Below, in pieces: positions 1 through 64,000 of a stretch of DNA of 64,000 nt; the first letter of the stretch is position 1, and each line of letters begins with the position of its first letter. The position numbers and the translations under genes were made by a program. The notes under the pieces are model-generated. The model saw only the letters and a list, made by a program, of their open reading frames with translations, was not told the DNA's origin and made no database searches. The stretch is from contig NC_045146.1 in the NCBI RefSeq assembly GCF_008831285.2, forward strand, positions 6,274,972 through 6,338,971. The letters are read 5' to 3'. This DNA is from Nymphaea colorata. Its lineage: Eukaryota > Streptophyta > Magnoliopsida > Nymphaeales > Nymphaeaceae.

Positions 1-2
1 CT

Positions 3-263
3 ATTCCTATGCTTTGTGAAAATCAGGCTGCTATCCACATTGCTGCAAATTCGGTATTTCATGAACGAAAGAAGCATTTGGAAATTGACTGCCATTATGT
101 AAGGGAAAAGGTGCAAAAGAAAGATATATGTACCCCCAATGTCAAGAGCTGTGATCAACTGGCTGATGGCCTTACTAAGGGACTCACGTTCAAGCATTTT
201 AATGAAATCAAAGCCAAGTGGGGCTGCTGGAATCTTTATGCTCCACTTGAGGGAGAGTGTTGA
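3..263 (+). mobile_element. Ty1/copia pol, C-terminal end of RNase H (5' part outside window)
   Basis: This is the last part of a copia polyprotein, the RNase H domain that removes RNA from the RNA/DNA hybrid during reverse transcription. The frame is already open at base 3, so the ATG at position 9 is an internal methionine. Visible family signs are CENQAA, the stretch [19 protein letters not shown], and later [10 protein letters not shown], which match the usual copia order (D/ENxAA, then H-R-KHIEID-HxxREK, then LADxxTK). The frame has no stop until TGA at 261-263, which overlaps the start of the LTR. The clean frame suggests a fairly young copy. The rest of the element lies upstream of the window. 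Confidence 0.9.
247..257 (+). other. Polypurine tract of the copia element
   Basis: A purine-rich run (TTGAGGGAGAG) lies directly before the TG that opens the LTR. This is where plus-strand DNA synthesis is primed in LTR retrotransposons. It overlaps the end of the pol frame, which is common in compact copia elements. Confidence 0.7.
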
Positions 264-578
264 AAGGGAAGGATATCTTCAGCAACGTCCACCAAAGTTA
301 TAGCAAGTTGTTGAAGTTGATCTTGCCTTATCTGGATTTACCTTATCTGGCTTTCCTTCCTTGGTCATTCTTGCCCTGTTTTGGATGTCATCCAATCTGT
401 TTTCGAAATTAGTTTCTTAGCTTCACGGTGAAGCCTTGCCTTGTAGCTATATATATGCCTTGTGTACTTGGTGGAAGATAATATAAAATCGTGATTGAGA
501 GTTCCTTCTCTCGTGGACATAGGCCAGTGGCCGAACCATGTTAAATTTCTGTCTTCTTTTCTTCTTAATATTCCAACA
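258..578 (+). mobile_element. 3' LTR of the copia element (321 bp)
   Basis: The LTR opens with TGTTG right after the polypurine tract and closes with CAACA, giving the short inverted TG...CA ends expected of an LTR. Inside is a TATA-like stretch near 449-456 (TATATATA), followed by a segment with CTCTCGTGGACATAGG and CCGAACCATGTTAAAT, a pattern often seen in the R/U5 part of plant copia LTRs. The 5 bases after it (579-583, ATGGC) would be the target duplication, but the left flank is outside the window, so this cannot be confirmed. Confidence 0.8.
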
Positions 579-1415
579 ATGGCAAATTAATCTTTTCCTT
601 ACACTTACATTTTAAAACAATTGGCTATTCCGAAAACAACCTTGCTGGAGAATAAGCCTCCACATCCTAAAACAATGGTTAATTTGTTTAACTATAGCAG
701 CAGCTTTTTCTATAAAATAGCCTCTGGGACGGGATTTTGCTATTTGAACAATATAATATGTTGATCCTCTATTTAATAATTCCTATGTTTTTTTATTTTG
801 GAAAAACTCAAGCCATCTCATTAGAAGAAATATTTATATATACATATATATATATATATCTTGTTGATCAATCAATTTGCTAAGAACTAATGAATTTATT
901 AACTCATAAGAATGTGATGTACAACTATGAAGCTGGGACAAACAAGAAAAGAGCAGGCCCCCTTCCGTTCTTTCATCAAATGCGCTGCCGGACAAGTAGG
1001 GCTGAAGAAATTTACCTGGACACACTTGATGCGAGGACTAAGGAAACTCTTCATACTTTGTTTTTGGACATTTTATTAACGTTCTTTCAGACACATGAAA
1101 ATTTTAGTAGCAAAGAAAACAAAAACAGTTGCTGCATGGGTAAAGGTTTCACGGAATGTCACTAAACTACGTAGGCATTTGATTTGAATTTAAAAGCCGT
1201 ATGATTCAGAGAATCGGCGCTGGACCGAATTGCATTGAAATAGGAAATATTTGATTATGAATCGGAACGACTAAACTATGTGCTCTTAATTTTTAAAAAA
1301 TGATAAAAAATCAGAAAAAAATAGAAACTATTAAAAGTAAATAAAATTAAGCATGTCTTTAGTAAAATCAAAACATGAAGCCGAATTGCAGTCACTAAAT
1401 GCATGGCCTATTTTG
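579..1415. other. Gene-free flank with a TA microsatellite
   Basis: No coding signal or known repeat is recognised. A short run of TA/CATA repeats lies at about 835-860. Short frames on both strands at 834-1165 match no family I know and overlap each other, so they are treated as chance. Confidence 0.5.
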
Positions 1416-1800
1416 GTCGGTGTCCAGGATCTGAATTTGAAATGAGCTGGGCCAGCTTGATCCTTGAAAGACTCGGTACTTGAGCCTTGAAAATCTAAGC
1501 TCAAGCTTGTACAGGCTTGAGTCGAGCCAGAGTTCACCAACTCAAGCATGACTCAACTCAACCTTATCATGGTTGAACCTTTGGCTTGGTCAGGCAACCA
1601 ATACACCAACAAAGCTAGCTGTATTGATTTAAAAAAATATTTATATTCCCTGTATATGTTTTAAATTAATGAGAATACTGGAAGCTAAATGACACTACCT
1701 TGCCTAGATCATGCTTAACTCATTAAGATGTTTAATTTTTTACTCAAACATGGCTCAAATGGATGAGTTGTAACTCGACTCATTGTACGTCCCTAACTAG
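1416..1800. repeat. Decayed GAGCC/CTCGACT-rich repeat, possibly hAT-derived
   Basis: The segment is dense in GAGCC, CTCAAGC and GACTC words. At its right edge the reverse strand reads TTAGGGACGTACAATGAGTC. Repeats at 7,520-7,830 and 23,412-23,548 end in a similar TTAGGG-N-ACA-GAG pattern. Non-autonomous hAT elements of this look are common in plants, but no target duplication is visible here, so the family call is tentative. Confidence 0.35.
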
Positions 1801-2435
1801 ATCTAGTCGTTAAGCATGCATTAACATGAAAGTACTACTAAATCGCAACCCAAGTGTGAAGATACTCAATCTAGAGTTTGTTCCTCTTACTTGTAACATT
1901 TCTTCTAACCTTCAGTTTTGAAGAGTGAGGTGAAATACAATAGCAGATGCTACTCGAAGAGAGCATAAGGACTAAAGAACTGGATGTAGAAACAAAAACC
2001 TGCATGGAGAGAGATTCTTGAAGGGGAGCCATGGCAGAATGTCAGCAACTGTTGGCATGGTAGCAGCGGTGGGGCAGATCTCCTCAACCACTGAAAGCCT
2101 CTAACAAGTAACAAACCCCAGCATGAAAAACACGAAGGTGAGTAGAACTGGTCCTTCTTGGTTTTTAGTCCATATCATTTCCTTTGCTTATCTCTAGTCA
2201 TTCGACCCCACATTCTCCATTTGCTTGAATCAATGTAATGCTTTATGAAACAATTGCCCTTTTAATCCATGCTTTTAAAACTTGATTAATTGTTCCACAT
2301 TTTTTATTTATAAAATGAGATGAAACTTTATATAAAACATGGAATAAGCTTAGATATCAACTAAACTCATCCTTGTTCATAGTACGTATAATTCTGGTGC
2401 TTGCCTTTTAGTAATATGATCTGCATCTATCCTTT
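1801..2435. other. No recognised feature
   Basis: A stretch near 1,990-2,145 is less AT-rich than its surroundings and ends in a splice-donor-like AAG/GTGAGTAG, which could be a stray exon fragment. I see no protein similarity in it. Confidence 0.3.
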
Positions 2436-2439
2436 ATTT

Positions 2440-4719
2440 CCATTTTCCTATGTCCTTACTTTATGATTCACAAATTTTTCTTTGACAATGATGTATTTAA
2501 ATTCCATATGTTCATGGGAAGTTGTACTTCTGTCGGCTTTATTATTAATAAACTTCAAGTGGCCTTTAAATAGACTGTAATAGTATGCCATTATAAAAAG
2601 TGTAATATCATATTGAAGGTTGTTAGAACTCTTTAAGAGACTATAAGGAGTTGCTTTGACTGATTATTTGTCATGCTTCCTAGCCATTTAGGACATGAAC
2701 TGAAGCTGTTAAGGGTGTGTTGCAATCTACCAAACTAGGAGCGTAACCTAGTGCAGGAGTGGTTTGGTTTGCTGCCATTGGCATCAAAGTATGGTTCAAT
2801 ACTTGGACCGGGGATTCCATACACATACAAGCATGTATCTTAAGGAGGTTGGATTACAACTCCTATTATGGAAAGCTTAGTCTCGTATTGAAGATTGTTA
2901 TAGTTCTTCAAGAACTTATAAGCGGGTTGGTTAGGAGAATGATTGTTTTGATTCTTAGTCTTTTTAGAGCAGAAACCGAAGTAATTTGATGATGGGTATA
3001 GATAAACTAAATTAGGAAGCCCAGTCTAGTGTGGGAGTGAACCTAGTTGTCATGTAGATTCTATCATTTTGAACTATAAAATGACCTCTTTATCCATATT
3101 GCATGTTGTAATGTAACTTTAGAATTCTGCGTCCATGGTAAGAGCAATAGTTATAAATTGTTTTTTGCTTTTCCATGAGATGACACTTTCTGTTAGAAAT
3201 AAAATATAGTATGTTGTAGTTTTTTACTATTGAGGTGTCCAACCATTGAACATTAAATTACTGATCATCACATGAATTTCTGTACAAGCTCCCAATTTGT
3301 CATGATTAGATCATGTTGAAAAATTCTAAGCATATACTTGAAGTTGTTGATTACTGATAAATACGGGATGTTACTCATTTATGCTCTTTCAAGTTGGCCT
3401 TACAAACCTCTATGTTGAGGTTATTCGTTCTTGCTGTGGGTGTTGAAGTAGGAGAGTAATTCTCTGTCCTATATTTTATAAATATTGCACAATTTAAGAC
3501 ATTCCTCTACACCAAGAACATGAGCAAGTTTACCCATGTCTTTCATCACAAAATTAGAACAAAGGACTAATTGTGTGTGTCAGATCATGTTGAACAAATA
3601 TCAAAATTATGGACTCACTTCACCTTTATATATATATATATAACCCAAAAGTGAAAATAACTTTAGAAATTTAATGTCATTGATGTGAGGCTTGTTTAAG
3701 TCCATATGTTGACTTACCAACTAATTGGATGGTCACATGCCCATTCCAAGAAAGCTTGAGGTTGTTCTATGTATACCTTTTCATCAGGATCTACATTTAG
3801 GAAGCCATTTTTACATCTATTCGATATATCTCTAAACCATAATAAACTATAAGTACAAGAATTATCCTTGCTGACTCTTTAGTTGAGATAGTAAAAAATA
3901 TTACAGTCCAAGCCCTCCATCTGGATCAATCATTTAGTAACTAACAATGCTTTATGTATTTTAAGTTTGCTTTTATAGTCTGCTTTGGTTTCATATGCAC
4001 ACTTACACCCCATACAGGTTTCACTTCTTCAAGAAAAAATAGCAAGACTTTATATAGATTTATATCACGGACTATAATTCTTACATTATTTGCTATTAAT
4101 GGCTTCTATAAACATTAGAGGATCTTTATCAATGTTTATGGAATCTTTATATTCTTATGCATTTAAATGTGGGATATAATATGTCTTCTTCTTCTTGTGG
4201 ACCTTCAAGTAGGCTATTCTCCATCCCATTTTGAACCTATGAACTTTGTTCTTCCTCATCTTCATTTTCAACAATTGGTTGATGTTGGATTGGTAGAATA
4301 CGTACCGTATCGATTTTAACATTACTATTGCAAGGAATAACAAATTGAAAACTTCCAATATTTTTATTAATTGATCTGTATTTTGGGTTTTGTGATTTAT
4401 TACATGAAAAGTTTTGCAATGCATGCAATCTAACTGAACTGCTTCTACAAATTCAGCTTTGAATTTTTCTACATTTTTTAGTAAATTAGATAGAAAATAA
4501 ATTCTCCATCTCCTTGGCCCAATGATGTTCTAGGATCAAATGTTTTTACATGAGGGTTATATGGATTAGCTTTTGTAAGACACTATGTGCAGGTATAAGA
4601 GTGATTCCTATCCAGTTTCATGTAAGCATTGATCAAACTATGTGCTATTGTTTTAAGAGTGTCAGCCTATAGAGTTATAAGAAGGCTACGGTAATTTATG
4701 GATAAATTTGACCTTTTCT
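2440..4719 (-). mobile_element. Decayed Ty1/copia pol (RNase H and reverse transcriptase part)
   Basis: Read on the minus strand with many stops and frameshifts, this is the 3' half of a copia pol. From right to left: a YNPH..K.FDPRTS block at about 4,529-4,570 (end of integrase; the family usually has YNPH.KKLDPRT); GCK....TK.D and K....V.K..IQ.EG.D at about 3,900-4,012 (start of the RT domain, usually GCKWV.K.K...K.R.VAKG..Q.EGID); a DVK, NVDPDEKVYIEQP block at about 3,760-3,830 (usually DVK.AFLNG.L.EEVYM.QP); and an H.HMEFKYIIVKEK block at 2,450-2,545 (RNase H). It is not functional. The piece continues on the far side of the PIF/Harbinger-like element at 4,723-6,397. An imperfect direct repeat (about 2,610-2,760 and 2,885-3,045) lies within it. 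Confidence 0.7.
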
Positions 4720-4726
4720 TTAGGGG

Positions 4727-4806
4727 GCGTTTGATACGCCGGAAATATACTGTAGCAATGGAAAAAAAATTTTAATCTTAAAAATTTTTCCGGTTTATCA
4801 AACGCG
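4727..4806. repeat. Second, inward copy of the TIR at the left end (80-bp foldback)
   Basis: The terminal GCGTTTGATACGCCGGAAA is answered 80 bases in by an inverted match, whose reverse strand reads GCGTTTGATAAACCGGAAAA. The left end can therefore fold on itself. It may be a remnant of a nested tiny copy or a doubled end. Confidence 0.6.
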
Positions 4807-4860
4807 GAAAAAAAAATCGATCGTTACGGTCGATTTTAGAAATTTTTTTCTGGAAAAAAA

Positions 4861-4882
4861 TTTCCACCCGGAGGGGTGGAAA
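4861..4882. repeat. Perfect short hairpin inside the element
   Basis: Arms TTTCCACCC (4,861-4,869) and GGGTGGAAA (4,874-4,882) surround a 4-base loop, and the pairing extends into the A/T runs outside. Related AAATTTTTTTCC words also cluster near the right end at 6,338-6,375. Confidence 0.6.
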
Positions 4883-5098
4883 TTTTCAGGAAAATTTTTT
4901 TGCCCGTTAGGGCACTCTCGCTTCCTCTCGCCCGCGTCTTCCTCTCGCCCGCTCCCTGCAGCCTCCTCTTCCTCTCGCAGATTTTTGGTTTTTTCTCGCT
5001 CTCTCCAGCTGCTCTCTCGCTCTCCCCTTCTTCAAGTTTCGGCGTCTTTCTCCTTTCTTCCCTCGTCCCCTTCCTCCGAGAGAGACAGAAGAGAGAGG

Positions 5099-5153
5099 AT
5101 GAAGATCTTCGTCAAGACCCTTAACAGGAATGACAATCACGTTGGAGGTGGAA
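5099..5153 (+). pseudogene. Captured start of a ubiquitin coding sequence, frameshifted
   Basis: ATG at 5,099 opens MKIFVKTL. After one extra base at about 5,123 the next frame continues TGMTITLEVE. Together these cover the first 18 residues of ubiquitin, with Q2 read as K, K11 read as M, and a +1 frameshift after L8. Similarity stops after E18, where sequence unrelated to ubiquitin follows. About 200 bases upstream are CT-rich with GAGAGAGA just before the ATG, resembling the 5' leader of a plant ubiquitin gene. It sits inside the TIR element at 4,723-6,397, so it is best read as a gene piece picked up by that element. It cannot make ubiquitin. A ubiquitin-like relative such as RUB is possible, but TITLEVE is shared by these. 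Confidence 0.75.
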
Positions 5154-5949
5154 GAGAGAGATAGGGAGACTGCGGCTTGTGGATGATGCGAAGAGTTGGT
5201 CGCTTCCTTCAATTCCCCGCAGAGTCCAGCTTTTCATTTCGTAGAGTCTCTTCTTCCTATTCCTCCTCTTCCTCTTGCGGTGCCAACCAGTGGATAAAGG
5301 ATACTTGCTCTCAGAGACCACCACATCGCCAGCAAAAATTGAAGTATCTCTGTGATCGTTCTCCTCTCTCTGGGGTTGTCGATTTTCTGCTAACCGTGTC
5401 CCATCAATGAAGGATACACCCATGAGGTTTGTGATAGCGGAGCTGTTCCTTCAATGTGGTGAAAGAGATGGGAGCGGCAGATGAATGCCAGAAGGTGATC
5501 CTTTTAATTTATCTGTCCTTTTACCATTCCTCCTCTGATAATCCTGAGAACTGGGTAGTTATCATTTATTTGCTTTCCTCTGGAGGTTTTCTATTGAATT
5601 GGCATTACGTGTTATGAGCAAGCAGAATTGGGTTATCGGAAATTGGTTATTGGGTTTTCCTTTTTTGTCCAAATTGGGCATTGTTATGCATTTTGAAAGC
5701 ATCTCTAATGGCTGCATTATAATAGATCGGAAAATTTTCAACCAACTGCTGACCTGCTCTGTTCCATATGTCTATCGATTCGTGGATAATACGAACGTTG
5801 CGGATTGGTTGATCATGTCTATTCTAGCTCCGGCTTTCAGCATTTGGAATTGGTTGATTTTGAAATGGTTAATGGACGCATAAATACTTTTCTCGAACTT
5901 GTTCCCGGAGTTTAAACAGTCGCCTGTTTTAAAAGAGATGTAATCCTTT

Positions 5950-6105
5950 GTGGAGGAAGAAAGAAGGGGAAAGGGAAGAAAGGAGAAAGAGGAAGAAGGG
6001 ATGAAAGGGGAAAGAGGAAGAAAGAAGGGAAAAGGGAAGAAAGGGGAAAGAGGAAGAAAGAAGGGGAAAGGGAAGAAAGGGGAAAGAGGAAGAAAGAAGG
6101 AAAGG
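5950..6105. repeat. GA-rich tandem repeat, unit about 36 bp
   Basis: About three to four imperfect copies of a purine-only unit built from GGGGAAAGAGGAAGAAAG and AAGGGAAGAAA. The long frames on both strands here (Lys/Glu/Gly-rich or Phe/Pro/Ser-rich) come from the repeat and are not taken as genes. A second small repeat of CGTCCTCTTCCTCT words follows at 6,140-6,215. Confidence 0.7.
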
Positions 6106-6400
6106 GCTTCGTCCTCACCCAGCACCTCACGCCCAGCACAGTCGTCCTCTTCCTCTCCTCAGGCACACAATCGTCCTCTTCCTCTACTCAAGCACAGAAC
6201 CATCATCGTCTTCCTCTTCCTTCTTTTCCAATTTTTTTTCATCAAACAAAGAAATTTTTTTCCAGAAAAATAATTCCTATGTAACAAACAGAATGTGGTT
6301 TTGGACAATTGGAATTTTATTTCCTATTCATCATTTCCAGAAATTTTTTTCCGGAAATTTTTTTCCATTTCCAAATTTCCTGCCATCAAACGGCCCCTTA

Positions 6401-6700
6401 AGGATACAGTTTCTTGTTTTGGTCATACCATTTTGACAAGGAGTACCTCAAATAGTGCATTAAGCCATAATGTCTTCCTCTTCTTGCAATTGTGCTAATT
6501 AATTGTTTACTTCCTTTGTCCCATCTCAAAAACTATTAGAATATTGGCTACCTCTACAAAACTTGCCAATTGTGGTAAATTCCTTGTTAAATTCTTTGAA
6601 AATTCAACAAACATCATAGTTTCATAGATTAAATACAGATACATGTTCCATGAATAATCATCAATAAATATGACAAAACACTTTTTTTCTACGTAAAAAA
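6401..6700 (-). mobile_element. Decayed copia integrase fragment
   Basis: On the minus strand about 6,640-6,681 encodes CFVIFIDDYSW followed by V.FSKN, matching the integrase core start in copia (YFVTFIDDYSR... F..F). Further along, a degenerate LSKWYDQNK block sits where the family has PQQNGVAERKNR, just before the inserted TIR element. It is the upstream half of the same pol found at 2,440-4,719. Stops and frameshifts are present throughout. Confidence 0.6.
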
Positions 6701-6889
6701 AGGTAAAGGGTTTTCAAATATTCGTATAAACTAGTTTTGACATCCTATTAGTTAATTTAACATCTTCACTTATGTGTACTCTTGACCTATATAACAAGGG
6801 ATAAATGGTTTCCAAATATCTATGTGAACTATTTTTAACCTCTAACTACTTTTCTTGGCACTTTTTATATATGTGTTAGGAGATTCTAA

Positions 6890-7070
6890 GATCTCCTTAT
6901 GAGTGTTAGAGGCACACTCTCAATGCATGAGGCATGCACCTTATTACGCATAACCCAGAAGAATGTCTCAAGGTGTTTGGTGACGCGTTGTTGACCTGAT
7001 GCGTGCACCTCATCTTGAGGCACATGCCTCATTCCAATATGTGAGACATGTCTGAGGTAGATGCCTCAAT
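6890..7070. repeat. Cluster of GAGGCA/TGCCTC words
   Basis: GAGGCA, GAGGCATGCAC, TTGAGGCACATGCCTCA and related words recur in both orientations in under 200 bases, including a near-perfect palindrome at about 7,014-7,031. No family is recognised. Confidence 0.4.
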
Positions 7071-7515
7071 TCACATGAAAACTTCTCTTGCTTTTGCATT
7101 AGTCTCTCATACTGCTGATGAAGACCCTATCCCTCTCTTCCTTTGTGACACTCTTTTTCTCTCTACAGTGAGTTACCTAACCCTTTCTCCCCCTCTCTTT
7201 TTACCGTTGAAACTTATGAACTTTGTTGGAGAACTGATCTTCTTGTTATTAGTTGTAATTCCACATTTTCAATGTAAATTTTTGAGTTTCTTGGCAGGAT
7301 TGGATGGGTTACTTGTTCTAAGAAGATTTTAGGCTTGTCATAGCATCAAAATTAATTCACTAAAACTAATGAGTATGAAATGATTAAATTTGCACATTTA
7401 GCTATGATACTATGTTCTTTATTTTGAAAATATACTGATGAATATTACTAACTCCAAAATATCTCATAAACATTAATTTTTGACACTGGGGTACTAATTC
7501 TGGAATTGTTAGTGG
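7071..7515. other. No recognised feature
   Basis: A 94-codon plus-strand frame (7,048-7,332) is hydrophobic at its C-terminal half, but it has no recognisable family and lies in repeat-derived DNA, so no gene is called. Confidence 0.3.
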
Positions 7516-7519
7516 TGTT

Positions 7520-7830
7520 GCACAGATCCACTAAAAAAGCCCGAGCTCCATAGAACAGGCTCAATCTTGACTCGACAAACAACGTCGAGCTTGACTTGCG
7601 TAACTTAGTTCATTAACCTGTCTCATTTCTTTAAATTATTTAACTTGTCAATTTGATAACTTGTTTAACTAATTCCACTATGATGAACTTGTTTTACATA
7701 GTCAACTCAAGCCGAGTTCTTACAACTTGAACTCAACTTGTTTGACATTTCAAGTATATATATAAGAGAGCTGAGTTTTTTTTAGTGAATTAAAGTTGAT
7801 TCCGAGTTAGCTCAACTCATTGTGTGGCCC
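7520..7830. repeat. Decayed CTCGA/GAGTT-rich repeat, possibly hAT-derived
   Basis: Same style as 1,416-1,800: many CTCGAC, GAGCTTGACTT and CAACTCAAGCCGAGTT words. Reversed, the right edge reads TTAGGGCCACACAATGAGTT, close to the edge of the earlier repeat. No target duplication is found. Confidence 0.35.
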
Positions 7831-10600
7831 TAAGTGCTAGAGTTAGCAAACATAACTTCAATAGCAACAAGAAACTTTTATTCTTTTTACATTGTGGGTA
7901 GCAGTGCACAAGTTTTTTGTGATTCAATATCATAAAGCAACAAACAGATTTGTTTTGTATACTCTTGTGTGTCAAGAAACAACTTTTCATCATGTTGATT
8001 TCTTTTGTATGAACAACAAACTCACCCTTTGGTGATGATAGATCCCACCATGTATCCCATCATGAGCAAAACAGTTTTGTTTTCCTGATTGTTATCAAGA
8101 CAATAAATATTGGTTACACTATTGATGAAATATAACCCAACCTTGCAATAGCAGAAAAGTAAGTAGGACATAATATAATTTATATTAAACAAATTGAAAG
8201 GTACACCACAAGCAAAATTTACTATTTACCATTTTCAAGGCAAACAATAGGAGTTACTAAGATTACGACTTTTGTGATAAGTTGTATATATAAACTTTTT
8301 GAAGCAAGAAGTTTGGAAGCTCACCTTCATTTTGAAAAGTGTTGGAAAACCAAGGGAAATGAGACCATCTGTTAGTATGAGGTTTGACCATTTTCATGCT
8401 TTAAACAGGATAACCAAGTCAATTATTGAGTCACACATTTTTATTGCCCAAGTGCAAAGTATTGTCCTAAATATTAAAATGCATTAAATAGAACTTCAAT
8501 GCTTTGCAATAGTAGCCACTTTCATCCTTAGATCCATGTGTGTTGCAACCAAAATCTAGTTTGAAATAGACCTTGAAGTAAACTTTGAAATAGTCTTAAA
8601 AAAATAGTTATGAACTGGAAAAAGTAAAGGAGGTTCAGAAAAGGACATTGGAAATAGGATATCATAGAAATGTTCGGAAAAAATTGAAGGGAGTGTTTGA
8701 AAGTTGTGTTGAAAAGAGACTTTGAAATTTGGCAAGGCTATGTCGAAACAAACACCAAAAGCATATTTCACAAGAGATTTTGATGATACTTTGAAAAGTT
8801 TTGAAAACTTTTCGAAAATAATGAATGAATTTAAAAACTGTCTCATATAAGACAACAAAAGTACTCAAATCTTCTAAACACATGGATTAGGACCCAAGTT
8901 GTCGATGTGATTTCTGTTATCTCAAGCTTATAAAAGAAGGGTGAGCATATGAACACCTGCAGGTAACCCCTAAGTGGGAGATTAAAATGGTATATGCATA
9001 TGTATTACAAACCATATCATGTTAAATACCAAAGTAAACTATACATGTGATGCTTAAATGAACAAAATAAGGGAAAATAAAGTTTTAACCAAAAGTATAT
9101 TTTTGATTATGTTATAAATCAAGAATTCAAAAATGGAAAGAGGAAAAAAAATAAAAATAGCATAAGCAAAACAAACAAGGGTAGTAATTAAAAGATATTT
9201 ATGCGATTCAAAATAAACTTTATGACATTGGATTGCCACGATTTGTGACTTCACACTTGCATACTTTCCCAAAATACCGAGACCTAAGGCTAAGTGCATG
9301 CATGCATGCTTGCATAATGTATAAAATAATACCATCAACCTATAGAAAAATAATTTAAGTTTAAACATAATGGATGAGTTACAGGTCTTCAAATAAGGTG
9401 AAAATTGGTGGGCATTATCTGGACATGCCTAGAATTCCAACCCATCTTAAAGATTTGAAAAGTGTTGAGTAAAACCTGAGATATAACTTTATATAATAAG
9501 CCTAATTTTCTAGATTTAGGACACAACAAAACATAATGTTTAGAAATTATATTCCTATAATCTCATAAAAAATGAAAATTGATTGAGCTCAAGTTTTAAT
9601 CAACAAACTAGCTACATGAAGAATCATGTTCAAGTGAAAGAATTGAAATTTTATGCATAGATTATAAAATATAATACAATCAAATTCTGCTAAAAATGAG
9701 GTTTCTACAAATAACAGAAATATTAAAGAACCACTAAAAACCTTAAGCAAACATGGGAGGGGCTAAAATTTCAATTGTAGATGCTCATGAAAGGCATGAA
9801 TAAAGCCCATGCTATGCAATTGAAAAATCAATATAAATCATGGAATATAATTCGAACAAGTTCCGTTAAAAGCCCTAAGTTTAACAAGAAGTACTACACA
9901 TTGTACTGGCTAGGTCAAAAGGACCAACCAAACACATTTTTATAGATTTCTACCTTTACATTACCTATTATTTCGACTGGAAACAAAGTGTTCTACAAAT
10001 ACGGCATAGTCTTCATAGAACTGAGGATGACTCATACGGTTCTTATAGCAAATCTGGTGAGCACATATCAAGTTTATGGCAGGTTAGAAATTTAAGATGT
10101 GTGTAGACTGGTTGTTGATGCACCTATTTCTGAACTATGATAGAGAAAGCCTTGTGTTTACTCATTTTGTTATGTGGGGAAGGCTACAGATGACACACAT
10201 GTACACAAAGTTTTTGAAATGATTTGTTAAGAGTGGTGAGATTTTGGTCTTTCGTTAGTATGTTTCTTGAGGAAGTTGTTGGGTTGAACAAACTTCATAA
10301 CCTCAACCTTAGTTGTTGAAAGATCAAATTCCATTTTCATTCACCCCTAGATCCATTTTTTGGAATATTTGAAAGAGCAGACATGTACTATTCAGTCTCT
10401 TTACCACCTTGTTATCCTTCTCTCTAGTTGATGGATAACCTCGGTAGGAAAAAGAATGAAGATCAGTCCCAATTTCATTAAGTTCAATATTTTTTTTCAA
10501 TGTCAAAGATTGCACTTTTCCCTATCTTAGTTTCTAATGTTGATACAACTGTTATGAAAGATTTTTGTAGTATAAAAGGACTTTAAATGAAACTTCAGGG
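7831..10600. other. Gene-free AT-rich DNA
   Basis: No protein similarity is recognised on either strand. Frames such as 9,054-9,392 (minus) are rich in Phe, Leu, Ile and Lys, as expected by chance in AT-rich DNA. The stretch to about 8,500 could be the far end of the decayed copia on its left, but I see no motif to prove it. Confidence 0.4.
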
Positions 10601-12459
10601 TATAGGGTCCCCCTCCTTTTTATTCAAAACAAATTAATAAATAGAAACCATCAACAACTAACATCAATTCCGCACTGAAGCCTAAACAGTCAGACCATGC
10701 AAGCAAGAATAGCATTGAGGGACACCTTAAAATTTTAAACTATTCATACTAGCTGAGCTACAAGCCAATTGAAAAATGTTTACAAAAGGATTACAGTACA
10801 AAAAATGTGCTTAGCAAAACTGCTTGTCTCTGATGCCCCTTAACCATTATGGGAATATCTTCGAATAAGGCATCTCAGCATTCTTCTCCATTGCAAAGTT
10901 CACAACTCAAACACACTTTGCCTCCTTGTAGCTGATTAAGGCTGCTTAGATAGATCATGATAACTTCAGCATCCAACCTGTATTGGCTTTCAATCAATCT
11001 TTTACTACCCCTCCTTGTCGCTCATTTCCTTTGATTACAAAACCAACTGATTAAGATGCATTGTAATCCAAACAAACCATCTGCACAATCCTATAGTAGA
11101 TTTTGAAGGACAGCTATGGGTTTGGCAAAATGTAGGTGTTAAACCATAAGCCTAGCACCCTTTGTATATCTCGATGATCTCTTCTGAGCACATAAAATGT
11201 TTTTTAAGTCATTCCAAACCCTGAAAGGATCATTACTTCCATAGTATTTCCTTCAGCATGAGTGCATAGGTTTGTTTTTAATTTCCTAGATGTTCCAAAC
11301 TATCATTGGAAACAGCATTCTTCACCCACCTTTAATCCATTTTTCTCTAATTCTTCTTTGAGACCACCATAATATCAGTTCTTAATTGTTCAGATACGGA
11401 CTATGGCACATTTTAAATCTGTGCATTAAAGCTTGCCATATTTTAGCTCATTGCATTCCCACATAACATGGAAATTAGATTCTAAATTTTTCTTACACAA
11501 ATAGCATCTGCTAGCTGGAGAAATTCTAACTCTTTGGAGACAATCTTGAGTATATAAATGACCCTCAGGTGCCAAATAAAGTACCCATTTGGCTTTTATA
11601 GGAGCTTCATTCTTCCATATTCAAATACACCATGGCTCCACAGGTTTCTTTACCTACACTGGATTATAAATCTCAACTGTTGTAATTTTATGATTATCCA
11701 TAGAATCCCACATCAATTTGTCTAGGCCAAACATTAACACCATGCTCTCAAAGACATGATTAAGCTGAGAATTTTTCAATTTATCCCTCAATGGATGAAA
11801 AAGACATCTGATAGACAAGCATAAGTGTCAAACAAAGACTTCCCCTATTGAAGAAATTTTCTCCCCACCAGGTATGCCACTATTCCCCAACCCCCATTGT
11901 CCCCCCATGGTCAAATATGCTTCCCATCTCCCAATTTCCATCAAAAGAGGTGCCCACTTTATTCCATCCTCATATAATATTCTTCCAAAACGATGAATCA
12001 GAGCCCTTCCTTTTGTAACTCTACAAACTATCATTAGTTAAATATTTCATTCTCGCAAATCTTTTCCATATTGAATAAAAGGTCCAGCCCTTCAACACAT
12101 TAAAAATCATATTGGCCTTGTTTAAAACTGATAGGTTCTTCAACTCAATACCATCTTCCACAACTAGGTCACATGACTTGCCCCACTCTATTAGATGAGT
12201 TGGCATTGCTCCTCATTATCACCCCATAGAAACCTATTACAATCTCTTTCAATTTCAACAAATACTGATGGTGGAAGCTTAAAACATAATAACTAATAAT
12301 TGACTACTTATCTAACAACATTTCTTATCAAACAAATTCAACCAAACCTCTTTTTCACTTTCCCTTAAAGCTCTACCGAAAGGTTGCTTGAAAAAAGGGG
12401 GGCGGCCCAAAGGACTTCTATGATAAAGAAGAATTTTTCCACCCAAGAACATTAATCAT

Positions 12460-12642
12460 CTAGGCAACTTCCTCTATTCGGGTATGAAAGGGTATAAAGT
12501 AGGACTTATATGAATTAATTTTTAAACCTGCATCATCTTCAAGCTCCTGAAACACTCCTTTAACACCTACTATAGATTTTTGATATGCCTTGCAGCATAT
12601 AATCATATCATTTGCAAAAAAAGCACCTAGAGTCACACACAC
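12460..12642 (-). pseudogene. LINE reverse transcriptase, catalytic FADD region, mutated
   Basis: The block FFANDMIICCKA, then LEDDAGLKINSYKS, matches the L1 reverse transcriptase region usually reading LLFADDMIIF.KA and ...SGLKIN..KS. Here the catalytic FADD box is FAND (12,607-12,618): the first of the two catalytic aspartates is replaced by asparagine, so this copy could not polymerise DNA even if expressed. Confidence 0.8.
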
Positions 12643-13122
12643 ACAGATCCTTTAAACCATGGCATGGAAATGGATCTGAACGCTACTTCTCATTTCTCAT
12701 TTTAGCACACTACTTCCCATTTTAGCATGCAAGCTAGAATTTCAACCACAATTATGAACAAGTAGGGGGATAAAGGATTCCCTTGTCTAATTGCCCTCAA
12801 CTCTAAAAATTACTACCTTCCCTACCATTTAAAATCAGATTAAAAGAGGTTGTCCGAACATAATCCACTTCTATTTAAAGCCCAGCTGAAATAATGAATA
12901 CTCTAAGAAATTTCAGTCTACTCTATTATACACTTTTGAGATATCAAGTTTAATAAGAATGGTTTTATCCTTGCTGGCTTCTAGACTGTTAATTAATTTA
13001 TGCCCAAGAAGCACTTGATCTTGAGTTACTTGAGTAGGAACAAAAGCCCCTCTTCTAAACCAATCACTTCACTAGAACATTCTTCTTTTTGTTTACCATT
13101 ATCTTGGTAATAGCTTTTTCAA

Positions 13123-13395
13123 TCACATTGCATAAAAGATGAGCCTAAAATCACATATGTTTTCAACCCCTTGCTTCTTAAGTATTAAAACCAGATGGGT
13201 TTTATTAGCACTTTTAACCTTTTTTTTGGTGTTCAAAAAAATTATAATAGACTTGAAGATGTCCTCGCCAAGTATGGGCCAAAATTGTTTATAAAATTCA
13301 ACCCCAAAACCATCCAGTCTAGGCCATTTTTCGTTGCTCATACTAAAAAAGGTTTTCCTAACTTCATCACTTAAAAGAAGCCTGATTAGATTCAA
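13123..13395 (-). pseudogene. LINE reverse transcriptase, N-terminal fingers region
   Basis: The stretch DEVRKTFFSMSNEKWPRLDG, then FGVEFYKQFWPILGEDIF and later LVLILKKQGVENICDFRLI, matches the L1 order EV..A.F.M...KAPGPDGF...F.K..W...G.DV, then L.LIPK......DFRPI. APGPDG is here WPRLDG. Together with 12,460-12,642 it places the RT domain of the minus-strand LINE. Confidence 0.8.
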
Positions 13396-15427
13396 ATTGT
13401 TCTAATCATACATAAGGGAACTTTCCAAAGGTGAACTCGTCCTCCCCACTTCTCCATTGTTACTACCAAAGAAATCAATGGAAAATGCTCTGCTTGCATT
13501 CGAAGATATCTTTTTGACATGCATATTTAGTACCATTTATCTCCATTACTGACAATCTGTCCTATTTTGATTTTCTCTTCACATGATCATGGAATAAATG
13601 TGTGTTTTGATCACCCTCAGTCAACCATTTTGATCAAGATTTTTGTTTCCACAAGTATCTTCCTTAAGAAGGCATATTTCCATTTCTTTACGCAACATAA
13701 TCTCATAATCAGCATTATAGACCGAGTGTATATTGACTTGATGTTGAACCACTTCCTTTTCCCTTATAATGGCATCAGTTTTCTTTGAGATTCTTCCACT
13801 ATCCTACATTGCTTGAGCATTCTTTACCCTATCCAGTTTCTTCAATGCCTTTATCATGGTACATCTCTTAACAAAAAAGTGTCCCATTCTCTTCTTATTT
13901 TTGTCCATGGTCATTTGTCACAAACTAGTATTTAAGAAAATATAAAAAACCTTTTCCATGAACACTGCCATTGACTTCAGCAAGAGTAAATATTAATGCA
14001 CTATGATCAGATGAGATCTTTGGAAGAACTTCAAGAGAGAATCCCATCGGCCACTTCTCTATTTTGATTTCACAAACACTAGTCAATCATACATTGAATA
14101 TTTTATTTTCTTCTTCTATTATTTGACCAGTTTAATGAGTAGGGAGCATCATTTATTACTCATAAATCACTACTTCACAAGCCATTTGCCAATGAGGACA
14201 CAAGGCATCAAAATAGATCTTGCAAAATTTCCTAGTTCCAAAAAAAATCTCTTCTCATAACCCTGTTTGAGGTCACAACCATATACACAAAAACTAAAAA
14301 TCGGTCTATATATTCGAGCATGATCCAAAAAGAACCAACAAACAAAGTTCTTACATTCAACATTATCATATTCCACCTGCTAGAATTCTTGCAAAAGGAA
14401 GTGTTTTATATATATTCGATATAAAGGCATAATCCTTATGTCTCCATTTTCACCTTTTCAAATTATATTCAAAAATCATAAATTACTAATAAAAAGTAAT
14501 TCTAAGTTCCAATCAGAGAGACTAGAAGCAAGATCCCACTGTGTTGATCCCCTTACTAGCCCTTGGGTATTTCAGTACCGAATTCTTCTCATTTGGATTT
14601 ACTAGAATTACTATTGAAAGCAATATTCATGACCCTGACATTGTTCCTCAAGTCCATCTCCAAATCCTTAGTCAGAATTGAACCCATGTCTTCAACAGCT
14701 TCCATTCTTCTTTTTTCTTTCAATTGAAACCTATGAAAGAATGTCCTTGTTTTTATTAATATTTTTCAGATGTTCCTGATTTTTCTTTTATTCTGCCTAT
14801 AATAAGGACTCATATATTTTATTTGTTTAGTCCTTCCATGGTAAACTTTCCTTCCAATTACTTCCTGAAACAAAATAGAAAGCTCCTTTTCACCTATCTT
14901 TTCCAAGGATTATTTTTCCAGATTCCATCCCTTACACGATTGAGGAAATCTTGATGGGGGGTTACTTTTTTTTTTCAAGAACTTCAGATCCATAAATGTT
15001 TTATTATGTCTGCTTGCAACTATTTGTTCCTTCATCATGTTCAATTTGAAAATAAAAAGGCTCTCAGACAGAACACAAATACCTTTTGATGTCCAACCCT
15101 TCTTTATCCTGTGCAGCAAGTTTCTCATGGACCTTAGGGAAAGATTCTTTTGAACAATCACCTGCTCTGGAGCCCTTGCCTGCATTTGATCATAATCTTT
15201 TGCTTTCATCTTCTCATCCCTATTTGCTTTGAGGCCTTCATTACATGGAACCCCATATCAATTTGAGACTTTCCTTTTTCTATGACCTTGGTTTTAGGGT
15301 TTTCTGAACCCCCCATTTGGATCTTCCCTTTACATTCAAGGGCCCATTTTCTGCAAGACCTTTTAATTACTTTCGCTTTAGACCATGAATAGGAGTCTCC
15401 TTTCGAAGATCCATGCTCTTTTGTCAT

Positions 15428-15707
15428 TTGCAAATTTACCTTATAGTGGGCACAAAACTTAATGTTTCGTTCATAAATGACTTCCAATCTCACAATCTCC
15501 TCATACCTTAATTCTACCTAGACCCTTGGCTTTCAAACAAAATTCAGTGGCACCTCCAGTAGAGCTTTGCAATGCAAGATGCAACATCGATTTGATTTGA
15601 ACATCAACATTCACCAAATTCCTTCCAATACCCACAGTTATTACATAGAAAATCTTTCTACTCCAAAGGATGAAAGGAAGATTTGAAACTCTTACCCTGA
15701 TCAGCAC
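15428..15707 (-). pseudogene. LINE ORF1 fragment (DUF4283-like plus broken zinc knuckle)
   Basis: VRVSNLPFILWSRKIF, then VGIGRNLVNVD, resembles the plant LINE ORF1 / DUF4283 pattern V.V.GLP...W......I...IG..L.VD. After a frame change, YERNIKFCAHYKVN stands where the CCHC nucleic-acid-binding knuckle begins (usually YE.LP.FC..C...GH); the second Cys is Tyr, so the knuckle is broken. The upstream side is cut by the TIR element at 15,713. Confidence 0.65.
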
Positions 15708-15712
15708 CTTAA

Positions 15713-16142
15713 GAGGTCGTTTGATTGCTGTCCATCGGGACAGGACATCCTGTCCATTACACTACTATCCTGTCTTCATGGACAATGATGTTTTTTGTCC
15801 ACCGTTTGATGATTTTAGGAACAAAACACTACGTTCTTCTTGTCTGGCGTTTGTTTCATGTGTGTCTGTTCTGTCTGTTCTGTTCGTCCTGTCTGACGTT
15901 TGTTTATCTATCCGTGTTGTCCGATGTTTGTGTCTTTCATGGTTAGTTCTATCTGGTGTTTGTTTATGTTCTGTTCGAACTGTTTGTTTATTCTGGTGTT
16001 CGAACAAACCACAACTGCATGTCTGCAGCTTTCTTGAGGGCAACTTCTATGGGGTGGCGAATCGTAGACTAAAAACATCTAGCATTTTTTTCCAAGAAAT
16101 ACTTCACAAATATGAGAGTTGACTGACTATTATGCACTTCTC

Positions 16143-16174
<32 letters not shown>

Positions 16175-16188
16175 GCGTGTGTGTGTGT

Positions 16189-16224
<36 letters not shown>

Positions 16225-16882
16225 ACAAGTTAGTTGTTGAAACAATAAGAAATTTTACCATGAAATAGGATGAAAAAAAGTCAATCGACTGCAGCTGTTA
16301 TATCAACAATGCTCAAACAACTAGGACATATATCCTCCAGCTTGCAGACCTTACTGAGTTGTATGTGCCAACTATTCAAACAGCCAAAACATAAGACCCA
16401 AAACAGCTTGTTTTTTCATTAATGAGGAAAGTTGACAAGCAAGCTAAAGCCAGTTTGCCATGTTCAACTGGAAGTGGTGCATTTAAGATTTTGGTAGTAG
16501 TGTTTTCTGACAATATCAAGGAGATGTATGAATAGTATATTATTCAATATTTGAAACCCTCCTTTTCTACAGAATGCCCTTGTCTACAAAGATCAATCTT
16601 TATAAATTTCAATGTTCGGCCATCCTTGTTCAGCCTACGACTTCACAAACATGGCTAGGAGTTTGATTTCATCATCTTGCAGCCTAGCTCCGAATGTACA
16701 CTGACCTCTTGATGTGCATTTCTCACCAAATCCCTCCAATGAAAAGCAACAGCCTTACTTAAATATCACACCCTAGAGAGAGAGAAATCTATAGAAGCAA
16801 ACAGTCAGTATAGTCACCAGCATTCTTCCCTTTCCATAGTATGTGATTTCATATATGCTCTCTTCAGTCGACAAACGACCTC
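15713..16882. mobile_element. PIF/Harbinger-like TIR element inside LINE ORF1 (1,170 bp)
   Basis: Left end GAGGTCGTTTG and reversed right end GAGGTCGTTTG are identical over 11 bases. TAA flanks both sides (15,710-15,712 and 16,883-16,885). Removing the element and one TAA rejoins the LINE ORF1 frame without a stop (DTL from one side, KVLIRV from the other), which supports the boundaries. The first 300 bases are clearly the same family as the left end of the larger element at 40,155: both have TTGCTGTCC, GGGACAGGACA, CACCGTTTGATGATTTTAGG and runs of CTGTC/CTGTT words. The right part differs. No transposase is visible. Confidence 0.75.
16143..16225. repeat. (GT)n followed by (GA)n microsatellite
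   Basis: A GTGTGT run with a few GC interruptions passes directly into a GAGAGA run. It lies inside the TIR element at 15,713-16,882. Confidence 0.9.
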
Positions 16883-17400
16883 TAAGAGTATCTTCCACAC
16901 ACATCGAATCTCTAGGAACCAACAACTCATAACTAGGATCCTTCCATAAGCACCTTTACCTAGACTTATCTACAACTCCTCCTCAAAACCTACCCTTACC
17001 AAGAATGTGCCTCTCCTAAGAATAAAAACTTAGGGTTTTAACCTCTTTCCATTGGTTCTTCAATCTATTGATGATAAAACTATAATCAATGCTTTCATGT
17101 ACAAATTTCCTACAAAACAGCCTATCGTCATCCATTGGAATGGTAATTTTCTCTTAGAGTTCCTCCAATAAGAACCTAATACATGGTCGTCCTTCCACAA
17201 ACTCCACCGACAACGGATTTTGAATCATCTCTTCCTCCACATGGTCTTCTTGGAACAGTCTTCACAATAGGAGATTTACCAGGTTGCTGAAGCACATCAT
17301 TGTTATCATGACTCTACCATGATTTCCTAACCTTTGAGCTCTCTCCTATCTCCATTAGAGGATTCTTATTTACTTGGTTTGGTGGATGTTTCTAATGTTG

Positions 17401-20300
17401 TTCAATATTATTAAATTGGTAATTTTTTTAGTTCGCCTTGCATATGAGCTTGCAAGTGTTTAAGTGAATAAGCCAAAACTCTCATAGTGTCAAAGAACTT
17501 CACTCTAGCTTTTATATCACTCTAGCTTTTATATATATGAGAACTCAGTTAAACTGGTTCTCATCTTTTTTATTCAAATCTTCCCTTTCTATAAAACCCT
17601 ACAAAGAGATAAAAATAACTTGATCATTCAATATTATTATGACTATATATGGACACTCTTAGTTGGATTTTCTTGCCATTAGGATCTTACAAATAGAAGA
17701 GTATTTGTTTGTTTATGTCCTTCATAGCACATCTTAGATACTTATGGAAGCAAAAATGGTAAGACAAGAAAACTACTCTTGAAATGTTTTCCAACAAAAT
17801 TAACTACATAGTTGTATTGTTCTATTTGTTATTGAAACTTTATGATTAAACTATACTACAATATCAACTATTATTGGTAGGGAATATGATATAACATGTA
17901 AATATGATCTTTAAAACATACTTTGTTTGTGGGGTTCAAGGGTCAAGGACCTTGGATAAGTACTGGCCCCAAGCCTAAGCTCTCTCCTGGCAAGTAAGAG
18001 GTCTAGAAGCTGAACGCTAACCCCTTCGCAAATCTTTGCTTTAAAGGTGTGCCCCCTATCTCCATAGAAATCAACCAAGATTTGCTTTCTCTAGACGTGA
18101 TAACCCTCATGGGACTTGTGGAGCATTTCCCTCATGTCACTGACCAAGGATCCCAAAGGACTCAACAGACTAGCCTTAATGATAGAAATTCGAGCAGGTG
18201 CTTACTTAACGTTTAGCTGACACTTACATGCTCGCAGAGTGTCTTAGGGATATCAATAATGGTTCCTTGCTTGACTTAGATCATCAGGAGGTCTGAGGTC
18301 AGAAGAAGAGAACCAACTCCCTGGTTGATGGTGACACCATGGAACTCATCAAATGATCTCATTCCAGCCCCTTAAAGGAAGAGGGGGTGGAATGTGTTTG
18401 TTGGTCAATGAATTTGGTATCATGAAATATACAAGGGCAGCCCATTAGAGATGCCTAAAGACAACTTCCTTTGTTTTTCCAAGAGAAAAACCCAAGTTCT
18501 TTTTTTTTTCTCTTTGATCCCTAAATTTCACATGAGAGGAACCCTTCTAATGACATATATGCCCTTTGTCATCAATTATCGTTTCTTAGACATCATTGCT
18601 CAAATAATGTCTCAGTGCAGTCATGGAAGGATCTCTGTATTCATTATTGATGTGAATTGAAGTTGAATTATTATCTAATGAATAGTCAATTGCATCAAGA
18701 CAGATTCCTTGTGGTGTGCATTTACCTTTCCCTCAAATCCCTCACCTCCTAGCATCTTTGGACCCTGTCATCCATTCTACAACCCCTCCATGGACCAATG
18801 CCACTAATGTAAAACTAACCCATGATTAGTGTGCAAGATAAAACCAGCCAAGCCCCCAACCTTGCGTTGTTTAGATGCTTCTATTCATTGCATGCACAGT
18901 GTCATCTTCAATTGATAGAAGGTGTCAACCACATGTTCACTTGATGCAATAACAAAAACGGAGACTGTGTATAAGCAAGCTAGACTTTGCTATTATTATT
19001 TATTCATGGAGTGAAGCCTAAGTACCTCTATGTCCCCCCAAGTGCAACCTCAAACACCATCATATAATTCACTCGTATGTTTACTATCAATTTGCATTTT
19101 ACAACAACATTTTGTGGAGTGTCTTTCTAGTACTTCAATTGATAGACCAAATAGTGAGAGTGTAGAGAGGTAGTCACCAAGGCCTAGCGCTACGTGTTTC
19201 ATGATGCCTCTAATCATGGTGATTTCTAGAATGGAATTCTTAAGGTGACTACTCTCCAATTGTAACAGGCAAGCATTAGGGGATCTTAACTTTGTATCCA
19301 GTACATTGAAAAGAAATTACATCAGCATCAAAAAGTGAAAGGGGAAGGCAAACTGGCTAGTGATCAGGAGCTCATGTTGCATGAGCCTATGGGCTTCACT
19401 GGAGCGGGAGGAGAGCATGTGGGCATTATTGAGCAAGGTTGAATTGGCTCCACAAAAACACTACTTCTTTCCATATGCTTGCAAATAAATCCCTCCCATG
19501 ATAGCATCATTCATTCAAGAAAATGAAAAATAAAATGTACAAGGGAAACCCATTCGTTGTTGGACATTCCCTGGAAGTAGGAGAGAGCTTGGACGGCTTC
19601 CTAAAACCAATGATACTAAACAAGAATCCAAAGAGAATTCAAGTTTAGCAAAATTAGTAGTAGCCGAAAATCTTCTAACCTTTGAGGCAAGAGCCCAAGA
19701 GAAGGGCCTAAGCTTAGCAAAATTGGTGAAAGGAAAGGAAAGAGAAAGACCACTTTGCTATGGATGGCTGCTGCTTGCTTCTTCTTCTTCTTCTTCTTCT
19801 TCTTCTTCTTGGTTGTGATGGTGAAGGGAGAACAAAGGAGACGGAGAGCACTTAGCAAAAAAAACGTCCCTCTCTAATGTGCTTAGAGGGGGTTTATATA
19901 AACATTTCAGGCCCTTTATGCTTGTGTGTCAAGAAATGTATGGGCTGAGTTGAGTAAAAAACAGCGTTCATTGGGTGCATGCCTCTATTCAAGACATGCA
20001 GTCAATAAAATTTAAAAAAAGTTTATTCTATTGGCTGCATGCAATAGAGTTTATGTTTTGTTTTAAAAATAACTTTTTTTAATCAGAAAGAGAGAGACCT
20101 GCACACCTTACTTATTTCTCTCTTAAAAAAAAACATCCCAAGCCCACCTCCCCCCAACTCTTCTTGGGGAACATTCTTTTGAACTAGCAAGTTGGGGCTG
20201 GTCTAACCAAGTGATGTGGCTGCGATATCATCCAGCCCCATTGCTTGACCAATACTAGAAAGTCTTCTCTGTATCGCATTTTTGCAAGAATACCCTTTGA
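17401..20300. other. Gene-free stretch with a (CTT)n microsatellite
   Basis: No protein or element family is recognised. A CTT/TTC run of about 30 bases lies at about 19,778-19,810; the lysine-rich minus-strand frame over it is a by-product. A short tandem pair (CTCTAGCTTTTATAT) occurs at about 17,508-17,535. Base composition is somewhat richer in GC at 17,930-18,400 than on either side, which may mark an unrecognised old insertion. Confidence 0.4.
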
Positions 20301-20904
20301 CTTTGACTTCAAACAATCTCTCTCTTGAGTGTGTTCTGTTTGACTTGACCTCATTGGGGTTTGACCTAGTGATCAAATTTTAAATTATATTGAATTATAG
20401 ATTTTACCGTATATAATTCAATAATCAAACTCAACTTACACGGACTTTAAAAGTCATTGTGTTAAATTAAATTGGAAAGGATTTTTTTTGTCAAAAATTT
20501 GATTGAAAATGGGGTTGACTTGATCAAAACCCTCAAATCTACATTGCTCAATTACATACTAGACTTAGACAATTTACGAGTTCAATTACATAATTGATTT
20601 GTATAAAACCCTAATTTAGAATTTTATTGATTGAATTGGACTGAGAATGGCAATTTTGTTCCAAAGTTGAATTGAATGTATGGTTTGACCATTGTCGACG
20701 TCCCATTTATGTTTTGACTTCAGCAAATTTGACAAGTCTGATAGCATTTGATACTGAGAAAACATTTAATTGTGTTTTAATTCAGTTAAATTTTGAGCGA
20801 GCTTCAACTGAGCTTAGTCAAGGCATTGTTGGTTCAGTAAGGATGAATTATGTCCTATGACTGGATTGGTCAACAGGTACAAACCTGACCTATTTGACTG
20901 GGAT

Positions 20905-21065
20905 GACTCAGCCTAGTAGTTGGGGCGCCACATCTCAGTGAGCCTGGTTCAAATCCACTTGCAGTTAAGTGAGTTTGAGACAAGCCCATTATGACGTGTA
21001 AACGGGGTCAATGCATGTTGGGCTCTGTCTTCTCCTCTTGATTATTCAAATCTGCCCCTTTTTCA
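20905..21065 (+). mobile_element. tRNA-derived SINE candidate
   Basis: A box A-like TAGTAGTTGG at about 20,914-20,923 and a box B-like GGTTCAAATCC at 20,945-20,955 are about 32 bases apart, the spacing of an RNA polymerase III internal promoter in tRNA genes. The text cannot be folded into a full tRNA, so this is read as a SINE head rather than a tRNA gene. The tail is probably the T-rich stretch near 21,058-21,065, but no target duplication is found, so the ends are estimates. Confidence 0.5.
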
Positions 21066-21905
21066 TGTTAAATTTGCTTTCTTTTTTAGATTTTTCAATT
21101 ATTTTAAACTTGTAGGTGAAAGGAACACTTTTTTAATTGATTTTAATGAAAGAGGTAGGGACGCCCCACCTTGGGTGGGCCCTTGCCCATGCAGGCCAGC
21201 TGAGGCCTACATGTGAGCTCCACTTAGGGTTTGAATTCGGATTTCAAATGACAATTGTAATTGGATTTGGGTTAAAACCCTAATTTAGATCCAATATTAC
21301 ATACTGGGTTTGGACGTTGACTTTAATCCTGCATTGGGATCTACGCCACAGATTAAATTCATGATTTGAACTCAAATTGAGTTTGTTGTTCAAAATTCAC
21401 TTTGAAATTGATATTTTTCATGATCATTTTTGTGAAATTCTCTTGCAAAATTTGGAATCCCCTTTAGCGACTAAATGGAAAATTTTGGGATGTTAACAAG
21501 GTCGACCTGCTAAGAACAAATTCTTGCTCTAGGTAGTTTTGATAGTGTCGGTAAGGGCCCACAAAAATTAGACCCATCTGCTACAACTTCTTCAAAGATC
21601 TCTTGAGCTGCGGTAGTGTCTAGAGGCCTCACCCTTGAGCTGGTCAAAGGGTTGGTGGTTTCCTCTGCTTACAATTTGAGATTGTTCATACCGTCTCAGT
21701 AGAGGAAGACCATAAGTTGGTAGTAGGGTAGAACATTCATATTACCCTTTGACAGAAATGGAACTTAAGAAGGAATTATTTTGATTCAACCATTTATGCT
21801 ACTTTAACTTAACCATATATTTCAGATATTAATTAATAAATTAATCACGTAATATATCCCCGGCAATGAATCTTCCTAGCATTTGTTATTCTGGCGCAAA
21901 TCTAA
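21066..21905. other. Gene-free stretch
   Basis: TTGAATTGGA-like words repeat here and at 20,390-20,650, which suggests old repeat DNA, but no family can be named. A GC-rich patch with CCCACCTTGGGTGGGC (imperfect palindrome) lies at about 21,164-21,181. Confidence 0.35.
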
Positions 21906-21906
21906 G

Positions 21907-22041
21907 GGAGAATCTCCATGAAAGGAACATTAATGATTCATATAGATCACTTAATGGTACATGTCCCAAATAAATCCAAGGAGTAACTAATAATCCTGTT
22001 ATACAGAAAAAAGTAGCTATCATGCCTTTTTCTGACGAATT
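21907..22041 (-). pseudogene. ccsA: Nuclear copy of a plastid ccsA fragment
   Basis: Minus-strand translation reads [18 protein letters not shown], a break of one residue, then [20 protein letters not shown]. This is near-identical to plastid CcsA, the membrane protein that attaches heme to c-type cytochromes, from its N-terminal region. Only about 45 residues are present. Similarity ends abruptly on both sides: into unrelated sequence at about 21,907 and into LINE reverse transcriptase at about 22,041. The high match with no stop implies a fairly recent transfer. A route through mitochondrial DNA is possible and cannot be told apart here. Confidence 0.85.
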
Positions 22042-23411
22042 CTTTATTGATGGAGACATTGCTTCTAGGCCAGATGGATTCCTAGCATCATTTTTCCAAC
22101 AGCACTGGAATGTGAAGGGGATGGAATTAATTATTTCTGTGAGAAGTTGCTCAAGATTAGGAGATTGGCGAAGAAGGTGAAAAGAACCCTCATTATGGTG
22201 ATCCCCAAAAAGGGGGTTGTAGAATTCATTACTATAGCCCACATCCTTATGCAACTCTTAATACAAGATCATACTCCGAATTCATCTCAACCGCATGAAG
22301 GAGTCCCTCAAAAAGAAAAAATTATTACCCCCAACCAAGTAGCCTTTCTCTCAAGGAGGTTTGCCAAAACAGTGTTATTCTAGTTCACGAGTCTATACAC
22401 TCGCCCCCACTTGTCTGAAGCTAGATATCTCCAAAGCCCATCAACGAGAGAATCTTGTGTAACTCCTTGCTTCACCTAGGCTTTGGTCGATGATAGCTAG
22501 ATAGAATCTTTACATGCATTAGTACGACAATGGCAATCTCGGTTAGACACCTGAAATGCAATCATAAACAGGGAGAGCCTCTTTCTTTTTACCTATTCCT
22601 TACAATTATGTAGATCCTTTCGACCACTGTTTGGTTCAAAATCCAAATTGGGCACCTCATGATCACTTTCTTATCCTACTAGCAGCTGGATGTCCTAGGA
22701 TCCTCTCCTTTTGCTGACGAACTCATGGTCCTCTCCAAGATTGACCAGTAGTTAACACCAATGATCCACGATTCCCATGAGGCTTTTTGGGTGCTGCGCT
22801 TGGGAAGTGGGTGCAGCCTAGAAGAATTTATTGCTCTCATATTTAATGCAGATCACAATCGTACTTTTAATAGGCAGATTAGGCAATTACCGCTTACTTA
22901 GGCTACCCTACTTGCTGGGAAGCTCAGTGGTGGTTGGTGTAATAGCTCGCCAAACATTTGGCATGTTGGAAGGCTAGGATGTTGGTAACAGTACACGAGG
23001 GATGTATCTGATTAGCTATGCCTTCCATAACATCACTGACTACTAGTGTTCACTTTTACTTACCAAGGGAATGTAAGGAGGAAGGAGAGGTAGATCGAGT
23101 TGGGGCTACCGTCTTATTTTTGGAGCTTCCTTTGTCAGCCTATTGTAGAAGGTAGCAAGGGGTTCAGAGGATTAGAAGCACGGTGTAAGGCATGATGCGG
23201 GAACTTGGCATTGAGGATCTGGCGTAGGGATTCTCCATGGGAAAAGATGATCTATGGTAAATACCTTCATTTTCATAGTTTATGCACCTTAAGGGCCACG
23301 GCTCACTGCTCACGATTTTTCAGTAGAATAATGAGCATGTGCAAAGCCGCTTGCAACATCAATCAATGGTATATAGGTGAAGGCAGAATTCGGTTTTGGG
23401 TGGATGGGTGC

Positions 23412-23548
23412 CATGAGGCTCGACTCATGAACGAGTTCGAGCCGAGTCATTTGCTTTAATGTTATTTCTCGAGCTCGAGGTTTCATTAGTCGAGCCGAGT
23501 CCGAGCTGGCTGAACTCAGGCTCGACTCGGCTCGTGTTCACCCCTAAG
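23412..23548. repeat. GAGCC/CTCGACT-rich insertion in the LINE, hAT-like end
   Basis: This 137-bp piece is packed with CGAGCCGAGT, GAGCTCGAG and CTCGACTCGG words and breaks the LINE just after IRFWVDG. Reversed, the right edge reads TTAGGGGTGAACACGAGCC, similar to the edges of repeats at 1,800 and 7,830. The left boundary and any target duplication are unclear. Confidence 0.45.
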
Positions 23549-24045
23549 TATCATTGACGGATGTTACTTGAGTAGGATATTATAGTGCTCCTATCTTTTA
23601 GGAACATTCTTATACACTTCGGCATTGAGAGGCCAGTCGGGAGTTTTCTTGACAGGCTTATTTGGAAACGGACCAGCATGGACAAAATTACACATTAGAT
23701 ATCTAGTTTCACACTTATAGAAGACATCCTACTAAAAAATTGGAGGAGTTAGGTTTGGCATGAGGATGCTCATCCCCAGTCCAGATGGTTTATGCAAGTA
23801 GCCACCTCTTACATGGCATATCACTTGCCAATAGACGGACCCCTTGCTTCAAGGCAGATGAATCCATTGACCATGATGTTCTCCTGTAGTTTTGATACCA
23901 AAGTAAGGTTTGCTTGTGTCCTTCACACTATCTGAGCTGAAATGATGGTTCAAGTGCAGACTTAGAAGTGGTTGGTTCCAGTCTTCCAGGTACGATCACA
24001 TATGCTTTTACATAATTGCAACATATATGGCTTGTTAGTCATACA

Positions 24046-24209
24046 TAGGGCTGGGCCGCCGGCGGGGGCCCGGAACCCGGCCCGGTTCAGGCCCCGAAAA
24101 ACATGGCCCGGGCCCAATGAGCCGGCCCGGGTCAGCCCGGGCCAGGCCGAGTCGGGCCCAGGTTTCAGATATCGGGCCGGGCCGCGACCCAACTCGATGC
24201 CCACCTCTA
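24046..24209. mobile_element. GC-rich hAT MITE with perfect 8-bp target duplication (164 bp)
   Basis: GTCATACA stands on both sides (24,038-24,045 and 24,210-24,217), the 8-bp duplication typical of hAT insertions. The ends are TAGGGCTGGGC and, reversed, TAGAGGTGGGC (9 of 11 match). The inside is very GC-rich (repeated GGCCCGG, GCCCGGGCC) in an AT-rich setting, which makes long arginine/proline/glycine-rich frames on both strands that are not genes. It sits in the decayed LINE at 22,042-24,300. It carries no transposase and would depend on a hAT transposase elsewhere. Confidence 0.9.
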
Positions 24210-24300
24210 GTCATACATGAGGACTCTTTCCATGAAACACTCAAAAGTTCTCTTATCCAGTTGAGAAGCAGCCACATCTAACTTGTTACTAAGGCGGTTA

Positions 24301-25600
24301 TCAGATTTGCATTCAAATAACCACAACCTTGAGGGAAGGTAAGGCCGTAATTACTAGCAACTAGTGAAGGGAAGCGTGTTTGGGTGTTCTTCGGTCAACC
24401 AATGATTAACTGTTTCTTGAAAGTGTGGTGCTCCACTCTATTTCAACCTCCTCACAATATAACCATCGAATTAGTGTTACGGGAAGTTTTTTTCGAGAAA
24501 AAAATGTGAAAAAAAATTAAAAGGTCAGTAAAAAAAGAAAAAAGAAAAAACATGTTTTTCTTTAAAACGTTAATAAAAGGGATAAAAACGCATTTTTCCC
24601 TTTTCTCCGTTTTTTACAATTTTTCACGTTTTCTTACATATTTTAGTAACCAACTTTTCATTTTTCACATGCCATTTTTAGGATCTTTCCGTTTAAATTC
24701 TTTAAGTTTTCGAGATTTTCCCAAGATTGCCCAAGAAAAACTCTTGCCTTATTACCCCTGAGAAAATCTTCGGCGCTTAAACGCTTTGAAGGCTCCATTT
24801 GGACAGTTTCAGACGGAAGAGATTAGCTAGGATAGCTACGATGGTTGAGGGCAAAGATTGGAAGGAAGAGCCCTCCCTCCCAACCCCAAAATGCTCGCTT
24901 ACCGTGGGTGGCAGCCTCGTTCAGGTTGCGAGGAATATCAGATCTCTCAGCCTCTTTCTTCCCCCCCTTGAGGTGCAGAAATGCCAAATGGTCCTATGAA
25001 GCTGTATCCTCGTTCACATGGTCCTGCTCCTCTTCTCCGGAACAAGCTGTCAGACACGGTGATGATATATGCTTAAGACAAAAAATCAATTTCATCGCAT
25101 TTGCCTTTGTGAACTAAAACCGTCCTTTGAACACTGGTTTCTCTAAGAAGCCCACTCAAAGATATCTTCTGAAGAATTGGCACGGCCGTTGACTGCTTAC
25201 TTGGTAAGACCACTAAAACGAGAAAAGGCGGCATTGGTTTTCAATCTTCCCCCGCTTCGTTATCTTCTTTATCTTCTTCACCGAATTTATATATCTTATT
25301 TATATAATGTGAAAGAAAACTTCTAGAGAAAAATGAAAAAAAAAATTAAAGAGCCCAATCATCCAATTCAAGCCCTTGAAGATCTGTAATTTGGTGTGTG
25401 TCCTCTCTTTCAATTTTGGCATAATTTTGCCTCGTACATAATCCGTTTTTCCGGTGCCTTCTATACGAATTTTAGGCGGCCTCCAGCAGTTTGGTGGAAA
25501 GCATATTCTGTTGGCGACGGATGCGTCCATTAATGTGAACTCTTATTAACATAAATATGTTCCAAACTGAAACCAAGATATTGAAATTATAAATATTATA
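24301..25600. other. Gene-free stretch downstream of the intact gene
   Basis: About 24,480-24,760 is an AT-rich stretch of AAAAA/TTTTT words that can partly fold back. About 24,790-25,110 is less AT-rich and has a 66-codon frame starting MVEGKDWKEEP, which I do not recognise; it could be an exon fragment. Nothing else is seen. Confidence 0.35.
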
Positions 25601-25619
25601 CCTGCAGCAAAGTGACAAC

Positions 25620-25843
25620 CAGGTTATTAAAAGTGACATAATTGTGCATAATTATCATTTACATTCTCACTACCAAAACGAAGTTCATTTTGTCATCCAA
25701 AAATTTTGTGAAAACCAAGGGGAGTTCTCAGCCAAGCACCTAAACCGGGAGTCTCACTACTTTCTAAACCAGGTTATAAAACTACAATCTCAATAACCTG
25801 GTTTTCACAAAAACGAGTTGTGGGGTTGTCATCCAAACGGGCC
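25620..25843. repeat. Possible MITE next to the gene's stop codon
   Basis: Reversed, the right edge reads GAGGCCCGTTTGGATGACAA, which looks like a plant TIR end. Inside, TTTTGTGAAAACCA (about 25,705-25,718) and its inverted match TGGTTTTCACAAAA (about 25,799-25,812) can pair, and CCAGGTTAT-like words recur. No matching left end or duplication was found. It would form part of the 3' untranslated region or flank of the gene ending at 25,857. Confidence 0.35.
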
Positions 25844-25856
25844 TCAAGTATTAACG

Positions 25857-28800
25857 TCATCTTGTTGATTTTCCAGATGAATGGAGGATCCTGTTAGCAG
25901 CATCTGAGCTAAGTGCTTCATACACCTGAAGAACAGAAAGCCAAGATTCTTAAGACACAAGCCACATATGAACTCAAGGACGAACTTCAACAACTCAAAG
26001 CAACACTTACAAATTTCTTGTGAACCATCTGAAAGGCATTGCAGAACCTTTCTGCCTCTTCTGAGCTTACCTATAACAGTAGAAACACGGGACACCATAT
26101 AAACAAGAAAATTCTCGATATCTGATTCAAGTAAAAACAATGAGACAAACAATGAAGGCAGAAGAGCTATAAAGGTATGATCATTGAAACAAGTCGTAGA
26201 AGGACATAGACCAAGTTAGTTATCCTTGTCATCCTTGATAGATGAGCAAGAGAGACGCAGTAGAAACAACACAGAAAGTGAACAAATAGTTGGGACTCTG
26301 ACACTACGAATTATCAGATGGACCAGCATCACAATAAGGTCAAGTGCATGAAACTCAAGAAACGACTACATGACACCTAAATAAGACAATTAAAGAGTAT
26401 ACACAAAATAATCAATTAACAAAAATAAGCTATGGTTCTATGAATACTTCAAGAAAAAGGAAAGCAAATTGTTCGATCGCTGCATGCACAGATTAGTCAT
26501 AATAACTCGGGTGCAACAACTTTTCTGGAGAGTTCATGTAACTTTGACTTACGGAAAAAAAAAAACGAACAAATCAAATATAACAGAAAACCAAAACTCT
26601 AAACATACGACTGTGACAGTATCATGAGATGCCGAATGTCCAAGGTGTCATCCCTCTTTCCATGTCAACATATTTCCAGATTAACCTGTAGTTTTCCTGA
26701 TTACATGAAATGTTGAGAATGCATATTTTGCTGTCACTGTAACATAATTAAGGTTTGTGGCTGTGACTCGGGATTAACAGATGATCTTTATTAGAATTTA
26801 CTGAAACACAGAGTTCGCCTGAATTTCATTCACATGACCGCAAGTTCAGGATTGAAGCCACAACTTCTGTAGGGCAACATGTTGAGCACCTGAGGTTTTA
26901 TTCATCCTGCTTCCAGGAGAAAAAAAATTGTTCTTTCTCTGAAATTTGGACAGACCTTGGAAGAGAAAAGATAAAAGAGTCTTAAAGACCAAAAAGGATA
27001 CCATATCCTGGCACCTATATCAAAAGAAATTGTGAGGTGAGATGAAAGTCCAAATTTCAGAAAAACTCATATTTGAAAATTCAAGAAGTTGCAAGTAATA
27101 TTTTCTTACCCTTCCAGAAAGGTGAAAAATGGAAGGAAAAAAATTACAGATCCAGGGTTTGTGAGTTTGGGTTACATGCATGAAGGACCAAGGTTACCAT
27201 GTCTTCTGCGTGACAGTGGCACAATTAGCATCCACGTCAGTATACTCTTGACAACAAATCCTGCGTTACACTGGTCTTGCAGCTCTAACTACCAGGCATC
27301 ATAGCAATTTGAATTGACCACTGCAATAACGTAGACAAGTTTTAGGTTTTCCAAATTAGTCAAACCAGGCACACTGGTACCCCGAGTTCAAGAATCCGTT
27401 CGCATCACCAAAAAGAATTAGCTTCATTCTTTCTTTCAAATAACTATGGCAAATTGTTGAAGGCTAAACAGAACCAGTAGCACCCACAAAATTATTGGAA
27501 TAGATGATATAATAACTAAAAGGTAGAGGTTGCATCAAAATAAGAAAAGCTAACTATTGGAGTACTGAGCTTTTATAAGATATGGGAAACAAGGACAGCC
27601 AAACAGGAACAGAATCGAATTTCTTTTAAAGTATTTCTACAAAATACAGAAAGTACCTTTCTCTCTGCTGCCGACCTTAATTTTCCCCAGAATGGATCTG
27701 TCAAGAAGAGATACCATGACTATAAGGAGTGCTTCGTCGACAGAAATACTAAACCATCACTACATTAACATAAAGGTAATAGGTCAAACCAAGTGTCAGA
27801 TTGCTCATCAAGAAAAACTAGTCTGCAACTTTAACACACAAATAAATGCATCTTCCCCCCAGCTCAAGCTGAGTTTCTAGGAGGTTGGTCAGAAATTGAC
27901 ATCTCAAAACTTCAATCCTGTTTATGGTAGCCGCATATATCTATAGTTGGTTTGCTATAAATAGTATGAAGCACCTTTCATCTAAATAAGCATTCAAGTT
28001 TCATCCTCTAAGATGCAAAATACATTCTAATTATAGACAGTATGCTTTAGAGTTTAGAGCTATGTCTGATAGGGTCATAGAAGCAAAGTGCAGGCGATGC
28101 ACTTTCCAAGAAAACATGGTGGATATATATATATATATATAGAGAAACAACAAAATTATCAATTAACAGTGAACAAGTTATGATTCCATTAACAATTCAA
28201 TTAGAAAGAAAGAAAATTACATGTTGTCACACCTGTCCCGCCTGCACACCTGCAACCACACCCAAGTTATGCCGACTTGGCTGCAGACTGATTCTAGCTG
28301 TTAGAAGCACTACGGATAGCTGAGGCAATGAGTAGACCCTATAGCCTAAGTACACCTACGCCGAACTAGGTGCTTTGGACAGTAAAGAAGAAAATTAAAA
28401 AAATGCAACACTAAATGTTATTATATATATATATATATATATATATCACAACCACATATAGTCACATAAAATTGTTATACAACAAAATAATTCAACTAAA
28501 TACATATAGAGTTGCGCGCGCACACACACACACATGTATATATGTACACGAGGTACATTCCCAATGATGTGGTGGCCATGAGAAGGATGGGGATTGTGAT
28601 ATAGAAAGAAAACACATACATGTATATATGTATGTATGTATGTGTGTGTGTGTGTGTGTGTGATGTGTTGGCCATGAGAAGGATGGGGATTGTGATATAG
28701 AAAGAAAACACATAAACCAAAGCTTTTTCAATAGAAAACTTAATAACTGTTAACACTAAAACAGTTTAAATATGATAATACAAAAACATTGAATACTATA

Positions 28801-31016
28801 AACATAATTAAAAAGTTTAAAAGATCAAATTTAATGAATGAATAACTAAAGTTTACAAGTTATATAGTACAAGCAAAAGTTACATGTAAGCAACTTGCTC
28901 CAATGTTATGAAGCATGCAAAACCTTCCCTTTATCCAAACTGCTAAATCTCTAATTCTACTTTGTCAAACTCAAAGCCTAAACAAAGCTTAAAATAACTA
29001 ATGTATTAAAAAGAAAAAAGAGAAAGAAAAGAGGGAAAATAAATGCTCGATTAGATATAGTTTATGATGACATTGCCTTGATGTAAAATGTCTTCAATTA
29101 TAATTCTATTAAGAAGAAAAACTATTTAAAAATACTACATATGTATGCATGTTAAAAACTTAAAAGTTAAAATAACATAAAACATTTTCTAATTATAATG
29201 AGATTGTGAACTGCAATTGTAACTATAAGTGCATGCCCACACACACACATGGACTCATGCACATATGCTTTCAATGCAAAATCGCATGTAACACAAGAAA
29301 ATGAAAGGACTACACAAAATAGAAGATGAAAAAAAAAAGCCATCTGAAAGGAAGAAAATAAATAAAAAAGAAAGAGAAAAACAAACAAGCAAAAATTTAG
29401 GTTGCAATAAAAAACCTAAGGTATCAAACAGTTAGGCACACCTAGCCGTCCTAGGTAATGATCTAGGCATTTTGAAATGGCAAGTCACTTAAAACCAGCT
29501 AGCCTAGGTGATCAGTGGAGCCTGACAGCCTAGGCCAAGCCTTGAAAACATAGCTTAGCTATAGAGTTTATATTCAAAAAAGCCTTTACCTGAAGCTTGG
29601 AGCTCATCATGGACCCCAAGAGGAAATTCAAACCAAATTTAAAACAAGAAACTATAAACTAGCGAACTCTAGTATGAGACCTTAGTTGGTGATCATAGAC
29701 ATAGCCAAGGATGTCATCTGGATTAAGAGGGTGACACTAAGAAAACTTGCAATTAATAACTCAAACCATATAACAGATGAAAGAACCTTTTGCTAAACTA
29801 AAGAAAGTAATCCAGTTTTGCATTCTATTGTACACTCGTGGCTCAGGGTTTGACCAAAAATGTAACTGAAAATGGCTTCCAGTATGAGATAAGAAGGAAA
29901 GACATGAGGCTAATCATCTAACACTCTCCATCCTACTTAAATCCGGCAGACAATGTTCTTGAACTCATCAACTGGAGTTTGTTAACCACGCTTCCTCTTT
30001 ATCTGGGGCCTGATAATTTTGTATTTTTTCCCCCACAACCTTCATCTAACCCAATTCTGTTAAATCTACAGAACAAGCAGCGAGACCGATGAACAGCATC
30101 ACCCTTTGCCAAGTTAGAAACACGAATTTTTCATGGCATCGTTCAGTTATTCCAAGTGAGTCATGTAGGCCCAAATGAACCAGACATGCCATGAACGAAG
30201 CAACTGAGCAAATACCACTTGGCACTTACCTTACTGCTCAGGTCAACAATCCCATCATTCATAAAATATTTTAATGATTTCGGTGCCTACATCCCTCATG
30301 AATTAGTTCACTAACCAAATAAGGCTGAAGCTCTGAACTATTCGTGGCGTGGCAAAAGCATAGGTCATTAATAAGTTAGATGAAAAGTCGATACCATTGA
30401 TGTCGATTTCCAGATCTTCCTTCCTCTCCGCTTCACCCCACGCTTCCTGCCATCGAGCTACCTGAAACAATACAAAAAAACTCATTAAATCATTCAAGAG
30501 ATCCTAAAAAACATTACCAACAAAGAACATCGCGTGTAATCAAACAATTTCAGTTTTCTTCCACCTCCTCTCTCGCCTCTCGGGATGTCGACGCTTTCGA
30601 TGCTTCATCATCTGCCTGAAACCCAAAACTAAACATGGTGAAAACATAGAACCATCACCACCTAATTGAAATAAATCGACAATTTGACCGTTCGTCGCCT
30701 CAAATCGCAGACAGGCCACCAAGTTTACGGATATAAGAACCCGAATCTAAGAAAAATAACTAGAGAAGAAGATGTAGGCATCATTTTGATGAAGAAAAAG
30801 GTATACTGCAGATCGAAAAGAGAAAATGTCGCAACTGAATCAAAACCCTATTTTTAGCCATCATGTCACCAACAAGATCGGGAAGAAAATTGTCGACAGA
30901 GGGAAAAAAACACGAAATCTACGAGGAGAAATGTTAGCGGACAAGTTTACACAATAAGATCGCGATCGGACGACAGGGAAAAGATCAAGGAGACGTCGGA
31001 ATTCAGCCTCGTCCAT
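25857..31016 (-). CDS. Intact six-exon gene for a 117-residue conserved-looking plant protein
   Basis: Six minus-strand exons join in frame: 31,016-30,951; 30,615-30,565; 30,461-30,395; 27,697-27,657; 26,070-26,011; 25,925-25,857 (stop TGA). All introns have GT/AG ends. The phases agree, and one codon (Asp, at exons 3/4) is split G|AT. Landmarks are MDEAEFRRLLDLFPVVRSRS in exon 1, STSREAREE in exon 2, ARWQEAWGEAERKEDLEID in exon 3, PFWGKLRSAAERK in exon 4, EEAERFCNAFQMVHKKF in exon 5 and YEALSSDAANRIL in exon 6. The protein is charged and helical-looking, with no signal peptide or membrane segment. I recall similar small uncharacterised plant proteins but cannot name a function. ATG at 31,016 has G at -3 and +4. 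The sequence just upstream is GC-rich, as expected of a plant gene start. Intron lengths are 335, 103, 2,697, 1,586 and 85 bases. The exon 2 donor (GTGGAA) is the weakest splice site. Confidence 0.8.
28570..28716. repeat. 47-bp direct duplication around a TG microsatellite, in intron 3
   Basis: A segment starting GGCCATGAGAAGGATGGGGA and ending GAAAGAAAACACATA occurs at about 28,572-28,618 and again at about 28,670-28,716, nearly identical. A TATG/TG repeat lies between. This gives the repeated ILLMA... frames on the minus strand, which are not genes. Slippage or unequal exchange at the microsatellite explains it. Confidence 0.8.
29405..29555. repeat. CCTAGG-rich repeat in intron 3, MITE-like
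   Basis: CACCTAGCCGTCCTAGG, AGCCTAGG and ACAGCCTAGGCCAAGCCTTG recur in 150 bases. A looser relative with CCTAAG/CTAGG words is at about 28,290-28,380. The look is that of plant MITEs rich in GCCTAGGC, but ends and target duplication were not found. Confidence 0.35.
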
Positions 31017-31099
31017 TGCTCGGGGAAGTCGGAATTGGGGAGCTGGCAGGTTTTACGGCCCGCCGCCTCTTTAGATATGTGAACGGGTCGAACCAATAC

Positions 31100-34000
31100 T
31101 CCCGGTTCGGACACTATTTCCTATGGTTGTCATATAGTTACTTTCAAGTTATTTATTTTCCGTACTTTCTTTGTTGATGAAGACACCTCATGTGTAGGGA
31201 TGTTAATGGACCGACTTGGAATCGATTGTACTAGTTTCCGCATGTAGATGTTCACGTTTTCATGTTCGATTATGAAAGAAGAAAGATCAATACCATATTT
31301 GAATCTGAATCCAAATTCATCATCCCATTTCTATTATAAAACTTACATCTAAATCCTAATTTTATTTTTAAACCGAAATTAGATGTGATACGAATTCAAA
31401 TTCAAAAGGATGTTTCCTTAAATATGGATTGGAACTCGAATCTGACTGGAAGTCATTTCCAAAATCTGAATCTGATCCCATTTCTTAATTAGATATCGTT
31501 TACCTTTCACATGTCCGAACTTTTTGAAGCAATTCGGTTTATTCACTTCACTAACTATGTGAGGGAGATTCAGCTGATTTCAGAACTTGCGGATTTTCCT
31601 TCATATACTTTTTCCTACTTTTCCTTTTAATTAAACTCGTGATTTTTATTGCCTCGTTTTTCCATGTCCCAAATAACGGAAAACTATTCATGATCCGAAA
31701 AATAAAACTTGGACAGGCACTCAGGCAGTCGTTGGTAGGGGAAAAGCATTCACATGAATGGTCCAACAGGACGAGGGGCATTAAAAGTAACCTTTTTAAT
31801 TTACCCTTTTGTCCTGACACAGAGGCGTTTCTAATTTTTATCACCTTCTCTCTATAGGGGTAGATCGGTCTTTTCAAGTGCCTGAGCATTCTTGTAAATG
31901 CATCCTAAGACCATTCAAATCTCTTACCCAACGAATTGACTACTGGGATGTCTTTTGAAAATTTGCTTCATTAATGGATGACGATTGGAATCCCAAGTTC
32001 TCCATATCGACGAAAATGCCCAAGGGCACCTCTCGTGGGAGTTGGGTCTAAAAAGAGTAATAAAATGTTATGATGAATCCATGGAAGGTGGAAGCAGGCA
32101 CATTATTGCGGCCAACGGTACCATGGGAAAGTGGTGAAGATCAAAGAGATTGAAAAAAAACAAGAAAAAAAAGACACAAGTCTAGCTAGATTTGAAATTC
32201 CTGGATATCTTTGGGCTTCATATACTTTGGATGGAACAAGGGCATTTATCTTCAGTCTTGGGACTTTTCCTTTTTAGTCCGCTATGAGTTTCCACCATTA
32301 TTGCAGATCAAATGTTAGTTGTCACATGGAGAAGGAAATACTGAAATATAAGCAAGGCCAGACTTGATGGTGGGTTGCATGATGCAATTACTTGGATAAA
32401 GTGAATGGAATCTGGTGTTGATAGTTGCGAATATCTCATTACTAGAGACATGGTTGCCACGTGAATGGCAATTCGTGTACCTTGTTACCTAATGTAGGTC
32501 GTCAGCAAAGGAAATGAACATACAAATTAAGGAGAGACGCATTTGCAGAATGAAACTTCATCAATTAAACCATTTCAAAATTTTTGACATAGTTTGAGGG
32601 ACGAGAAATGGCCAAAGACATCGACTATAACTCTTTCCGGCAAACGGAAGGGCGATGGATAACTGTCCATCACTCAACATAGTTTTGTGACCTATCGTTG
32701 CCCCATGAAAGAGATGCAACTACACGAACAGTTCCCAACTTTAGCACACATCATGGTATGTTTCCGAGCACTGCAGCTTCTCCAAATTCAAACTCAAAAA
32801 TAGTTCCCCAATTAGACATGATACTTTTTTTTTTTGGGGGGGAAAACTTATGGATCGATCTCTCTAGCTAATAAGCAACAAAAAAGCATTGTTCCAACAA
32901 CTTATAGTCTCGTTCCAACAGGTAGCTGTTGCAAGGCAGGTTCTTCTGTTGGTTGAAGTAATCCCATACAACCTTCTTTGGAAGCATCTCATCCAGGGGT
33001 GGAGCAAGGGTAGGGCCTCTTCTAAAAAGCTGAAAGCATAGAGACATCTATGAGACCATCTCCCTCTATGAAGAGCACCATCGTCTAGGAAGAAACCCAT
33101 CTTGTGCCTTTTTAAAGCCACATTGTTGGATAACTAGGTAACATCCACCTTCTCCTAATTGTTTATTTAGATGTCGTATGGTTTTATGTATTTGCCCCCT
33201 CCTTCCAACAAAGACAATACAAATCTTTGATCTTGTCAAGTGATAAAGTAACTCCTTGAACTTGCCTCTTGGCTCTTTAACAAGAAACTAGTATTCCAAC
33301 GGATCATCTGGGTGATCCTGCTTGGCTTTGACCACCACATGATGTTTGAAAGCTTGTCCACCATAAGGGTTATCTTACCCATGGTAACCAAAACATGTTT
33401 GTACGGATTCCAATGTTCAGCAAATGCACAATCAAGTTATCGTGGACACATGTCATACCCCGTCTTGCTGTCGTACCTAACCTACATAACATCTAGGTCG
33501 GGAACATATCTGTAAACTACTTATGCCATTTACCACAGCATCCTAGTGCCAAATGACGTGATTTGTGGGGGGGGGGGGGAATCCTTCCAGCTGCTGTGGT
33601 CAATGGAGTACCAAATATGATTTGGGGGCACTGCTCCATTTATGGCATTTCCTAATGGAACGAGACTATAAGTTGGGCTTTACGAAAGAAGGGCAACATG
33701 TTTTTACACATTCGCATGCTGGACTGCCGAATAGGTAAAATTGGAAATGCCATGAACTTTGTTGGCGTTTACAAAATGCCGGCAAAAATCCCTTACAGAA
33801 CTTTTCCTGCAGTAGGGGCTAGCTATTGCTGTTGCTACTACCGGCAGCACATTTACATCTAAAAATGCCTCACTAGACAAATAATGAGAAACTTGCTATG
33901 ATAAACACAAGTATGGTAAAATCTATATTTCTGAAACAAAAACAAGATTGTTTCCATTCTATCTTTCCATCTGACGTCGTTGATTGTGCAGTTCACCTCA

Positions 34001-37000
34001 AACTAGTGGTCTCTAATGAAAGAGGTGCTCGCCATTGTCACAAAAAACGTGTACAAGTATTATATGGTGAGAAATTTCTCGTGTAAAATACGGAAAAAAT
34101 TGTATATCTCGAAAATGAAACGAGAAAATCTTGGCAAATTTTTAAAAAAGTTAAAACATTTAATAAATCCTAAAAATTATGAACACTACACATTGTGAAG
34201 GGTGGTATTGTTGGAGGGTTTTAATTAATGGTACTAGTGCCACACATTGTAAATTTGGAGAGTTTCCATTCAGCATCTATTGTAGTTGATCTACTACTAA
34301 AAATATCATCATTAGAATCTAGACATTTTAGCTTCTCCTTACACGAACACTTCTAGTATTCTTCTCATCCTTAATCTCCATATTGTCTAAACCTGGCACT
34401 TTTGAGTGGTTTTTTTTTATTATAACTTACATGTAGACAAGAAAACTCTGAAGTTTGTACTTAACATATTGCTATGAAATGCAAGAAAGAAAACAAGAGT
34501 GGTTCTCAAATATCAATCCACTAACATAATAATGCTATTTGATTATAGAACAACAGTTCAAAGAAGCTGGAATGAGTACGAATAACAGCAAGTGGGCAAC
34601 TATTGGAAACCAGTCACAAAGTAGACTAAGAAATATAGTAAACCAACCATGGCATTGATTCCATATTCAGACCAATCATGTTACTCAGGAATTTATCGAT
34701 GTGTTTTGTGATGGGAACTTTTAAATAAAATGATTTTGGGCCAAATCCCAAAAATGTTTAAGAAAATGAGAGAATAAGCAGAACAATAAAATAATATGAA
34801 ACAATTGGGTCAATGCTTGGCAGTATCTCGATTTCTGATACTTTCATGCAAAAACAAGCAATCAATTGGAAAAAAACTTTTAAAAATAAAATTGAATTAA
34901 AAAACTAAGCTGATCTCATGGATCAAATTACACTAACCAGCGAAAGGCCAACTATTTTAACATTCTTGCATTCCATGTTTTAATGAAGATCCAAAATCAA
35001 AATGAGATTTCAGACCAGTTATAATAAGCTCCATGTGATGACATCCCTATCAGGCATTTCATCAAATAATTCTTGTTACTGCAAGAAATGGCATAATTGT
35101 TAATCCTTTAGGCTTGCAATTAAATGAGAAAACCACCTGCATGATAGAGGGTTGCACAAATCAGAAACCAATGCTTAGCTGTGATTTTGACTTCAAAATT
35201 TGAAATAGTGATGAATCACCCATCTCCATTTTCTTTTAGATGGAATGTTTTAACCAAATATGGAGCCAAACATAATGGTATCTGAACTTTACAAATCAAG
35301 ATTCAGATATTAGTCACACTTAATTCAGACTCAAACACAAAACAAATATGTTATAAATATTTGTTTTGAATGTACCACTATGAGTAGTTTGATTAACATG
35401 ACTAGATATAAACATCCAAAATCTTTTATAAAAGAAAAGAAAGATCAGATGTGCATCAAGACTCCAAATGAATCAAATTGAAATTGATCGTGACACCATT
35501 AATCAACTTAACGGTCTTCACAGGACTCAATGTCACTACAAGCAATAACACCATGCACAAAACTATATCTAACACATCTGCATTTCAACATATAGAGAAA
35601 TTAACATGAATTTATGCACAAAACTGTATCAAATTTTCTTGATGTGTTCAAACAATGATTGTGAATCAATATTATGAATGAAGTTGTTTGCAAGTACCAA
35701 GAAAATGGAAGGAAGTGTAATCAATCTTTGTGGAGTTGGCAAGCTCCACCACATCTGCTTTCGCAAACTTGGCCCCTAAAAACATGCCCACAATCACTTT
35801 CTTGGGAACCTCCTTTAGGCAAAACCCTTGTTCATCATCATCAACTTAATGAATCATTTGATACCACTTTGATGCCATCATAGAAAAGAAAAACAGCAAA
35901 CTATATTGATTTCTAATTTCCTGTTGCCTTTCTAAGAACCTATTATTTCTCACGATAAAGGTCTCTGTTTCCATAAATGCAACATAATGTTCCCAATTAA
36001 TAAAGGGGAGATAAAAGAAAAAGTGAGTGCAAAAGTTTGACTTGTAGGATTGACAAAGCAGTTGAGAAAATTTCCTTGTATGTGATTATAACAAGATCAA
36101 AGAATAAAACAAGAAAAATAATCAAAATGGGATATGAACAGGTTTACCAGCCAATCACAAATTATAAAAGAAAGAAAGAAAGTCATACAAAAGGGAAGAA
36201 AATCATGAAGATTCTATGAAGATTAGAAAGAGAACAACAAAGGAAAATTTAATGGAGGCATGTAAAGGAGATAACTGAGAGAAACCCAAGCGAACATCAA
36301 AGGGCATATTCTCAACCATCAAGTCCTCTATGTAGGTAAGGCACTCATTGAAATTCTTATACTTCAGAAATTTCTGTAAATGGTAAAAGTTAGGAATTTC
36401 ATTAAAATAGAGAGGAAGAAAGAAAAGAATAAGGGGAAAAATAAGGGATGAAGGATCCACCTAAACTCTATGAGATAGACAAAAAAAGAAGAGAAGACTA
36501 ACCTCGTTGAATTCAAGCCATGCATAGTAGGGAGGGGGTAATATGTGTTTGATGTTAGATTTACCTTTGGTAGGGAAAGGTGCATCGACAAAGATACAAA
36601 ACTTGATAAACATTGTTTCTTGAAGAAAATCCGTGAAAATCAACAAGACTAGATTATAAATTACCCTGAAAACTAACAAATGAAAAGAACCAATAATCAA
36701 TAGAAACAACCAGAAATCTCAAAATTTTGGGTAGAGTTTAAGAAAAATCACTTATTACAACAATGAGTTTTGCCCAATTTTTCAATCAATTTTGATAGTT
36801 TTTTATCAACAAAACTTTTCTTAGCTTACTGCAAAGATGTTTAAACCCAAAACCCTACTAAAGACAAGTTTTATCATTGAAAATCAACTGCTTGATTTTC
36901 CATCTGAATTTTAGAAAGGTTGATATGTGGTAAACTTTCATGAAAATCCAACCAAATGTGGTTTGCTTTAGACAAATTTTTCCTCCAACATGGTAGTAAA

Positions 37001-39290
37001 CAATATCATAATTAAAATGTTTCTACAAAAAATCCATCTGTTAATCACTAAAAATGAAGTATTTTAACTATGGAAAGGATCAGAGACTTTTGTTAAGCGG
37101 AACTTCTTGGGGCTGATGATAATGATCAGACTTCGACATGAAGAGGAATTGGGCCTAAATATCAGACTTCCGAGCAAAGAGAGCATCCTTATGCTAAAAA
37201 ATGGGCTCATTGAAAATGACATTACTTAGCTTATTTTTATTTTTAGTGAATGGATCCAACAATGGACCGTTCACCTTTAGTAGCAGAAGTAGTTATATAG
37301 TTGGATATCAGGGCTGGGTCAACATTTTCATGTTCCAAAGCCAGCTCATGATGTTTAAGTGTTGGAAACAATGTGTTGTTGAAGAATATATTTGGGGTAG
37401 AAGAGAATATCTCCGTCCTTGTTAAAGACATGAAGACACACATAAGACAAAAGAACTTGATGACCAGACCCAAGGAAAGACATGATGGTCGGAAATGAAC
37501 TGTTAGGGTCGACCCAATAGAGATACACAACCTAAACTCAAAGGAAGTTTGATCCTGAAACAAATGAAGAGACTTGATAGATTGACCATCAAAAGTTGCC
37601 TAAATGGTTTACGAATGAAGCACAAAGGACTCTTTTTGAAAATGGTCTACATTTTCAAAGGCATATTGGAAGAGGTGAATAAGCAACATATTGCATAAGA
37701 GGCCAACTCTAACATGTATAGCGTGAAAACAGTCTTAGGACATCTAAAACACCTCAAGCTTTATAAGTGCTATATAATTTGAAATAGACACTTGTATAGC
37801 TAGATTTAAGATCAGAAGTATGTAGCGTAGACTTCTCCAAGGGTTGTATGGCTTTTTTGCTCTTTGTTACTCCTTGGTCACTTGCAATATATGAATATTC
37901 TCATATGGTGGTATAACCCAACCATAAGTTTGACGTTAAGACCAATGATATGATGGCTATGACAAGAAAAGGTAAGGGTATTTTGGAAGCACACATGCAA
38001 GAAAACATATGGCTCTAATGCAGTGGGGCTTAAGAGTGGGGAGGGAGGGGGATATGCACCTGCAAACATGGGTTCAAGTAACAACTAGATGGAAGTGTTG
38101 GTAGACTTGCCTAAGTAGGGATTATGCAAAGTCTCCTCAGGTGGTCTGAACAACATTTATATGACTACATGAAATACAACACTAGCTAGGTTGATTCATG
38201 AAGGCTCTAGGTTGACAAGTAACATGCTGACATCAAACATAACATTTGGAGATGTCAAATATTAAGCAAAAATAGTTTGAACAAACAAAGAGAGGTTTCA
38301 TGACTGTCACAAACTCATGTAAATTTTTGCAGAACCTTATGCATGGCCTTGGTGGGAAAAGAATAAATACTTGCCTCCATTTCATGAAAAAAGAGATGAG
38401 ACCCAACCTCTTGCTATGATGATTGGCCGTTCCGAACACTTTTATTGAGGATAATCAATCCAATGGCCAAAATTACTATACTTAATGCATAAATGTTATG
38501 TTTCCAACTTAATAACAATGTGAACACAAATGGATTTGAGCCTAAAGTTGAAAAGGTATCGTTTGAAAAACTAAATCGACCCTCAAGGCATTGGCCATGA
38601 AAAACTCAAATTGTCATTATCATCATCAGGAAATAATATGTAACTTACGACTACAGGATGTATGCAAAGTTTGGAAAATGATTTAGAACATGAGTGTAAA
38701 AGAATGTTTACAATAGCCTTGAAATCGAGTATGAAAATTATATTTGGAAAACACACATTGGAAATGTCATTTGAAAATGGAGTCGAAAACTTGAACTTTC
38801 AAAAAAAACGAACTTGAAAACAAATTTGAAATATGTTTGAAATAATGATGCTCATTTAAATATTATGCCATAATTGATGTCCAAGTGTTCAACCTTGTGT
38901 AGGTAGGAATCCCCATAAAACTATACGAATGGTGTCAAACCACATTTGTTTCCAATAAGATGGTACACATATGTGATTGCAGTCATGTATCACCAATATC
39001 TGAAGCACTTGAAAATCAAAGTGGATGCGTGCATGACAAACTATTATACACAAATAAAACATGAAAAATATATGCACTCCACTCTAATCTTGGACATGAT
39101 CATATTCCATAAAAGAGAAAAATAGAAATTGAAGCATGTGCTCATTACGGGATTGCTCAATGACATGAAAAAGTCATTGATAAATATCCTTTTGTTGTGC
39201 ATTTGATTCCCTCAATGGACCCCTAAATGTCTGCATGAATAAGGAATGTGTGATGTCAAATAATATGATGTAACATAATGCAAAAGAATT
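31100..39290. other. Long gene-free stretch
   Basis: No gene or clear element is recognised in 8.2 kb. Small items: GAATCTGAATCC-like words at 31,290-31,480 resembling an old non-autonomous element that may begin at TAGGGATGTTAATGG (31,196); a T run then G run at 32,827-32,842; a G run at 33,569-33,581; AT-rich AAA/TTT-heavy DNA at 34,030-34,200. Frames over 60 codons here (for example 31,551-31,889 minus, 37,243-37,563 minus) have no family features. Confidence 0.4.
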
Positions 39291-39292
39291 TA

Positions 39293-39965
39293 AGATGGCC
39301 TGTTGTCAACCATGAATTGCACATGAAACATAAAGAGCATCTCCAAAACACATTTAAGATGTCTAAACAGATGATTGTGTGCCAAATCACATCTAAAAAT
39401 CACAAATACAGTTAAATGAGGTGGTTCAACCTCAAAGACATGTAGAGCTATGAATTACCTTATTTGAGTTTGTTCTAAATCATTGCAGAGTTTTTGAGGT
39501 TTTCCAGCATTCAGGGGTAAAATGGTCAATTGCCATGATGGCAACAACTCAAGCATTTCAGGTTTAGATCCCTGGTTCATGATTGATGTTCTTAGAGTCA
39601 TGTTCTAATAAATTGCCTCAATTATTGAAATTCTGAAGCTAGCTTGAAATCTCATTACCAAGGCCGAAATGGTCACATCAATATGTAAGAAATTTGATTT
39701 GTCTACACCCTAACAATACCTAGTTGGAGATGTTTTTGTTGCAATGTTGAAAGCATTATTCCTAGACACACTTGCTCTCATGTACATTTGTGCCACTAAA
39801 AGATCTTTAGTTGCAAATATCAGCTACAATGGCCTATTGACAACCATGAATTGCACATGAAACATAAAGAACATCTCCAAAACACATTTAAGATGTCTAA
39901 ACAGATGATTGTGTGCCAAATCACATCTAAAAATCACAAATATAGTTTAAATGAGGTGGTTCAAG
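39293..39965. repeat. Partial tandem duplication, about 136-bp copies 540 bp apart
   Basis: A segment starting ATGGCCT and passing ACATGAAACATAAAGA, CACATTTAAGATGTCTAAAC and AATGAGGTGGTTCAA occurs at about 39,293-39,430 and about 39,830-39,965. A third copy lies at about 57,130-57,262 in the other large repeat. The first copy ends exactly where the roughly 390-bp module begins (GGTTCAA then CCTCAAAGACATG), which marks a recombination join. Confidence 0.8.
39430..39830 (+). repeat. 390-bp module, first of four copies
   Basis: Starts CCTCAAAGACATGTAGAG and ends GCCACTAAAAGATCTTTAGT. Relatives in the same orientation stand at about 48,880-49,285, 56,729-57,125 and 61,462-61,825. The 39,430 and 56,729 copies match each other best, as do the 48,880 and 61,462 copies, so the module was already doubled within the repeat before the 7.1 kb duplication. 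Confidence 0.75.
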
Positions 39966-41015
39966 CTAAACATTTTATAGGTACTATTAATATGGAACAT
40001 AACATAACATACATGAGTATTCATCTAGATGACCCAGCCAAAAAATCCCATCTATAGCAAAAGAGAAAGAAAACAAAATGCATTTTTCCTACTTGTTATG
40101 AAAACAAAATATGGTAGGACTTGGATTTTGAATTTAACTTATGATGCACATTAAGAGGGCGTTTCATTGCTGTCCACTGGGACAGGACAGACAGGACGTC
40201 CTGTCCATTACACCACTGTCCTGTCCTCATGGACAATGGTGTTCCTTGTCCACCGTTTGATGATTTTAGGAACAGAACACTCCCTTCTTTTTGTCCGGCG
40301 TTTGTTACACATATGTCTGTTCTGTCTATTCTGTCTGTCCTGTCTGATGTTTGTTTCTGTCCTCTTCGATCTATCCGTTCTGTCCAGTGTTTGTGTCTTC
40401 CATGATTAGTTCTGTCTGCTCTATCTGTCCTGTCTGGTGTTTGTGTCCTCCATAATCTTAAGACATTTGTAATCAATGCGCTAACGTAGTTTCACCCATG
40501 AAAAGAAACTAGTTAAGGTCATTCTTTTGTTCCTTTAAATACTTTAATTACATAGGAAACTGACATCACATGCTTTAATTCTAACATTATTTATGCTGCT
40601 CAATACCGGAACCCCAGACCCAGTTTTGCAATTAATGCATACAAGCCAGAAACGTTACCGAACACCCATAGATAAGCCTCATGTCTAATATGCCAACGTA
40701 CAGTTGAATTTCAAGCTTTGAGAACTGTGAAAATACATGAAATAGTAACATCAAGAAACAAACCAATGGTAACCAGCATACAAGCAAAACAAAAGCACCT
40801 TAAAAAATGAAACAGATTTAATTCTAATCTGTTATTAATCAATTTTGTTAATTCATTCCATCATTTTTCTTATGTACAATGAAGCGAGGTGAATCAACAA
40901 CTCCAAAGCAAAAAAAAATTCAGAGCCACCCATTCAACTCAAATCATCCTTTATCATCAAAGGACCTATAGTAAAGAATTGGATAACCCCCCACCACCCT
41001 TCTCAACTTCCATCA

Positions 41016-41226
41016 CTATCCCAACTTCAATGAACTGGTAGCAACAGCAGCTTCAGCTAAAGCTGAAGACTCGCTGCTGTCTATCTCATCCTTGGAAGCA
41101 CCAATAGCACTATAACTACAATCTTTCATTGCTTTTGACTTGGCTCTGAAGTCGTCCAGGAAGCGAAACTCTTCTTTGAGCAACTTTTCGAGCTCGGGAT
41201 GCAACTTCAGAGGTCTCATGTCCTTT
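41016..41226 (-). pseudogene. Terminal-exon-like fragment in the TIR element, unknown gene
   Basis: A minus-strand frame follows a good splice acceptor (TTTCTGTAG) at 41,227-41,235. It encodes RPLKLHPELEKLLKEEFRFL, then DDFRAKSKAMKDC, and ends at a stop after ATSSLKLG. The charged, helix-like composition and acceptor suggest a real last exon picked up with its intron. I do not recognise the protein. It may belong with the exon at 43,892-44,029 on the same strand. Confidence 0.45.
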
Positions 41227-41538
41227 CTACAGAAATGATATGCCATGAAATTTCCAATCCATAACTAAAAATAAACAAAAGAAAGAACTGTGGTCAATTC
41301 CAGAATAAATAATCACTAACAAAATAGATTGAGGTATAAGTTCTTAAATGGTATCAGAATCTGTGACTAATCAGAATTGTTGGCAAAGTCGAAGAGAAAA
41401 GTTTAATAATGTTGACCAGAGAAATATGTCAATGAAGAGAGAAACCATCAACATACCTATAAAACTTGAAAAAGCACTCTACTCCATAATTATAATTAGC
41501 ACATCTGCACAAATTTTCAAGAGATTCCTTGACTCGCT

Positions 41539-41543
<5 letters not shown>

Positions 41544-41592
<49 letters not shown>
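41544..41592. repeat. (CT)n microsatellite
   Basis: About 24 CT units, inside the TIR element at 40,155-44,828. Confidence 0.95.
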
Positions 41593-41596
<4 letters not shown>

Positions 41597-41880
41597 CTCT
41601 CTCCAGCACAGGTGGACACAATGTCACCATTCTTAAACTTCTAGGTAGATGGTTTCACAAACATACAACTACCTACCACTTCTCAAATACATTAACACAT
41701 TGGAAGAAATAAACTACAATGCTAACCAATTTCTGAAATAGATTCATATAGCCGTTTATAAGCAATCAAACATCTCCTGTGCAATCAGGACATTAAATGG
41801 CTCTAATAAAGTTAAAGTGTTCACAGTAAGTGCTACTTTACAACTAGCACAACTAAGAATAAGACTAATGCTACTTTACA

Positions 41881-42385
41881 GATGGATTTACAAAGTTGCA
41901 TAGATGGAAGAGTTTCCACTGAATTGGACTCACGATGGTGCAAGCCTCTATCGATAGTTAATAATAGGGAGGAATCAGTTGTTGTAAACAGTGCAGTTCT
42001 GCCAGCAAATTGTCACTTTGATTCTGTTGAGGCATCCAAGAAGGTGCTTCAGTACAATTTAGATGAGAAACTTGGAAATTATAATGAGAGTTCAGTGAAG
42101 CACTTCTCTGGTTCTATGATTTCCTTGGATAGTCTCCCAAATGTTAGACGTTCTGAACCTACAATGAATGGAAGAGTTTCTACTGAATTAGACTCACAGC
42201 AGTGCAAGCCTATACCCAAATTAAATAACGAAGGTGCTACTGAATTAGACTCACCTTGATTCTGTTGAGGTATCTAAGAAGGTGCTTTGGTGCAATTTAG
42301 ATGAGAAACTTGGAGGTTATGATGAGAGTTCAGCAAAACACTTTTCTTGTTCTACAATTTCTTATATTGTCTCCAAGAGAGAGTG
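41881..42385 (+). pseudogene. Coding-like fragment with an internal 260-bp tandem duplication
   Basis: After an acceptor-like CTACTTTACAG, a 125-codon frame holds GRVSTELDSRWCKPLS and, 85 residues later, GRVSTELDSQQCKPIP. The second unit then breaks by deletion and frameshift: HFDSVEASKKVL in the first unit is matched by a frameshifted DSVEVSKKVL after 42,259. The DNA copies are about 41,905-42,160 and 42,160-42,380. It is oriented opposite to the other exon-like pieces in this TIR element. No family is recognised. Confidence 0.5.
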
Positions 42386-43891
42386 CAAGGGGGAAGAGGA
42401 CGTGTCAATTAGATTAGGCATCAGACATACCCTTACTAGTAATAGGAACAAAAGGTGATCTACAAGGCAATTTACATTTATACATGACCTGATATAACTT
42501 GAATAATACAAATGCCCAGACATACCCATTTATCGGCCAGTGATTCTGTCCCTCAAATCAGCCTTTTTAGACTTGGGCTTGATGCCTGTTAGAGCATCCA
42601 TGTTCGTCCTTAAGGTAATTGCAATGAAACAGAAGCATTTGGGGATGCTACCAACATCTCGCAAAGCCCCAAGAGTGGTTGAACAGCAGCTAAGGTTGAC
42701 TAATCAGTGAACTGCTGCCTACCATCCCTGACATGGCTTTCATTCATCTTCAAAGGGCCATTTCATGTCTTGACAATGAACAACACTTGCAACTATAAAA
42801 TCCTTATGATCTCTAGGCATGGGATAATCGAGAGTAATCCTTTAACCTATTTCTGATTATCTAACATAGGGAGAGGAGAGGACAATTATTACTATTAACT
42901 ACATGGATTCACTGTTTCAGAGACTAAATTGTCCAATTCATTTCCTTGGCAATAGTTGGTAATATATAGTAACATTTAAAGCTGAATATTTACCCCAGTG
43001 ATTCTGTCAACAAAATGCAAGAGAAATATTGTACTTCTAAAGAAATAATAATTTAAAACAACCACAAAATGAGACTTATAAAGCAGTAGACAGAACTTAG
43101 ATCATTAAGAAAACAGATCTAACCACCTACTTGACGAATCATGCGATTACTTAAGGAAGCCATACACGGGCCAAAACACGTGCAAGGAAGGCTTTTTAAA
43201 CTACTTAAACTTCATCAAGTTCTTCTTAAACGTGTATTATAATAAACTAAATCAAGGCATTAATCGCAAATACAGTATGGCAAAACCACAGAATCCCTAG
43301 TGGCCTAAAAAGTATCTTCAGAATGTATTTCCTCTAATGAAAAAAAAAAGCATGTGAAATTTTCTAGGCAACCATTCAACTGCAAAAGAAAATCATGAAC
43401 TGAGGACTAAATTTGTCTCTTGATTACCAAGCTGATTTTGCACTGAACCTTAAAGCACTAAAAAACTGTATTGTTTGATCGAGGATTTCCATTGACATCA
43501 CCCCAAGTTCAGCTCCTGTTAGCCTCACAAAATTATCAGCCAGAAAAATGTGTTGCCGCCTCTTTGAACCTCAACGACCTCAACCAGATCAATACCCCAA
43601 ACACTCAACCGGGAGCTCTGTCACTTTTATTGACTTGCACTAGTTCAACTAACACAAACATCCAGTTCTTTTCTGCAGGATTACAGCTCTATTTCCATAA
43701 CTTTGAGATTAGTCACATCTCGAACAGTTCCCAAACAATTCAACCCATTCGCGGACCAACAAAAAAAAATTAACTAAGAATAACCAACAGAAGAAATTAC
43801 AGTATATATTTGTTTTTCATTCAAATAAGACAACGGTGATGCTGATGATGAAGGGTAGATAAACATGCATCAGTTAAACGAGAATTTTGAC

Positions 43892-44029
43892 CTGGCGGAT
43901 CCAAGAGGTCAAGAGTTGCGGTTCCAGCGAGGGAGGGCTGACTGCTGCCCGCTTCTTGCTTCTTTCCAGAGAAGAATCGTCATCTGAATCCTCTGACAAT
44001 GACCCATACGAGGCCCTCAATGCTTCCAT
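43892..44029 (-). pseudogene. First-exon-like fragment with frameshift, USB1-like N-terminus (tentative)
   Basis: ATG at 44,029 opens MEALRASYGSLSEDSDDDSS. Near the exon end a different frame reads LDLLDPP up to a donor at 43,891 (CAG/GTCAAA). Openings of the type MEALRASY...(D/S)n...L.LLDPP are what I recall for plant USB1 (U6 snRNA 3' phosphodiesterase), but short acidic N-termini like this occur in other nuclear proteins too. The two parts lie in different frames, so the copy is broken. A GC-rich stretch upstream (44,340-44,670) resembles a plant 5' leader and promoter. Confidence 0.4.
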
Positions 44030-44339
44030 ACTTCGTCTTCTTCCCCCCTTTGTGGCGCTTCTACTTTCTGTCCTGCCAGTTGTTTGAGTTGCAAGCAAAA
44101 ATGAGATAGCGAGAGAGAGAGGTGCCTTGCTCTGGCAGTCACTGGAATGACCCAAGTCCACACTCCAGGGCTCGTACTCGTCAGTTGCAGAGGATCCCTT
44201 TCTCTCCTTCATCCTTCTTCCAACTGAAGAGGCCAATGAATCGCAAAGACCAATGGGGGCAGATAACTCCCTCAATGACTCCGTTCAGCAGAGCAAGAAG
44301 CAAAGGAGTGATATTTTTCAGTAGACGAAACAAAAGAGT

Positions 44340-44680
44340 CCGGCGGTCGCCCTCCCGCGGAGATGGAGGAGAAGAAAAATGGAAAGGGCTAGGGCAGGTC
44401 GGGCGACAGAGGAGAAGGAGAGAAACAGGAAGAGCTAGGGCAGCTCGGGGCGGAGGCGAGGGTGGAGATGGAGGAGAAAGGCAGCGGAGACGGGGGCGAG
44501 ATGGAGAAGAAGGAGAAGGAGAAGGAGAAAAAAAATGGAGTCGGGGGCTAGGGGTCGGGGTTGGGGAAGCTCGTGGTCGTTGGGGGCGGGAGAGTTCTGA
44601 AAATGGAGTTGGGGGCTCGGGGTCGGGGAAGCTCGGGGTCGTCGAGGGCGGGAGTTCTGTCTGTTCCGAGGGTTAGCTCG
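44340..44680. other. GC-rich, purine-rich zone (possible captured leader/promoter)
   Basis: GGAGAAGGAGAA and GGTCGGGG words repeat, including GGGGCTAGGGGTCGGGG and GGGGCTCGGGGTCGGGG near 44,541-44,627. The Arg/Gly/Glu-rich 184-codon plus-strand frame over it is judged a composition artefact. It differs sharply from the AT-rich flanks, as expected of captured gene-start DNA. Confidence 0.45.
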
Positions 44681-46495
44681 GAACGGAATGAAACAAAAAA
44701 TGAATTTATACTACTGTCCACTTGTCCGTTGTGTCCAGCTTGTTTTATGGACGGCGTTTGATGAAGATTTTGCTTAGACAGGACACGCCTGACTTGTTTC
44801 ACCTGTCCTGTGGCCATCAAACGACCTCTAAATGGACATAGAATACAGAAAAAATTGAGAAAATTGAGGTGAATACCATAAATTTATGAAAAAAAAATTC
44901 TCCCATGACAACTAAAACATATCTAGATAAAAGCAAGAATTGGATGTTGAAATCATATTTTCTCTCCAAAAGAGAAAACAGTGAACATGATTTAGATGCG
45001 TACTTTGGGTCTTCTGAAAGCCTACCTAACAAGGTTAGATCAGCTTAAAATTTGGGTTGAAAACTATTCGTACAGCAAAAAAATATCTGTGTGTTAGAAT
45101 GGAAAAAACATCCAAGAGGATGGTTTACTACTAGTTGGTTTACAGCAGTCATATCTAGCAACATGTTTTGCTATAGGAGGAACCCTATCAAATAACATTG
45201 GTTTGACTTAAAATTTGGTAGTTAGACTTTTGGATATCAGATAAATGATTCTAATTGATAAATTTTGAAAAGATGATCTAGATTGAAAACTACAACTCCA
45301 TGAACCTAGTGTGGAAAAATAGTTATTGCAGAAAACACATTGGTAACATGACTAAACGGCCAGCTTTGGATTATACTTAGCTACCAAAAAAGATCGGATG
45401 GACTTAAAATCTGTGGCTAGACGCTTAGTATAAAAAATAAGAGACCTTGGGTAAAATAATAGACAAATTATGGCTGGAACAATAACTATAGTATGACAAA
45501 CTTAGGATAAAAACCAGTTCAGCTGAAAAATACAAAAAACTATTAGCAGAAAATGAATTTCAAATAATCAATTCAACGACCAAACAAAACACCTTAGGTT
45601 AAGCTGAAAATTGGTGTGCAATAACAATGCAGCTGTAGCAACCAAGTGGCTTTTATGAAATGAAAAAACAATTTGTAGAACTTGACTTATTGACTTCCCA
45701 AATTGATGAAATATTGAAATCAAAGTTTTAGAACCAGTGAATTACCAAAAACAATCTCCCAGAAATCATCCAAACAGGGGAACCAAAATACAAATTCTCA
45801 TGAAACTTGGTATAGAATAAAGTAGATACATGTGAGAACCTGACCGCTTTTACATTTCATCAAGATGACTCATACATTAAGAGAAATTGGTTTCCAAAGT
45901 TAGGTGAAAATTTGTATTATTCAAAAAACAGATTTTTACCTTAACTAAAGAACATATGCTCCGAAAATATGGAAAAATATTGAAGGCTCAATCTAAAAAA
46001 GGGTAAACTTCTAAACCCTTGAATAAAAAACATGATGCATAAAGTGGTTATATGAATCAAGTTAATCATATAGTCGACATAACTTGGAGATCCTTTGAAA
46101 ATATTATATCGGATGCAATGCAATGGGAGAAACAAAATAGATCGATGTTGAAAAATAGGGGGCTACATCCATAGAGGCAGTCTCAACATCTTAATGGCCT
46201 TAACGTTAGAAACATGAAACACTTAAAAAACAAGCATGAAGATGAATAAAACCATGCATTGTGAGCCATGAGAGGGAGAAAATTTCTATGAAGGCAGTGC
46301 CCCAACTAACTACCGAAACCATTACCAAAGCAAAAGGTTAAACAAATGATGAAAAAAAATAAAACAAGGGGCTTCAAATATGAAGTAAGTTTTGACTTCC
46401 TATTAATGGCCTTGGAAAATAATTAAAACAAAACAAAGAGGCCTCTATGGAGTGTTTCAAGGCATGCAAAATGTAGAGAGAGGTGGAGAGAAAAT

Positions 46496-46498
<3 letters not shown>

Positions 46499-46534
<36 letters not shown>
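46499..46534. repeat. (GA)n microsatellite, expanded against its paralogue
   Basis: About 18 GA units here. The same place in the other large repeat (about 59,239-59,254) has only about 7. Confidence 0.9.
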
Positions 46535-46535
<1 letters not shown>

Positions 46536-46779
46536 ATACCTTTTGAACATGGGCCTGTCCTTTTTCTTCTTTATTATTTCTTCTTCCCCTTTTCGCCTCC
46601 TGCTGGACAGCTAAAATTGGTAATCATAAGGGGTGGCAGCTCTTCATTGCAATCTCCTAAGACCTAGAAAGTTGATGAAGTAAAAAATCAACTAAGAATA
46701 AGAAGACTAGAAAACGAGGCTGAGACATACCGAGAAAACTAACCATGTCAAATAATAATGAGTCCTACGTCTGGCCCCT

Positions 46780-46990
46780 ATTTATGATATTGTACAATGA
46801 CACTTTCGAAATAAAGAGGTGGGAGGTGTTACCCCTTTCCTTTCCTATTCATTCAGCACATTTGACTAAGTCAGATAATGATCAGTCCTTCTTCATATAA
46901 CCCCTATTTATAATATTGTACCATGGCACTTGTGAGATAACAGGGGGGGGGGGGGGTTTACCCCATTCCTTTCCCTCTTGATTCATCACA
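46780..46990. repeat. Imperfect tandem pair in copy 1, period about 123 bp
   Basis: CCCCTATTTATGATATTGTA at about 46,777 is followed about 123 bases later by CCCCTATTTATAATATTGTA, each followed by CACTT, a G-rich run, then TACCCC and TTCCTTTCC. Copy 2 keeps only one such unit in full (59,512 onward) and a remnant of the other. Confidence 0.65.
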
Positions 46991-49258
46991 TTTTGTAAAG
47001 TATCAACCTTAATTTAATGGTTAGAATTGATTTTGTGACACATGAGGATCTTGTTGATTTGTATTTTAATTCTAGATTCATATACAGATTTGGATTATGA
47101 TATGAATTTAAAAAGAAATTTGGATAAAAAATTCAAATATAATATTGAATTGGAAATCCATATTAAGATATGTGGACACCCACAAAATTTTTATTATCAA
47201 AATGATCATTTTGCCCATTTAATGGAAATTTTGTGTTGATTTTCTCATGTTTTTTCAAATGCAAATGCCAAAGATAATACAGACACAGATTTTATAATCC
47301 AAACGTTGGGCAGCTCGACATAGCTCACCTAGCTTGCTGCCAATCAGAAAAGTGGCCATTTTGGCCCGATCACCACTCATTTTGCCCTATATTTTGTCCA
47401 CTTTTTATGAAATAACTATGGAATTCTTTTCAAATTATGCTTGACCAATCTAATTTAAAAAATACTCATATTTGCATACCACCATGAGCTTCCACAAACC
47501 ATTTTTAGCTCACATTTGGTCAAATTTGGCTCAAAATGATCATTTTTGAAGTTCTTTGACAATTAACTCACACTAAATATCTATTCATCTCTTCAACTTC
47601 AACTTCAAATCTTTCTTAGTATCAAGAAACTATTTTAAGTGATACCCCCAATTTCAAAATCCAAATTTCTGCTATAAACCATCCATTCCCCTCTTTTTCA
47701 AATATAACGAGCTCATTTTGTCAGTGATTTGCACAATTATTGGCAATGGCATCGTGCCAATCTCAATAGAGCTCACATGAAATCTTTTTCGTTCCAGTAC
47801 GGTATTTTCAAAGTTACTTTCCACTCACTCAACCTAGTTTGAGCTTTAGAGAGTTTTCCTAACATCAAGGTCACTCCTCTTTCTCCATTTTTGAGTGTTT
47901 TAGCTGAAATTCTCTTAATTTGTGGCTGGCCATCATGTGCTAATCTAGCAACCAACATATTTTTAAATTTTAGAACTAACTATCTTTAGCTCAGTTCAAG
48001 TTAATTCATCCTAAGTCAAGCTCATTTTCCAGTTCCTCTCATTTCTCCAACATGTCTCAATTCAAACTCAAACTTCTGAGCCAAAATTTGCACAATCCAG
48101 GACTTAGAGCTTCAATTGAATATTATCATCTTCAGTTTGGAGTGATCACATCCAGATCACATAATTTTTACCTCTAAACCGCTCTATCTTGTCCAAATTC
48201 AAACATTGTTGCTTGTAGCTTTAAAGCTAAATTCTTGTCAATCCAATATTCTGATTTCAAATCTAAGCACACTGATAGATTCAAAGTCACTAAAAAAGAA
48301 TATCAATGTGATTCATTTATCACAAACATGGCTGAAATACCTATTATTCACTTTATCCATCACATTTTCGTTTGTCGGATAAATTTCAGGTTGTTCAATT
48401 TTGAAAAATCAAATTCCCCAAGGTCAATGGGACACGCCTATGAATAACCCTAACCCACATTCAAGTGTAGTTAGACTGCCCAATCAGCCTCACAGAGTGC
48501 AGTTTTGCACCTAGGGGCAAAATTGTTTTTTGTACATGCATGCATTATTATAATAGTTCTTAAGTTAGGGGCCACATGAACTTAAATTTGAACCTAGTTT
48601 AGGTCAAAACTTAAATGAGGTCAACTCAATTTGACCTCAGCATAGTCTGGACCTATGTCCAACCTAGCCAGATACAAGACATGACCACGTAAACAACCCA
48701 AGCTCTAAACTTGAACTCACTAAGCCTAGACTGAGCCTAGGTCGTATGCCGGGATCTCAGACCCTGATCTTTGAACGCAAAACCTACAATATGGACTCGT
48801 AATAGGCATTATTTTGGACCTAGATTCTACATTTCGTATCCAAAACTATGTTTCTCAACTAGATCATGAGTTGGTGAGCTAATTTTAACTTCCCTCAAAG
48901 ACTTGTAGACTTAAGAATTACCTTATTTTAGTTTGTTCTAAATCTTTACGAAGGTTTTTTGAGATTTTCTGACTTCAGCGCCAAAATGGTTATTTGACAT
49001 GATGGCAACAACTTAAGTGTTTTGATTTTATGTCTCTAGTTCATGAGTGATGTTCATTGAGTCCCATTCTGATAAATGGCCCCAGCTATTGAAAATTCCA
49101 CTTTTAAAACTAATTTGAAATCTCATCGTGAAGGCAAAATGGTCATTTTGATATGTGAGAAATTTGGGTTATCTACACTCCTCAAATACCCACTTTGAGG
49201 TGTTTTTATTGAATTATCAAAGCATTATTTTCACATACTTTCTCTCGTACGCATTTGT

Positions 49259-49840
49259 GCCACTAAAAGATCTTTAGTTGCAAATATCAGCTGCAATCGT
49301 TTGTTAATAATGGCATGTTATGTGTGCCACCAATTGACATTTAGTAGTACACTTAATTTATCGTAGAATATCAATAATGTACACTTAATTTGCCACTAAA
49401 ATATATTTAGTGGAAATTTTGTCTCATCATCAAAATGACATTGTAATGTATGTGACTAAATGTCCTTTAACAAACACATGAAGTATAACATAAACTATCA
49501 ACAATGACATAATAGACGTGTCCTGACACTTTTCAGTGGCTTTCATTTTTTGTGACAACAGACCATTTAGGGTTGCTTTTTCTCTACTATGGTAAACGTA
49601 TTATGGGATTTTAGAAGCAATTCCTAAAGGACATTTCAGTGATTTGATCCAGCAACTACAAAAAATATTCCATTTCCAGCGCTCCTAAAAAATCCTAGTG
49701 AAACATTGTCTTGGCTGCACATGGTGTGCATCTATGGCATACACAAATAATGCCTATTAAAGAATCATTGGCTCTAATTTCAGCGGCATTTTTTGTAGCA
49801 CTCTATTTGCCACTAAATTTCTTTAGATCCCCAGGATGAG
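49259..49840. repeat. Array of GCCAC/GTGGC palindromes (TTTAGTGGC words)
   Basis: Inverted words such as GCCACTAAAAGATCTTTAGT, GCCACTAAAATATATTTAGT and GCCACTAAATTTCTTTAG recur over 600 bases. The same array is at about 61,799-62,370 in the other copy, where one unit is more perfect (CCACTTAAATATATTTAGTGG). Short repeats of this kind in both orientations near an end recall subterminal regions of CACTA or Mutator-type transposons, but no CACTA terminus was found. Confidence 0.45.
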
Positions 49841-51267
49841 TAGAATTGAAGATTAATATTTTTTTATGAGTGTCACATGTTTGTAGATGAATTTTTTGAT
49901 GGAAAATATTGAAAAAATTTATACAGTGACGCAAGTACCGTATTCAAAATTTATATCTTAAATTGGGAGTGTAGTATTAAACCGAAAGAGTCATCATTAC
50001 CAAACAATGAAAGAATCCTTTTCCAATAAAGGATTATTTTGTTATAAAAAAGTTTCAAAAATTTGGTCAAAGTACTGGCTAGACCCATATGACATTTAAA
50101 GTGACAAAAGATTTTATAATTTAAGACAAGAAATATGTCTCATTTTTTTGGGCTTAATATAACATCCTTAAACTAAAAAATAAGTTGGTCAAGATCAAGA
50201 AAAAGTTAACGGTGGTGTGGAAATATCAAATACGGTTATGAACATTATGGAATCATATGAATAGGCATTTACCAATACAAGTTATTTGTTACCAAAAATT
50301 AGGTTGTTTTGATTTCCCATGGAAAACAAGATGTTGACTTGAAACATTTTGCCAAGTTGTGAACTTCTATTTTTAAAATTGATTTGCTTCAGCATGTTTC
50401 CTCTTTTTTGCTCCATGTGGTGATGAGAGATTTATTTTAAACAAGGTAATTTATCTTTATTTTTATTATTTACGAGATAAATTGACCATATATAGACAGA
50501 CTAGTAAGAGATATTCTACTTCATGACATGGAGTTATCATCCATCAATTTGGGTAGCCACGGAGACTAGAAAGAAAATAGTCACCACTCACAATATGGAT
50601 TTTATAATTTTATCATCTTCAAATTTTGCTTTTCAAGTATTTCCAAGTTACAACATTTTCTTAATAGAGTAAAATCCTATGAAGCAATTTTTGCATTGTT
50701 AAGGAGGGAAAAATCTTGCTAAGCTTTGCCTTCTTAGATAATCAAATTTGGCATTACTTGAAATTAGTCATAAAAGATTTGTAAAACAAATTTGAAAAGA
50801 TGGTATTACTAAAGATAGCAAATGTTCTCTATTCAAAAAAAGGAAAAAGAGATTTATATTAACCCCCCCTTTTCCCAAAATCTTATTTGTCCACCTGCCA
50901 AATTAATCTTTCCTGAAAATGTCTTATAGTATGAACTATAAATTGCCCATTGCTTCAGTTTGATGACCATCCAAAGCAGTTTTCACTTTCACCATACATT
51001 CTAGAATGCCAAAAACATGTATGAGTTCCCCAACTTAGTCTATGCCTCTCTTCATGTGTGTTGTTGTCACCTTGTTTAGTCATAGTCCATTGACAAGGTA
51101 GAAATCAAAACTCTCCAAAAATACTACCTCAAGAATCCTCCTATGAAGACCATCATGATATGTAACTTCCTCTACATTGATCCTCTCTATTCCAATGTAT
51201 TGTTTCTGATTCAGCAGCTGGCTCAAACCCAAAGTATCAAAAGCTAGTATAAGGTTTGAAATTTTTA

Positions 51268-52000
51268 TCAATGATTTGCTTAATTAAAGATATATAATGA
51301 GATGAAGAATCTACACTTTTAAATCCATACGTCACATTAGCAAGACACAAACATATCCTCTACAATTACAGAACAAAAGTATAGTGCAGCCAAAGTTGCT
51401 AATCATTTTAATCACGCAAATTTATTTATTGGGGAAAATTTCACTTTTGTTAAGAATTTGAATCATTACAAATTAGATTCAAGTAAAAATTGTAGGTAAA
51501 ACAAAAAAGATCCACTGTAATGCCCTAATTTTGCCTTCGTAAATGATGTATGACTCAACCTGCTATATCGGGGAAATAATATAAGGGCCTGTTGGCATAA
51601 CTTTAGTGATCTACTTGAAAAATCCAATAAAGTCGGCAATAGAACTAGAGGATAGCATCTATTAATGCATGACCTGATATTTCCCAACCAGGACTCCTTA
51701 TGGAAACGTCAGGACTCATTGCAATGAAATGCTCTGATCCATACCAAAAAGGTCAGGACTCATTACTATTCAGACAATCTAGAACAAATTGAAGAACAAG
51801 GAATCCTAAAACTAATGTTTGTCTTGAACAAGGTAACCCAACTAAATGCCACCAAAGAAATTCATTATTCCCACCTATATACATCCTAAAGACAACAACA
51901 AGAAATAAGAATCTACTCATGTAGCCATGTGGAGCTTATTTATATAACTTATGGAGTTTTTTTGATGATTTAGTTTTCTTGAAGATCAAGATGGAGCATA
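51268..52000. repeat. Direct repeat D, copy 1 (partner at 53,883-54,930)
   Basis: From AAAGATATATAATGAGATGAA through TTTTGTTAAGAATTTGAATC to the left arm of the foldback element, this follows the same order as 53,905-54,930 with many differences and indels. It begins where the large repeat ends (51,262). Confidence 0.65.
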
Positions 52001-52315
52001 CGTAAGTGCCATTCACATGGAACCTTTCCCATTATCCAAAGGAATTCAGCTACCACTTAGGATCGACTAAGCCATGTGAATGACATATACATCTGCTCCA
52101 TCTTGGTCTTCAGGATAAGTAAATCATGAGAGGATTTCCATTAGTTATGTAAATAAGCTAGACCAAGTGATATGAGTAGGTTCTTCTACGTTGTAGCCGT
52201 TGTCTTGAGAATTCACATAGGTGGGAATAATGAATTTCTTTTGTGGCACTTAGTTGGGTTTCCTTATTTAAATCAAACTTGCGCATTCAGTTTCCTTCTT
52301 TTTCAATTTGTCCTA
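51781..52315. mobile_element. Foldback element with arms of about 240 bp
   Basis: The left arm (about 51,781-52,020) reads CAACTAAATGCCACCAAAGA, ATTCATTATTCCCACCTAT, GAAGATCAAGATGGAGCA. The right arm (about 52,072-52,315), reversed, reads CAACTAAGTGCCACAAAAGA, ATTCATTATTCCCACCTAT, GAAGACCAAGATGGAGCA. The arms meet at CATTCACATGG / CCATGTGAATG around a loop of about 50 bases. No coding capacity is seen. A transcript across it would fold into a long hairpin. Confidence 0.8.
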
Positions 52316-53880
52316 AGTTGTCTTATGTAACATGTCATTTTATTGGAGCATCTAAGTTGTGTTTAATACCCATTTCATTGTGTTCTTGAAGTGATTCTCA
52401 AGAGTTGGTCTCGACCTGCTGGAATAACCTCCTGTTTTGGTGTTACTCAACGAATAGAATATAATTCAAGCTAAAAGAATATTCAATATGAGATAAACGG
52501 AACTTATAACCATGAATTCTACCCAGACAAATAACTAGTCTACGTTAAGGAATTTCTGGTAGACCAAGGGTAATGTTTGTATTTAGGATAGGATTCAAAT
52601 GGAATTTGGAAAAAAAGACTCAGGTGGAATTGTAATTCAGTATTAACAAGATTAGCAACAGTAAGCTGGGTTCATGAATGATTGATTGCTATATTAATGA
52701 TGGATTGAGGGAGTTAATTAGGGTTGGGCACTCCGTAACTACCATCTAACGAATGATTAGGTTAACTGCCCGGTTTAGTTTATAAGTCCTTTTATTAATC
52801 GCTAACTAATATGATTAACAACATTAATAATTGGGAATTGGATTGACTTTATATGAAACATAGGGGCATATTAGTGATTCACTAATGATGGGATTAGTGA
52901 CATTAAGCACTATTAGTGATCCTTATTCATCTAATCAACACATCAACAAAAATGATAGTTGGTAATTTTGACTTTTAATTATTTTAAGTTCATTTTTAAA
53001 ATAAAACATGTATAGACACTGCTTATATGACCTTTTGCATGTTTGCTGAAAAGACATGCTGGAACATTTTGGAGTGATATTGGGTCCGATATTGATAATA
53101 TTAACACCTATTGGTATCATGCCCGTCTAATTAAAGATTTTCCAAAGGTGAAATAAGTAATATCGAACCATAACTAGTAATTTTCTAACCTAAATCAATT
53201 ATTCCACACAGTGTAGTCTATGTTCAGAGTAATATTTTTCAATTTGAAAGAAACCAAAAATTCACAAAATTTATAAATACCTTCTACTCTCCCATCCCCT
53301 CCCCCACCCTAGGAAAGAAATTGGCATGTTTTCGATAGCATTTGAAAGAAACCTTAACATTAACAAAATGTATACCTTCAACTCTCCCTCTCCACCCTAG
53401 AAAAAAAAGACATGTTCTCAACAACATTGGAGAAGGTAGTCATATGGTGATCGAGCAATTGAAAGTCAGATTTTATTTAATGAACATTGATGGTAGAGAT
53501 AGTATGCATAGGAAGGGATGCTCTTGGTATATCACAAATTGGTATGGGATAGAACAATAAACGCACATGCAAAATGGAAAATTTAACCTTTTTCGGAACC
53601 AAACTTCTTTGCTCCTTAACTCCATCATTGATATCAATATCTTTTGCTAATTCTTAATTGGATAATAAAGATGTGATCATTTGTATGAATTTTTATTATC
53701 AACCAGACATGATGGACCCTTTCATTAGAAAAAATCTCGAAGTGTTAAACTTGAAGTTATGGTGATTGTGTTCTAGTTTGCTGACCCTTGACATTTACTG
53801 CAAGTATATTCTAGCTATATGTAACATGAAAGAAAATGAGAAGTTCTATGTAAATATCTAGTTATACTTAATATGAAGTC
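52316..53880. other. Gene-free stretch
   Basis: TTAGTGAT/ACTAATGATGG words recur at about 52,800-52,930, and TAGGGTTGGGCA at about 52,723 looks like a hAT end, but no partner end with an 8-bp duplication was found. No coding signal. Confidence 0.4.
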
Positions 53881-53882
53881 AT

Positions 53883-54930
53883 CAATGATTTTCATAGTTA
53901 AAGATATATAGTGAGATGAATAGATCAACTTTAATCTACGTTATTAAATCCTGATGAAAGATTGGGAGGCAAGGGCATTTTTCTTCCCAATGAAAGAACA
54001 CAAGTATAGTGTAGCTGACGGTACTGGTCATTTTCATCATGCAACATTATTTATTTGTATAAGAGTTTAATTTTGTTAAGAGTTTGAATTATTTGGAATT
54101 GGTTTGTTAAAACAGTAAGTAAAACAGAAGGATCCACTCTACCACCCTCATTTTGCCTATAATCGATGTGTCACTCAACCTATTACATAGTGGAAACATT
54201 GTAAGGGCTGGTTGGCATAACTGGCATGTGATATAACCTGTCATAAATAGATAGTGTAGTGTAGTAATGTAGGGGCCTAATAATTTAAGTTTTAGACATT
54301 CATAATATTAAGCACAAGCTAACACTAATGCTTTCATTTCTATAAGCATTCAATTGAAATCTATGCACGATATGAATCCCAAGATACACTGAACTATCTA
54401 TGAGCCAATAACAAAATCCATATTTACAGAACATGTCATAAACAAGCCAAAAGGTATGCACATATATGTATGTGCGAGCCACCAAATCTTGTCTGCAGCC
54501 ATAGTGCTCTTGAATCACCTATAGGGTGACAGACAAGCCCAGGAAAGCTATGAGATGCACAGAAACTTTAATGATTTACTTTAATAGTCAAATAAAATTG
54601 GCAACAAAACTAGAGGGTAGCATCTACTAACACATGACCTGACATTTCCCTATCTTACTATTTAGAAAGCCTAGAACAAATTGAAAAACAAGGAATCTTA
54701 GTGCTAAAGCTTGGTTTGAAGTAGATAACCCAGCTAAATGCCACTAAAGAAATTCATTATTCCCACCTATATAGGTTCCAAAGAGAACAACAATAGAGAA
54801 GAATATACTCATGTCACCATGTGGAGCATATCCACAGAACTTATATAATTCTCTTTGTTGACTTAGTTTTCTTGAAGATCAAGATGTAGCATATGCAAAT
54901 GCCAATCCTATATCCATCTTCATCTTTCCT
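53883..54930. repeat. Direct repeat D, copy 2, with only the left foldback arm
   Basis: Matches 51,268-52,000 in order, ending with ATTCATTATTCCCACCTAT and GAAGATCAAGATG at about 54,752-54,893. The right arm is missing, so this copy cannot fold like 51,781-52,315. Confidence 0.65.
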
Positions 54931-56728
54931 TGAACTTCAATCTGATTTTATTTTTAATATTGGTTTTCCTTGTCTTTTTGAACATAGTTAAGATTTTGTA
55001 ATGTACCAAACTCTAGTCTAAGGTATCAAGGCTTTAATTTATAATTTAGTTTATATTCTTGTCATTGTGAATGTTGTATTTGATTTTAATATTATAATGC
55101 TCATTTAATTTCAAATTTTCGTTCAAATTCACTAAAGAATTTAAGTTAGGTCAGCACATGCCTTGAGAATATAGTCCTTGCACACGTAATCTAACATATT
55201 ATAATTAGATGTTATGTAGTGTTTGATGTGCATTCATATAGTTTACTTTCAGTTTGTGTCTTGCATTCAGTTTCAAATGGTGCACTTAAAATTAGGCCCA
55301 TATGTGATTCAGGTTATGTTATCAGCTACATGCATGCGGCAATAGTCTCTGCAAGCACTTAATCGGAACTGACATTCATAAGGTTACACGTCTTCGAAAT
55401 CGTGGATTTTGAATTGCATGTCTTCAAATTGAACTAGTTTTCAAACCTATTTTCTAAAACCCAAGGTTTAGACATGATTGATATATAAGCTCCTGATTTA
55501 GCCTACCTAAAGCCTCACTAGGTTCAGTCGATTCCCTAGTCAAGTTCTCTCACTGAGCCAAATACAATGAACATATCCCAATGGGAAACTTAACTAAAAC
55601 CCAGATCCTAGATATTAGTTTGGACACTGCATTCGGAGCATCGAGTCTTCATATCAAGTAACTTGGATCAATCTTTTGGATCCTACAAAGAATTGGACTC
55701 AAATTTAGAGTTTGGATATTATTTCTAGAATTTGGATCTCAGATCCTAGAATTTGCATCATAATTTTAGACTATATAGGACTAGATCCAAATTAGGATTT
55801 GGATGTTAGATTTTCATATTATTTGGATCAAGATCCTAGATCTTACAAGATTGGATTCCAGAACTTGAACTTATATTTAAACTCTAGTTAGTATGAGTTG
55901 GATCACAAAAAAATATTTGAATTTTTCTTGATTCAAACCTTGATAATTTGAATTTTAAGTCATAAATTTCTTTAGGTCCACATCGCAAAAACCTCAGAAG
56001 CCAACTCTTAACCCTGTCTGGAACTAGTTTTCATGCATTTTTGTTAGATCTAGGATTTGTTGTATGGATTGATGCTGACATGGATCATGAACTGTGTCCC
56101 TAGATTCCAAATATTCTTTTATTTCATACACTCCAATTTCAGATGATCTACTTAGTTTTCCAAAGTTTTTATTTTTTCAAAGTTAGGGCACGTTAATGCA
56201 CATGAATGGAACCCAAACTGAGATGAATGAACTCAAACCAAATTAATCAAAAATATATTCATACGTGATAAATATCCTTTTAGTTTCAGCTCATTCATTC
56301 AGATTGAGTTCAAATTCAACTCAACCCCCTAAAAAATAAGCAAGAGAGTGCGGGCTTTGGGACCTTTAAATTTGAATTGAACTCAAACCAAATTGAGGAA
56401 AGATAGATTTAAACATGATGAACATGATCCTAGCTCGTTTCGGGCTAACTCAATCTAGATGAAATTCAACTCATGCCCTACTAAATAGGAGTGAGAATGA
56501 CTTAATGGAAACCTACATGTTACTCTAGACCTGAATTTGAGTATGGTAACTCAAAGTCAGTAAAATAATACTTTTCTTTTTCTATAAAGGTAAAACTTTC
56601 CAAAACTTGGTTGGACTTAAGGATATATGCTCGAGCTAAAAATTGTAGTTTTAGGCAACAGTGAGCCGGCCTAAGCTAGGGTAAGCTTACTTAAGCTAGT
56701 CAAAAGAGTTGATGAGCAGATTTTAACT
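54931..56728. other. Gene-free stretch
   Basis: GATCCTAGA/ATTTGGAT words recur at 55,600-55,900 and AACTCAAACC/GAACTC words at 56,210-56,480, which suggests old repeat DNA. No family or coding signal is recognised. Confidence 0.4.
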
Positions 56729-59700
56729 ACCTCAAAGACATGTAGAGTTATGAATTACCTTGTTTGAGTTGGTTCTAAACCATTGCAGAGTTTTTGAGGT
56801 TTTCTAATATTTAGGGGCAAAATAGTCAATTGACATGATGGCAGCAACTCAGGCATTTCAGGTTTACATCCCTAGGTTCATGATTGATGTTCTTAGAGTC
56901 TTGTTCTGATAAATTGCCTCAACTATTGAAATTCTGAAGTTAGTTTGAAATCTCATTGTGAAGGCTGAAATGGCCACATTGATATGTAAGAAATTTGATT
57001 TGTCTACGCCCCAACAACACCTAGTTGGAGATGTTTTTATTTGCAATGTTGAAAGGTGTTATTCCCATACACGCTCGCACTCATGTACATTTGTGCCACT
57101 AAAAGATCTTTAGTTGCAAACATCAAGTACAATGACCTATTGTCAACCACGAATTGAACATGAAACATAAAGAACATCTCCAAAACACATTTAAGATGTC
57201 TAAACAGATGATTTTATGCCAAATCACATCTAAAAATCACAAATATAGTTAAATGAGGTGGTTCAAGCTAAAAATTTTATAGGTACTATTAAAATGGAAC
57301 ATAACACAACATACATGAGTGTTCATCTAGATGACCCATTCAAAAATACCATCTACAGCATTAGAGAAAGAAAACAAAATGCATTTTCCCTACTTGTGAT
57401 GAAAACAAAAGATGATAGGACTAGGATTTTGAAAATAACTTATGATGCACATGAAATGGACATAGAATACTAGAAAAATGGAGGTGAATATCATAAATTC
57501 ATGGAAAACAAAATTCTCCCATGACAACTGAAACATATCTAGATAAAAGGAAGAGTTGGATTCTGAATCGAGAGGTTGAAATCTTATTTTCTCTCAAAAG
57601 AGAAAACAATGAATATGGTTTGGATGCAGATTTGGGTCTTCTTAAAGCCTACCTAACAAGGTTAGATCAGCCTAAAATTTGGGTTGAAAACTATTTGTAC
57701 AGCAAAAAGAATGCCTATGTGTTAGAATAGAAAAACCATCTCAGAGGATGACATAACACAACCACAAATCCATGACAGGAAACATGTTTTAGTGCTAACT
57801 GGTTTACAACTTTTGCTCTAGGAGGAACCCTATCAAATAACATTGGTTTGACGTAAAATTTGGTAGTTAGACTTTTGGATATCAGAAAAATGATTCTAAT
57901 TGATAAATTTTGAAAAGATGATCTAGATTGAAAACTACAGCTTCATGAATCTAGTGTGGAAAAATAGTTATTGCAGAAAACACATTGGTAACATGACTAA
58001 ACAACCAGCTTTGGATTATACCTAGCTACCTAAAAGGATCGGGTTGGACTTAAAATCCATGGGAAGACGCTTAGTATAAAAAATAAGAGACCTTAGGTAA
58101 AATAATAGACAAATTATGGCTGGGTCAAGAACTATTGTCTGACAAACTTAGGATACACACCAGTTTAGCTGAAAAAAAAAACAAAAAACTATTAGCAGAA
58201 AATGAATTTCAATTAATCAATTCAATGACCAAACAAAACACCTTTGGTTAAGCTGAAAAATGAAGTGTAATAACTGGACACCTGCAGCAACCAAGTGGCT
58301 TTTATGAAATGAAAAAACAATTTGTAGTACTTGACTTATTGAGTTCCCAAATTGATGAAATATTGAAATCAAAGTTTTAGGACATTGAATTACCATAAAC
58401 AATTTCCCAGAAATCATCAAAACAGGGGAACCAAAATACAAATTCTCATGAAACTAGGTATAGAGTAAGCTAGATAGAATAAACTAGATACATGGAGAAC
58501 CTGACCGCTTTTACATTTCATCAAAACGACTCATACATTAAAAGAAATTGGTTTCCAAAGTTAGGTGAAAATTTGTATTTTTCATAAAACAGATTTTTAC
58601 CTTAACTAAAGAATATATGTCCCCAAAATATGGGAACCTATTGAAGGCTGAAGATAAAAAAGGTAAACATCTAAACCCTTGAATAAAAAACACGACGCAG
58701 GTATGCCATGAAGAATAAAAAATAACATAAGCATAACTTCTAAGAAAGCAAACATGAATTCATAAAGTGGTTATATGAATCAAGTTAATCATATAGTCGA
58801 CATAACTTGGAGATCCTTTGAAAATAATATATCGGACGCAATGCAATGTGAGAAACAAAATAGATCCATGTTGAAAAAGTGGGGGCTACGTCCATAGAAG
58901 CAGTCTAAAAATCTCAAAAGCCTTAATGTTAGAAACATGAAACACTTAAAAAAACAAGCATGAAGATGAATTAAACCATGCATTGTGAGCCATTAGAGGG
59001 AGAAAATTTCTATGAAGGCAGCGCCCCAACTAACTACCGAAACCATTACCAAAGCAAAAGGTTAAACAAATGATGAAAAAAATTAAAAAACAATTTGTCA
59101 ACTTTGAGAAGGAGCTTCATATATGAAGGAAGATTTGACTTCCTATTGATTGCCTGGGAAAATAAGTAAAACAAAACAAAGAGGCCTCCATGGAGTGTTC
59201 CATGGGGTGCAACATGTAGAGAGAGATGGAGAGAAAATGACAGAGAGAGAGAGAGCATACCTTTTGGATATGGGCCTGTCCTTTTTCTTCTTTATTCTTT
59301 CTTCTTCCCCTTTTTGCCTCCTACTAGACAGCCAAAATTGATAATCATAAGCGGTGGCTGCTCTTCATTGCAATCTCCTAAAACCTAGAAAATTGATGAA
59401 GTGAAGAATCAACTAAGAAAGAATAAGAAGACTAATAAAGGGGTGGGAGGTGTTACCCCTTACCTTTCCTATTCATTCAACACAATTGACTGTCGGATCC
59501 TTGTACATATAACCCCTATTTATAATATTGTACCATGGCACTTTTGAAATAAAAAGTGGGGGGGGGGGGGGGGTTACCCCATTCCTTTCCCTCTTGATTC
59601 ATCACATTTTGTAAAGTATCAACCCTAGTTTAATGGTTAGAATTGATTTTGTGACACATGAGGATCTTGTTGATTTGGATTTTAATTCTAGATTCATTGG

Positions 59701-62700
59701 CAAATTTGGATTATCATATGAATTTAAAAAGAGATTTGGACTGAAAATCCAAATATAATATTGAATTGGAAATCCATATTAAGATATGTGGACAGCCAAA
59801 ATTTTTTATTACCAAAATGACCATTCTGCCCATTTAATGCAGATTTTGTGTTGATTTTCTCAAGTTTTTTTCAAATACAAATGCTAAAGAACATACAGGC
59901 ACAGATTTTATAATCCAAATATTGGGCAGCTAGACTCAGCTCACCTAGCTTGCTGCCATTCAGAAGAATGACCATTTTGGCCCGATCACCACTTATTTTT
60001 CCCTATATATGTTGTCCATCTTTTATGAAATAACTATGGAATTATGGAGAATTATGCTTTACCAATATAATTATAAAAATACTCATTTTTGCGTACCACC
60101 ACGGGCTTCCAAAAACCATTCTTAGCTCACGTTTGGTTTAAGTTTGGCTCAAATGACCATTTTATATGTTTTTAACAATTCATTCGCACTAAATATCGAT
60201 TGATCTCTTCAATTTCAACTTCAAATCTTTTTTAGTATCAACAAACTACTTTAGGTGATACTCCCAATTTCAAAATCCAAATTTCTGCTATAAACCATCT
60301 ATTTCCCTCTTTTTCAACTAAAATGAGCTCATTTAGTCAGTGATTTGCATAATTATCGCCAATGGCATCTTGCGAGTCTCCATAGAGATCACATTAAAGT
60401 CTTTTTGGTGCTGGGACAGCATTTTTAAAGTTACTTTCCACTCACTCAACCTAATTTGAGCTCTAGAGAGTTTTCAGGACATCAAGGTCACTCCATTTTC
60501 TCCATTTTGAGTGTTTTAGCTGAAATTCTCTTAATATGTGGCTGGCCATCATCTGCCAAGTTAGCAACATATTTTAAATGTTAGAACTAACTATGTTTGC
60601 CTCAGTTCAAGTTAATTCATTCTCAGTCAAGCTCATTTTCTAGTTCTTCTCATTTCTCCAATATGTCTCAATTCAAACTCAACTTCTGAGCCAAAATTTG
60701 CACAATCCAAGACTTAGAGCTTCAATTGAATATTATCTTCTTTAGTTTGGAGTGATCACATCCAGATCACAAAATTTTTACCTCTAAACCGCTCTATCTT
60801 GTACAAATTCAAACATTGTCACTTGTAGTTTTAGAGCTTACTTCTTGTCAATCCAAGATTCTGATTTCAAATCTAAGCACACTGATAGATTCAAAGTCAC
60901 TCAAAAAGAATATCAATATGATTCATTTGTCACAAACATGGCTGAAATCTCTATTTTTCTTTTTATCCATCACATTTTCATTTATAAAATCAATTTCAGC
61001 TTGTTCAAGTTTGAAAAGTCTAATTCCACAAGGTCAAACTTGGGACACGCCTACGAATAAGCTTAACCAACATCCAAGTGTAGCCAGACTGCCCCTCACA
61101 GAGTGCAGTTTTGCACCCAAGGGCAAAATTATTATTTGTACATGCACACATTATTTTAATATTTCTGAAGTTAGAAGCCACATGAACTTAAATTTGAACC
61201 TAGTTAAATTTGACCTAAGCATAGTTTGGACCTTTGTCCAACCTAGCCAGATATAGAACATGACCACGTAAACAACCCAAGCACTAAACTTGAACTCACT
61301 ATGCCTAGACGGAGCCTAGGTCCTATGCCGGGATCTCAGAACCTGATCTTTGAACCCAAAATCTACAATACTCGTAATAGGCTTTATTTTGGACCTAGAT
61401 TCTACATTTGGTATCCAAAACTACATGTCTCAACTACATCATGAGTTGATGAGCTGATTTTAACTTCCCTCAGAGACTTGTAGATTTAAGAATTACCTTA
61501 TTTTGATTGTTCTAAATCTTTACAAAGGTTTCATGAGATTTTTTGACATTCAGTGTCAAAATGGTTATTTGACATGATGGCAACAAATTAACTGTTTCAG
61601 TTTTAGGTGCCTAGTTCTTGAGTGATGTCTATTGAAAATTCCACTTTTTAAACTAGTTTGAAATCTCATCGTGAAGGCAAAATGGTCATTTTGATATGTG
61701 AGAAAGTTGGGTTATCTACACTACTCCAATACCCAGTTTGAGGTTTTTTTATTGCATTATCGAAGCATTATTTTCACACACTTTCTCTTGTATGCATTTG
61801 TGCCACTAAAAGATCTTTAGTTTCAAATATTGGCTGCAGTCGATTGTTAATAATGGCATGTTATGTGTGCCACCAGTTGACATTTAGTAGTACACTTAAT
61901 TTATCATAGAATATCAGTAAAGGCCATGAAAACTTTTGCCACTTAAATATATTTAGTGGCACATTTGTCTCATCATCAAAATGATGATGAATTGTATGTG
62001 ACTAAGCGTCCTTTGACAGACATATGAAGTATGACATAAACTATCAACAATGACATAATAGACATGTCCTGACACTTTTCAGTGGCTTTTATTTTTTGCG
62101 ACAAAAGACGATTTGGGGTCGCTTTTTATCTACTATGATAAACCTATTATGGGATTTTAGAAGCACGGCTAAAGACATTTCAGTGACTTGATCCAGCAAC
62201 TAAAAAAAATATTCCATTTCCAGCGCAACTAAAAAATTCCAGTGGCACAATCTCTTGGCCGTACATGGTGTGCATCTATGCCATATACAAATTATGCCTC
62301 TTAAGGAATCATTGGCTCTAGTTTTATCGGCATTTTTTGTGGCACTCTATTTGCTACAAAATTCTTTAGTGCCCCAGGATGAGTAGAATTGAAGATTAAT
62401 ATTTTTTTTATGAGTGTCACATGTTTGTAGATAAAATTTTTGATGGAAAATATTGAAAAAATTGCTACACTGACGCAAGTCACGTATTCAAAAATTTGAT
62501 CTTAAATTGGGAGTGTAGCATTAAACCAAAAGAGTCATAATTACCTAACAATGAAAGAATCATTTTCCAATGAAGGATTATTTCGTTATAAAAAAGTTTC
62601 AAAAATTTGGTCAAAGTAGTGACCAGACCTATATGAGATTTAAAGGGACAAAAGATTTTATAATCAAGACAAGAAATATGTCTCATTTTTTTGGGGTTAA

Positions 62701-63803
62701 TATAACATCCTTACACAAAAAAGTAAGTTGGTCAAGATCAAGAAAAAGTTAACGGTGGTGTGGAAGTATCAAATACGGTTATGAACATTATGGAATCATA
62801 TGAATAGGCATTTACCAATACAAGTTATTTGTTACCAAAAATTAGGTTGTTTTGATTTCCCATGGAAAACAAGATGTTGACTTGAAACATTTTGCCAAGT
62901 TGTGAACTTCTCTTTTTCCAAATTGATTTGCTTCAGCGTGTTTCCTCTTTTTTGCTCCATGTGGTGATGAGAGATTTATTTTAAACAAGGTAATTTATCT
63001 TTATTTTTATTATTTACGAGATAAATTGACCATATATAGACAGACTAGTAAGAGATATTCTACTTCATGACATGGAGTTATCATCCTACAATTTGGGTAG
63101 CCACCGAGACTAGAAAGAAAACAGTCACCGCTCACAATATGGATTTTATAATTTTATCATCTTCAAATTTTGCTTTTCAAGTATTTCAAAGTTACAAAAT
63201 TTTCTTAATAGAGTAAAATCCTATGAAGCAATTTTTGCATTGTTAAGGAGGGAAAAATCTTGCTAAGCTTTGCCTTCTTAGATAATCAAATTTGGCATTA
63301 ATTGAAATTAGTCATAAAAGATTTGTAAAACAAATTTGAAAAGATGGTATTACTAAAGATAGCAAATGTTCCCTATTCAAAAAAAGGAAAAAGAGATTTA
63401 TATTAACCCCCCCTTTTCCCAAAATCTTATTTGTCCACCTACCAAATTAATCTTTCCTGAAAATGTCTTATAGTATGAAGTATAAGTTGCCCATTGCTTC
63501 AGTTTGATGACCATCCAAAGCAGTTTTCAATTTCTCCATACATTCTAGAATGCCAAAAACATATATGAGTTCCACAACTTAGTCTATGCCTCTCTTCATA
63601 TGTGTTGTTGTCACCGTGTTTAGTCATAGTCCATTGACATGGTAGAAAGCAAAACTCTCCAAAAATATTACCTCAAGAATCCTCCTATGAAGACCATCAT
63701 GATATGCCTCTACATTGATCCTCTCTATTTCTATGTATTGTTTCTGATTCACAGCTGTCTCAAACCCAAAGTATCAAAAGCTAGTAGAAGGCTTGAAATT
63801 TTC
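56729..63803 (+). repeat. Large direct repeat, copy 2 (uninterrupted, 7.1 kb)
   Basis: Direct-orientation partner of 39,430-51,262, without the TIR element. Shared order: 390-bp module, ACATGAAACATAAAG block, the GAGAGA and G-run sites (about 59,239 and 59,560), second module at 61,462, palindrome array, and an AT-rich end. Similarity stops at about 63,803 (GGCTTGAAATTTTCAT here, GGTTTGAAATTTTTAT in copy 1). The final 2 kb looks most alike. No coding signal is visible in either copy. Confidence 0.85.
57443..57463. other. Unoccupied insertion site matching the 40,155-44,828 element
   Basis: This copy reads GATGCACAT-GAA-ATGGACAT. The other copy reads GATGCACAT-TAA, the element, then TAA-ATGGACAT. 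The single difference (G for T at 57,453) is ordinary divergence. It shows the state before insertion. Confidence 0.85.
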
Positions 63804-64000
63804 ATTATTTAATATTCTTTTAATTTTGAAATATTTGTAATTGTTCTTAAGTTGAATGTGAAAAATAAAAGTATGGCCGGATTTGTATGATTTAAAAAAT
63901 GGTCATTTTACTTAGTACCAAGATATGTGTCAAAGCCACATTGACTAGACCGTGTCATTATTTCTTTCTATTGCAACTATTTGTATTATTCCAAACAATG
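63804..64000. other. Window end, no recognised feature
   Basis: AT-rich sequence beyond the end of the large repeat. Nothing is recognised. Confidence 0.4.

Follow-up and report, generated by a model that had tools for sequence, protein, structure and literature searches.

The window, by which is meant the whole stretch of 64,000 nucleotides analysed, is AT-rich (35.9% GC), contains zero N and yielded no tRNA genes. It carries two direct copies, A and B, of a segment of about 7.1 kb, and three elements with short terminal inverted repeats (TIRs), designated E1, E2 and E3, of which E1 lies within copy A (Table 1).

Table 1. Features of the repeat copies and of the elements E1, E2 and E3 (window coordinates)
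Feature	Position	Strand	Details
E3	4,723-6,397	+	1,675 bp; PIF/Harbinger-like; TTA duplication; ubiquitin 5' fragment
E2	15,713-16,882	+	1,170 bp; TAA duplication; E1-like left arm
Copy A of direct repeat	39,430-51,265	+	~7.1 kb; holds E1; blastn self-comparison, MAFFT
Left target-site duplication, TAA	40,152-40,154	.	sequence and breakpoint fit
E1	40,155-44,828		4,674 bp between two TAA
Left TIR of E1	40,155-40,168	+	scored over 14 bp; contains G(N)5GTT
Left arm of E1, E2-like	40,155-40,418	+	35 bases at 88.6%, 167 at 88.0% and 50 at 86.0% identity
Inner TIR-like sequence, right-end orientation	40,955-40,968	-	2 mismatches in 14; first base breaks G(N)5GTT
82-aa open frame	41,019-41,264	-	top matches: Pfam E 0.18, PDB E 0.55
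Frames giving DUF3915, Apis_Csd/Atrophin-1	41,432-41,623 and 41,482-41,640		TC microsatellite
147-aa open frame	41,816-42,256	+	no Pfam match
136-aa open frame	43,877-44,284	-	no Pfam match
57-aa open frame	44,151-44,321	+	Di19_C (PF14571) match, E 0.001, 20 bits
Inner TIR-like sequence, left-end orientation	44,750-44,763	+	2 mismatches in 14
Right TIR of E1	44,815-44,828	-	G(N)5GTT present
Right target-site duplication, TAA	44,829-44,831	.	sequence and breakpoint fit
Copy B of direct repeat	56,729-63,802	+	~7.1 kb; no insert at site; blastn self-comparison, MAFFT
Empty site in copy B, GAA	57,453-57,455	.	sequence

Comparison of the window against itself by blastn aligned 39,429-40,151 with 56,729-57,452 at 90.6% identity, and 44,860-51,265 with 57,475-63,802 in four pieces of 84.6-93.0% identity. 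With E1 left out, 39,400-51,300 was aligned by MAFFT to 56,700-63,860, ranges that take in a few dozen unrelated bases at the margins. At the 6,985 positions free of gaps the two are 90.8% identical and differ by 335 transitions and 309 transversions. The longest of the 53 gaps measures 69 bases, and the difference of about 4.68 kb between the copies, which is accompanied by a 3-bp duplication, is alone in its size class.

The edges of this difference coincide with the inverted repeats. When the breakpoint was slid over 24 offsets against a fixed 57 bases of copy B, the best fit (52 of 57) was confined to offsets 0 to 3, as expected of a 3-bp duplication; a cruder test, in which a moving 80-base stretch crosses an indel, scored 59-64 of 80 without discrimination. 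Between the two ends of E1, 9 of the first 10 bases match, 11 of the first 14, 13 of the first 16 and still 13 of the first 25. The edges of E1 are thus TIR edges and are well supported as base-exact, save for the 3-bp ambiguity of the duplication. A preliminary description of this DNA had held that 4,674 bp between TAA duplications in one repeat copy moved as one unit and that both of its ends can be placed to the base; the same length, with TAA on both sides, was recovered here, and the claim is well supported by the duplication, the alignment and the breakpoint fit. The site that it had placed at 57,453 in copy B does lack the insert, with the correction that the triplet there is GAA and not TAA.

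The ends, the duplication and the empty paralogous site can be read directly from the window, while the sequence of events has to be reconstructed. The simplest course would be cut-and-paste movement of E1 into TAA, duplicating three bases, the target being copy A of an older duplicated segment of about 7.1 kb, after that segment had been duplicated. This is the order given in the preliminary description, and it is plausible and takes fewer steps, but it falls short of proof, since elements of this kind (Tourist-like, such as mPing) generally excise precisely according to the available part of PMC4561436, so that copy B may be a healed excision site. E1 would then predate the segment duplication and have been lost later from copy B, whose single triplet without footprint is what precise excision would leave. 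Such a history takes an insertion, an excision and a base change, one step beyond late insertion. Identity between the copies in the bins flanking the E1 site is 87.4-92.1%, like the remainder of the repeat, and nothing marks copy B as disturbed, although precise excision leaves no mark either. The GAA triplet, through which any history of E1 needs one extra base change, is undecisive between the two. Excision from copy B is regarded as unlikely, and late insertion is in our judgement clearly favoured because fewer steps are needed.

E1 was compared with the limits applied in mining Medicago for PIF/Harbinger elements, which in the available part of PMC2213677 are no more than 4 mismatches over 14 bp, zero mismatch in the target-site duplication, and the motif G(N)5GTT. 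E1 has a 3-bp TAA/TAA duplication, where the empty paralogue has just one triplet, and G(N)5GTT at both ends with 3 mismatches in 14. The TTA/TAA duplication, the motif and the short, imperfect TIRs are common to E1 and the non-autonomous members of PIF/Harbinger in the same text (PMC2213677, in part). By contrast with PIF/Harbinger elements that encode a DDE transposase and ORF1, neither protein is recognized in the copy studied here, and E1 is classed as non-autonomous because a transposase family is absent from all 51 of its frames that were scanned. Tourist MITEs are usually short, of hundreds of bp, and E1, at 4,674 bp, falls outside this size. Tourist-like MITEs such as mPing have the same kind of target, and precise excision is expected of them (PMC4561436, in part), but E1 is far longer.

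TIR pairs with matching TTA/TAA flanks within 10 kb number three in the window (E1, E2 and E3). In dinucleotide shuffles of the window, at least one such pair occurred in 3 of 200 and three pairs in 0 of 200, figures that are only indicative because the ends of E1 were already known when the pattern was drawn up. Against the assignment, the TIRs of E1 are short and imperfect, and its right arm is unlike that of E2 past the 11 bp that the two right ends have in common. E1 is nevertheless a large non-autonomous PIF/Harbinger-like DNA transposon, a known type of plant transposon.

The left arm of E1, by contrast with the right, resembles that of E2. It is also rich in TGTCC: of the 19 occurrences in E1, 11 begin within the first 290 bases, and about 3 would be expected by composition in the whole element. 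Subterminal repeats of this type often bind transposase. The ends of E1 would have been bound by a transposase from another element in the genome. Within the window no autonomous partner was seen, and the blastn self-comparison revealed neither a second copy of the E1 interior nor a second full copy. No match to E1 was obtained in a plasmid collection, and its left-end pattern had 0 matches in viral contigs, neither of which is expected to contain plant DNA.

E3 contains, at 5,099, the beginning of a ubiquitin gene interrupted by a one-base frameshift. Of 18 residues, 16 agree in a frameshift-tolerant count in which the best of 100 shuffles reached 10; it is this count that decided the call. 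Pfam gave no match for either of the two ubiquitin frames, and phmmer gave none for the first-frame piece. The second-frame piece matched polyubiquitin, with small E-values that are sums over repeats; single ubiquitin chains matched it at E of about 0.4-0.9. At 5,953-6,104, E3 also includes a tandem array rich in purines. Its host-gene content is clearer than that of E1.

The coding content of E1 was searched frame by frame with Pfam, taking the 50 frames that reach 42 aa or more within 40,100-44,900 plus the frame 40,099-40,491, 10 of them at E <= 10 and 41 at E <= 0.5. No transposase family was found in any of the 51, a scan that remnants in frames shorter than 42 aa would escape. A match below E 0.001 was absent from 49 frames, and the other two sit on a TC microsatellite. 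The families obtained there, DUF3915 (best E 1.5e-05) and Apis_Csd/Atrophin-1, were rejected as low-complexity matches, below the cut-offs.

The remaining candidate is the match of the 57-aa frame to Di19_C, a plant family. Its score lies under the curated cut-off of 29 bits. One reversed and eight shuffled versions of the frame matched no family at E <= 1 (0 of 9), and about 0.05 chance matches at E 0.001 are expected over 51 frames, which makes the match suggestive of a piece of a captured host gene, short of proof. On the minus strand, the 82-aa frame looks by eye like a last exon (AG ahead, stop behind) and the 136-aa frame like a first exon (it has an ATG and perhaps a splice donor); no informative match was found for either. 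The latter may resemble the start of plant USB1, a likeness not relied on here, and a literature text search with nine of its residues returned no paper. The Di19_C frame overlaps these minus-strand exon-like frames in the opposite direction, which means that the interior is not necessarily a single gene.

Frame lengths were compared with shuffles of four interior stretches, of which 42, 44, 22 and 1 of 300 reached the observed longest frame. The 82-aa frame is not unusually long, since 42 of 300 shuffled versions of 41,000-41,500 reach its length, and the 136-aa frame is close to the mean longest frame (131.6) in shuffles of 43,800-44,700. The 147-aa frame alone goes beyond chance, its length being attained by 1 of 300 shuffles of 41,700-42,500; it contains one copy of an internal direct repeat of 84% identity (42,013-42,137 and 42,251-42,374).

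The scarcity of Pfam matches, together with longest frames within chance in three of the four stretches, is what would be seen if E1 had arisen by deletion from an autonomous PIF/Harbinger element, with an interior of decayed transposon DNA and not of captured host DNA. No trace of a transposase or ORF1 was found in the frames scanned over its 4.7 kb, however, and the Di19_C match, the exon-like pieces and the ubiquitin gene piece in E3, whose ends are similar to those of E1, also speak against it; a deletion derivative is considered possible but doubtful. The interior, which is not recognizable transposon DNA, was probably picked up from host sequence, and part of it may come from a Di19 gene. 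Taken as a whole, E1 is very probably a non-autonomous PIF/Harbinger-like transposon that was moved into copy A by the transposase of another element, with an interior that is probably of host origin.

How such an interior could be acquired is addressed by two inner TIR-like sequences, which face as right end and then left end. They are suggestive of the fusion of two elements that lay side by side. The first would end at 40,968, where the sequence is a possible relic, and the second would start at 44,750; the two would then have become mobile together with the host DNA between them. Fusion concerns the origin of E1 only and is compatible with the preferred explanation, namely a non-autonomous element moved by a transposase supplied from elsewhere. 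For Pack-TYPE elements, among them Pack-PIF, the published model of acquisition is insertion of neighbours followed by fusion (PMC8903248 and PMC13317346, each in part). At least one inner match of this quality occurred in 32 of 1,000 shuffles and at least two in 1 of 1,000, with the right-then-left order in 0 of 1,000, but the pattern was picked after the fact. Moreover, TTA/TAA lies beside neither inner end, one of the two is without G(N)5GTT, and the right-hand 'element' would measure 79 bp. A TIR-like match of equal quality occurs at 18,360, outside E1, E2 and E3, the left arm of E1 has further copies of the core CGTTTG as a subterminal repeat, and the overlap of the Di19_C and minus-strand frames in opposite directions is a further point against fusion. 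An origin of E1 by fusion is thus held to be tentative at best, and the fuller scenario, in which two PIF-like insertions fused around host DNA including a Di19 piece, kept readable inner ends and took the DNA along to another location, is somewhat less probable still.

Several known systems resemble E1. The Pack-PIF elements of maize and rice (Pack-TYPE) have E1-like PIF-type ends around non-transposon DNA, and the possible inner TIR relics of E1 are in keeping with the fusion model for them (PMC8903248, in part). They differ in size, example clusters in maize averaging 402 and 535 bp against 4,674 bp for E1 (PMC8903248, in part), and for E1 a host origin of the interior is suggested by one weak Di19_C match. 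Pifvine-3 of grapevine comprises PIF elements with a long 5' region of up to 3.5 kb, which in most of them corresponds to host genome sequence, exons and introns included (PMC2528002, in part); it has copies with a transposase, whereas none is recognized in E1. Nothing was found in which E1 departs from the plant elements in the papers cited, to the extent of the text available. The window thus offers an example of gene-fragment transport, with three PIF-like elements, one carrying a ubiquitin piece and one perhaps a Di19 piece, and adjacent occupied and empty sites fix the ends of an unannotated element without recourse to another genome.

Some further observations concern the remainder of the window. 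When 109 of its frames were scanned against Pfam together, the best 25 of 27 families included weak matches outside E1, for example 7TM_GPCR_Srt (E 5.1e-04). The window is probably plant DNA with many transposon remnants, judging from the kinds of element in it, from the Di19_C match and from a few frames that may resemble copia and LINE proteins, although these had no Pfam match. A fragment of an FSH1-type serine hydrolase gene lies on the minus strand at 36,206-36,460 (Pfam E 1.7e-05, over the cut-off); the frames up to 36,718 may be of the same type, but no Pfam match was obtained for those at 36,367-36,639 and 36,464-36,718. Between the repeat copies, about 550 bp at 51,772-52,323 are foldback-like (74% match to their own reverse complement), and 51,763-52,011 matches 54,655-54,904 at 82%. 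At the left border of copy A, 39,295-39,436 is a copy of about 142 bp of 39,829-39,970 (95% identity); the two are closer to each other than copy A is to copy B, which points to a small duplication there, at the breakpoint, at a later time. Inside copy A, 39,430-39,830 and 48,893-49,297, of 400 bp each, are 78% alike and have counterparts in copy B; they may be the two termini of an ancient repeat element that lies in the duplicated segment. In the bin 50,400-50,899 the two copies are 98% identical, against 85-94% in the 15 other bins of the repeat, for which constraint and gene conversion are possible readings.
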